From: Haematococcus lacustris
Lineage: Eukaryota; Chlorophyta; Chlorophyceae; Chlamydomonadales; Haematococcaceae
Length of the DNA stretch: 64,000 nt
Reading direction: 5' to 3'
Assembly: GCA_030144725.1 (NCBI GenBank)
Contig: JASKMD010000001.1
Span: forward strand, 4,672,944 to 4,736,943
The position numbers were made by a program, and so were the translations under genes. This document shows positions 1 through 64,000 of the stretch, piece after piece. How positions within the stretch are numbered: the first letter of the stretch is position 1; the number at the start of each line of letters is the position of its first letter. The notes under the pieces are model-generated. The model made no database searches. It was not told the origin of the DNA and saw only the letters and a list, made by a program, of their open reading frames with translations.

Positions 1-150
1 AGGCTCTGAATGCGTGGAGCTGACTCATTGCAATTGGAAGTCGCTACTAGCTAGAGACGCACCTTAGGCGTTGTTCATCGACTTGGCAGTACGAGATGTC
101 GCAATGTAGAGCACGTACATCGCGTATGTGCTAGGCGTGTTGTAGAGCAG

Positions 151-178
151 GGACGTTGCAAGTTGGCTGGGTGACAAG
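151..178 (+). pseudogene. Left piece of an exon split by the chromovirus insertion
   Basis: A splice-acceptor-like sequence ending in AG at 149-150 is followed by an open segment that stops at the retrotransposon. If the element and one copy of its ACAAG duplication are removed, the frame runs on from this piece into 24228-24304. The gene is not recognised; the rest is described at 24228. Nothing else is supported in 1-150. Confidence 0.45.
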
Positions 179-454
179 TGTAACGGCGAGCCTTGAGCGA
201 CACCGTTCCCCTTTGCCCGCGACACCTGTGTACTGCCTATGGCGGGCGCAGGTGGGCGCATTACTTTTACCGAATGAGTAGGGCAGGTTAAAGCCTAGCA
301 GCGCTGCTGTGAGGACAACTGGTTCGATTCCAGGGGGCCCCGTTCTAAGCCCTAGCCCTCTCACGAGGTACTCTGTAACTCCGCTCCATGGCAGTTTCTT
401 CGCAGTCACACGCTAGACGATCGCTCGGCTTATAGCGTGGTTCCGCACGTTACA
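179..454 (+). repeat. 5' LTR of chromovirus
   Basis: A 276-bp direct repeat of 23947-24222 with TG...CA ends and a 7-bp terminal inverted repeat TGTAACG/CGTTACA. It contains a short sequence at 321-331 (GGTTCGATTCC) that matches a tRNA B box, but no properly spaced A box. Confidence 0.98.
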
Positions 455-456
455 GA

Positions 457-474
457 TGGTTTCCGACCAGACTA
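457..474 (+). other. Probable primer-binding site
   Basis: A TGG-initiated stretch (TGGTTTCCGACC...) starts two bases after the 5' LTR, where a tRNA 3' CCA end should pair. It is not the common initiator-Met type, and the cognate tRNA is not identified. Confidence 0.5.
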
Positions 475-511
475 GCGTCTGACTGAGAAGTCTGTCCCTC
501 AGCATTCGGTC

Positions 512-2929
512 ATGGTTCGCTATCAACGCATCCGCTACATACCGACTGTTGAGGACTACCACAACTCGATGGTCCACCAGATTCCTCTGAACCAGAACGG
601 GCCGACTTTGCCCCCAGGAGAGCAGCCTCTGCCTGCGCCTCCACCCCCAGAGGACCACGCCGGAGCAATGCCTGGTTCTGTGGTAATTAATGCCGACGGG
701 GTTGTCCTGCAAATGGGCCCTCTTGTTCCTCGCTCTGCGCGGATTCCAGGTGGCGCTCCTGGCGAAGCTCCTTCTGCTATTAATCCTCCCGCTGCCACGG
801 AGCCTGCCCCTGGTAGCGATCTCGCTCCTGAAGAAGGAGCAGGGCTTGCCCCTGAACTCCTTCCTGGCGGTGCAGTCAACGCACCTCCCACCGGTCCTGG
901 TGGTGCCTCTGCGGCCAATCTTGGTCCCTCCCAGTCGCCAGATCCTGGTGCTCCTGGCCCTTCGGCCCCGTCCCGTTTCGGGACCAGACGCCCGACTCCG
1001 TCCCCTGAACCTTCTGATTATGATGAAGACGAGGAGGACGACCCTGAGCAAACAGAGCTGGAGCAGCTGACACAACGCAACCGCGATCTGGAAGCCGCTG
1101 TGGCTCAACGCGACGCTGCCCTCGCGTCAGTTCAACGTCGTCTGGGCTCTCAGGAAGGGCATGTTGCGGCCACGCAGAACACGGTAAGAGGTCCTAGTCC
1201 TCTGACTGCAGCCCGACCGATGTCATTTGCCAGCCCTGGTGCTTTGAGGCCTACTGCCAACTTTACACAGCCTGTTGAGGTTGATGTAGCAGCATCTGCT
1301 CGAGCTGCACAACGTATGTCAGCTTGTAAGGCTGCTGGTTATGCTGGTGGACATGCTATTACAGATGGAAATGGCCCTCGTATGCCTTCTACTTATCCTG
1401 CTAATGGTGCTGCTCCCAATACAGGTGGTCCTAACAGGTCCCCTACTAACCCTGGTGCATATACACCGCGTCTTAATGACTACCGTACTCCCCATAATGC
1501 CGGTGCAGTACTGCATATTGATGTGGCTAGGAGGATATTTGGCAGACCAGCTAACTGGCCTGAGCTGCCTGATTATGCACCTGTGTATTATGGTGACCCA
1601 CCTGCTCGGTTTGGTGCAATTAGGGAGGAGCCTCGTACTTCTCCTAGGCGTGGTGAAAGTCCATTTGGGCTTGTACTGTCACAAGGGACTAGTGGCCGTC
1701 GTGCCGACCCTCCCAGGCAGACCACCCGTGCAGCCAGTGACCCTGGTATAGTCACAACCAAGCTGTATGATGAGCATGGTAGACCGGTTGAGATCCCTCA
1801 CTGGTACACTGACATGCACATAAAAGCACACACTGATGCCCTGCCACCTGGCTTCACAGCCCCCCATGCATCTGCCTATGCTGGTGCACCCATGATGTAT
1901 ATGCCTAATTATAATCAGCCTCCATCTTATTAGAAAGGGTTACCCCCTCCTGATAAATGGACTGATAATAGCGTTGCATCAGGCCGTCGTGCTATCACAT
2001 TTCTAGAGGACTATGAGCTCTATTGCTCCTTGCAAGGTTTCGACCCTGCTGCCCTCTTCCCTTCGTACCTAACCGGTCGAGCAAGGGACTTATGGTTTCA
2101 ATCCATAAGAGATACATGTGCTATCACCAATGGAGCATATCCCACTTGGTCTGTTCTTAAGGAACAATTTATACAATATACTGGTGAGGATCTATTTAAA
2201 GATATTGACTCAGCTCGTCAGAAGCTATTGTCTGGGCATAACCTGTCCATGAAACCTGGTACTTCCTTACAGTCATATGTCACTGATTTCAGGAATACCT
2301 TTATATTAGCTGGTACCATGTGCATGGACAATGCTATGATGGTATCCGCATTCATGCGTGGCCTAGCAGCTGACCTGCGCACCCCAGTCACTAAGGACCT
2401 TCTGGCCTTGACCAATCCCACCCTGGATGATGTTATTAAAATATCTATTCAAAACCATAAGGCTATCGTTGCCTGTGCTGGTGCTGCCATGCCCCCTCCC
2501 CCTCAAAAGCATGTTATTCCTGCCCCACAGGTAGCGGCCTTGCGCCGTGAAGTTGGAGGTCCATCGAGGCCTGGCCCATCGGCCCCTGTGCCCACCCCTG
2601 CAACCGATCGCGGCAGCACAGGTGGTGAGCCCCTTACCAACTGTCTGTGGTGTGGCCTAGATGGCCACTGGGTCCCAGACTGCCCAAAGATGGCAGCTGG
2701 CCTGTCCCCTGAGGAAGCCCAGCGCGAGCTGGGTACCCTGACTCTGGTTAGGAAGCTCAAGGAGGCCATCGCAGCCAAACGTGCAGCTAAAGCAAAGAGG
2801 CCTGCCTCTGGCAGTGGCAGAAATGGTGGCGGCAGCAACAGGGATGGTGGTGGCAGCGGCAAGCGTGGCAGGCCTGGCCCTGGCCCTGGCCCTGGCAGCT
2901 CTGGTCCCGCAGCTAAGTCCAGCAAATAG
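512..2929 (+). pseudogene. gag: Gag of chromovirus, one frame with an internal TAG
   Basis: Reading from the ATG at 512, one frame stays open to a TAG at 1931-1933 and then continues, in the same frame with full gag similarity, to the TAG at 2927-2929. The N-terminal part is Pro/Gly/Ala-rich with a short coiled coil (about 1045-1150). The part after the stop contains the retrotransposon gag capsid-like region (about 1960-2480), and a CCHC zinc knuckle of the form CX2CX4HX4C (about 2644-2687) for RNA binding. The C-terminus is a basic Lys/Arg/Gly tail. Because both halves are intact and co-linear, the TAG is best read as a recent CAG-to-TAG change or a read-through site. A separate downstream protein initiating near 2030 is possible but would lack the N-terminal third. 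Confidence 0.88.
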
Positions 2930-2948
2930 GACCCTGCCCAGACAGTAA

Positions 2949-3485
2949 GCCAAAACTGTACAGAAGATTGATGCTGTGCTTGCTGCCCTGATCTGTGGAT
3001 CTGCAGCTGAAGGTGGCTCTTTGCATTTCTCTTTTGAAGGCACTGTTGATGGCCATCAGGCTATGTTTCTGTGTGACACAGGAGCCACACACTCTTTCGT
3101 CAGTGCAGACTTTGTCGCTGCAAATAATTTGCCTGTGTATAAGTATGCCGTTGAGCGTACCTGGCTGCTTGCAGACAACGGGTCACTGTCCTGCAATGGA
3201 TTTGTTTCAGTGCCTCTGTCTTTGCCAGGACACCATGCAAGATGCAAGCTGACTGTCATGCCCCGGTTTGTAAAAGGGTATGACGTGCTTTTGGGTGACG
3301 ATTGGTTGTTTGCTAATCAGGCTACACTGTCATATGAGCATAAGACTCTGTCTTTAGCCCGCCCAGGTGAACTTGCTGTTCAGTTACCATGTCACTCTGC
3401 AGTACCTCCTGCAGCATTCCCTGCTATCAAGCAGCCCATGGTATCAACCGAACGGGATGCTGACCCAGGTGTTGTTGCGGGTTGA
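2949..3485 (+). CDS. pol: Aspartic protease part of pol, cut off by the nested insertion
   Basis: This frame opens just after an in-frame TAA at 2946-2948 and is shifted relative to gag, so expression would need a frameshift or re-initiation. The first possible initiator is a GTG at 2976; a frame-shift product is more likely. It contains the retropepsin active site DTGA (about 3079-3090) followed by the ILG-equivalent segment with VLLGDDW (about 3280-3300), the two halves of the retroviral-type protease fold that processes the polyprotein. The frame ends at a TGA in or beside the junction with foreign DNA; the linker to reverse transcriptase is missing. The last 10-20 codons may already belong to the inserted element. 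Confidence 0.85.
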   Translation, partial: AKTVQKIDAVLAALICGSAAEGGSLHFSFEGTVDGHQAMFLCDTGATHSFVSADFVAANNLPVYKYAVERTWLLADNGSLSCNGFVSVPLSLPGHHARCKLTVMPRFVKGYDVLLGDDWLFANQATLSYEHKTLSLARPGELAVQLPCHSAVPPAAFPAIKQPMVSTERDADPGVVAG

Positions 3486-6400
3486 GGTGCGTTTGTACAC
3501 ACTGCTGAACACAATGGTGCCATTGCAGTCTGCCCGCTGGTAGTACCGCACCGGATACGGGGGTGCAGGGTCAGTGATCCGTAGAGCCTCCTTGGCCTCC
3601 TCCGCTGCCTCCCCTTGGGTTAAGACCTCACCGAACACCTGCTTGACGTGCCATGTGCGCCATGGGGTGGCCGCGTCGCTTTTCTGCAGATCCTGGACTG
3701 CCTTCATGCAGCCCCTCATCATGGCACCCGGGCTGTTCTGCAGTGGGCACTCTGCACTGCCCGCTCCCAGCAGCAGGGCCTGCTGCCCGTCCTGTGTTAG
3801 GTCGTCTTTCAGGCGGGCCTTGTAGTCCTGCTCTGCCTCTGGCTCAGCCCGGTCAAGCAGCCTCTTGCTGGCGTTATGCCCGGCCACCCGCATGGCTATG
3901 TGGGCATCCAGCTGGGCTCCAGGAATGCCGCTGGTGGTGATGGACTTCAAGTCATGCAGGTCACGCTCGATCCAGAGCTCGCCAAACAGGTATGTCCTGC
4001 CCACATTGCTCTCTTGCATGAACAGCCTGTGCACACCACAGCCATGATCCTATGGTGATGCAAGGTTTGATTGCAGCATGTAGCATTGTTGATGGGTAAG
4101 GTTGGCATGCATGCCACTGTCTAAACTCTCACCTGCAGGCCGTTGTGTGGAGGTTTGGGCATACTTGGTCAGTAGGCACAGACAGCTTGCCCTCGTTGTC
4201 TCCATGCGCAGCTGGGAGCTGAGGATCACGGCGGCAGCGCTCCAACCTGGCTGCATAGGTCTTCAGATGTGCATAGCCTGCCTCCATCCCCGCAGGGGTG
4301 GCGCTGTTCTCCGAGCCTGAATTGGGCAGACAAATACACTAAGCTATGTGGTATTAGTTAGTCATCATGCAGTGGGACCGTGTCTGTGAATGTTGGTGTG
4401 TAAATTACCTGGTGTCAAGTAGTGCAGCATAGCGCCCTCCAAGGCTGTCCACAACCCACGGTAGGGCTCTGGCAAAAGGTTGCCCCGCAACACGATGGGT
4501 GAGAAGTGCACATACCAGTGCTTGTAGTCCTCCATGCGCCATCCGCTGCATGGTGACATGAGCATTGCAGCACCAGTGCAATCATATGCGTGTCATGACG
4601 TGCACCTTGCATTGTCAGCATCTTTGCCTGTCAGTCGTGATATGATTATGACATACACTACATGCACTACATGCTTATGGCTTACGTGCGGTTGGCTAGG
4701 TCTCCCAGGTCCCGTCCCAAGTCAGATGGGGATTGAATGGCTGCTCCACGCTTCACTATCTCACGCCGCACATCAATGTGAAGGCCATCTGCACTCATGA
4801 ACCACTCCAGCTGGTGCTTCAGCAAGCCATACATGAAGCTGTGGTACACAGGCACCAGGTGGGCTAACCGGGCGTCCAGGTGTTGCAGCAACAGGGGCAG
4901 GAGGGGCTGGGCGTGGCAGCCCACCACCCTAGGGTCGCCCTGGGACCACCCATGGATGAAGGGGGCACCTCGGTCCATGATCTGCTCGTGGGTGAACTTC
5001 ATGCGCACGTCATAGATGAGCACATACTCCTGCAGTCCGTCACCGCAAGCAAGGATGGGGTGTGCCAAGGGATCCTTGGTCTGTTTTCAATAGCACATGC
5101 TGTCGAGTTTTCAAGCGTTCCATACCTCCCGGTTGGAGCCTGGTAGGGTTTGCAGCGTTGGCGAGTCGTAGCCAAGGGGCGCCTTCTCTGTAGGGGGGTT
5201 GGGGGGCTTGCTGATGTTGCAGTTGTGGCACATCTTCAGGGCGCTGTGGCCCATGCCCCTGGTCAAGGTGGCTCTACATGCACACAATCACGCAAGTGTT
5301 GCCTTAATGGGTGTCATATGTTTGGTGATAACACTTGGCAGGGCACAAGTTGAATAGGGATAGACTGGACTGGGAGGTGGTGGAATCATTAGTAGGTGCT
5401 AGCTGTTGGCCTTTGTCTCACTCACGTGGCTGGGGTATCAGCGATTGATACCACTGGGACTCCCAGGATGCGGACAGGCTCAACACGGGCGGGAGCCACA
5501 CCATCAACACCTGGGCCTGGGTGTGGCTCCACTATCACACCCAGGTCACCCGGGCCCTCGATGTGCTTGCTGACTTCCTGGCAAATGGCTTTCATGTAGC
5601 CTGTCAGGTGAGACTGGTGCTTCCCACCGTTGATGACGGCCAGCACTGAGCTGCACGCCCGCTTGCCGCACACCTCAGCCGGCACATCCAGCAGCCTCAA
5701 CAGGATCACACCCACTGACCAGGTGCCGTTCTTGCCCATGGTCATCCAGTCAACCCCAAACATGAAGTGGGCTGTGTTGGGGGAGGTGGCCACAACCTCT
5801 GGTAGCTTGGGCTGCATCTCTCGCCATGCAGGGCCTGTCAAACAACAACATCATGGTATGGTGCATGTCACTGTACTAATCACCTGGCTATGCTGTGAAT
5901 TCTATGCCTAGGTCAACCCATGCCTACTCACTTGCCCGGAAAGAGCCAGGAGGTGGGTCCACGCCCCGAGCTCGCCTGAACCAGGTCATCACGTCCTTGC
6001 GCTCCATGATGTTCTTCACCACTGTGTTCCAGCCGAACAGAGACATGCTCCACCGAGGCTTCAAGGTGACCTCCTGTGGGCTCCCTGTAACCAAGGGAGG
6101 GACAGCCTACAACACATGTATACCTCTACAAGTGGCATTAGGAATTGACCATGCCCATGTAGATTGGTTTCACCTTTTTTCATGTCACATGGAAGCGAGG
6201 CGTCTCGCAGTAGTAGCACTTGTCATCCTTGTGGGCGAGCCACTCAGACCTACCATGCATGCATGCACATGAAGGCAACCTTGACCCCAACAAACACCAT
6301 GTGTAATGCGCCATGCATGCATAGCCTAATCCACACCCTTTCCCCTGACCTCACCGTCGTATCTTCGGGTAGGTGAAGCCGGGGCAGTACTTGTTGTTGG

Positions 6401-7606
6401 CCTTGTTGTCCTTGCCCGCGTTGCACACGTGCACCTCGTACTCATTTGCGTGCTGGACGCCCTGCAAACTCATCAGCTAGTAGAAGCTGGTGATGAGGTT
6501 GAGATCTGGCTGGTTCGCAAGTAGCCTACGGATCAGCTTCAACACCCCCTTCATCTGCTCCTTCGTCAGTCTCATGTCCAACAGCCTGCTCAGCTCGTCC
6601 ATCATGTCCTTGCCTGTCAAGGGGCAGTTCCTGTAATGGCATGCACAAAGACAAGCAACAATTATATTTAACAGCTCCCTACTTGGTAACTTTTATCTGG
6701 TATTTCAAGTACCTGAACACGGGTTGGTGAAGATTGGCATCAAGCTTATACACCTTGCTTCGACGTGCCCCGGCGCCATCCCCTCCTCCTTCATCCCCCT
6801 CTGCACCCCCTGGGCCTCCCGGTCCTCCCGGGCCTCCTGGACCTCCTGGACCTCCTGGACCTCCTGGACCTCCTGGACCTCCTGGACCCCCGGGACCTCC
6901 TGGATACCCTTCCCCTTCCTCATCACTGTCTTCACTCCCACTGTCATCACTGTCACCTCCGTCCCCTCCTCCGTCGACTCCTCCCCTTCCTCCTACATCC
7001 CCCTCTTCTCTGTCTCCGCGCTGTCCCCCCCTGTTGTCCTCCTCTTCCCTCCCACGCTGTTCGTCCCCTCCTCCCTGTCCTTTCCATGCACCCTCTGGAA
7101 TCCTGCCACCCTCTTGTCCCGCTGGGGCTGCCTGATCCCTGCCTCCTTGCCCGTCCTCAGCCACCCCTCCTCCATCTCCTTGCCCGTCCTCATCCACCCC
7201 TCTTCCATCTCCACAGCTCTCCTGCACACATGTCGTCACAACATGCGGACAACATGTGGCCTGCGGCGCAAATTGTCCGCGATGAGGTGCACGCATTAGC
7301 TGCCTCATGCGCACATGTACGTCAACGCGTACTAACTAACAGCAAGCGAAATCTTACTGCCGACTCTTGCGATGAATGTTGCTGAGCGGTTGGGGACTGG
7401 GCTTTCGCCATAGCCTGCATCTCCGACCAAGCCTTCGTGCCTTCGGCTCCCACGAACTGGGGATGGCGCTGGGAGCAGTGCGTGCGCATTCCTTTTATGC
7501 CGCCTGATTCTGCGCACACTAGGCATTGAAAGGCTGTCTTCACCATGAATGCCTGTGACTTGGGAAGCCTGGAGAGCAAATGGTCACATTGTGCCCGCTG
7601 GGCCAT
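3486..7606 (-). CDS. tnp2-like (CACTA) transposase, eleven exons, one internal TAG, 3' end truncated
   Basis: Exons on the minus strand: 7606-7358, 7221-6713, 6630-6355, 6249-6189, 6073-5932, 5834-5426, 5273-5126, 5080-4686, 4545-4409, 4316-4133 and 4026 to the junction near 3486. Nearly all junctions have GT/AG and matching phases, giving about 1000 codons. Order of features: N-terminal C2H2-like zinc finger (CLVC...HCSQRH); an acidic and Gly-Gly-Pro repeat linker (6810-6910); Cys clusters CNAG...CYYC before ETPRF; a WNTV...WFRRARG segment; the FGVDW...GTWSV block that resembles the first catalytic Asp region of tnp2; MCHNCN; the PIVLRGNLLP block; and the FGELWIERDLHDLKS block. This layout fits transposase family tnp2 and its Plavaka relatives. 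TAG at 6477-6479 interrupts exon 3. The coding frame runs into the junction, so the C-terminus is lost. The exon with the zinc finger lies beside the assembly gap, so an earlier exon is possible. Confidence 0.68.
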
Positions 7607-7883
7607 CGCGGCCCGCTCTCTGTGTACCCACCCGGCTTCGCTTGCTGGCCGACAAAGTGACTTTTGGTTAACTGTGGCTTGGACGAGAATTTTGTGAGTA
7701 AGCACCGCTACATCGTGTTGTTGTCGTCTTGCCAACCCGTAGCAACAGCCTGTGAAATGTACCGCAACACGCTCGCCAATAAGCCCATCGGCGATAAGCC
7801 CATCGGCGATAAGCCCACCGCTAAGAAGGTATAGTAATTCCTGTATCAATACCGCCTGCCTGCCGCGATGCCTTACCGTGCCA

Positions 7884-8383
7884 NNNNNNNNNNNNNNNNN
7901 NNNNNNNNNNNNNNNNNNNNNNNNNNNNNNNNNNNNNNNNNNNNNNNNNNNNNNNNNNNNNNNNNNNNNNNNNNNNNNNNNNNNNNNNNNNNNNNNNNNN
8001 NNNNNNNNNNNNNNNNNNNNNNNNNNNNNNNNNNNNNNNNNNNNNNNNNNNNNNNNNNNNNNNNNNNNNNNNNNNNNNNNNNNNNNNNNNNNNNNNNNNN
8101 NNNNNNNNNNNNNNNNNNNNNNNNNNNNNNNNNNNNNNNNNNNNNNNNNNNNNNNNNNNNNNNNNNNNNNNNNNNNNNNNNNNNNNNNNNNNNNNNNNNN
8201 NNNNNNNNNNNNNNNNNNNNNNNNNNNNNNNNNNNNNNNNNNNNNNNNNNNNNNNNNNNNNNNNNNNNNNNNNNNNNNNNNNNNNNNNNNNNNNNNNNNN
8301 NNNNNNNNNNNNNNNNNNNNNNNNNNNNNNNNNNNNNNNNNNNNNNNNNNNNNNNNNNNNNNNNNNNNNNNNNNNNNNNNNNN
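7884..8383. other. Assembly gap (500 N)
   Basis: Exactly 500 N, a placeholder length. It probably hides the divergent promoter region and first exons between the transposase and gene A. Confidence 0.99.
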
Positions 8384-9696
8384 GGCACCTGCATGCTTTC
8401 ATTTACTCCATGAACTATCGTTACTGCAGATTAAGGCTGCAGCCCCTCGCTCAGCTGACTCTGGGCACGAGTCCGAGGAATTGCCTTTGGCACAGCGACC
8501 AAGGGAGCAGCCCCTTGAGCCTTTTGCCCCTTCTGGTGTTGAAGGGGAGGGGGTGGGAGAGGAGGAGGACCTGGAGGATGTGGGGGAGGGGGAGGAGGAT
8601 GAGGGGGAGGACGAGGAGGAGACGGAGGGGGAGGACGAAGAGGATGAGGAAGAGAAGCAGAAGCAGGGGCCAGCCAAGAAACGGTCGCGCAAAGGGGGGA
8701 AGCGGGTCCCTGATGAATTCAGCAAGATCCTCCTGGCGCGGGTGAGCATGGTGTTGCGTGTCTCTGCTGCCTGATTTGCTGTGGTCACGTTGCCTGTGCC
8801 TCAATGTCCTTTGCTAACCATGACCCATCGTTGCCATGTGATTTCAGTTCAGAGATCATGCACCCAACGCCGACAAGCCCTTCAGCGCGTTGGGCAAATA
8901 TGAGGTTAGTGTAGTGTTCACACACTCACAATTGCCCATAGCCTTAAGTCATTACTGCCCATGTCACATTGGTTATCTATACCCAATGCATCCTTGCAGC
9001 AAGATGCCGCCACTCTCTGGGGCAAGTTCGCCCCCAAATACATCCGGCTATGGTGCCCGCGTTCTGTGGGCCAGGTGATTGTGCAATGAATGGTGAAGCC
9101 ATGTGACCAACCTAATTTTCTCTCTGATGTGAATGTTAGTGAATCAGTATTGGTGTGTGTTGTGCTTTACACCATCCCCAACTGTGTACCAGGGGAATAC
9201 CCCAAACTGGGCAGCAACGCGGTGGAGGCCAGGTGGAATGTCCCCATGCGGGCAATCATCGGCCTCGTTTGGAAGGAGTTCACCAAGGCCAACCCACCCT
9301 ACCTGGATTTGCTAAGCTACTGGATGTTGCTGGCGGCATTCAAAAAGTGGGTAGCATGCATCCACCCATCATGCACCCATAGCATGCAACCCACTGTGTC
9401 ATTAGTACAGGTCGTCATCAACGGTCTGGTACCCTTGAACGTGTAGGTCATACGATTGGGTCAGACGACCGAGCACTCCTAAGCAGCTGGCCCGGGTGCC
9501 GCCGACAACTCGTAAAGCAGAGGAGACCCAGAAGGCACATCAGGAGTGGGAGTCAAAGATTGGAGGCCGGTTGTTGGAAGCCAAGGCAGCAGCGGTGGCT
9601 GCTGGTACCCCGTTCAGCAATGACGATGTGGTACCCACTGAAATGGAGCCATTCCTGCCCTTAGCTGCTCAGCTGAAAGCAGCCTCAGGTGAGTGG

Positions 9697-9925
9697 AGAC
9701 AGGACCCTGTAGGTGTGCAGCAAAACCCTGTGGTGAGAGGCCAGAACCCTGTAGGTGTGCAGCAGGACCCTGTGGTGAGAGGCCAGAACCCTGTAGGTGT
9801 GCAGCAGGACCCTGTGGTGAGAGGCCAGAACCCTGTAGGTGTGCAGCAGGACCCTGTGGTGAGGGACCAGGACCCTGTAGGTGTGCAGCAGGACCCTGTG
9901 GTGAGAGGCCAGAACCCTGTGGGAC
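9697..9925 (+). repeat. Intronic ACCCTGT minisatellite in gene A
   Basis: About five copies of a roughly 45-bp unit built on GACCCTGTAGGTGTGCAG and GACCCTGTGGTGAGAG, lying entirely within a probable intron. The core is the same as in the subterminal array at 19045-20680. Confidence 0.85.
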
Positions 9926-10249
9926 TAACCCATGACATTGCGTGCACCCCTGATCGCAGAGAACTGGAAGAAACCAGGCAAGACGCCAGAAGGCAAGCAC
10001 CCTGAAGCTGCCAAGGCCTGGAAAGCAATGTCCCAAGCATTCTATGACCAGTTTGACGAGGTGGCCCTGGACCTAGCAAAGTCTAGACTCACGATAAACA
10101 AGGACCGGTCGCGATTGGACCGACCATAGCTCATTGGAAAGAGGAGTAGAAGGCCGTTCGAACGGTACAAGTCTTACGTGACTCCGTGCATCCGTTGCGA
10201 CGTAATTTGGCCGCGATTTTCTTTGATTTTTAATCTGTGCATATGTCGG

Positions 10250-10615
10250 TTATCCTTAATCTGCACAGCTGCTAATAGTCGACATCTGCACAGATGCAGG
10301 CGATGTCGACATCTGTGCAGACGCGGGAAGTCAACATCTGCACAGATGTTGTATACCGCGACCAACATCTGTGCAGATGCTGACGACGACATCTGCACAG
10401 ATGTTGACTATTACATTCAATGCTTGGCTGTGCAGATGTTGACACCGACATCTGTGCAGCTGCTGACAACGACATCTGCACAGATGTCGACTATTACATT
10501 CGAGCCTTGGCTGTGCAGATGTTGTCTATAGCATCTGCACAGATGTCGACTTTTACATTCGCGGCTTGGCTGTGCAGATGTCGTGGCTTCATCTGCACAG
10601 ATGTCGACTATTTCA
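10250..10615. repeat. CATCTGCACAGATG palindrome cluster 1
   Basis: Roughly a dozen copies of the near-palindrome CATCTG-CA/TG-CAGATG, alternating in orientation, separated by short spacers such as TCGACTATTACATTC. Confidence 0.9.
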
Positions 10616-10624
10616 TCGACTCTT

Positions 10625-10940
10625 ACATCCGCAAAACACATGTATTGACACCCAAACATCCCGCAACATCCCCGCAAAACACATGTATTGACCACCAAAC
10701 ACCCCGCAACACCTCGCTACACCCCCGCAAAACACATGTATTGACGACCAAACACCCCGCAACACCTCGATACACCCCCGCAAAACACATACATTGACGA
10801 CCTAACACCCCGCAACACCTCGCTACACCCCCGCAAAACACATGTATTGACACCCAAACACCCCGCAACATCCCCGCAAAACACATGCATTGACACCCAA
10901 ACATCCCGCAACACCTCGCTACGGGACTTGCAAGCACATG
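10625..10940. repeat. ACATGTATTGAC tandem repeat
   Basis: Tandem copies of a roughly 50-65-bp unit containing AAAACACATGTATTGAC and CCCGCAACACCTCG. Diverged copies recur at 49670-49760. Confidence 0.85.
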
Positions 10941-11075
10941 TCTCGATGCACCATCACTCCACAACACCTCAATATGGAAATGCTAAGCACATGCATTGAT
11001 GCACCCAATGACCGCAACACCCCCCTACGATGTGACAAGGTAGCAACGACACAACACAAAAACAAGGTGACACCA

Positions 11076-11192
11076 CACACCACCATCACCATCACCATCA
11101 CCATCACCATCACCACACTCAGGTTGAACATGCATCACCATCACCATCACCATCACCATCACCATCACCATCACCATCACCATCACCATCAT
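11076..11192. repeat. CATCAC hexanucleotide repeat
   Basis: Two runs of CATCAC/ACCATC separated by about 15 bp. Confidence 0.95.
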
Positions 11193-11194
11193 CC

Positions 11195-11455
11195 ACCACA
11201 CCACACCACACCACACCACACCACACCACACCACACCACACCACACCACACCACACCACACCACACCACACCACACCACACCACACCACACCACACCACA
11301 CCACACCACACCACACCACACCACACCACACCACACCACACCACACCACACCACACCACACCACACCACACCACACCACACCACACCACACCACACCACA
11401 CCACACCACACCACACCACACCACACCACACCACACCACACCACACCACACCACA
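11195..11455. repeat. CCACA pentanucleotide satellite
   Basis: About 52 uninterrupted copies of CCACA with no substitution visible. Confidence 0.97.
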
Positions 11456-11634
11456 ACCCAACAAGGTGACAACACAACAACATCGCAGCAAGGCGGTAAG
11501 ATGACGAGGACAACAAGCACGGGCTGACAACCACCCAAGCGCTCAGCTATCCCTTTTGAGAGGGATGGGTAGGGTCATTGTGGTGTGTGGGCATGGCATG
11601 GCCAGGGTTGGCTGGGTGGGCTGCTACTCCAAGC

Positions 11635-11770
11635 TGCCCGCTCCAGGTTGCCCGCTCCAGGTTGCTACGCCAAGGGTAGGGTAGGGAGAGGGCTGCTACG
11701 CCAAGGGTAGGGTAGGGAGAGGGCTGCTACGCCAAGGGTAGGGTAGGGAGAGGGCTGCAGCGTGTGTCGT
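11635..11770. repeat. GC-rich direct repeats
   Basis: Short copies of CTGCCCGCTCCAGGTTG followed by three copies of a 31-bp unit with GCCAAGGGTAGGGTAGGGAG. Related units recur at 50025-50095. Confidence 0.85.
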
Positions 11771-12099
11771 GGGGCGTGGGGTGGGAAAGGCGGGAGGTAG
11801 GTGGGGTGCCAGGCTTGGAGGTGGTGGGACAGGGGAGGGGAGGGGGAAGGGGGAAGGAGGAAGGGGGGAAGAGGGAAGGGCTGACCGTGGGACCTGCAGT
11901 AAACAATGGGCATCTTTGTGGTTAGGCTGGGCATCCGACCACCCATGTGCAAGGGCTGGCCACTCACTCTTTGCTAGCGCCACTTTTATACCTACCTGGC
12001 AGCGCCTCCATGGCTGCAGCTCCTGGCTGCTCTTGCGCTCCATGCACCTGCTTCTTGTGGTAGGGTGATGAAGGAGGTGGTGGTGGGGGAGGGAGGGGA

Positions 12100-12342
12100 G
12101 GGCTGGGCTGGGCTGGGCTGGGCTGGGCTGGGCTGGGCTGGGCTGGGCTGGGCTGGGCTGGGCTGGGCTGGGCTGGGCTGGGCTGGGCTGGGCTGGGCTG
12201 GGCTGGGCTGGGCTGGGCTGGGCTGGGCTGGGCTGGGCTGGGCTGGGCTGGGCTGGGCTGGGCTGGGCTGGGCTGGGCTGGGCTGGGCTGGGCTGGGCTG
12301 GGCTGGGCTGGGCTGGGCTGGGCTGGGCTGGGCTGGGCTGGG
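12100..12342. repeat. GGGCT pentanucleotide satellite
   Basis: About 48 copies of GGGCT with no visible interruption. The complementary strand reads AGCCC. Confidence 0.97.
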
Positions 12343-12954
12343 TGTAGGGAAGGGGAGGTTGGGACCATTGAACCTGCAACAATTCAGTGGTTGGCAAATA
12401 GTCTGGCAAGGTACTTGGAGCCACATGACTGCAAGATAAAATACTCACCATTCGCTAGGGTGGGGTTTGTGTGGGTGCACCCAACTTTGTTTCATGTGCA
12501 CTTGTTGCATGGCTCCTGACCGCCTCTCCGGGCTCCTCCACTCCTCTTCCGCTCCGTCTCACAGGCTTCGGGCTACGTGTCCTAGTTGCACCTCATGCAT
12601 TTGCCGCATCTTTGCATCGCTGTGTCGCTGCATCGCTGCACCTCCTTCCGTTTTCTGTCGCTATATCTTGATCCTATCGCTTAACCTGATGGCATCTGAT
12701 CGCCTAAGCGGCTGGCTGGCTCGTAGCTAGCCTTTTGGCGACGATTTTTGTTGGCTGCTCCTGGCTACTCATTGCTGCTATGTGGGGCAATCTAGGCTCC
12801 TTCGCGGTTCCTTGGCTTCCTTCGCGCCACCTTTGCGAAAACTTCATGCAGATATCACACAGATTGTTGAATAATGGAAGAGTCTTGATTCCTTCGCGGT
12901 GACTTTGCTTCCTTCGTGGTGCCTTTGCGTAACCTTTATGCAAGCCTTTTCTTC

Positions 12955-14160
12955 ATGTGCACAGCTGCACTACTTGGCATCTGTGCAGATGTCGAGGTAT
13001 TCATCTGCACAAATGTCGACATTGTCGGCATCTGCACAGATGTCGTCCTTAAATTATAACCGGCATCTGCACAGATGTCGCCTTCTATGCATCTGCACAG
13101 ATCTAATTACCGACATCTGCACAAATGTCGCCTTTATTAGCATCTGCACAGATGTCGTCCTTAAATTATAACCGGCATCTGCACAGATGTCGCCATTTAA
13201 TGCATCTGCACAGATTTAATAACCGACATCTGCACAGATGTCGCCTTTATTAGCATCTGCACAGATGTCGTCCTTAAATTATAACCGGCATCTGCACAGA
13301 TGTCGCCCTTTTATGCATCTGCACAGATTTAATAACCGACATCTGCACAGATGTCGCCTTTATTAGCATCTGCACAGATGTCGTCCTTAAATTATAAGCG
13401 GCATCTGCACAGATGTCGCCATTTAATGCATCTGCACAGATTTAATAACCGACATCTGCACAGATGTCGCCTTTATTAGCATCTGCACAGATGTCGTCCT
13501 TAAATTATAACCGGCATCTGCACAGATGTCGCCCTTTTATGCATCTGCACAGATTTAATAACCGACATCTGCACAGATGTCGCCTTTATTAGCATCTGCA
13601 CAGATGTCGTCCTTAAATTATAAGCGGCATCTGCACAGATGTCGCCATTTAATGCATCTGCACAGATTTAATAACCGACATCTGCACAGATGTCGCCTTT
13701 ATTAGCATCTGCACAGATGTCGTCCTTAAATTATAACCGGCATCTGCACAGATGTCGCCCTTTTATGCATCTGCACAGATTTTAATACCGACATCTGCAC
13801 AGATGTCGCCTTTATTAGCATCTGCACAGATGTCGTCCTTAAATTATAACCGGCATCTGCACAGATGTCGCCATTTAATGCATCTGCACAGATTTTATTA
13901 CCGACATCTGCACAGATGTCGCCTTTATTAGCATCTGCACAGATGTCGTCCTTAAATTATAAGCGGCATCTGCACAGATGTCGCCTTTTTATGCATCTGC
14001 ACAGATTTTATTACCGGCATCTGCACAGATGTCACCTTTATTAGCATCTGCACAGATTTAATAACCGGCATCTGCACAGATGTCGCTTTTCCTAAAGGCA
14101 TCGACATGCAGCTGCACAGATTTAGGGCTCATTTAACCGACATCTGCACAGATTCCCAAA
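12955..14160. repeat. CATCTGCACAGATG array 2 with 113-bp higher-order period
   Basis: More than forty CATCTGCACAGAT cores. Four cores with distinct spacers (GTCCTTAAATTATAACCG, GCCATTTAAT, TTAATAACCGA, GCCTTTATTA) form a higher-order unit of about 113 bp. The marker GTCGTCCTTAAATTATAA recurs at about 13042, 13154, 13267, 13380 and 13493. Confidence 0.92.
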
Positions 14161-15304
14161 AAGGGGGGGGTACCTCGCGCGCGGATCGTTGTATCTCCGC
14201 AACCGCTGCGAGTTAGGACTTCATTCAAGAGCGAGGTCCCCCTCAAACTCAACGATCTGTCGTTCTATCGGAGCGGAATGTCCATCCGATGCAAAAAAGG
14301 CCCTCGCGTCGGCCTTATTTATCGTGAGTGTATCCCCGGCGGCAGCAATGCAGACCCGGTATGTACCTCATTGCAATGCTGGTTGAGGTATGCAATGTTA
14401 CATGTTGGTCGAGTACGTGTGCTTTGCTTGATGCTGTGTAGGTGGCGACGGAGGCGAAGGCCAAGACTATGCTGTTGGAGGCATGCACCCAGGACCAATC
14501 CTGGTGGAAGGCAAGTAGCTAATATCTAACGTGATTACCCTACCATTCCCTACCATACCACATCCCATGCCCTACCTTCCAAGCTTCATATTGCCACCTT
14601 GTTGTGTGCAGTTGACGACCCAGACCCGGCTTGTGGAGTACAAGTCAAAGCTGGTGTTGGACCTGCAGGCTGCCAGCAGTGCAGGGCAGCAGGCAGGCCC
14701 GGCTTCACCCCCTCGCCGAGGGGGCAAGGCAGCTCCCAAGGCAGATCACCCCACACCAGCTGCAGCCAAGAAGAGGCGTGCAGGCAGAGGTGCAGGGGCA
14801 GAGGCAGATAAGCTCGCCGCTGCGCTACAAGCAGGCTTGGAAGCAGGGGCAGCAGTGGCGACAGGGGCAGCAAGGACAGGGACAGGGGCAGGGCAGGGCA
14901 AGAGGCCGGGCAGGGGCAGGGGCGACGTCAGCAACAGGGGCAGGGGCAGGGCTGGGGCCGGGGCCGTGGCAGGGGCAAGGGCAGGGGCAGGGGCAGTGGT
15001 GGCAGCAGGTGCAGTGGGGGCAGCAGGAGCTGTGGCAGGGGCAGCAGGGGCAGCAGAGGCTGTGGCAGGTGCTGGGCCAGTGGCACCCGCCACAGCAGAG
15101 GAAGAGGCAGGGGCAGGGCCAGTGGCAACCGCCACAGCAGGGGCAGAGGCAGGGGCAGGGCCAGTGGCACCCGGCACTGCAGGGGCACGGGCAGGGGCAG
15201 GGGCAGTAGCAGAGGCAGTGGCAGCAGCAGCAGCAGAAGCAGATGCAGCAGTGGCAGCAGCAGCAGCACGCTGTGACTTGTTTGATTCATGAGATGCTAG
15301 AGGA

Positions 15305-15375
15305 TCATGGACAAACCTTGCACAGGGTTTTGATGACCTAGTGCAGGGTTTCGCTGACCGTGTGCAGGGTTTCAG
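15305..15375 (+). repeat. CAGGGTTTNNNTGACC short repeats downstream of gene A
   Basis: Three copies of a roughly 28-bp unit with GTGCAGGGTTT followed by TGACC. A similar cluster lies at 17515-17610 in an intron of gene B. Confidence 0.75.
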
Positions 15376-15570
15376 TATCCCCTGTAAAGTCCACTCGAAG
15401 GTGTTCACATATACCTGAACGAGGCCTAACACGCGACTAACTGAACACTGGGATAAGGCAAGCTGTGCATATCGCCATGCCCGTGGCTTCCAGTATTACT
15501 GACCACATGCCATCAGACTAGAGTTTGAAAGTCCATTGCGGCCACGCGCACACTATCAGGACTACGCACA

Positions 15571-18500
15571 ATGGCAGCAGCAGCAGCAGGCAATGCGGCA
15601 TTGGAAGAAGTCGCCGGTGACATGATTAACTTCCAGGCGCGATGCGGCCCCCGCAACCAGGTAAAACGCAAAATCTAGACTAACACGCCACATCGGTAGC
15701 ACTACACTCATCTACGATGGCTACTTGCATGTAGGATGCGACTGGGCTGGCCACCATGAAGGCCCCCTGGCGTGATGTGTGTTGTGGATTTTGTGTGGCC
15801 AACACTGTTGTGCCCTGTGATATGGCCACACAGAGTAACACAGAGGCGATAGTGGACAGGTGAGTGCCAATGCACCCCAATGCTCATGAGGACATGCCCA
15901 AGTGTGTGCCTTGTTTGCAATACAGGACCTGGAAATTGGTTGCACAGAAGTACCCCCAGCCAGGTTCCCCAAATCTGCTCAAGTGGAACAAGTACTTCGC
16001 CTACTTCAACGACCATTTCAAAGGCATACAAGAAGCCAGTCCCCCTGAGGGGTTAAAGCCATTCGCTAGCTTGTGGGACACATACAAGCGAGGTGATGAG
16101 TTAGTTGGCTGACTAGTTGCCAGCAGGCCGTCAAGGTAACCATGCATTCATGTTTCTGTTAACTATCATGTGCAGATGCGGAGATGAAGAGTCAAGGGGA
16201 CACAGATTATGTGTACCTCTGTGAAGTGCAGGGAAGAAAGGAGTGTGCTACTTTGGCGGAATTTGTGTTGAGAACAGAGCCCCCTACCCTTCCCTCACTT
16301 GACCCCACCGCTGCCCCACAGCCAGCCCCAGCAGCAGGTGTGCAGCAGCATCCAGCCCCCACCCCTGCCCCACAGCCTGCCCCAGCAGCAGGAGTGCAGC
16401 AGACCCCTCCCCTTCCCTCTCCAGCCCCCACCCCTGCCCCACAGCCTGCCCCAGCAGCAGGAGTGCAGCAGACCCCTCCCCTTCCATCTCCAGCCCCCAC
16501 CCCTGCCCCACAGCCTGCCCCAGCAGCAGGAGTGCAGCAGAACCCTCCCCTTCCCTCTCCAGCCCCCACCCCTGCCCCACAGCCAGCCCCAGCAGCAGGT
16601 GAGCAGCAGCCCCCTGCCCCCTCCCCTGCCCCACAGCCAGCTCCAGCAGCAGGTGTGCAGCAGCCCCCTTCCCCCTCCCCTGCCCCTCAGCCAGTCCCAG
16701 CAGCAGGTGTGCAGCAGCACCCAGCCCCAACCACTGTCCAACAGCCAGCCTCAGCAGCGGTTGTGCGACAGCCCCCCGCCACACCAACAGCGGGTGTACG
16801 TGGATTGAAGGCCCCCACCACAGGCTTAGGAACTGCCCTGCCTGCAGGTGTGCAGCGGAGCCCTGCCTTCTCACCTGTCCTGCGGCGTGCACCAGCAGCA
16901 CGTGGGCAACTCAGCCTTGCCCCCTCCATTCCCCTGTCGCCTACACAAGCAGCAGGAGGGCAGCATCAGCACCATCCACCAGTGCAGCACCACCGCCAGA
17001 CACGCAGAGGGCAGTGGCCACAGGTGGGCACCAGCCCCTGGGCGACAGGCACAGCAGCAGGTGTGCAGCAGCACCAGCAGCAGCAGCAGGACCAGCGACA
17101 GGTGACTGAAGAGGAGCAGCAGCAGCCAGGAGGGGAGGGTGCTGGACCCTCATCATTTAAGAGGCAGAGGCCTGCCGAGGATCAGGTAGGATCGCAACAT
17201 TACAGCACATAGGGGCAAGACAGCATCATAATGCAGTGTGACAGAGGCTCAGATACCCCATTGCTTCATTTGCCATTGCAGGCCCTCATACAGTCTTTGA
17301 TTCACAAGGTGGACAACGTGCAGGAAACAGTGAACAGATTGGAGGTGAGACCCAAGCTGCCAAAGAGGCATAACCGCATTTCCAACTTGTAAACGACCAC
17401 ACTGAATGTAGGATGAGCTGGTGGGCAGAAGGAGGCTCAACGTGTTGGCAAACACAGCCTTGACTGGAAGTGGCCAGTCAGGAGTGCAGGTGATCAGCTA
17501 CAAATAGCCTACAACAGGTTTAAACCTTGTGCCAGGTTTCGTTGACCTTGTGCAGGGTTTCAGCAACGTGGTGCACAGCTTCACTAACCTAGTGCAGGGT
17601 TTCACTGACTCAAGCTGTGGCTCAGGAGGATATGTGTGGATTGTGTTTGCAGTCAAGCACCGGAGGCACCCTGCTGCATGGAGGAGCAGTGCGGTTCCCC
17701 AAGAATACACAGGTACGAGTGGCATAACTAGATGATATGAATCAATAGTGACGGGATGCTTGTGAGCATGTCGTGCATTGCTCCCTTACACGCAGGGAAT
17801 GGTGTATCAGCTGCCCACCTTGCTGCCATACACAGGGGAAGTCTACCAGCCTCATGAGCTACAGCAGTGTCGCCAAGCAGCTCTAGCTCTAGGCCTGACC
17901 ATCTGCCAGCTGCCCCAGCTAGACATAGATATGGCAGCGGTGGTTGCGGCCAGCATCTTGATCACCAGGGTCTATAACCACATGGTCTTCAGCTCGGTCA
18001 ATGCCAACAGCAAGACACATTATGGCACTGGCCAGAGGGTGCAGGTGGTGTTGGCCAAGTCGGACAAGAACAGCAGTGGCGACCTAGACACCACCCTAAC
18101 GCTGTTGACAGACAAGTACAACGCGGCTGTGTACAGCGCGCTGACAGCGGAGAAGAAGAAGGAGGTGAGAGACAGATAAATTAGGGTGTACAGCAAAAGA
18201 CTCAAGCCACAACAGTAGTCATAGCCATTGCTGCAGAGGCATTTCCAAACTAACCTAGAGTCAGGGCTGCATGGAGCAAAATAGACAGCACTCTGGGTGT
18301 GTTTGCAGGTGGATGAGGCCAAGGAGGTGTTGGCCCAGTACCTCACTCTCCTGCAGCCGGTGCTGAGGCAGCTGCTGGGCCGCCCCCTGAACGCCCTAGC
18401 TAGCATCATCACTGACCCCACCTGGCAGCGTCGCCTGAACAGGAATGGGAAGCTGGTGGCTACACTGGCCGAGCAGCTGGCTCAGGCCCAGGCTCCCCAC

Positions 18501-19007
18501 ACCGACTTCCTCCCTGTTGGCCCAGGGATGGATGACGGCCTGGTGTTCCTGCTGGCTCTCCAGGACTTCCCTCTGGTTGCCTACATGGGCAGCCACAAAC
18601 TGTCCCGGTTGGCTGCAGCCCATTGCCGGCGGACGGCTGATGGTCAGAAGCAAGTGGTGGAAGTGAAGGACATGGATGCCCTGGCCATGACCTTGCCACT
18701 TCAACTGGGCACAGAGGTCCTGGTGAAGGCTGGGCAGCTGGTGTTGTTCCGCGGCAACACAGTGCATGCTGGCAACGTGGGGGTGGCTGGCTCATGCTGC
18801 GCCAGGCTGTATGGCTTTGGCCGGCCTGACACGGTGGCTGACAACACCACCATGAACACCTCAGAGCTGGGAGACTTGTACCATGGGTTGTTTCAGCCCA
18901 TCCAGGATGAGGGCATTGGGCCCAAGATGGCAGACTGGAACAGGCGCGGCATGGCAGGCCAGTGGGTCAGAATCTCAGAGCCATACAGGCCTGATAAGCG
19001 TATTTGA
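15571..19007 (+). CDS. Gene B: transposon-borne 2OG-Fe(II) oxygenase-like protein, nine exons
   Basis: Exons 15571-15660, 15735-15859, 15926-16092, 16176-17185, 17282-17344, 17412-17489, 17653-17712, 17796-18164 and 18309-19007 all have GT/AG borders and agree in phase, giving 886 codons with a single ATG-to-TGA frame. Residues 1-125 are of unknown fold; about 160-470 are tandem Pro/Ala/Gln repeats; the C-terminal 350 residues are globular. There, HTD (residues 718-720), a GQLVLF turn then His 807 (VHAGN), and Arg 820 (CARLYGF) reproduce the HxD...H...R metal and 2-oxoglutarate ligands of the double-stranded beta-helix oxygenases (PhyH, AlkB, TET/JBP type). Substrate is unknown; the order and spacing do not decide the subfamily. 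It lies inside the CACTA-like element between gene A and the subterminal array, so it is element cargo. No inactivating change was seen. Confidence 0.62.
16315..16720 (+). repeat. Coding minisatellite in gene B
   Basis: Seven or so copies of a unit encoding PAPQPAPAAGVQQ with variable TPP/PLPSP linkers. It lies within exon 4 and preserves the frame. It probably forms a flexible, disordered linker. Confidence 0.9.
17515..17610 (+). repeat. Intronic TTGTGCAGGGTTTC repeats in gene B
   Basis: Three to four copies of a roughly 28-bp unit between exons 6 and 7. Confidence 0.75.
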
Positions 19008-19044
19008 ACGATTGACGATGCATGGACAGCATGGGCTGGGGTTG

Positions 19045-20685
19045 AGCTACAGCAGAGGACCCTGTGGTGAGGGACCAGGACCCTGTGGTGCCAGGACCCT
19101 GTGGTGGGGGACCAGGACCCTGTGGTGCCAGGACCCTGTGGTGAGAGGCCAGAACCCTGTAGGTGTGCAGCAGGACCCTGTGGTAAGGAGCCAGGACCCT
19201 GTGGAGCCAGAACCCTGTGGTGTGGTGCCTGAACCCTGTGAGCCTGGACCCTGTAGCCGTGCGGCAAGACCCTGTAAGCAAATGTCGCAGGACCCTGTAG
19301 GCGTGCGGCAGAACCCTGTAGTCGAGTGTCACAGGACCCTGTAGGCGTGCGGCAGAACCCTGTAGACGTGTGTCGCAGGACCCTGTAGCTGTGCGGCAGA
19401 ACCCTGTAGACGTGTGTCGCAGGACCCTGTAGCCGTGCGGCAGAACCCTGTAGACGTGTGTCGCAGGACCCTGTAGGCGTGCGGCAGAACCCTGTAGTCG
19501 AGTGTCGCAGGACCCTGTAGGCGTGCGGCAGAACCCTGTAGACGTGTGTCGTAGGACCCTGTAGGCGTGCGGCAGAACCCTGTAGACGTTGGTCGCAGGA
19601 CCCTGTAGGCGTGCGGCAGAACCCTGTAGTCGTGTGTCATAGGACCCTGTAGCCGTGCGGCAGAACCCTGTAGTCGAGTGTCACAGGACCCTGTAGGCGT
19701 GCGGCAGAACCCTGTAGACGTGTGTCGCAGGACCCTGTAGGCGTGCGGCAGAACCCTGTAGACGTGTGTCGTAGGACCCTGTAGGCGTGCGGCAGAACCC
19801 TGTAGCCAAATGTCGCAGGACCCTGTAGCTGTGCGGCAGAACCCTGTAGACGTGTGTCGCAGGACCCTGTAGCCGTGCGGCAGAACCATGTAGTCGAGTG
19901 TCACAGGACCCTGTAGGCGTGCGGCAGAACCCTGTAGTCGTGTGTCGCAGGACCCTGTAGCCGTGCGGCAGAACCCTGTAGACGTGTGTCGCAGGACCCT
20001 GTAGGCGTGCGGCAGAACCCTGTAGACGTGTGTCGCAGGACCCTGTAGGCGTGCGGCAGAACCCTGTAGACGTGTGTCGTAGGACCCTGTAGGCGTGCGG
20101 CAGAACCCTGTAGACGTTGGTCGCAGGACCCTGTAGCCGTGCGGCAGAACCCTGTAAACAAACGTCGTAGGACCCTGTAGGCGTGCGGCGGAACCCTGTA
20201 GACAAACGTCGCAGGACCCTGTAGACGTGCGGCAGAACCCTGTAGACGTGTGTCGCAGGACCCTGTAGGCGTGCGGCGGAACCCTGTAGACAAACGTCGC
20301 AGGACCCTGTAGACGTGCGGCAGAACCCTGTAGCCAAACGTCGCAGGACCCTGTAGGCGTGCGGCAGAACCCTGTAGCAAAACGTCGCAGGACCCTGTAG
20401 GCGTGCGGCAGAACCCTGTAGCCTAATTTAGCAGGACCCTGTAGGCGTGCGGCAGGACCCTGTAGCCTAAGGTAGCAGGACCCTGTAGGCGTGCGGCAGG
20501 ACCCTGTAAACAAATGTCGTAGGACCCTGTAGCCGTGCGGCAGGACCCTGTAGTTATTTGTCGCAGGACCCTGTGGCCGTGCGGCAGAACCCTGTAATCA
20601 AATGTCGTAGGACCCTGTAGCCGTGCGACAGAACCCTGTGGCGCAGGACCCTGTACAGGGTCGGCAGGACCCTGTACAGGGACGG
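19045..20685 (+). repeat. Subterminal repeat array of the CACTA-like element
   Basis: A 1.6-kb array of a 44-bp unit made of two similar halves with cores GGACCCTGTAGGCGTGCGG and AGAACCCTGTAGACGTGTG. Toward the terminus it gives way to palindromes GACCCTGTACAGGGTC. In En/Spm, subterminal repeats bind the accessory protein; the same role here is inference. A related array follows the second terminus copy at 49010-49665. Confidence 0.93.
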
Positions 20686-20689
20686 GCGA

Positions 20690-20834
20690 TTTTTCAAATA
20701 GTTATAACATCGCAACAACTTGGAGTTTTTCAATGATTACAACGGCGATGAGTCGCCCTTTCCTGGGGCTATCTGCAGTATGCCTCCCGGGAAGAAATGA
20801 CGTAGGCGACTTCCGGCCTTAATCGGCGCGAGTG
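20690..20834. repeat. CACTA-like right terminus (copy 1), with empty MITE site
   Basis: The last 145 bp before pol resumes, ending CGGCGCGAGTG. It contains TCAAATAGTTATAAC (about 20694-20708), the uninterrupted version of the site where a MITE sits in copy 2 at 48071. Probable 2-3-bp target duplication (AAG at 20835) cannot be confirmed because the left end is missing. Confidence 0.85.
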
Positions 20835-23720
20835 AAGCAACAGATACAAGACCTCTTGGCGAAAGGTATGATTGAGCCAAGCTCTTCTCCTTATGCAGCT
20901 CCTGTCCTGTTTGTTCAGAAGAAGTCAGGTGAACTGAGAATGTGCATAGACTATAGGCAGCTCAACAAGATCACACTGCGTGACCAGTATCCATTGCCTC
21001 GCATTGATGACTTGTTTGACAAGCTGTCTGGCTGCAAAGTCTTCTCTTCCCTAGACCTGCAGGCTGGTTACCACCAGATCAGGATTACTCCTGAGGATGT
21101 GCCTAAAACGGCCTTCCGCACACCTGAAGGTCACTTTCAGTTCAAGGTGTTATGCTTTGGACTGACCAACGCTCCAGCTACATTTCAACGGGTCATGAAT
21201 GACGCCTTTGCTACTGTACTGGGTAAGTGTGCCCTGGTGTATCTGGATGACATCCTTGTTATGTCTAGGTCAGTTCAGGATCACCTGCTGCACCTGAAGC
21301 AAGTATTTGAATTACTGCGTAAGAATAAGTTGTATGCTAAACTATCTAAATGTGAGTTTATGCGATATACACTTAAATTCTTAGGCCATCTGGTCACTTC
21401 TGGAGGTATTGCTGTAGACCCTTATAAGGTCTCAACAATTGCTAACTGGCCTATTCCCCAGTCCCTCCAAGGATTGCAGTCATTCCTTGGCGCTGCTAAT
21501 TATGTGCGCAAGTTTGTCTGTAATTTCAGCAATATTGCTGCACCTCTCACAAATCTTTGTGGTAAAGGCGGTCAGTCATTTCCATGGCACGACTGGCCTG
21601 AGGTACCTTTGACAGCATTCAATGCTCTCAAAGCTGCCATCGCTGCAGTTCCCATGCTGAGACTACCCGATCACACCAAACCGTTCCAGGTTTACTGTGA
21701 TGCGTCCCTTCAGGGACTGGGTGCAGTCCTCATGCAGGATGGCTATCCACTGGCTTATCTAAGCCGTAAGCTATCACCTGCTGAGATCAACTACACAACT
21801 GGTGAACAGGAGTTCCTCTCCTTAGTCACAGCATGCAAAGAATGGCGCTGCTACTTAGAAGGCGTGCCATTCACTCTGTTCACTGATCACCAACCCCTGG
21901 TTGCTTTGCCTACCCAGAAAGTGCTATCTAGGCGCCGGGCTCGGTGGATGGAGTTCATGAGCAGGTTCTCATACAGTCTTGTGCATATTGCCGGCACTGT
22001 GAACCCTGCAGACCCTTTGTCCCGGATTGTGCACGATTCTCCAGAAAGTGTCTCGGTGTGTGCTGTCACCACCAGGAGACAGGCCAAGCTTTCTTTGGAC
22101 GGGGGGGGAGCTCGTGAGGCTGGCCTTCGTGCCGCTGCCCCGGCTGCCATCAGTGCGAAATCCCCCCTTGCTCTGTCACAATTTGAGAAAGATACCACGT
22201 GTGTTGAAGCCAGGTTGGACCCGATAGGGTCTGAGACCCCTGTTACACAGGATGAGACAGCGCAGTATCCTGCGGCTCCAGCTGCTCCTATGGGACTTTA
22301 TGATCAACTGAACCTAGGATACCAGCAGGACCCTGCGTTTGCTGCCAAAGCTGATCATTCTGGAATGTACCAGGACACCGACGGTCTCTGGCGGATCTCT
22401 GGTAAGGACTTAGTGGTGGTCCCCAATGTGCCTGAACTGCGTGAGCACATTCTGCACGAGATGCATGATGCTGCCTATGCTGGCCACGTGGGAATGACCA
22501 AAACCCTCGAGCGTGTCACACGTGTATACTGGTGGATCACTGTGCGTGCTGATGTGAGGGACTATGTGGGGACATGTGATGCGCGTCAACGCGATAAGTC
22601 CTCCAACTCTAAGCCAGGTGGTCTGTTGAGACCCCTGACTGTCCCAGGGTATCGGTGGGAGCATGTGTCCATGGACCTTGTAACCAAGCTGCCTGCTGGG
22701 ACCCACGGCTATGATGCCATCTGTGTCATTGTTGACCGCCTGAGCAAAATGGTGCATTTTGTGCCATGCAAGGAGTCCATGAATGCCATGACCTTCGCCC
22801 GGCTGTTCGTCAACAATGTATTCAAGTTACACGGTCTTCCGGCCGAAGTACTCACCGATCGTGGTGCACACTTTAATAATAAGTTCTGGCATGCTGTTAA
22901 AAAGCTGCTGGGTATGAAGACTAATATGTCTACTGCCTACAGGCCACAGAGTGATGGCCAGACTGAAAGGTACAATCGTGTACTTGAGGAAATGCTTCGG
23001 CATTACATCTCTCCCACTCAGGCTGACTGGCCTGATCACCTTGCCTTGGCTGAGTTTGCTGTCAACAACTCATGGCAGGAGTCTATACACTCCACGCCCT
23101 TCTTCCTCAACACACGCCAGAGCCCTGTCACTCCTGGGCTGCGTAACCTGCCTGATGGCGGCCGCTGTCCCTCTGCCCATGCCTTTGCCACTTGGTGGAA
23201 AGAAGGTGTTGCCCATGCAAGGCGGCACATGGCTGATGCGCAGGCCAGGTACAAGCGTCATGCTGACACTGGTCTGAAAGACGTGGAGTTTGAGGTGGGT
23301 GCACAGGTCTTGCTGAGCACCAGGAACCTGCGCATTAAGACAGGCAAGGTCCGCAAGTTTGTGCCACGTTATGTAGGACCCTTCGTGGTTGAGGCTAAGA
23401 TCAATGCCAATGCCTACAGGCTCACTCTGCCTGCCAACATGAGCAGGTTGCATCCTGTCTTCCATGTGTCACTGCTCAAGAAGTACTCTGGCAGTGATGT
23501 GGGTATCATGCCTCCTCCTGTGGAATGGATGGATGAGACTCCTGTGTATTATGTTGAGCGTCTGCTTGACCACAGATACGTCCGTGCAGGAAAGGCTGGA
23601 GAGTTCCTGGTCCAGTGGGAAGGCTATGACGCCTCCTTCAATACCTGGGAGCCACGAGCCAACCTGACTGGCTGTGACAAGCTTCTGGCTGAGTACAATG
23701 CCATCCACTGTCTCAAGTGA
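20835..23720 (+). CDS. pol: Pol 3' part: reverse transcriptase, RNase H, integrase, chromodomain
   Basis: About 960 codons without a stop, resuming at the reverse transcriptase N-terminus. In order: RT with the YLDDI active site (about 21240) and LPRIDDLFD; RNase H with the DAS motif (about 21700); an integrase zinc-binding region (about 22450-22600); the integrase core with D (MDLV, about 22670), D (TDRG, about 22858) and E (QTERYN, about 22965), spaced as D35E; and a C-terminal chromodomain (VYYVERLLDHR...FLVQWEGY...NTWEP, about 23545-23660), which marks the chromovirus clade and is expected to direct integration to chromatin. The last Cys of the integrase HHCC finger is replaced by Arg (CDAR at about 22576-22587). 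The frame has no start of its own because the insertion cut it from protease. Confidence 0.96.
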   Translation, partial: KQQIQDLLAKGMIEPSSSPYAAPVLFVQKKSGELRMCIDYRQLNKITLRDQYPLPRIDDLFDKLSGCKVFSSLDLQAGYHQIRITPEDVPKTAFRTPEGHFQFKVLCFGLTNAPATFQRVMNDAFATVLGKCALVYLDDILVMSRSVQDHLLHLKQVFELLRKNKLYAKLSKCEFMRYTLKFLGHLVTSGGIAVDPYKVSTIANWPIPQSLQGLQSFLGAANYVRKFVCNFSNIAAPLTNLCGKGGQSFPWHDWPEVPLTAFNALKAAIAAVPMLRLPDHTKPFQVYCDASLQGLGAVLMQDGYPLAYLSRKLSPAEINYTTGEQEFLSLVTACKEWRCYLEGVPFTLFTDHQPLVALPTQKVLSRRRARWMEFMSRFSYSLVHIAGTVNPADPLSRIVHDSPESVSVCAVTTRRQAKLSLDGGGAREAGLRAAAPAAISAKSPLALSQFEKDTTCVEARLDPIGSETPVTQDETAQYPAAPAAPMGLYDQLNLGYQQDPAFAAKADHSGMYQDTDGLWRISGKDLVVVPNVPELREHILHEMHDAAYAGHVGMTKTLERVTRVYWWITVRADVRDYVGTCDARQRDKSSNSKPGGLLRPLTVPGYRWEHVSMDLVTKLPAGTHGYDAICVIVDRLSKMVHFVPCKESMNAMTFARLFVNNVFKLHGLPAEVLTDRGAHFNNKFWHAVKKLLGMKTNMSTAYRPQSDGQTERYNRVLEEMLRHYISPTQADWPDHLALAEFAVNNSWQESIHSTPFFLNTRQSPVTPGLRNLPDGGRCPSAHAFATWWKEGVAHARRHMADAQARYKRHADTGLKDVEFEVGAQVLLSTRNLRIKTGKVRKFVPRYVGPFVVEAKINANAYRLTLPANMSRLHPVFHVSLLKKYSGSDVGIMPPPVEWMDETPVYYVERLLDHRYVRAGKAGEFLVQWEGYDASFNTWEPRANLTGCDKLLAEYNAIHCLK

Positions 23721-23934
23721 AGACCCAGCTTGATTAGTGTTCCTACTGCTGCTGTGGTGTGCTATGGGTTGTGCTGTGTGTGAGCAGCCTTCTGGCTGGA
23801 TGGTTGCATTCTTGCACCTGAGCTATCATGCTCCTGGCTATCATGTGTGTTAACCAATCATGATTCACACTAGCCCCAACAAGCAGTATTGGCTGCGAGT
23901 CCTTGGATCTCCTTGGGCGGAACGGACCTCTTCT

Positions 23935-23946
23935 GGGGGGGGTGAA
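23935..23946 (+). other. Polypurine tract of chromovirus
   Basis: G-run followed by TGAA immediately before the 3' LTR, at the place where plus-strand priming occurs in LTR elements. Confidence 0.75.
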
Positions 23947-24222
23947 TGTAACGGCGAGCCTTGAGCGACACCGTTCCCCTTTGCCCGCGACACCTGTGTA
24001 CTGCCTATGGCGGGCGCAGGTGGGCGCATTACTTTTACCGAGTGAGTAGGGCAGGTTAAAGCCTAGCAGCGCTGCTGTGAGGACAACTGGTTCGATTCCA
24101 GGGGGCCCCGTTCTAAGCCCTAGCCCTCTCACGAGGTACTCTGTAACTCCGCTCCATGGCAGTTTCTTCGCAGTCACACGCTAGACGATCGCTCGGCTTA
24201 TAGCGTGGTTCCGCACGTTACA
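23947..24222 (+). repeat. 3' LTR of chromovirus
   Basis: 276 bp, 275 of them identical to the 5' LTR; followed directly by the target duplication ACAAG. Confidence 0.98.
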
Positions 24223-24304
24223 ACAAGAAGGCTGCGAGGTTGCATGCCATGTTGCGAGGATTTTACTGGAATTTTCATTATGGCTTTCATCCAGATGCCA
24301 CCGA

Positions 24305-24575
24305 CTCTGCCAGTCAGCAGGACCCTGCAGAGGGTCTGTAGGACCCTACAAAGGGTCACTAGGACCCTGCAAAAGGCCTGTGCACCAGGACCCTGCGCAG
24401 GGTCACTAGGACCCTGCACAGGGTCACCAGGACCCTGCAAATGGGCAACATGACCCTGCAAAAGGCCTGTGCACTAGGACCCTGCGCAGGGTCACCAGGA
24501 CCCTGCGCAGGGTCACTAAAACCCTGTGCAGGGTCACTAGGACCCGGCACATGGTCACCAAGACCCTGCACAGGG
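24305..24575 (+). repeat. GACCCTGCNCAGGGTC palindrome cluster 1
   Basis: About ten ACCCTGC half-sites, many paired as GACCCTGCGCAGGGTC or GACCCTGCACAGGGTC, inside a probable intron. Confidence 0.9.
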
Positions 24576-24784
24576 TCTGAAGCACTTAGTCATGTTCATC
24601 AGCACTAAGAATCCTAAAGAACATGATGACCCAATCCAACAGATACATTGCATTTCCCAACGGTGTGTGTATGCAGGCTGCCACAGAGCTGTTCCTCCAG
24701 CCGACAGACGCTTGGAACTTCCCCATCAACATGCAGGTACGACAATAATAGGTCCTAGCACACAGGGTGCGTAAGATGCCTCAC

Positions 24785-25375
24785 AGGGTCGCCATGGCCC
24801 CACACAGGGTCGGTAGGACCCTGCACAGGGTCCTAGCACACAGGGTCAGCAGGACCCTGCACAGGGTCAGTAGGACCCTGCGCAGGGTCCTAGGGTCACT
24901 ATGGTCGTAGGACCCTGTGCAGGGTCCTGGCACACAGGGTCAGCAGGACCCTGCACAGGGTTTCCAGGACCCTGCACAGGGTCAGTAGGACCCTGCGCAG
25001 GGTCCTAGGTCACCATGGTCGAAGGACCCTGTACAGGGTCCTGGCACACAGGGTCAGCAGGACCCTGCACAGGTTTTCCAGGACCCTGCACAGGGTCAGT
25101 AGGACCCTGCGCAGGGTCCTAGGGTCACCATGGTCGTAGGACCCTGCACAGGGTCCTGGCACACAGAGACGGGAGGATGCCAAACAGAAACGACGGGACC
25201 TGGCAGAGGGTCTGCGGGAAGCCTGACAGGGTCCTGGCACACAGGGTCGGAAAAAAACCTGGAAAACTCTTGACTCATAGGGTAAGCAGGACCCTGCGCA
25301 GGGTCGCCAGGACCCTGCGCAGGGTCCTACGACCATGATGACGCTAGGACCCTGCGCAGGGTCCTAGGACACGGG
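24785..25375 (+). repeat. GACCCTGCNCAGGGTC palindrome cluster 2
   Basis: Tandem, partly degenerate units of about 115 bp containing several palindromes GACCCTGNNCAGGGTC and the spacer TGGCACACAGGGTC. Confidence 0.9.
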
Positions 25376-25868
25376 CCATAGCTCATCACTGGCGTGGACT
25401 TTTTGCATGCCACCTACTAGGTTGGGCACTGTAACCACCCTTCACAACCTCTCATACTCACATTTCATGAAAAGCCACTTTGGTCACACGCTGCCAACTC
25501 CCTTAGCCAAAATCAGTGCCACAGCCCCACACCCGCTCCAGCAACTCGACACCGAGTGAAAAATACACTTTGGCCCAAGAGAGTCTTGACCTCCCCTAGG
25601 TCACAGCAACCCACATACCAAGTTTCAGACCTCAACTCTCAGGTTTTTCAAGCCAGCCAGGCCTTAATTTGCACGAGTGTGTGTGCATGAGGCCCACCAT
25701 CACAAAGCCCTTTGTGGCCATGCCCATGTTCGATCCGAAGAGGGATGACAAACACTGGGACGATGAGTGCCTCACACTTCTGTGCTCATTTGCACCGGAC
25801 AGCGTGAAGCAGCTGTGCACCTTGGGCAAGAAGCTGAGCGTGAAAATGTTAAACGAGTATTAACATTA

Positions 25869-26143
25869 ACTCACGATAAACAAGGACCGGTCGCGATTGG
25901 ACCGACCATTGTTCATTGGAAAGAGGAGTAGAAGGCCGTTCAAACGGTACAAGTCTTACGTAACTCCGTGCATCCGTTGTTGGGTACCTCGCGCGCGGAT
26001 TGTTATATCTCCGCAACCGCTGCGAGTTAGGACTTCATTCAAGAGCGACGTCCCCCTTAAACTCAACGATCTATCGTCCTATCGGAGCGGAATGTCCATC
26101 CGATGCAAAAAAGACAGTCGCGTCGGCCTTATTTATCGTGAGT
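25869..26143. mobile_element. 275-bp MITE, deletion derivative of the 4.2-kb element
   Basis: Positions 25869-25980 match the left end of the element at 10087, and 25981-26143 match its right end, with the same ACTCACGATAAA inverted termini. Everything between is deleted. It sits within an open reading frame of the flanking pseudogene. Confidence 0.88.
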
Positions 26144-26244
26144 GTTTTAAGGCAGTGGGGTTGTATGTGCCAGCCAACACCTTGCGTGCTGACCTACGGT
26201 ACATGGTACTGGAGCATCTCAATGGGCAGGCAGAGTGGGATTGA

Positions 26245-26832
26245 GCTGGCTGTGTGAGAAATGCGGCTCCATGCGTAAAGTGTACCGCAGTGTACCGCAG
26301 CGGAGAACTCTGCATCCCGCGTTGTGGGTGTTGTTAGGCAGCACTTGAAAGGCCCATCGCGCACAGCGGAACCGTTCGCGTGCCTGGCAGACTGCCGGTC
26401 ACCGTGGGTGCCAGCACCGTAGGGCGCGCAGGCGCAAGCGCGACGCAAAGATAAGGCGTTCCGCGTTAAAATGACAACTCAACTCTCACCAGGCACGCCG
26501 CAAAGTCAAATGTCCCTTACGTGGTGGTTCAATGGGAGGGGTGACCTCCTGCGCCCGACAAGAAATACAAAAGTTTGAATCTTGGGCCGCTGAGCGCGAA
26601 AGCTATTCGCTGATCACAGCCCCACTAAGCAGGTCAGTCCCGGCACAACGCGACCAAAATTCACAACTCCCTCGCCCGCCCCGGCAAAGATGCACATCAG
26701 CCCGAGCAGCCCGCTAACCTCGCGTTGGTGAGCTGCACCGCTTTGCGCAAGAATCGCTGAAAAGCTCTTAAAGATTAGTCAGATAGTTATCAGGGGTGCA
26801 GCCAATGGCGGGGGTGACCATCGTCAAAACAA
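26245..26832. other. No recognisable feature
   Basis: About 590 bp between the pseudogene and the inverted duplication; no coding, repeat or RNA signal was recognised. Confidence 0.5.
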
Positions 26833-27153
26833 GCAAATGCGTTGGTACAAAAGGGTTTCAAACGTGGCTGCCTCAATATGCTACAGCTAAATTGCACAAG
26901 TATTGCTAAATCTTGAAAGGGTGATGACAATTCGTAAGTGGACTCTGAGAGTCTGAGAAATGAAAATGAAATACACAGCAAAACAGACAAGGCAGGGATG
27001 CTGCTGTCATGCTGAACGAAGAGGAATGCGAGCATAAAAGAAAGGACAATACTGTTTGCACAAGGTCTCCTTGATTGTGCTATTGCCGTTTCAGTCTGCT
27101 TGATTGTGCTACTGACGCCTCCCACCCCTCTGCGAATAATGTGCACTATGAGG

Positions 27154-27500
27154 CTAGTGGCGGATGTCCGCACTGCTCTGCATGCCACTGTTGAGCGGCA
27201 GGCTGTCGGGGCTCGAGGGAGATGAAAACCAGACACGAATGCCCTGCCAATTGACCACAAATGTGGCCGGGAGTAAGCGACAGAGATCCGTCACTGATAC
27301 ACCCCACACTGTTTTGCATAACAGCACGGGGCAAGTAATCAGCTGCAGCAGACCCCCATACGCGCTCATGTACTCCGCCCAGGGCTGGTCTGGGGCTGGC
27401 TTGTATCCAAGGAGGATGAACGGCCATAACACGAGAGCGGCAAAGATGACACAAATCCCGATGTCATCCGCACGGCGCTTCCAAAAGTCTTGCCAGGTAC
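27154..27500 (-). CDS. Terminal exon of an unrecognised membrane protein (left arm)
   Basis: After an AG acceptor at about 27501 the frame encodes roughly 115 residues ending in TAG. Two hydrophobic segments (ICVIFAALVLWPFILLG and LLQLITCPVLLCKTVWG) look membrane-spanning. Upstream exons are not identified. The right-arm copy (about 39104-39257) has lost about 215 bp including both hydrophobic segments and its stop codon is changed, so only this copy could be functional. Confidence 0.45.
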
Positions 27501-27648
27501 CTGCACATCATACACGCTTGTCCTTGGAGGCTGCTGCCATCTTGTACGCAGGCAGTGGCGGAAAGAGGTAAAACGAAGCCCCTAAACATGCCCAAAACAT
27601 GCAGGGATACCATCAAGTATAGACACAGGTAGCCTTTACATTGAACAG

Positions 27649-27850
27649 AAAAAAAAGGAAAGAAAGAAAGACTACTCCGGTTTAACACCAGCGTGCATTA
27701 AGGGAGGACTCCGGCATGGGGCGCCGACACTATCCCACCAAAGATACTTTTCTTCGTCGTCGTGGAGTCGAACCCACGACCTCTCAGTTGTAGGAATCAC
27801 CCTTAACCAACTGAGCCACTTCACCGCACGACGGGGCGGGATAAAAGGCA
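27649..27850 (-). mobile_element. tRNA-derived SINE (left arm)
   Basis: A 202-bp insert between 13-bp direct repeats TTACATTGAACAG (27636-27648 and 27851-27863). On the minus strand its head has a perfect A box (TGGCTCAGTTGG) and a B box (GGTTCGACTCC), then a tail ending in a T-rich tract. The T arm is one base short, so it is not a functional tRNA. An identical insertion in the right arm shows that it predates the duplication. Confidence 0.85.
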
Positions 27851-28794
27851 TTACATTGAACAGTATAGCACCGCGACTAGAGCTACACCGCATGCTTGGT
27901 AGCCAAGCAAAGTTAGGTCAAGCCATGCCATACTCTGTCAATGGTCATGTGTACACCGTAATGTTCAGAACATTCCGGGATCACAGATTTCGTGATGGTC
28001 AGAGGTTGTTGCTTCAAATGTGAAGTTTGATTCAAATACATAGGAGTACGAAAACGAAAGATTGTGAATGATTCAGAGTTTGTGACAGCTCATGAACGAA
28101 TGATAAGTTGACACTATATTCAAGAAAATAACGGGGCTTGCCGGCTGTAAATTATCAGAACGCAGACTTGAGCTAATATGCGGAGCCTGTCTATTGCAAC
28201 ACAATAAAGTTTTAGTCTTGAGTTCTGTTTGTATTCGGTACAAACATACGGCGTATCAGACCACGCAACGCCCTAGATAGTAAGTGAAAAGTGTAGAGTG
28301 CACTTAACTTAGGGTTGAACTAGTACAGCGGGCCCGTCCGACAGCGGACGGGGCACACGGACCAAGCTGCGGCCTCCGGCCACAGCGCTCTTGCACCAGT
28401 CCTTGCATCAGCTCTTGCACCAGGCCACAGTGATGAGTGCTGAGTCGAAGTTCTGGATGTGTGAGTTTGAGTGCTGAGTCCGAGTGAGTGACTGTGACAG
28501 CAACCCTACCAACCCTACCTACCAACCCCTTCCAGTCTGCCCTACCACCCCCTTATTGGTGTCAGGGCCAGCAGGCTATGCAGCATACACCTCATTGTAC
28601 ACAACATTATCTGTAGGGTTGGCCTGAAGCGTATGCGGCGACTAAAATGAGGGTATATACGTATGTTTAAACTGTATGTGTAGGTCCGTAGGGCGAACCG
28701 TAGGTGCAAGGTCATCATTTTGCAAAAGTGAGTATGCAGTTTGGTGCACAACAACTGTAAACCCTGCTACAACTATAAACCCTGCAACAACCAT

Positions 28795-30395
28795 AAATCC
28801 TGCTGCCCTGTTGCTGCCCTACCCTGACCGGCTGCCCTGCTGCTGCCCTACCCTGATCGGCTGCCCTGCTGCTGCCCTACCCTGACCGGCTGCCCTGCTG
28901 CTGCCCTACCCTGACCGGCTGCCCTGCTGCTGCCCTACCCTGATCGGCTGCCCTGATGCCCTGCTGCTGCCCTACCCTGACCGGTTGCCCGGCTGCCCTG
29001 CTGCTGCCCTACCCTGACCGGTTGCCCTGCTGCTGCCCTACCCTGACCGGTTGCCCTGCTGCTGCCCTACCCTGACCGGCTGCCCTGATGCCCTGCTGCC
29101 CTACCCTGATGGCTGCCCGGCTGCCCTGCTGCTGCCCTACCCTGCCCGGCTGACCTGCTGCTGCCATACCCTGACCGGCAGCCCTGCTGCCCTGCGGTTG
29201 CCCTGCCCGGCCCGGCTGCCCTGCTGCTGCCCTACCCTGACCGGCTGCCCTGATGCCCTGCTGCTGCCCTACCCTGATGGTTGCCCGGCTGCCCTGCTGC
29301 TGCCCTACCCTGACCGGCTGCCCTGCTGCTGCCCTACCCTGACCGGCTGCCCTGCTGCTGCCCTACCCTGACCGGCTGCCCTGATGCCCTGCTGCTGCCC
29401 TACCCTGATGGCTGCCCGGCTGCCCTGCTGCTGCCTTACCCTGACCGGCTGCCCTGCTGCTGCCCTACCCTGACCGGCTGCCCTGCTGCTGCCCTACCCT
29501 GATCGGCTGCCCTGCTGCTGCCCTACCCTGACCGGCTGCCCTGCTGCTGCCCTACCCTGACCGGCTGCCCTGCTGCTGCCCTACCCTGATCGGCTGCCCT
29601 GATGCCCTGCTGCTACCCTGACCGGCTGCCCTGATGCCCTGCTGCTGCCCTACCCTGATGGCTGCCCGGCTGCCCTGCTGCTGCCCTACCCTGACCGGTT
29701 GCCCGGCTGCCCTGCTGCTGCCCTACCCTGACCGGTTGCCCTGCTGCTGCCCTACCCTGACCGGTTGCCCTGCTGCTGCCCTACCCTGACCGGCTGCCCT
29801 GTTGCTGCCCTACCCTGACCGGCTGCCCTGATGCCCTGCTGCCCTACCCTGATGGCTGCCCGGCTGCCCTGCTGCTGCCCTACCCTGCCCGGCTGACCTG
29901 CTGCTGCCATACCCTGACCGGCAGCCCTGCTGCCCTGCGGTTGCCCTGCCCGGCCCGGCTGCCCTGCTGCTGCCCTACCCTGACCGGCTGCCCTGATGCC
30001 CTGCTGCTGCCCTACCCTGATGGCTGCCCGGCTGCCCTGCTGCTGCCCTACCCTGACCGGCTGCCCTGCTGCTGCCCTACCCTGACCGGCTGCCCTGCTG
30101 CTGCCCTACCCTGACCGGCTGCCCTGATGCCCTGCTGCTGCCCTACCCTGATGGCTGCCCGGCTGCCCTGCTGCTGCCTTACCCTGACCGGCTGCCCTGC
30201 TGCTGCCCTACCCTGGCCGGCTGCCCTGCTGCCCTGCGGCTACCCTACCCTGCCTGGCTGCCCGGCTGCTGCCCTACCCTGACCTGCTGCCCTGCTGCTG
30301 CCCTACCCTGACCGGCTTTCCGGCTGCGCTGCTGCTGCCCTACCCTGACCGGCTGCCCTGATGCCCTGCTTCTGCCCTACTCTGATGGCTGCCCG
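28795..30395 (+). repeat. 29-bp GC-rich minisatellite (left arm)
   Basis: About 55 imperfect units of CTGCTGCCCTACCCTGACCG with GCTGCC linkers, in higher-order blocks that include CTGATGGCTGCCCGG variants. The right-arm array (37040-37805) is about half as long. Confidence 0.93.
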
Positions 30396-32127
30396 GCTGC
30401 CATGTCCGGGTCTCGTCGCCACAATCCTCGTATGCATCATCAGGTGGTTCCCGTGCAATGACTGTCATGGCTGGCAGGCTGCACATCGCAGCGACTTGCA
30501 TTTGACCCGCACACGGACACACCGCAATTACGGTGGTTTGTGCGCCCTGCATCCTTTGCAATATCACGGTCAAACCTTTGGTATTCGGGGTACGCATACA
30601 TGTGTACAAAGCCCTCGTCACAGCGTGGCCTGGCACGGCTTGAAGGCCAACTGCAATCATCAGCCTACTTGTCGCAATGCCCTGATAGAGCGGCACGGAG
30701 GAGGGTCGCATGAGGGGGCTATTAGAGGGGGCTGTAGCTCGTCAGCAGCCGCAGCCAAATGTGGCCGCAGCCGTTGGACTTGACTCGTTTGACTTTTTGG
30801 CTGTGCACAGTTTGACTTTTTGACCGTCCACGGAGTCAGAACGATCTCTTCGCTGGCTGCATCGCCAACCTTTGCTGAGTCAGGTTCGCTGGTAGCTACT
30901 ATTTGTGGGGCCTTAAATCCGCAGATCGGAAGTCGATCTCACGGCACAGTGCTTCTTTCAAGATTCTGTGCGGGGGAAGTCCTTACGTAATTAGTGCGAG
31001 GCTGTGCGCGCAATCGCAGGCCATTCCGCCGACCCCCCCCCCCCAGCGGTTTTGAAGATATAGATTGAAATCAAGTGGCAACTTGGACTCACAATTCATG
31101 ATGGCTTAAAGGAAAGTGGGAGGAAAGACAATTAGTGACAAGCTTGTCAGGAAGATGATTCCATGTTTTTAGCACTATATGCAGGATTGGCCAGATCCAT
31201 ATGTGGCGGCTAGAGCGACGGTCATCATTTTGCGTAAGTATGTAGTTTGGTGCACAACAACTATAGAAACACCTGCTAGGGGTAAGCATGTTCAGAATCT
31301 CAATCAATAGCAGTGTCGTGACACATCTATATGCCAGCCAACCATGCATGCGGTTAGCAATGTGCTTCTACTCTGTGCGCCAAGCATGTGTCCAAACCCC
31401 TCGTGTGGCAGCCGTGGGTGAAGTTATGTGGTCAGCCATGGGCTCCTACTCGACCAATCATGTGTGCCATGTGTGGCTCCTACTCTGCCAACCATGTGTG
31501 CATGGTCAATCCCCTCATGCTGGATCTCTATACAACATCACCACCTCCTCCTCCACCTCTAGGCATGCTTATGACAGCACCACCTCCTCACCACCACCAC
31601 CACCACCTTCATTCCTGCATTGCTGTTTCCCGGATGTGTGCGATCCTTCGCACCCTCCATAGCTAGGCGGTTGCGGGTTTTGGGTCTGGTACGGGACGGG
31701 AGGGGTTGCTGGGCGGGCTGGGCGGGCTGGGCTGGGCTGGCTGGGCCCTCGTATGCGACTGGCGCAACACAGGCTCAAGCTTATTCCAAAAGCTGGCGCG
31801 GCCCTTCCGCTTCATGGCTGTGAGCTCGGCTAGCAGTTATACGGTCGCCACATCTCTCGTATGCATCATCCAACGCAATGAATGCCATCGGGTATCAGCG
31901 ACTTATATCCGACCCGCGGTTACGGCCACACCGCCGACTTGTGCGTCCTGCTTCCTTTGCAATCTCTAGATTTTGCCGTCGCGTGTACGGTTCAAGCCTG
32001 AAAACTACGGTATTGTACGGTCAACCAACGTACCTACGGCTGCCTACGGATACACGGTGGTCGGGGTATGCTACATATATACTGTACATACGTACCTAAC
32101 AATATGGTAATCATCCACTTACTCGGT

Positions 32128-32715
32128 GCAGAGGGTTGAAAAGGGTTGTTCGTTGATGCCCCGATAGCAGCTGCAACACAGAACATAAGAAAGCTTGTTT
32201 CAACAGAGTCATCAGTTCAGAGACAAGACAAAACAGGCATAACACGTGAATAAGAACATCATTTGTTAGTCATAAGGTGATGCCTGTCAGCTCATAGCGG
32301 TGCTCATGCACTACCCCATCACACATTCCCATACTCCCCACACACCTGCAGCCCCTTGAGCTGGCGCCACAGCCACGGCTGCAAGCACATCAGAACAAAC
32401 ACAACAATTGGAGTCAGAACGCACAAGTACCGCATTTCATACATGCGCAACGTAAAGGGTTAATACCAGTTTGTTGAGCAGCTGACATCACACACATCAC
32501 ACAACACCCACGCTTAGCGTTCTCATGCATCACACACCCATGTGTTGGGCGGGCACGCGCTGTAATTAAAGCTGTTGCTGTGCATGTGTGCTGCCATGAT
32601 CCGAGTGTTCATGCCAGTGTGTGGAAGAAAAGATTCCAATGACTTTGTATTCTCTGCTGCTACGTTGCTATGTGTCAAATGTGTTGTGGTGTGCACCCTA
32701 GGAATGCAGTGCATG

Positions 32716-32753
<38 letters not shown>

Positions 32754-33424
32754 CCCATCTTTTTGATAAACCTGCTGATCTAGTAAACCTGTGCCGTGCT
32801 CATGCCATAGTTCTGGTATGAGCACCTTCAGAATGCACGCTCATGTGCTCCACATATTCATCAACGCATGTTGACGGCATCCGCAAGACACTCCCCCAGC
32901 GCACCCACCTCTCAACAGCAGGATCTCTTTTTCCCGCAGAAAGTTCTGCGCCCGTTCCAGCTCTACCAAGCGCTGTCTCTCAGGATTACCCTCGGGCAGC
33001 GCCTCGATTCTAGTGATCTTATCCTTGACGTCGACGAATTCCTCCTGCACCTTCTTCATCTGCTCATCCAGCGTCGCCATTCCTGCACAACTCAGATCCC
33101 CAGCTGTGTGATTGGTCAAAGCTCGATGGGCAAAGCTTGCTGGCAAAGCTTGCTTGATGCTTAACCCTGTACTCACCCTTGCTGCGCCACCTGGGATGCA
33201 AGAACTGCTTGACAATCTGTAGGTGCGACCGGGTGTCTAGCGAGCCAACCTGCAACCCAAGAGTGTCTCCTGTGAAGGGCTGCTGCTATCCACCACCACT
33301 AACCCTACAAGCATCGCTCGCAGCTTCTCGGCTGCGCTAACCCTCACCTTCGTTGCAACTCCAGTCAGGGCAGGGCAGTCCAGCGATTGTATCAGTTCAA
33401 TTCAATTTGCGTGTATCGACGTGC
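32128..33424 (-). pseudogene. Coiled-coil gene fragment (left arm)
   Basis: Mirror copy of the gene described at 33909. The main exon is 32909-33082 on the minus strand, with flanking exons near 33183-33252, 32350-32382 and 32128-32175. The first exon reaches the inner edge of the arm at about 33424 and differs from the other copy beyond it, so this copy has lost its original 5' part. The coiled-coil exon has one residue change (Asp to Val) relative to the right copy. Confidence 0.5.
32717..32750. repeat. CA microsatellite
   Basis: About 17 CA units; the mirror locus at 34652-34701 has about 25. Confidence 0.97.
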
Positions 33425-33948
33425 TGGTTCGCCTTGCAATTGCGCACATTCGGGGGCCCTATTCGCGACTTTTTGGGTACTTTTTTGGTACTTTTGGGAC
33501 TTTTTTGGCAGTGGGCCCGTCCCACATCGGACGGGCAACAAACAACAAACTCTGGCTTTGCAACTGCTTCAACTGCTTCATGCCTCATTTATTAACTGCT
33601 TGCTCACGCTTTGTTTGCTTGTTGACACTTGATTGCTTCCTAACACTTGCGTTGAAAAGCCTGGCTTTGACTTGTGCGGACTTCAGACTTGTGCATGGCA
33701 CAGCTCTGTAAAATAGCGAGTGGATGACACAGCTCGCACAATGACTCCTTAGGACTGAGTGGATGAACCACTGATGATTATGTCGTGAATGTCGTGATTA
33801 TGTCGTGCCAGTCCTTCTTTGGCTCAGCTGTGACCTGTGATGGGTAATACAAGATGCGTTCATCGTCACCGATACGTACTTTTGTATAATACAAAAATAC
33901 ACTTACAGAGCTGTGCCATGCACAAAGTTGCCCACATCCCGAATGAGC
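33425..33948. other. Spacer between the arms of the inverted duplication
   Basis: 524 bp not shared in inverted form, except a 25-bp internal inverted repeat (CTTGTGCATGGCACAGCTC at 33687 and its complement ending at 33927). It also contains the palindrome TTTTGTATAATACAAAA (about 33882) and a GGCCCGTCCCACATCGGACG stem like the one at 28330. The first exon of the right-arm gene starts here. Confidence 0.8.
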
Positions 33949-34648
33949 GCACGTCGATACAATCAAATTCAATTGAACTGATACAATCGCTGGGCTGCCC
34001 TGCCGTGACTGGAGTTGCAACGAAGGTGAGGGTTAGCGCAGCCGAGAAGCTGCGAGCGATGCTTGTAGGGTTAGTGGTGGTGGATAGCAGCAGCCCTTCA
34101 CAGGAGACACTCTTGGGTCGTCTGTCTTGCAGGTTGGCTCGCTAGACACCCGGTCGCACCTACAGATTGCCAAGCAGTTCTTGCATCCCAGGCGCAGCAA
34201 GGGTGAGTACAGGGTTGAGCAGCAGCTGCGTAGCAGCACAACCTCTACGTCAAGCGAGCTTTGCCAGCAAGCCCAGCGAGCTTTGACCAATCACACAGCT
34301 GGGGCTCTGAGTTGTGCAGGAATGGCGACGCTGGATGAGCAGATGAAGAAGGTGCAGGAGGAATTCGACGACGTCAAGGATAAGATCACTAGAATCGAGG
34401 CGCTGCCCGAGGGTAATCCTGAGAGACAGCGCTTGGTAGAGCTGGAACGGGCGCAGAACTTTCTGCGGGAAAAAGAGATCCTGCTGTTGAGAGGTGGGTG
34501 CGCTGGGGGAGTGTCTTGCGGATGCCGTCAACATGCGTTGATGAATATGTGGAGCACATGAGCGTGCATTCTGAAGGTGCTCATACCAGAACTATGGCAT
34601 GAGCACGGCACAGGTTTACTAGATCAGCAGGTTTATCAAAAATATGGG

Positions 34649-34702
<54 letters not shown>

Positions 34703-35295
34703 CATGCACTGCATTCCTAGGGTGCACACCACAACACATTTGACACATAGCAACGTAGCAGCAGAGAATACAAAGTCATTGGAATCTTTTCTTCCACACA
34801 CTGGCATGAACACTCGGATCATGGCAGCACACATGCACAGCAACAGCTTTAATTACAGCGCGTGCCCGCCCAACACATGGGTGTGTGATGCATGAGAACG
34901 CTAAGCGTGGGTGTTGTGTGATGTGTGTGATGTCAGCTGCTCAACAAACTGGTATTAACCCTTTACGTTGCGCATGTATGAAATGCGGTACTTGTGCGTT
35001 CTGACTCCAATTGTTGTGTTTGTTCTGATGTGCTTGCAGCCGTGGCTGTGGCGCCAGCTCAAGGGGCTGCAGGTGTGTGGGGAGTATGGGAATGTGTGAT
35101 GGGGTAGTGCATGAGCACCGCTATGAGCTGACAGGCATCACCTTATGACTAACAAATGATGTTCTTATTCACGTGTTATGCCTGTTTTGTCTTGTTTCTG
35201 AACTGATGACTCTGTTGAAGCAAGCTTTCTTATGTTCTGTGTTGCAGCTGCTATCGGGGCATCAACGAACAACCCTTTTCAACCCTCTGCACCGA
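33909..35295 (+). CDS. Unrecognised coiled-coil protein, five exons visible (right arm)
   Basis: Exons 33909-34025, 34133-34202, 34320-34493, 35040-35072 and 35248-35295 have GT/AG borders and compatible phases. Exon 3 encodes a highly charged helical segment (MATLDEQMKKVQEEF, then an ERQRLVELERAQNFLREKEI stretch) that should form a coiled coil. Exons 4-5 are Ala/Pro-rich and end in an open phase, so the gene should continue downstream, but only repeats follow. The start is not identified. It could be a fragment of a larger host or transposon gene. Confidence 0.48.
34652..34701. repeat. GT microsatellite
   Basis: About 25 GT units; mirror of 32717-32750. Confidence 0.97.
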
Positions 35296-37039
35296 GTAAG
35301 TGGATGATTACCATATTGTTAGGTACGTATGTACAGTATATATGTAGCATACCCCGACCACCGTGTATCCGTAGGCAGCCGTAGGTACGTTGGTTGACCG
35401 TACAATACCGTAGTTTTCAGGCTTGAACCGTACACGCGACGGCAAAATCTAGAGATTGCAAAGGAAGCAGGACGCACAAGTCGGCGGTGTGGCCGTAACC
35501 GCGGGTCGGATATAAGTCGCTGATACCCGATGGCATTCATTGCGTTGGATGATGCATACGAGAGATGTGGCGACCGTATAACTGCTAGCCGAGCTCACAG
35601 CCATGAAGCGGAAGGGCCGCGCCAGCTTTTGGAATAAGCTTGAGCCTGTGTTGCGCCAGTCGCATACGAGGGCCCAGCCAGCCCAGCCCAGCCCGCCCAG
35701 CCCGCCCAGCAACCCCTCCCGTCCCGTACCAGACCCAAAACCCGCAACCGCCTAGCTATGGAGGGTGCGAAGGATCGCACACATCCGGGAAACAGCAATG
35801 CAGGAATGAAGGTGGTGGTGGTGGTGGTGAGGAGGTGGTGCTGTCATAAGCATGCCTAGAGGTGGAGGAGGAGGTGGTGATGTTGTATAGAGATCCAGCA
35901 TGAGGGGATTGACCATGCACACATGGTTGGCAGAGTAGGAGCCACACATGGCACACATGATTGGTCGAGTAGGAGCCCATGGCTGACCACATAACTTCAC
36001 CCACGGCTGCCACACGAGGGGTTTGGACACATGCTTGGCGCACAGAGTAGAAGCACATTGCTAACCGCATGCATGGCTGGCTGGCATATAGATGTGTCAC
36101 GACACTGCTATTGATTGAGATTCTGAACATGCTTACCCCTAGCAGGTGTTTCTATAGTTGTTGTGCACCAAACTACATACTTACGCAAAATGATGACCGT
36201 CGCTCTAGCCGCCACATATGGATCTGGCCAATCCTGCATATTGTGCTAAAAACATGGAATCATCTTCCTGACAAGCTTGTCACTAATTGTCTTTCCTCCC
36301 ACTTTCCTTTAAGCCATCATGAATTGTGAGTCCAAGTTGCCACTTGATTTCAATCTATATCTTCAAAACCGCTGGGGGGGGGGGGTCGGCGGAATGGCCT
36401 GCGATTGCGCGCACAGCCTCGCACTAATTACGTAAGGACTTCCCCCGCACAGAATCTTGAAAGAAGCACTGTGCCGTGAGATCGACTTCCGATCTGCGGA
36501 TTTAAGGCCCCACAAATAGTAGCTACCAGCGAACCTGACTCAGCAAAGGTTGGCGATGCAGCCAGCGAAGAGATCGTTCTGACTCCGTGGACGGTCAAAA
36601 AGTCAAACTGTGCACAGCCAAAAAGTCAAACGAGTCAAGTCCAACGGCTGCGGCCACATTTGGCTGCGGCTGCTGACGAGCTACAGCCCCCTCTAATAGC
36701 CCCCTCATGCGACCCTCCTCCGTGCCGCTCTATCAGGGCATTGCGACAAGTAGGCTGATGATTGCAGTTGGCCTTCAAGCCGTGCCAGGCCACGCTGTGA
36801 CGAGGGCTTTGCACACATGTATGCGTACCCCGAATACCAAAGGTTTGACCGTGATATTGCAAAGGATGCAGGGCGCACAAACCACCGTAATTGCGGTGTG
36901 TCCGTGTGCGGGTCAAATGCAAGTCGCTGCGATGTGCAGCCTGCCAGCCATGACAGTCATTGCACGGGAACCACCTGATGATGCATACGAGGATTGTGGC
37001 GACGAGACCCGGACATGGCAGCCGGGCAGCCATCAGAGT

Positions 37040-37805
37040 AGGGCAGAAGCAGGGCATCAGGGCAGCCGGTCAGGGTAGGGCAGCAGCAGCGCAGCCGGAA
37101 AGCCGGTCAGGGTAGGGCAGCAGCAGGGCAGCAGGTCAGGGTAGGGCAGCAGCCGGGCAGCCAGGCAGGGTAGGGTAGCCGCAGGGCAGCAGGGCAGCCG
37201 GCCAGGGTAGGGCAGCAGCAGGGCAGCCGGTCAGGGTAAGGCAGCAGCAGGGCAGCCGGGCAGCCATCAGGGTAGGGCAGCAGCAGGGCATCAGGGCAGC
37301 CGGTCAGGGTAGGGCAGCAGCAGGGCAGCCGGGCCGGGCAGGGCAACCGCAGGGCAGCAGGGCTGCCGGTCAGGGTATGGCAGCAGCAGGTCAGCCGGGC
37401 AGGGTAGGGCAGCAGCAGGGCAGCCGGGCAGCCATCAGGGTAGGGCAGCAGGGCATCAGGGCAGCCGGTCAGGGTAGGGCAGCAACAGGGCAGCCGGTCA
37501 GGGTAGGGCAGCAGCAGGGCAACCGGTCAGGGTAGGGCAGCAGCAGGGCAACCGGTCAGGGTAGGGCAGCAGCAGGGCAGCCGGGCAGCCATCAGGGTAG
37601 GGCAGCAGCAGGGCATCAGGGCAGCCGGTCAGGGTAGCAGCAGGGCATCAGGGCAGCCGGTCAGGGTAGGGCAGCAGGAGGGCAGCCGGTCAGGGTAGGG
37701 CAGCAGCAGGGCAGCCGGTCAGGGTAGGGCAGCAGCAGGGCAGCCGATCAGGGTAGGGCAGCAGCAGGGCAGCTGGTCAGGGTAGGGCAGCAACAGGGCA
37801 GCAGG
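37040..37805 (-). repeat. 29-bp GC-rich minisatellite (right arm)
   Basis: Reverse-complement counterpart of 28795-30395, contracted to about 0.77 kb. Confidence 0.93.
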
Positions 37806-38752
37806 ATTTATGGTTGTTGCAGGGTTATAGTTGTAGCAGGGTTTACAGTTGTTGTGCACCAAACTGCATACTCACTTTTGCAAAATGATGACCTTGCACC
37901 TACGGTTCGCCCTACGGACCTACACATACAGTTTAAACATACGTATATACCGTCATTTTAGTCGCCGCATACGCTTCAGGCCAACCCTACAGATAATGTT
38001 GTGTACAATGAGGTGTATGCTGCATAGCCTGCTGGCCCTGACACCAATAAGGGGGTGGTAGGGCAGACTGGTAGGGGTTGGTAGGTAGGGTTGGTAGGGT
38101 TGCTGTCACAGTCACTCACTCGGACTCAGCACTCAAACTCACACATCCAGAACTTCGACTCAGCACTCATCACTGTGGCCTGGTGCAAGAGCTGATGCAA
38201 GGACTGGTGCAAGAGCGCTGTGGCCGGAGGCCGCAGCTTGGTCCGTGTGCCCCGTCCGCTGTCGGACGGGCCCGCTGTACTAGTTCAACCCTAAGTTAAG
38301 TGCACTCTACACTTTTCACTTACTATCTAGGGCGTTGCGTGGTCTGATACGCCGTATGTTTGTACCGAATACAAACAGAACTCAAGACTAAAACTTTATT
38401 GTGTTGCAATAGACAGGCTCCGCATATTAGCTCAAGTCTGCGTTCTGATAATTTACAGCCGGCAAGCCCCGTTATTTTCTTGAGTATAGTGTCAACTTAT
38501 CATTCGTTCATGAGCTGTCACAAACTCTGAATCATTCACAATCTTTCGTTTTCGTACTCCTATGTATTTGAATCAAACTTCACATTTGAAGCAACAACCT
38601 CTGACCATCACGAAATCTGTGATCCCGGAATGTTCTGAACATTACGGTGTACACATGACCATTGACAGAGTATGGCATGGCTTGACCTAACTTTGCTTGG
38701 CTACCAAGCATGCGGTGTAGCTCTAGTCGCGGTGCTATACTGTTCAATGTAA

Positions 38753-38954
38753 TGCCTTTTATCCCGCCCCGTCGTGCGGTGAAGTGGCTCAGTTGGTTAA
38801 GGGTGATTCCTACAACTGAGAGGTCGTGGGTTCGACTCCACGACGACGAAGAAAAGTATCTCTGGTGGGATAGTGTCGGCGCCCCATGCCGGAGTCCTCC
38901 CTTAATGCACGCTGGTGTTAAACCGGAGTAGTCTTTCTTTCTTTCCTTTTTTTT
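38753..38954 (+). mobile_element. tRNA-derived SINE (right arm)
   Basis: Mirror of 27649-27850 with direct repeats CTGTTCAATGTAA at 38740-38752 and 38955-38967. A box near 38785-38800, B box near 38828-38840, T-rich tail at 38932-38954. Confidence 0.85.
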
Positions 38955-39437
38955 CTGTTCAATGTAAAGGCTACCTGTGTCCATACTTGATGGTATCCCT
39001 GCGTGTTTTGGGCATGTTGCAGGGGCTCTGTTTTACCTCTTTCCGCCACTGCCTGCGTACAAGATGGCAGCAGCCTCCAAGGACAAGCGTGTATGATGTG
39101 CAGGTACCTGGCGAGGCTTTGGAAAGCGCCGTGCGGATGACACATGGATCTGTTGTCATTTGGCAGGGCATTCGTGTCTGGTTTCCATCTCCCTCGAGCC
39201 CCGACAGCCTGCTGCTCAACAGTGGCATGCAGAGCAGTGCGGACATCCGCCACTACCCTCATAGTGCACATGATTAGTCGAGGGGTGGGAGGCGGCAGCA
39301 GCACATTTAAGCAAGTTGAAATGGCACCAGCACGATCATGCAGACCTTGTGCAAACAGTATTGTCCTTTATTTCATGCTCGCATTCCTCTTCATTCAGCA
39401 TGATAGCAGCATCCCTGCCTGTGTATTTCATTTTCAT

Positions 39438-39475
39438 TGTCGCGCTGTAAGCATGCGCTGGGACCTGGCACTTAC
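39438..39475 (-). repeat. B2 terminal repeat
   Basis: 38 bp identical to B1 at 42274-42311; begins TGTCGCGCTGTAAGC on the plus strand. Confidence 0.85.
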
Positions 39476-39796
39476 TAGGCAGTGTTTCGTCCGCCCTTGC
39501 TGGTCCTCTGATGTTGCAGACGGGGCAGGGGGACAGGAAAGACGTGGGCTCAATCCACACGGTTCCCTTTACGACTTGGGCTTGGGGAGTGCCTCGACCG
39601 CTTGGTAGGCTGGCGGGTTACAATGAGGTATCTCAAGCTGCTGAAGCAGCAACAACTCAGTCCTTAAGTGCCTAGCAAGTGTGGAGATCCAGGGTAATGT
39701 AACTGCCGTCTAAGTCGGTACGGCCAATCAGCATCAAGGAACCAATCAACATGCACCAATGATCAGCCCTCGCCACAACACCTAAACTAGAGATGT

Positions 39797-42149
39797 GATG
39801 ATGATGTGGCTTACACCGCTTAAGCCGTCAGCCGTTAGGCTGCTAGGCCGCCCTCCCCCTCTAGGGGTTCGGGACTTTCTGTAACGCATTTCATAGCAAG
39901 GTGCACAAACAAAGGTGCACATGGGCTCAACATGAAGTCATGCAAGTTCTCATTATTGTTCTGTAAAGTCATGGCAAACTCCGGCTGCTCCCTGATGGAA
40001 CTCGTGGCAGTGCACTCAAAGATGAAATGCATGGCGTCATCCACTACCCCCTCTGTGCATCTGGTGCATGTGCGATCAATGAAAGTTACCCCCTCAAACC
40101 GAGCCTTCTCCACCCCCAGACCGCTGTTGCCTAACCTGAACCTAGTCAAGCTCGTGCGAACTTCTGTAGAGAGCTGTCTGTTCAGTAGGTGTGGTGCCAT
40201 GTGATTGATGCCAATGCCGTCCCCATGCTTGAACCATGCAGCATACGAGCATCTCTCCCGATGCACCGTCTCAGGCAGTCTAGGGTCTCCCTCAAACCCA
40301 ACCCAACGCCTCCCCCACCTCTCGAGCCACTTGACTTCCATAGCCTTGGTGCCTAGGACCATGTCCGGGCTCAGGGTAAACTCATCCCCCATCAGCTCTC
40401 TGGCGGCCAGCTGGAACTGAGCACTCCAGCTGGCCTGGCAACTCCTCCCTAATTCCACATCTGCCTTAATGACCCTCATTAACAGGTCACTGTGGGATAG
40501 TTTGGCAGTGTTCCAGAACTTGCATGCAGCCCTAAACCAGTAAAGCTGGAGGGGCAGCTGCCCCAACTCATGCAGCACCATCAGCCCTGACACTGAGCTA
40601 CGAACCCTGGCAGCAAACCTGAGAAAGCTGAGCATGCGTGTTTGCACTGGGTTAGAGAGTTGCACACCATGCCCAAGGAAAGCAGTGCCCCAAACCTGGC
40701 TGCCATACAGCCCTAAGGGGAGCACGAACGCTCTGATGAGGTGACACAGGGCAAAAGGATCATGCAGCACCCCATACTCTCTAGCACGGTTGCATGCTTG
40801 GCGCATGGCGAGGAACATGCCAGCCCTCATATGAGTGGCAGCAAAAGCAGGGGTGGCGCTGGGATTAAAATGCATGCCTAAGTACTTGAACTCTCTCACC
40901 ACAGGCAGGATCTCATGCTTGTACCCAATGCAAGGTGCTGCAGTTTGTGAGTTGCCATTGAAAACCATCACCTTTGACTTGCCCACATTGACTGTAAGGT
41001 GTTTCCTGTCTGCAAAGCCTTGTAGCTGGCAGACCAGCCGCTGCAGCCCGTGGGGCGAGGTGCTCACCAGGGTCAGGTCATCAGCATACATGAAGTGGGT
41101 AACAGGTGTGCCTTGCACCCTCACAGCATCAACAGGGCCTAGGAACTCCTTACTAATGTCGTGAACATAGAGAGCAAACAGGAGTGGGCTGATGGGGCAG
41201 CCTTGCTTGACACCTTGGTCAGGAGTCACAGGGGGGGTGCGGTGGGGGCCATCTATCAGCACATAGTTGTCATCCCTATACAGACCCTCCAGGCAGGCAA
41301 GCAAGGGCTGTGGCAGCTTGATCCCAACCCGCAAGTGCTCCCACAATTGTTGTCGAGGTATGTGGTCATAGGCCTGTTTGAAGTCAATGAAGGTAGTGAA
41401 AAGCTTGCGGTGCTTGGCATCTGCGCTAGCCTTTTGAGCGTGGACAAGATGGCGCAGAATGAACATGGGTTGCATGGTGCTGCGTCCCGGGATGAACCCA
41501 AACTGCTCAGCTGGCAGCACTTTGTGTGTCATGCACCAGGCAGTCAGCACGTGCCGCAAGACGTTAGCATACAGGCGGTACAACACACTACTCACAGCAA
41601 GCATTCTGTACTTGTTGGGGTCTGTGGGGTCTGTGTCCTTGAAGAGGGGGCTGATTCTAGCTACCTTCCAAGCCGCTGGAATAATCCCGGTGCGCATCAT
41701 GCTGTGAAACCATGTGGCAAGCAGAGGGAGCAACAAGTATGTGGTAACACCCTCCTCAACTGTGCGGGCGTGCTTGATAAAGGGGGCTGGGAGCCCATCC
41801 AGACCAGGTGCTGTGTCGTTGTTGAGATCACGTAGTTGTGCTTGAACAATAGATGTGATGTTGTCAAGATGGGGCAGCTCATAGGCAGGTGGATGTGTTG
41901 TGACAGGGGCAGGGGCAGGGACAGAGTGAAGTCTGCCTCTCCCAAGAGGGACGGCTTGCAAATGGGCAGGCACAGCTTGCCTGGTCCTAGCTGGCTCAGG
42001 GATCACATCGGGTGCGTCATGTGTCGTATTAGTGGTTGTGAAATAGGCCTGCAGATGCTGATGCCACTTGTCGATGGGAACCATGGACTGCTGGCGTGCG
42101 TGCTTGACTCGGAGCATCTTGAGTGCATCCCCAGGGTTGTGCTACTAAC
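39797..42149 (-). mobile_element. 5'-truncated LINE inside the A2 repeat
   Basis: Flanked by the 13-bp target duplication AAACTAGAGATGT at 39784-39796 and 42150-42162; the unoccupied site is seen in A1 at 46669-46681. On the minus strand the 3' end is a short CATCATCATC tail after GCGGTGTAAGCCACATC. It is 2353 bp and lacks an endonuclease domain, as expected for incomplete target-primed reverse transcription. Confidence 0.95.
39835..42117 (-). CDS. LINE ORF2 fragment: non-LTR reverse transcriptase
   Basis: About 760 codons, ending in TAA. It contains the non-LTR RT blocks in order: APGLDGLPAPF near 41790, AEQFGFIPGRST near 41490, TTFIDFKQAYDHIP near 41380, QGVKQGCPISPLLF near 41200, and the catalytic FMYADD near 41080. 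A C-terminal zinc knuckle CTRC...HFIFEC lies near 40020-40070. The polymerase makes cDNA at nicked chromosomal DNA. The upstream apurinic-like endonuclease is absent, so the start shown is only the first in-frame ATG of a 5' truncated copy. Confidence 0.93.
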   Translation of the reverse strand: MLRVKHARQQSMVPIDKWHQHLQAYFTTTNTTHDAPDVIPEPARTRQAVPAHLQAVPLGRGRLHSVPAPAPVTTHPPAYELPHLDNITSIVQAQLRDLNNDTAPGLDGLPAPFIKHARTVEEGVTTYLLLPLLATWFHSMMRTGIIPAAWKVARISPLFKDTDPTDPNKYRMLAVSSVLYRLYANVLRHVLTAWCMTHKVLPAEQFGFIPGRSTMQPMFILRHLVHAQKASADAKHRKLFTTFIDFKQAYDHIPRQQLWEHLRVGIKLPQPLLACLEGLYRDDNYVLIDGPHRTPPVTPDQGVKQGCPISPLLFALYVHDISKEFLGPVDAVRVQGTPVTHFMYADDLTLVSTSPHGLQRLVCQLQGFADRKHLTVNVGKSKVMVFNGNSQTAAPCIGYKHEILPVVREFKYLGMHFNPSATPAFAATHMRAGMFLAMRQACNRAREYGVLHDPFALCHLIRAFVLPLGLYGSQVWGTAFLGHGVQLSNPVQTRMLSFLRFAARVRSSVSGLMVLHELGQLPLQLYWFRAACKFWNTAKLSHSDLLMRVIKADVELGRSCQASWSAQFQLAARELMGDEFTLSPDMVLGTKAMEVKWLERWGRRWVGFEGDPRLPETVHRERCSYAAWFKHGDGIGINHMAPHLLNRQLSTEVRTSLTRFRLGNSGLGVEKARFEGVTFIDRTCTRCTEGVVDDAMHFIFECTATSSIREQPEFAMTLQNNNENLHDFMLSPCAPLFVHLAMKCVTESPEPLEGEGGLAA

Positions 42150-42273
42150 AAACTAGAGATGTAGTCTGCGCACAACGCCACAATTGCGCCTAATCTGGCT
42201 AAGGAGTTAACAACATGAGAGGCACCCGCCCTTGTTACGCATTATGTCCGGTCACCTTGTGTGTTGTGACAGC

Positions 42274-42312
42274 TGTCGCGCTGTAAGCATGCGCTGGGAC
42301 CTGGCACTTACT
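42274..42312 (-). repeat. B1 repeat next to polypurine tract
   Basis: 39 bp matching B2 plus one base. It is preceded on the minus strand by GGGGGGAAG and followed after two bases by A2. Confidence 0.85.
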
Positions 42313-42644
42313 TCCCCCCAGTGCGCAAGGTGGTGGTACAGCATTGAGGCGCACTATGTGAAAGTGCAGGTCACAGCACATGGCAATCACAGGTCAAGGC
42401 ACTTAGGGACTCGCTACGGGCAGGACAAGGTGGGCCTAATCCCATCCAAGCCTGGGCTCCCCGCGATACTGAGGATAGGAATCCAAGGGTGGCGCTAGTC
42501 GCCAATGGCTCACCCCTTGGTACCCTCAGGCCCATAGTGCCATGCCATGCGAGTCAGGGCATGCACATGCCACGGCCAGGCCCACATTCTCGCCATGAGC
42601 TAACCGCGCTGAGCGCCGCTGGCCGGGTGCTGGGGGAGCAAGGG

Positions 42645-45600
42645 TTAGGCTGGGCAGGACGGTGCAACCACACGATGGTGCGCAACACGCTGGGCAGCAG
42701 GGTCTGTGTCACAGTAATAGTACTGCTTGACCGCCATGCCATTGCGAAGGCACATCTCTAACCCAGCACATAGGCCCCCAAAGAGCTCCAGCAAGACCAC
42801 GCCCACATTTTCGGTTGGTGTTGATGAAGGAAAGCAGGCCAGGGCCGCCGCGGGATCGGGATCAAGCTGGGCACCAGTGCCGTCCAGGCTGCCCGGTAGC
42901 GGCCAGCGGGAGAGCACGTCTGCATTCTGGTGCTTGTTCCCCGGGCGGTGCTCAATGGTGAAGGTGTAGTCTTGCAAGGAGAGGGCCCACCGGGCGTGGT
43001 GGCCTGTGAGGTTGGGGTTGGTCATCAGCCAGGTGAGGGGTTGGTGGTCTGTGACCAGGCGGAAGGAGGCACCATGCAGGTAGGGCCGGAGGGTCTTGAT
43101 GGCCCACATGAACAACTCATCGGGGCGGGGCAGGCCATAGATGTCAGGCCGGGTGGCAGCGTTGAGCTGCCGGTAGTCAATAGCAAAGCGCTTGTCAGTC
43201 CAGTTGCCATGAACATCTTTCTTGGCAGGTAGGACAGGGGCAGCAGCGTAGCTGCATGGGCCCTCCACCGGGGAGATGATGCCGGCAGCCAGCAGCTCGG
43301 CGGTCTTGTCACTGCAAATCTGACGCTCTATGGGGCTGTAGCGACGCGGAGGACTGCGGACAGGCTCAGTAGTGGTAAGGGGGATGGTGAGAGGGGGGCG
43401 TGGACCATGGTACCCTGGCAAGTCTGACAAGCTATAGGAAAAGGCGTTGTCATGTGCCTCGATGACAGCTTGCAACTGGTGATGTTGGGCGGCAGTCATG
43501 TCAGGGTGATGGCCAAAGAGCATGCCCTTGGGATGCTTTGTGAAGCGGGCATCAGGCGGCAGATGCTGGTGTCCATCGGGCAGTGTGTGGGCAATGGTGA
43601 CGCAGCTGAACAGGCATGGAAGAGCTGGCACCTCTTGCGGTTGTTGGGGTGGGCAAGCATGCATGGTGGGTAGCAGCGCGCAGAGGATCAGCAAGAATGC
43701 ACAAGCGTTGCGCAGTGTGCAGCCCTTACGCATGGCGTCAAGCAGCCCCTTCCCCGCGGTTGACCAGCGCTCAAGGAGCGGTGTGGGTGCCTTAGCGCGC
43801 TGCTTGCGGTCCCGCCGGCGGGCAGCCCCCAGGCCCAGTGGCTGATGTTTGGGGGTACGGGTGGGAAGTTGCTGCCTGTCCATGCCACGGCCGGGCTTGC
43901 TGCGAGGGGCCAGGGGGGGACCCCTGATTTCCACCCCTGGCTGGTCCTCCGCAACACTGGGGGTGTGGCTGCAACCGGAGGTGGCGCTGGCCGCACTTGG
44001 CTTACCCTCCGGAACCCCCAGGTAGCACGCGCTGGTATGGCCGCTGCTACCCTCCGCACCCCCGCTGATCACTGGGCTGGCCATGCAGGCCCAAAGGGGG
44101 CTGCCCTGCATCAGGCTAGAGGGGTCAGCCAAACTGCACTGGCTCAGCATGGTTGCACTGGACCATTCAGCTGGGGGCTCAAAGTGCAATGGCAAGGCAT
44201 GGCGTGGCTGCGGGTGAGCATGGCTAGCCAGCTGAGGGGCGTAGGTAAGCAAGCGCCCTGGTAGGTCAATCTGTATGCCGTGCCGAAGCATGACCTCTGT
44301 GCCTATCACCAGGGTGTAAGGCAGGCTGCTGTGTTCCTCCACGATGTGCACGCGGTGGCGGGAGCGGGCTGCATGGGGTGTGCCCAGGGCCAGACCCACC
44401 TCTACCACCACCGCACCCAGGGTCTGGAAAGTGGTCCCCCCGCTCTGGATGATGCGTAGCTGGGTGGGGAGCACCTCCAGTTGCAGCTGCTTGGCCAGGC
44501 CTGCCGTCATAAGTTGAGCGCCAGAGCCTGAGTCAATCATGACCCCAGGGATGGCATGGGGGTTGCCGTGCCTATCAAGCACGCTGAGCCCTGCGTGCAC
44601 ACTGGGGTTGGCAGCAAAGGGGAGGGCCTGCGGGGGAGGGGCCCCGGCACGGATGAACGAGGCAGGCGGCAGCGACGCGCTGGCTGATGAGTTCTGGGCA
44701 CTTTGGGCAGCAACCACACCTTGTGCCAGCGGTTGTTGTGCACGCAGCTGTGCCACCTGAGCCTCCACAATCAGCAATGACTGCTGCATGCCAGTAACGC
44801 GCTGATCAAGCGCATGTACAATGTTGGTTATGTCGGCAAGCACAACACGCTCAGGCTGAGGGGCTGCGGGCGGGCTGCGAGCTGAGGCACTACCCGGGGT
44901 GAAGCTAGTGGGGCGATCAGCGGCAGCTGCCAGGGCATGGCGCATGGCCTCAAGCGCATGCTCAGGGCTGGTGATGGGCACAGAGGTAAAGCTATGCATG
45001 GCTGCACCCTCATCTTCTACCATACCCTCAGCGGCGACCAGCGCATGGGTGGGAGCAGGGGGCCCCCAGTGTACAGGGCGTAGCTCGGGGTGCTTGGAGT
45101 AGCAGCGATCCTCGGTGTGGCCATCCTTGTCACAATGATCACAATGCAGCCGGCTGCGAGGGGGCCCTCCCCTTGGCTGCATGGCGGTGTGAGCACGCAA
45201 CGGCGCAGCAGCAGGGGGCCGTGTGGCCATGAACAACCTGAACTGCTCAAACAAGGCTTGCTCGGCTGGCTGAGGGCTGCTGGCATTGACATGTGTAGGG
45301 GCGGTGGAGGGTGCAGCCCTAGGCTGTCCTTGCATGCCTATGTGGCATTCCGCGGTGCTGTGGCCTGTCCAGCGCTGGTGGTTCTCACACCATTGCAATT
45401 GTGATGGGGCAGGCCTAGGTGGTGGCATGGACGCATGCAGAGCATTGCCGAGCTGCTTCATCAGGCGCTGGGCAGCCTTGACAGCGCTGGCATCACCTCC
45501 CTTGAGCTGGCCCAGCAGGTCGGTCGTGTTAACGCCGATGGCGACAGTTGGCTTGCCAGCTGCCTGATCCAGCTGGAGCATGCCTACGAGCTCGTTGTAG

Positions 45601-46337
45601 ACCTGTGTGGCAGCGGTCTCTGCACGGCCAAGGGCCAACTCGACCGAGTCCTCGCTGTGATGGGGCATGGCCAACCTAGCAAAGGCTGCCTTGCTGCGTT
45701 GCACAAAGGCCTGCCCTTGGGGGTGCAGGACATGACGCGGGTGTGGCTGCAGGGCAATAATGAACATGTTGACAGCACCTAAGCGGCTGAGATGGCCTTG
45801 CTCGGTCATGCGCACCAGCTGAGGCGACATGCGTGCCAGGAGCGACGCGGGTGCCTCCGTCCGCCCGCTGTCACCCGTGTCACCCAGCCGCATACCTTGC
45901 ACCTGTTGCTTCAGGAGCACGGGGTCCGCGAGGTCGTCGCGGACGATAGCCAGGAACATCTCAATGCATTGGGCGGAGTCCAAAGCGCTCTCGTCGTCGA
46001 GCTCCTCGTACCGGGCCTGATACTCCTGGATGACAGAATGCTTTACATAACCATCGCTGAATGCCGCAGCCGCGCGGCTGGGCAGCTTACGAAGCACAAG
46101 CGCGAGAGCGCGGTCGCTCGACAGCTCGGCATCGTCGCAGAGCACATGAAGCGCGCTCTGAACGCACTGAAAAGACCGATCCAGCTCATAAGGCGACAGC
46201 ACTGTACCGGAAGAAGGCAGCGGGTGCTTGACGCCGAACGAGGTGGCGGAGCTGAAGCGGGAGCCGTAGGTGGGGATGCCACTCGAGCCGCCGGCGTCGC
46301 CCGCGTTCGAAGCACCGTCGACGGACATAGCGCTCAT
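42645..46337 (-). CDS. Gag-protease-(deleted RT)-RNase H-methyltransferase-like polyprotein
   Basis: A 1230-codon frame. In order: capsid-like gag; CCHC knuckle CDHCDKDGHTEDRC (about 45125-45165); aspartic protease with IDSGSGAQL (about 44515-44545); a hydrophobic stretch near 43700; the RT N-terminus up to RPDELF; then directly the RNase H C-terminal part (RLVTDHQPLTWLM, near 43030-43070). The RT palm with its catalytic Asp pair is missing by an in-frame deletion at about 43106. The last 55 residues read VVLLELFGGLCAGLE...YYYCDTDPAAQRVAHH, which resembles motifs I and II (S-adenosylmethionine binding) of C5 cytosine methyltransferases. The frame ends before the PC catalytic motif. The element is therefore non-autonomous, and the methyltransferase-like domain is truncated. 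Confidence 0.8.
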   Translation of the reverse strand: MSAMSVDGASNAGDAGGSSGIPTYGSRFSSATSFGVKHPLPSSGTVLSPYELDRSFQCVQSALHVLCDDAELSSDRALALVLRKLPSRAAAAFSDGYVKHSVIQEYQARYEELDDESALDSAQCIEMFLAIVRDDLADPVLLKQQVQGMRLGDTGDSGRTEAPASLLARMSPQLVRMTEQGHLSRLGAVNMFIIALQPHPRHVLHPQGQAFVQRSKAAFARLAMPHHSEDSVELALGRAETAATQVYNELVGMLQLDQAAGKPTVAIGVNTTDLLGQLKGGDASAVKAAQRLMKQLGNALHASMPPPRPAPSQLQWCENHQRWTGHSTAECHIGMQGQPRAAPSTAPTHVNASSPQPAEQALFEQFRLFMATRPPAAAPLRAHTAMQPRGGPPRSRLHCDHCDKDGHTEDRCYSKHPELRPVHWGPPAPTHALVAAEGMVEDEGAAMHSFTSVPITSPEHALEAMRHALAAAADRPTSFTPGSASARSPPAAPQPERVVLADITNIVHALDQRVTGMQQSLLIVEAQVAQLRAQQPLAQGVVAAQSAQNSSASASLPPASFIRAGAPPPQALPFAANPSVHAGLSVLDRHGNPHAIPGVMIDSGSGAQLMTAGLAKQLQLEVLPTQLRIIQSGGTTFQTLGAVVVEVGLALGTPHAARSRHRVHIVEEHSSLPYTLVIGTEVMLRHGIQIDLPGRLLTYAPQLASHAHPQPRHALPLHFEPPAEWSSATMLSQCSLADPSSLMQGSPLWACMASPVISGGAEGSSGHTSACYLGVPEGKPSAASATSGCSHTPSVAEDQPGVEIRGPPLAPRSKPGRGMDRQQLPTRTPKHQPLGLGAARRRDRKQRAKAPTPLLERWSTAGKGLLDAMRKGCTLRNACAFLLILCALLPTMHACPPQQPQEVPALPCLFSCVTIAHTLPDGHQHLPPDARFTKHPKGMLFGHHPDMTAAQHHQLQAVIEAHDNAFSYSLSDLPGYHGPRPPLTIPLTTTEPVRSPPRRYSPIERQICSDKTAELLAAGIISPVEGPCSYAAAPVLPAKKDVHGNWTDKRFAIDYRQLNAATRPDIYGLPRPDELFMWAIKTLRPYLHGASFRLVTDHQPLTWLMTNPNLTGHHARWALSLQDYTFTIEHRPGNKHQNADVLSRWPLPGSLDGTGAQLDPDPAAALACFPSSTPTENVGVVLLELFGGLCAGLEMCLRNGMAVKQYYYCDTDPAAQRVAHHRVVAPSCPA

Positions 46338-46360
46338 GCCACGTCAGGATAAGCTTGAGA

Positions 46361-46790
46361 TAGGCAGTGTTTCGTCCGCCCTTGCTGGTCCTCTGATGTT
46401 GCAGACGGGGCAGGGGGACAGGAAAGACGTGGGCTCAATCCACACGGTTCCCTTTACGACTTGGGCTTGGGGAGTGCCTCGACCGCTTGGTAGGCTGGCG
46501 GGTTACAATGAGGTATCTCAAGCTGCTGAAGCAGCAGCAACTCAGTCCTTAAGTGCCTAGCAAGTGTGGAGATCCAGGGTAATGTAACTGCCGTCTGAGT
46601 CAGTACGGCCAATCAGCATCAAGGAACCAATCAACATGCACCAATGATCAGCCCTCGCCACAACACCTAAACTAGAGATGTAGTCTGCGCACAACGCCAC
46701 AATTGCGCCTAATCTGGCTAAGGAGTTAACAACATGAGAGGCACCCGCCCTTGTCACGCATTATGTCCGGTCACCTTGTGTGTTGTGACA
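46361..46790 (-). repeat. A1 terminal repeat
   Basis: 430 bp, 426 of them identical to A2; contains the empty LINE site. It abuts the polyprotein start region without a B unit. Confidence 0.92.
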
Positions 46791-47164
46791 TCATTTCTCA
46801 AACTAAGTCCAATTACGAATTGGCATCACCCTTTCATGATTTAGCAATACTTGTGCAATTTAGCTGTAGCGTATTGTTACAGCCACGTCTGAAACCCTTT
46901 TGTACCAGCGCATTTGCGTGATTTGGTTTCAAGATGCATTGTGTGACATCAGTTATGCTCGTCTGACAAAGTGTGACCATGTTGATTGCTCCCGCTGCCA
47001 TCTTTGAGCTGCCTTGTAGCTGTATTGCTAGGCTGGCAGTTCTATTTATCTTGCGTACATTGGTAGTTTTGAGGTCTTTTCGATGGCTCAGTGTAAGGGC
47101 GCACTCGTTTGGGCTGTCGCGGTTAACCCGAGGCAGCTACATGATATCGGTTGCACCCGCGTCA

Positions 47165-47245
47165 GTGTGGATGATGTGGCTTACACCGCTAAAGCCGTCA
47201 GCTGTTAGGCTGCTAAGCCGCCCTCCCCTTCTAGGGGTCAGGCGT
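47165..47245 (-). mobile_element. Short 3' fragment of the same LINE family
   Basis: About 75 bp matching 39797-39870 (GATGATGTGGCTTACACCGC, then CGTCAG...TTAGGCTGCTA), in the same orientation. It is a severely 5'-truncated copy. Confidence 0.8.
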
Positions 47246-47565
47246 TCCCAACATGGTGGTGGTAATCTTCATGCAACTGCAGCCCATCTACTCCATCATT
47301 TGATGTAACGTTTGCTGCGTCTGGTGCACTGCGATATTGCGCGTTTAATGTAAGACTGGAATTGCCATCGGAGTCATTCGATGCGGGCAGGCACATGTGA
47401 CCCCGGATGTGTCCCAATCGCAGACCGTGGTTAGCTACACTGGTAAGCCATGCCCTTGGCTATCCGTTAGCGATGCACGACATGTCGGTGGCGCACACCA
47501 CCGAAGTCCGGCAAACATGGCTGCGCGAGCTTCCTGATGGTGCAGGCCTAGGGTACGCCCATAGA

Positions 47566-47690
47566 ATTCTAGGTGGCTCGGATTCCTAGAAAAGCCTAGA
47601 ATTCTAGGTAGGAGGGACCTAGAAAAAACCTAGAAAAAATGGCTCGAATACCTAGAATTCTAGGCTAGAAAAATTTTGACTTCTAGGCTG
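47566..47690. repeat. CCTAGAATTCTAGG palindrome cluster
   Basis: Three copies of the perfect palindrome (first one slightly degenerate) with interspersed CCTAGAAAA half-sites. The remainder of 46922-47936 shows no gene. Confidence 0.85.
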
Positions 47691-48072
47691 GCGGTCGCTC
47701 CCTATGCAGGCCGCTTGGCGAGGATGTGAAGAAACCCGAATTCGTGTGTGGCAGCGCTGTATCGCTGTAATGGTGGGCGGCACAGTAGGGTCTAGTATTA
47801 CTATTAGTAACCCGCTCCAACTATTATCCGCTATATGTTTTCAACCATTGAACAAAAGCCTGGCCCCACACGAATCTTTTGTAGCATACTCATTAACGCG
47901 TCCATGGCACTATGCAACTCAATCATTGGATTTGTACACTCGCGCCGATTAAGGCCGGAAGTCGCCTACGTCATTTCTTCCCGGAAGGCATACTGCAGAT
48001 AGCCCCAGGAAAGGCCGACTCATCGCCGTTGTAATCGTTGAAAAACTCAAAGTTGCTGCGATGTTATAACTA

Positions 48073-48994
48073 CCGTACTCTCCCTTCTGATTCCCTATCC
48101 CGAATCGTTTTTTGTCCTTCGGGAAACCGGGAATGATTAAACAATGTATTTTTTGGGGTCTTTCGGGAAGTAGTCAAACAATTAGTTGACCTTGACGAAA
48201 GAGCCGGCAATGGACCACTTTGTGGTCCGGGGTATCAGCGCCGCCGACGCAGCTGATAATCTGCACCGCGAGCTCCTTATGCACGATGAAAAACGCTTCC
48301 AAATGTCTCTTGATCGTCAAGCGCCAATTATTGAGAAGCGACTACCTAGGACCACTAATTTTGGGCCTTCTCCACGCCTCAATCTTGCCGCATCGCCCAG
48401 CACACCTCCTGCTCTCGCACGCACCGGCAAGGCGTATGAGAACTGGTGGCATCATGCCAGGCTGGGGTGCGGCGGGCCAGGCCGGTGTGGCAACTAGGGT
48501 GGCTGCTTTGCCCCGGGCAAGGTCGAGGGAGGTGGGCCAGGCTGGGGCAAAGGCTGGGGTCACAGGACAGGCAAGGGTGGCAACCAGGCTGGCAACCATG
48601 TCGAGGGGGGAGGCGGCCGCTCACACACGGGCAGCCGGCCAAGGCGGGGTTCTTGCTCTTGCCAAGGCCGCAGCATGGCAGATCATGAGATATGCCGCCA
48701 CTGCCAGCAGCAGCAGGAGGACCACCACTTTATAAGCGAGGTTTAGTGCCCCATGAGACGTGGTCAGTTGTTAAGGCCACTAGAAGAGAGACAGTCGACA
48801 ATGTCGATCATATGATTTTGATGCGAGAAAATTGGGGTGGGAGGCTTGATTATTTCTATGCACGAAGACGTTCTCAAAACTAACTTTCGACGTACTTTGG
48901 CCATCGGGGAACTTGAAACAATACAAAATATGGCTCGGGAATAATATTTCAATTATAGTTTCCGAGGCCTCGGGAATCAAAAGGGATAGTACGG
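48073..48994. mobile_element. TA-target MITE 1 in the CACTA terminus
   Basis: Inverted ends CCGTACTCTCCCTTCTG / CCGTACTATCCCTTTTG flanked by TA on both sides (48071-48072, 48995-48996). Removing it and one TA restores the sequence found at 20694-20708. It is about 920 bp with no convincing gene; target and size suggest a Tc1/mariner-like or other TA-inserting family. Confidence 0.9.
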
Positions 48995-49009
48995 TATTTG
49001 AAAAGTTAC

Positions 49010-49665
49010 CTAACCCTGTACAGGGTCCTACCGACCCTGTACAGGGTCCTAGGTCACAGGGTCCTGCCGCACGGCTACAGGGTTCTACGACACTCGTTCA
49101 CAGGGTTCTGCCGCACGGCTACAGGGTCCTGCCACATTTGTTTACAGGGTTCTGCCGCACGGCTACAGGGTCTTACGACACATGTCCACAGGGTCCTGCC
49201 GCACATCTACAGGGTCTTACGACACATGTCTACAGGGTTCTGCCGCACGGCTACAGGGTCTTACGACATTTGTTTACAGGGTTTTGCCGCACGTCTACAG
49301 GGTCCTACGACATTTGTTTACAGGGTTCTGCCGCACGGCTACAGGGTCTTACGACACATGTCTACAGGGTTCTGCCGCACGGCTACAGGGTTCTACGACA
49401 TTTGTTTACAGGGTTCTGCCGCACAGCTACAGGGTCTTACAAAATAGTTCCACAGGGTCCTGCCGCACGTCTACAGGGTCCTACGACCCTTGTTCACAGG
49501 GTTCTGCCGCACGCCTACAGGGTCCTACAACACACGTTCACAGGGTTCTGCCGCACGGCTACAGGGTCCTACGACACAGTTTCACAGGGTCCTGCCGCAC
49601 GGCTACAGGGTCCTACAACACACGTTCACAGGGTCCTGCCGCACGGCTACAGGGTCCTACGTATG
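49010..49665. repeat. Subterminal ACCCTGT array, second copy
   Basis: About 16 units of roughly 42 bp with TGCCGCACGGCTACAGGGTCC and related halves, the reverse complement of the 19045-20685 units. Confidence 0.92.
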
Positions 49666-49669
49666 CAAC

Positions 49670-50097
49670 GACGCCCAAAACCCCGCAACACCACAACAAA
49701 CGACATGTACTGCTGGTGCTAAGCACATGCATTGATGCAAGGTGACAACACCACATAACAACACCACACAACATCACTACAACAACAACACAACGACTCA
49801 TGCCTTGCTCACCACCTATGCCATGTGCACAACCACAAGGACTGGTTGCACCTCATTGCTATGGGCTAACACCTCATCAAGGGACTGCTAAGCACTTTGC
49901 CTTGCTGCCTCTGCCCCATGGCACCCAATCAGGCTGGGCTAGCCTGGGCTAGGCTAGGCTAGGCTAGGCTAGCTTGGGGTAGGCTAGGCTGGGCTAGGCT
50001 GGGCTGGGCTAGGCTTGGCTCCAGGTTGCCCGCTCCAAGCTGCCCGCTCCAGGCTGCCCGCTCCAAGCTGGTATGCCAAGGGCTGCTGTGTGGGGTA
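49670..50097. repeat. Mixed low-copy repeats related to the 4.2-kb element
   Basis: Contains CCCGCAACACCACAACAAACGACATG-like units (compare 10625-10940), GGCTA pentamers (49935-50005) and CTGCCCGCTCCAGG units (compare 11635). Confidence 0.7.
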
Positions 50098-50859
50098 GGG
50101 GGGAGGGGAGGGGAGGGGAGGGGAGGGGAGGGGAGGGGAGGGGAGGGGAGGGGAGGGGAGGGGAGGGGAGGGGAGGGGAGGGGAGGGGAGGGGAGGGGAG
50201 GGGAGGGGAGGGGAGGGGAGGGGAGGGGAGGGGAGGGGAGGGGAGGGGAGGGGAGGGGAGGGGAGGGGAGGGGAGGGGAGGGGAGGGGAGGGGAGGGGAG
50301 GGGAGGGGAGGGGAGGGGAGGGGAGGGGAGGGGAGGGGAGGGGAGGGGAGGGGAGGGGAGGGGAGGGGAGGGAGGGGAGGGGAGGGGAGGGGAGGGGAGG
50401 GGAGGGGAGGGGGAGGGGAGGGGAGGGGAGGGGAGGGGAGGGGAGGGGAGGGGAGGGGAGGGGAGGGGAGGGGAGGGGAGGGGAGGGGAGGGGAGGGGAG
50501 GGGAGGGGAGGGGAGGGGAGGGGAGGGGAGGGGAGGGGAGGGGAGGGGAGGGGAGGGGAGGGGAGGGGAGGGGAGGGGAGGGGAGGGGAGGGGAGGGGAG
50601 GGGAGGGGAGGGGAGGGGAGGGGAGGGGAGGGAGGAGGGGAGGGGAGGGGAGGGGAGGGGAGGGGAGGGGAGGGGAGGGGAGGGGAGGGGAGGGGAGGGG
50701 AGGGGAGGGGAGGGGAGGGGAGGGGAGGGGAGGGGAGGGGAGGGGAGGGGAGGGGAGGGGAGGGGAGGGGAGGGGAGGGGAGGGGAGGGGAGGGGAGGGG
50801 AGGGGAGGGGAGGGGAGGGGAGGGGAGGGGAGGGGAGGGGAGGGGAGGGGAGGGGAGGG
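50098..50859. repeat. GGGGA pentanucleotide satellite
   Basis: About 152 copies with three small phase breaks near 50370, 50410 and 50630. G4-runs every 5 bp make it a strong G-quadruplex candidate. Confidence 0.98.
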
Positions 50860-51150
50860 CTTGGCTGACTACTCCGCCACATGGCCATCACCAACACACC
50901 TTAACCCACCATCTCCCAACCTCGCCCAGCTCCCAGTAGCCCCTCCTCCCAGCCTGCCATCAGCCTCCTCCCCCCTAACTCTCCTTCTCCTCGCCCCCTA
51001 CCTCTCCCCAACCTCTCCTTCACCCATCTCCCCCCTACCTCTCCTTCACCCATCTCCGTATCCATCATCTCCCATCACCCTGACCACCGTCGGGGCCCTG
51101 CAACGTAGCCCCGCTCAGCCACTCACTCACCCACCTCTCAATCCCTAACC

Positions 51151-51901
51151 ATGAAGAGATTAAGCAAGGCCAAGAGTGCTCAGCTCCATGCACTAAACAA
51201 GTCGCCAAGGGCTGGCTATCTGCATTGCCCTAACAACATCAAGGCTGCAGCTTGTACGGCACAAGCGACAAACCGTGACCTGCAGGCTGAGGTGCAGCGG
51301 CTGCGGGATGTGAAGCAGTCCCTTATGGGCACCGTGGATGGGTTGCAGGGCGACCTAGACAACCTGCAGGCAGCACACCAACGCCTGCAGGGTGAGCACA
51401 CGGCTTTGCAGCAGGTGGCATCCAGAGCGGCAGCTACCAATCACTCCCTACGGGCTGCTCGACACCGCCTCCAGGGTCAGGTGCATATCTACCGGCACAG
51501 ACGCCGCCCGCCGGCACTCACCTTCAAGCAGAGGCAGCAGCTGCTGGTTTTGGAGCAGCACCCGGTCTCAATGGAGGTGTTGAGGCGGTGTGCAGAGGCT
51601 GGCTACGGAAGGCTGGATAGCCATGGCCAGCGCATGGGCAGCATGCCAGAGCAGCTCAGCCCAGCCGGCCTCGCACCCTCACCAACAGACATCTTCATTC
51701 CAACTCAAGAGGGCCCTGTGAGGAGGCCAGCAGCCAGGACTGCACCCTATAATGCTGACCACTGCTTGAGCACCGTCAGGTTACATCTAGAGATCGTGTC
51801 CACCTACATCGTGTCCACCTACATCGTGTCCTCCTACATGCGGCGCAAGACCCTTGGTAAGATGCAAAGGGGAAGGCAGGGTGGCGTGGGCGGGAAGGGG
51901 C
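51151..51901 (+). CDS. Coiled-coil protein of unknown function, runs into the gap
   Basis: About 250 codons open from ATG 51151 to the assembly gap. Residues about 35-110 have regular Leu/Val spacing (LQAEVQRLRDVKQSL, LQGDLDNLQAAHQRLQGEH) typical of a coiled coil. Downstream is a basic HRRRPP segment. No catalytic motif or homologue is recognised. It lies between the GGGGA satellite and the gap and could belong to the element that starts at 47937 or be a host gene. Confidence 0.45.
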
Positions 51902-52401
51902 NNNNNNNNNNNNNNNNNNNNNNNNNNNNNNNNNNNNNNNNNNNNNNNNNNNNNNNNNNNNNNNNNNNNNNNNNNNNNNNNNNNNNNNNNNNNNNNNNNN
52001 NNNNNNNNNNNNNNNNNNNNNNNNNNNNNNNNNNNNNNNNNNNNNNNNNNNNNNNNNNNNNNNNNNNNNNNNNNNNNNNNNNNNNNNNNNNNNNNNNNNN
52101 NNNNNNNNNNNNNNNNNNNNNNNNNNNNNNNNNNNNNNNNNNNNNNNNNNNNNNNNNNNNNNNNNNNNNNNNNNNNNNNNNNNNNNNNNNNNNNNNNNNN
52201 NNNNNNNNNNNNNNNNNNNNNNNNNNNNNNNNNNNNNNNNNNNNNNNNNNNNNNNNNNNNNNNNNNNNNNNNNNNNNNNNNNNNNNNNNNNNNNNNNNNN
52301 NNNNNNNNNNNNNNNNNNNNNNNNNNNNNNNNNNNNNNNNNNNNNNNNNNNNNNNNNNNNNNNNNNNNNNNNNNNNNNNNNNNNNNNNNNNNNNNNNNNN
52401 N
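51902..52401. other. Assembly gap (500 N)
   Basis: Exactly 500 N placeholder. Confidence 0.99.
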
Positions 52402-52619
52402 AAGGTGCTGAGTGGCGTGCTGCCTGCTACTCCTGCCTCATCCGCTGCTGCTCCCAACTGCTCCCAACTGCTCGCAACCGCTACCTGGCCTAGGGGGAGG
52501 TTACCATGCAAGTCAACCACCTTGGCCAACCTACAGCCTGCTGCCTGTGCAGCAATGTATTCTGTTTCGTTTCGCCCCAATGCTTGGATGAAAATGGCAA
52601 GGCCCAGATTCATGCCCAC
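52402..52619 (-). CDS. Possible small exon or gene piece next to the gap
   Basis: An open frame of 72 codons from an ATG at 52619 into the gap on the minus strand (starts MGMNLGLAIFIQALGRNE). Composition looks protein-like but no family is recognised. The stretch 52620-53317 between it and the next gene shows nothing convincing apart from a possible exon at about 52919-53063. Confidence 0.25.
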
Positions 52620-53317
52620 AAATCTATAGCTTGACCTTACTTCGAAACATCGTTCAAGTGAAAAACCAAGCGAAATAGTAGGTCAAAGATAGCAAGATGA
52701 GCGATAGTGCAGTTTGCAAAGTGATCATTTCATAGTGTAAAACATCTCAAAGACATACCGTTTCATAGCAAATGCTACATATACCGCTCATTAGACATTT
52801 GCTGTGCAGCCTGCTGAATAAACACTCAGTGATGTTCACTGCCTGCCACATGCTGTCTGGCCCTAGCTTGTCGAAGCACGGGGGCCTTCAGGCCTGATGT
52901 ACGGAGGCAAGTTGTCTACTGCAGCTGCAGCTTGCTTCCTGACATCACCAATACTAAATCATCAGCATCGCCATTGGCAATGCAACAATGCAGTGACAAT
53001 GCAAGTGAAATGAGTGGATCGAGCCTCACGGCTCCTGATATGTCGTGTATCATATGCAGTACCTGAAATATAAAGACAAAGGCAGTGCAAGTGAAAGGAG
53101 CAAGTGTTAGGAGCAAGTGAAATGAGCAGCAAGGGACAAGGCCATCATTTCCCATAGTTCCCACAGTTCTTTCATAATCCTTGCATTTTGATACTTTTTG
53201 CAATCACAGCCAGCACCGCCCTGCTCTAGCCTGCCTAGTGTGACCTGACGTTGCCTGACCTGGCCATGACTAGGGAGACCACTAACAAGGGTGGACTTGC
53301 TTGGCGCGGCAGCAGAC

Positions 53318-54545
<1,228 letters not shown>

Positions 54546-56778
54546 TGACTAACAGCATGAGGTAGGAAAGCTTGTTTCCTACTGCAGCCCCCCACCCTGC
54601 CCTGCCCCGCCCCTCCCTGCCCCACCTTGCCCTGCCCTGTCCTACCTGGTTGACAGGAGCCAGGTACCAGCTTCCCCGCACCCAGCCCTGCCCCCACCTG
54701 CCCTGCTCCACTGCGCCTCACACAGCCCTGCCCCCACCTGTCAGGAGCAGCTCCAGCAGCAGACCAGCCCCCAGGGCCGCCAGCCTGGGCTCTCTGGCCG
54801 CCCCTAGCCAGGGCTGGCGCTCCGCACTGCACATCACGCTGCGCCCCTTCCGGCTGTGCTCGCCCACATCTCCTTCCCTGACATGCCTGCTGCTCCGGCT
54901 GTGCCCAGGCTTGCACGGCTGACCGTGGGAAGCTGGGGTTCGAACCAGGGACGGAGCTGCTTGGCCGACGCTGGAGGCCAGGGAGGCAGCCGCACGGAGC
55001 TTGAGCCGGGTGGCTCTCGTGAGGCTTGAGTCGTGACGAGGGGTGTTGGCCAAGTGGTGAGTTCGCTTTGCGAGGCTGTACGATGTTGGTGCAGGCGAGT
55101 GGGTGCCGCAGGCCCTTTGCGTCGCACACACCCCGCCTCGTCCCCCGCACACACCCCGCATGTCAGGATCAGGCATTGTGCAAACACACTGTCAAGCGTC
55201 GAACGGCATCAGACGCGACACGACGGGGACGGTCAACGGCTCCGCACACCATGCATGTTTCCGTTCATGCAAGCGTGCACAAGTCAGGCCAAGTGACTCA
55301 CGACCGCGGAGCAGGACGTGTTCTGCTACGATGCTTGCTACTCGATCTGCGGCAAGCGCTACGCAACGTACGCAAATTACATGCTGTTGTCGTCGTTGCT
55401 TGCCGACGTGGAAGCCATCTTGTCTCTTCCATTGCTTGCCAACCCAATCTGGGTTTCTATGTCCACCGATCTTACTCCATCCAACTTCAATATGCTGTGA
55501 GCGCTTGTGCAGAGATATAAAGCGCCCCAGCAGCCACTTATCCAGCAGCACCAAAGATTTAGCTGGAATTCCTACTTCATTCATACGCAGCAAACTGCAA
55601 ACTACTCACTAAAAGCTCGCTGACCAAAGCTGCAGGCTGGCATACAAATGTGTATGTGTTGCAGCAGTGGCGCATGTATCGCATCTTGACCGCATGCGAT
55701 GTCGTGTTGCGAATGACTCGTGCATGCAGTTCATGCACAAGCCATTTGTAATGGCAAGCGGGCTCTCGAAGTTAGTACAAGCCCCACCATCAAGACCTTG
55801 AGGCGCCAGGCTCACGATGATAACGGTGTAAGACCACCACCGCTATTATCATTACCATCTAGAGGTACATCTGGGCCATATGTCTTTGGTGAACGCCTGC
55901 TCTGCATTGGCGTCGGGCAAGGCCTCGAACATATTCTGCGAAGCACACCACCCCACCAGGGCAACTCTTAGGACCCAGCTCTCACAGTGCCCCTGAGGCC
56001 AACCCATCAACCCCTGAAGGACCCTTATGACTCTTAGGACCAGTATTCCACAGCACCCTTGGGGTGAGAAAAGCAGCCGGTGACGTCATGGCTCAGCTGC
56101 TGGCAACAAGTCGGTCTCTCTCGACATTTGAACCCCCCTTTTGGTGCCTGACTATGATTTGAGGACACGAGATGGGGTTCCAAAGGACGGGAACAGAACT
56201 GAAGGTGCGGCCGAGAGCCGCAACACCCTGGGCATGTACTTGAGAAACAGATGTCACATGTACTTGGTAGGAGCACATGCAGGTGCTCAGATGCGGATCA
56301 AGCAAGCAAGGCCTCACTGCCACATGGCAATGTGTTTGGAAACATGTGCAGCATGTGGGGTGCTTGCGAGGTGGCAGGCAGGCGACAGCATGGTTGAGCT
56401 GCTGTCAAACATGGGGCCAGGCCAACAAGTGGGCCACAACACCTGAGTGTGATTTGGGTTGTGGTGCCCTTCTCAGTCAGTTCGTTGTTGTAGGTGCATC
56501 ACTTATTGAAGTACTTGAACCAATGCTAGCAGGTCATCAACAGCAGCAAGTGAGCTGTACCGAACACTGTGTTGTGCACTAGTGACGACGCATAAGAGTG
56601 TGATTGATTGAATGAGCAGCGTGGCGACAGCCCAACTGGGCAACACATGCGGGTGGGAGATCTACCAGAGACCACCCCTAGCCCTCCCTCCCGCCTAATG
56701 ATGGCTGTGCCCGTTGGGGTACACCATCCACCGAGGGGCATGCAGCGTTGGGCCTGCCCCTGAGGCTACTGCACTCAC
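54546..56778. other. No confidently recognised gene
   Basis: GC-rich stretch between the two host genes. It contains short tRNA-box-like strings (TTGGCCAAGTGG near 55043, GGTTCGAACC near 54937) in incompatible positions and a few open frames without protein-like character. 3' exons of the gene at 56779 or 5' exons of the SMP gene may lie here. Confidence 0.4.
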
Positions 56779-63879
<7,101 letters not shown>

Positions 63880-63888
63880 CTACAATGT

Positions 63889-63920
<32 letters not shown>

Positions 63921-64000
63921 CCAGGCAGGTGGGCACAGCAGTAGGCAACAGCAGCAGCAGGCAATAGCAGCAGCAGCAGCATTGACAGCAGCAGCAGCAG
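63880..64000. repeat. CAG-rich tract at window edge
   Basis: CAG runs upstream of exon 63879-63741 on the minus strand, probably intronic; the gene continues beyond the window. Confidence 0.8.

Follow-up and report, generated by a model that had tools for sequence, protein, structure and literature searches.

An oxygenase-like accessory gene in a family of CACTA-like Haematococcus transposons

Why would a DNA transposon of a green alga carry a gene that resembles a Fe(II)/2-oxoglutarate oxygenase? The question is raised by a stretch of 64,000 nucleotides from Haematococcus lacustris (contig JASKMD010000001.1, positions 4,672,944 to 4,736,943; here called the window). A first-pass annotation had placed such a gene, gene B, inside a CACTA-like element. 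Copies were counted in a Haematococcus pluvialis genome, in which the window matches chromosome 1. The features of the window are collected in Table 1.

Table 1. Positions of the element's genes, ends and insertions in the window
Feature	Position	Strand	Basis or remark
EnSpm/tnp2-like transposase gene, C-terminus missing	3450..7290	-	motif; 7290 is a provisional start
Transposase exons	6713-7290, 6355-6630, 6189-6249, 5932-6106, 5426-5834	-	
Transposase exons, continued	5126-5273, 4686-5080, 4409-4545, 4133-4316, 3450-4026	-	
Gene A, the element's other plus-strand gene	8400..15292	+	start approximate; colinear with the C64 copy
Nested insertion	10086..14330	.	termini GACTCACGATAAA...TTTATCGTGAGTG, 2-bp TA duplication
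Gene B	15571..19007	+	nine exons, 886 aa; exon joining, Pfam
Gene B exons 1-5	15571-15660, 15735-15859, 15926-16092, 16176-17185, 17282-17344	+	
Gene B exons 6-9	17412-17489, 17653-17712, 17796-18164, 18309-19007	+	
Gene B exon 9	18309..19007	+	residues 655-886, catalytic part
Exon 9 codons	H718 18498-18500, D720 18504-18506, H807 18765-18767, R820 18804-18806	+	
Tandem array downstream of gene B	19056..20685	+	GGACCCTGTAGGCGTGCGGCAGAACCCTGTAG... and related units
Transposase-side (left-type) terminus, here at right	20798..20834	-	CACTCGCGCCGATTAAGGCCGGAAGTCGCC...
Right-end fragment, family-3-like	24313..25679	+	array and gene-B-side terminus ...GGCCTTAATTTGCACGAGTG ending at 25679

Gene B and the family of its product

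The nine clean exons claimed for gene B were borne out. Spliced, they form a frame of 2661 nt, i.e. 886 codons and a stop, with no internal stop, and AG precedes and GT follows at every intron-facing exon edge. The model is least secure at its start, 15571, because the 5' portion differs among copies. The protein has a P/A/Q-rich linker within residues ~160-470 and a KRQR motif at 456, followed by a coiled coil at ~474-510 recognized by eye; exons 8 and 9 encode the oxygenase-like portion. H718, D720, H807 and R820 were present in the order HxD, His, Arg as the first-pass annotation had it, and were invariant in all 46 copies read, the window copy included.

TET/JBP, PhyH and AlkB relatives had been considered equally possible. 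Pfam PhyH (PF05721) matched residues 659-809 of the full window protein with 24.9 bits (E 2.9e-5) and window exon 9 by itself with 25.5 bits. The curated Pfam cut-off is 22 bits; the family-2 and family-3 proteins scored beneath it (20.8 and 15.9). PhyH was found at E ≤ 1 in every one of 32 exon-9 sequences, taken from the 46 copies read, and was the sole Pfam family matched by gene B proteins. The AlkB-type family 2OG-FeII_Oxy_2 had no Pfam match in gene B proteins; Tet_JBP (PF12851) had none at E ≤ 1 or, for two proteins, at E ≤ 10, a result to be read with the HMMER filters in mind, which discard most weak matches. Because PhyH was the only Pfam family listed, we favour it over TET/JBP and AlkB and regard the C-terminal part of the protein as a putative PhyH-like Fe(II)/2-oxoglutarate oxygenase. 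The metal histidines of human PHYH, 175 and 264, have a spacing of 89, equal to that of H718 and H807.

Other searches did not add to this. PHROGs and NCBIfam gave no match, and PDB sequence searches gave nothing significant; a weak match to DhiD was not used. AlphaFold returned low-confidence models of exon 9 with a mean pLDDT of 33.3 from the single sequence and 38.9 with the 32-copy alignment, too low for either model to serve as a test of the double-stranded beta-helix. Foldseek with the latter model listed no oxygenase among 50 of 386 matches. Its SSB-like and other matches were discarded (query-normalised TM <0.2, low-confidence model). Viral and prokaryote contigs contained 17, 28 and 119 pattern stretches, none of which was confirmed as a relative.

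A transposon family that encloses gene B

Both CACT...AGTG ends were found in four of the eight copies with both flanks examined, and these elements measure 11.4-20.1 kb. Gene B and, divergent from it, an EnSpm-like transposase gene lie within all four. Each is bordered by a 2-bp target duplication (TG, GT, AG and AA); a 3-bp duplication had no match in any of the four. The termini CACTCGCGCCGATTAAGGCC and CACTCGTGCAAATTAAGGCC are inverted repeats on opposite strands with slight variation among copies, CACT is followed by CG and not by A, and repeat arrays adjoin both ends. The transposase displays, by eye, the motif order VDW, CHNC, HSFMYGLLKH and FGELWIERDLHDLK; the histidine motif and the second D were not pinned down. 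It is tnp2/EnSpm-like by motif alone and matched no Pfam profile at E ≤ 10.

Exon 9 had at least 107 full or partial matches in the Haematococcus genome, which fall into three protein families (95 places at 85-100% identity, 5 at ~57% and 7 at ~53%). A transposase in any orientation was present within 25 kb of 60/107 of these places, whereas random shifts gave a mean of 1.16 and at most 4 over 200 runs; in 56/107 a typed transposase was upstream, divergent and no further than 25 kb away. Among the matches listed, 47/107 gene-B places had no typed transposase in 25 kb and 30/95 transposase places had no gene B, figures that do not amount to absence. In Haematococcus, gene B belongs as an accessory gene to a family of CACTA-like DNA transposons. 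The first-pass placement inside such an element is thus true of the family, as seen in the four two-ended copies; the window element itself is damaged. Absence of gene B from all other copies, which that annotation had named as fatal to its reading, was not found: the gene occurs at the at least 107 places and in 4/4 two-ended elements.

The matched stretch was stop-free in 94/107 places and contained stops in 13, three of them in stretches beginning upstream of exon 9. Within families, pN/pS of exon 9 was 0.30 in family 1 (30 copies, 435 pairs), 0.37 in family 2 (5 copies) and 0.22 in family 3 (7 copies); between families dN/dS was 0.30-0.39 (four comparisons). Three family-1 relatives of ~85% identity had dN/dS of 0.71-1.47 against the window copy. 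As judged from the substitution ratios, the gene B coding sequence is under purifying selection. In families 1 and 3 the transposases differ by a dS of 0.05-0.08 (two exons, 264 codons), yet exon-9 dS between the same two element lines is 1.1-1.3. Near-identical transposases with far diverged oxygenases strongly imply that the oxygenase gene was swapped between element lines through recombination.

The window copy is eroded at several points. Its transposase gene has an in-frame stop within exon 6355-6630 and is cut by gypsy sequence at 3450; at the other side gypsy pol begins at 20835, directly after the left-type terminus. That both gypsy flanks reflect an insertion into one gypsy is unproven; the left breakpoint lies within the transposase and not at a terminus. 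Gene A, with a first exon acidic then basic and several small exons (by eye), is split by the nested insertion, in which no transposase was seen; the C64 copy has the empty site. Two other copies, C127 and C420, had suggested that gene A is a mere 5' part of gene B, which was dropped for family 1, C64 having both genes in the window order. TTTTTCAAATA near 20700 was rejected as the element end: a second copy ceases to be similar at 48995, but in L052 and L054 homology continues to AGTG. At 48995 there seems to be an inserted repeat, with TA on either side. The right-end fragment contains an exon-7-like exon at 24678-24737 (by eye). The window also has two 500-base N runs and many nested repeats.

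Function and competing explanations

What could an oxygenase do for a transposon? The gene B product is very probably an element-borne, catalytically competent enzyme, as predicted from its sequence. We infer that it is active, nuclear and serves the element rather than the host. Most likely it would be a selfish accessory enzyme, perhaps one that erases silencing marks. It would oxidise a mark or a protein on the chromatin of the element, and this oxidation would lift silencing ahead of transposition. An anti-silencing role is suggested because analogous TET/JBP enzymes ride fungal transposons; taken for itself this job is possible, at somewhat less than an even chance. The explanation as a whole, i.e. 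an accessory PhyH-like oxygenase of a CACTA-like element that lifts the silencing of this element, is narrowly favoured. A bolder version is unlikely, namely an independent second origin of transposon-encoded epigenetic erasure in which a PhyH-like, non-TET cassette, passed around among the alga's CACTA-like elements, would oxidise 5mC, a derivative or 6mA and so reactivate the element. We know of no example of the oxidation of a nucleic-acid mark in the PhyH-like family. No Haematococcus methylation study was among the literature matches listed.

The N runs and nested repeats of the window might suggest a host gene family that came to lie near transposons through chance or assembly error. This is extremely improbable given the linkage far above the random shifts and the colinearity of the C64 copy with the window, and it is refuted by the four copies in which ends and target duplications enclose gene B. 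Might gene B then be a passenger, taken up from the host as a PhyH gene and copied along with no benefit to alga or element? CACTA elements commonly capture pieces of host genes, and broken copies exist, those with stops counted above. Yet the catalytic residues are invariant, N/S is low across all three families, the gene is kept in families just ~53-58% identical, and it is in every two-ended copy; a passenger is quite improbable.

That gene B encodes a diverged member of TET/JBP, with 5-methylcytosine as its substrate, is improbable, too. Tet_JBP was absent from the Pfam matches at the thresholds given above. Human TET2 has a long insert between its metal histidines, and because inserts vary this spacing, the distance of 89 residues in gene B is a weak criterion against the 52 between histidines 345 and 397 of CMD1, the Chlamydomonas TET homologue. 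In its favour, CMD1 is an algal Fe(II) dioxygenase with the same order HxD...H...R, in which R410 follows H397 by 13 residues, as R820 follows H807 (consulted part of PMC7854593, source also of the spacing); further, EnSpm-like elements of fungi carry TET/JBP genes, and fungal PE-type proteins are likewise too diverged for a plain sequence search (available sections of PMC12730594). The oxygenase might also act on protein or RNA and not on DNA bases, for example by hydroxylating the transposase of its element, histones, the product of gene A or a silencing factor of the host. To our knowledge PhyH-type enzymes use small-molecule substrates or are uncharacterised, and none is known to act on DNA. 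The metal-ligand spacing that differs from DNA-acting CMD1 points in the same direction, and the KRQR motif and the coiled coil hint at a protein partner in the nucleus. On the other side, DNA is regarded as the substrate of the transposon-borne TET/JBP dioxygenases (PMC12730594, in the part consulted), and a protein or RNA substrate appears rather unlikely.

Precedents and meaning

Dioxygenase-carrying transposons are already known from fungi. There, TET/JBP genes ride EnSpm, Plavaka, KDZ, Kyakuja, Dileera, Zisupton, ESTA and other transposons, and their function is described as without experimental validation (PMC12730594, as far as available). These DNA transposons bring their own dioxygenase of the Fe(II)/2-oxoglutarate type, some lineages of them have an EnSpm-type transposase, and the oxygenase gene passes between element lines, as is implied here (same sections). 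The Haematococcus family differs by its PhyH-like enzyme and its green algal host; the main text of PMC12730594 contains no instance of 'phyh' and two of 'Chlamydomonas'. The element conforms to the CMCT clade of Kojima 2025, with mostly CA..TG termini and duplications of 2 to 5 bp (PMC12730594, sections consulted). An oxygenase-like gene travels with a tnp2/EnSpm-like transposase, so classed by motif, on a CACT-ended transposon; therefore the parallel to the fungal capture that had been proposed is upheld. A transposon-borne PhyH-like gene was not reported in the titles and abstract openings of the open-licence PMC matches listed.

With CACTA/EnSpm elements the family shares imperfect CACT...AGTG terminal inverted repeats, subterminal arrays, a tnp2-like transposase by motif and extra gene(s); it departs from them in CACTC rather than CACTA, in 2-bp instead of 3-bp duplications (4/4), in a transposase that Pfam does not match and in the oxygenase gene. 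Orchid Ty3/gypsy elements have an m6A demethylase domain, reportedly of the AlkB type. This, too, is an eraser-type domain in a transposable element of the green lineage, there a retrotransposon (PMC9289625). VANC of the Arabidopsis VANDAL elements counteracts epigenetic silencing, as proposed for gene B, but VANC are sequence-specific proteins and not oxygenases (PMC5735166 and PMC10398659). CMD1 differs from gene B also in its use of vitamin C, and the part of PMC7854593 consulted mentions no transposon link.

The near-identical transposases with half-diverged oxygenases offer a route to study the swapping of element accessory genes. Gene B is abundant in a culturable, sequenced alga, and the presumed active site is defined well enough to be tested directly by mutation. 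If the proposed explanation is true, transposons outside fungi recruit dioxygenases as well, drawing on a branch distinct from TET/JBP. This would make such recruitment a general strategy, possibly with a new DNA- or chromatin-modifying activity.

Delimited elements carrying gene B and a transposase

Downstream of the transposase, the copies on contigs C127 and C64 each have an array and then common sequence as far as ...GGCGCGAGTG, beyond which they diverge. Copies of all three gene-B protein families (families 1 to 3, sorted by exon-9 identity to the window copy) have a common end downstream of gene B, ...GGCCTTAATTTGCACGAGTG with minor differences; an end of this type is also present on a fragment in the window. 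From these shared ends the element is 5'-CACTCGCGCCGATTAAGGCC ... GGCCTTAATTTGCACGAGTG-3'. Both flanks were examined for eight gene-B copies, and both ends were recovered in four of them, one of family 1, three of family 3 and none of family 2. In the others (C74, C64:12422156, C64:9503694 and C127:5371997) one or both ends were not found in the flanks examined. The C127 element was read whole, C420 in all but 8 bases, C182 and C166 partially. The bases flanking the four elements are TG/TG, GT/GT, AG/AG and AA/AA, i.e. 2-bp duplications in each case (a chance match is expected at about 1 in 16 per element), and a 3-bp match was present in none of the four. All four contain a transposase place and a gene-B place. 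Gene B therefore rides on a transposon with defined ends, as the first-pass annotation had proposed; absence from all other copies, which it had named as refuting evidence, is contradicted by the four delimited elements.

The motif order of the transposase, read by eye as VDW...LLDVPAEV, CHNC, HSFMYGLLKH and FGELWIERDLHDLK, suggests a relative of the tnp2/EnSpm type; a Pfam search gave zero matches up to an E-value of 10. The genome holds at least 152 matches to it. Co-occurrence was scored with 95 typed transposase places (most repeat rows per locus dropped) and 107 exon-9 places. A transposase lay within 25 kb of 60 of the 107 gene-B places, upstream in 57 and both upstream and divergent in 56. 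In 200 runs of random shifts (0.2-2 Mb), 1.16 places on average, and never more than 4, had a transposase this close regardless of orientation. Gene B was found within 25 kb of 65 of the 95 transposase places. Transposase relatives in this genome go with gene B.

Coordinates of features in the window and of the delimited elements
Feature	Position	Remarks
Transposase-like gene	3450-7290	opposite strand to gene B; ten exons read
Insertion in gene A	10086-14330	4.2 kb, TA duplication
Transposase-side-type terminus	20798-20834	after array on right side; gypsy pol next
Family-3-like right-end fragment	24313-25679	by resemblance
Relative of the gene A insertion	~25868-26144	~280 bp
Gypsy gag-protease	476-3450	by eye
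Gypsy reverse transcriptase-integrase	20835-23720	by eye; same strand as gag-protease
Large inverted repeat	27446-39159	29630-33424 vs 33949-37805, 96%; 27446-29547 vs 37054-39159, 94%
LINE reverse transcriptase-like frame	39835-42141 (-)	768 aa; by eye
Retroelement polyprotein-like frame	42645-46343 (-)	1232 aa; by eye
Second transposase-side terminus and gene-B-element array	47937-49661	terminus at 47937, array further on
Sequence related to 47937-49661	59276-59703	
Delimited element, family 1	C127:5005825-5018125	12,301 bp
Delimited element, family 3	C182:4573828-4591816	
Delimited element, family 3	C166:11818154-11838295	
Delimited element, family 3	C420:3524205-3535608	

The window copy of the element is a ruin in which gene B itself is open. 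Its transposase has an in-frame stop and is broken off at 3450, where gypsy gag-protease sequence takes over; the C40 transposase runs on past the equivalent point and is open at the codon that is a stop in the window. The gypsy pieces look like one copy hit by the element, yet the left breakpoint lies off any terminus. Gene A, the plus-strand gene upstream of gene B, is interrupted by an insertion whose site is empty in a C64 copy that is otherwise colinear with the window at 89-95%. This insertion, which holds arrays of CATCTGCACAGATG units, and its short relative belong to one element family with ACTCACGATAAA termini; a transposase was seen in neither. Array units GGACCCTG... also occur inside window gene A (9700-9922) and directly upstream of oxygenase exon 8 in the family-3 copy L031 (~5070-5517), thus the repeats have spread inside the element. 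A repeat of ~0.9 kb with inverted TACCGTAC/GTACGGTA flanks apparently lies between the 47937 terminus and the array.

Selection and exchange of gene B

The nine exons claimed for gene B were borne out: at their splice edges they are preceded by AG and followed by GT, and there is no internal stop; 654 codons lie ahead of exon 9 and 232 within it. The 308-Mb assembly (597 contigs) was searched with exons 8-9, which yielded at least 131 matches. At least 107 of these cover exon 9 wholly or partly, and at least 24 fall on exon 8. Among the 107 exon-9 matches listed, 95 were of family 1 (85-100% identity), 5 of family 2 (57-58%) and 7 of family 3 (53-54%). The matched stretch was free of stops in 94; three of the 13 stop-bearing matches start upstream of exon 9. 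Forty-six copies were read (L001-L046, the window copy being L001). H718, D720, H807 and R820, located where the first-pass annotation had placed them, were unchanged in 46/46, and 86 of 232 exon-9 positions were invariant in the copies read, minus the stop-bearing L045. With pairs that are not independent, pN/pS was 0.30 in family 1 (30 best-scoring copies, 435 pairs), 0.37 in family 2 (5 copies) and 0.22 in family 3 (7 copies). Four between-family comparisons gave dN/dS of 0.30-0.39 at dS of 1.05-1.33, values above 1 being near saturation. A contrary case is a family-1 subgroup of ~85% identity, L043 (C542), L044 (C147) and L046 (C182), with dN/dS of 0.71-1.47 against the window copy; within the subgroup the exon-9 ratio was ~0.5 in two comparisons. 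The copies show that gene B is selected for its catalytic residues.

Between families 1 and 3 the transposase dS was 0.05-0.08 (two exons, 264 codons), about equal to that within family 1 (0.04-0.07), whereas dS of the exon-9 oxygenase was 1.1-1.3. In family 2 the transposase had diverged (dS 0.49-0.57) and so had the oxygenase. The C127 and C420 elements are 82-94% identical on the transposase side as far as the first plus-strand exon and 83% identical at the right end; the remainder of the plus-strand gene was unaligned among the 25 longest alignments. Such a synonymous contrast inside one element cannot be explained by protein-level selection alone. Therefore, exchange by recombination is strongly implied, whether it replaced the oxygenase segment or homogenised the remainder, and gene B would have been exchanged as a unit. 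In the C127 element, at positions 6394-7494 (window orientation), a deletion has brought the acidic exon 1 of gene A into frame with exon 4 of gene B. The element has both ends, and the fusion makes one gene, shorter than usual, so that the protein is variable in its 5' portion and exons 8-9 are constant.

Oxygenase class and possible role

PhyH-, AlkB- and TET/JBP-type relatives had been considered. In Pfam, window gene B matched PhyH with 24.9 bits (cut-off 22; residues 659-809). At the threshold of E≤1, PhyH was also matched by 32/32 exon-9 copies, and it was the sole family listed for gene B and for these 32. A family-2 and a family-3 protein scored 20.8 and 15.9 bits, both below the cut-off; hence formal PhyH membership is good for family 1 only. 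The metal histidines of gene B are 89 residues apart; those of human PHYH are 175 and 264. In CMD1, the Chlamydomonas TET homologue, they are 345 and 397 (PMC7854593). R410 of CMD1 lies 13 residues after H397, and R820 likewise follows the second histidine of gene B by 13, thus the His-to-Arg distance does not discriminate. The N-terminal 162 residues of gene B were without Pfam match up to an E-value of 10. The stretch from 160 to 470 is P/A/Q-rich, with KRQR at 456 followed by a putative coiled coil (by eye).

Capture of dioxygenases by DNA transposons is already known from fungi (TET/JBP); a transposon-borne PhyH-like enzyme, or any algal case, was not found among the open-licence PMC papers listed. 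The function of the fungal transposon genes has itself not been validated experimentally, according to PMC12730594. The gene-B product would be a nuclear enzyme, encoded opposite to the transposase strand, which may aid the element in trans. The most likely reading, by analogy with the fungal TET/JBP elements, is that the enzyme would benefit its element by removing or altering a silencing mark; modifying a protein partner comes second in likelihood.
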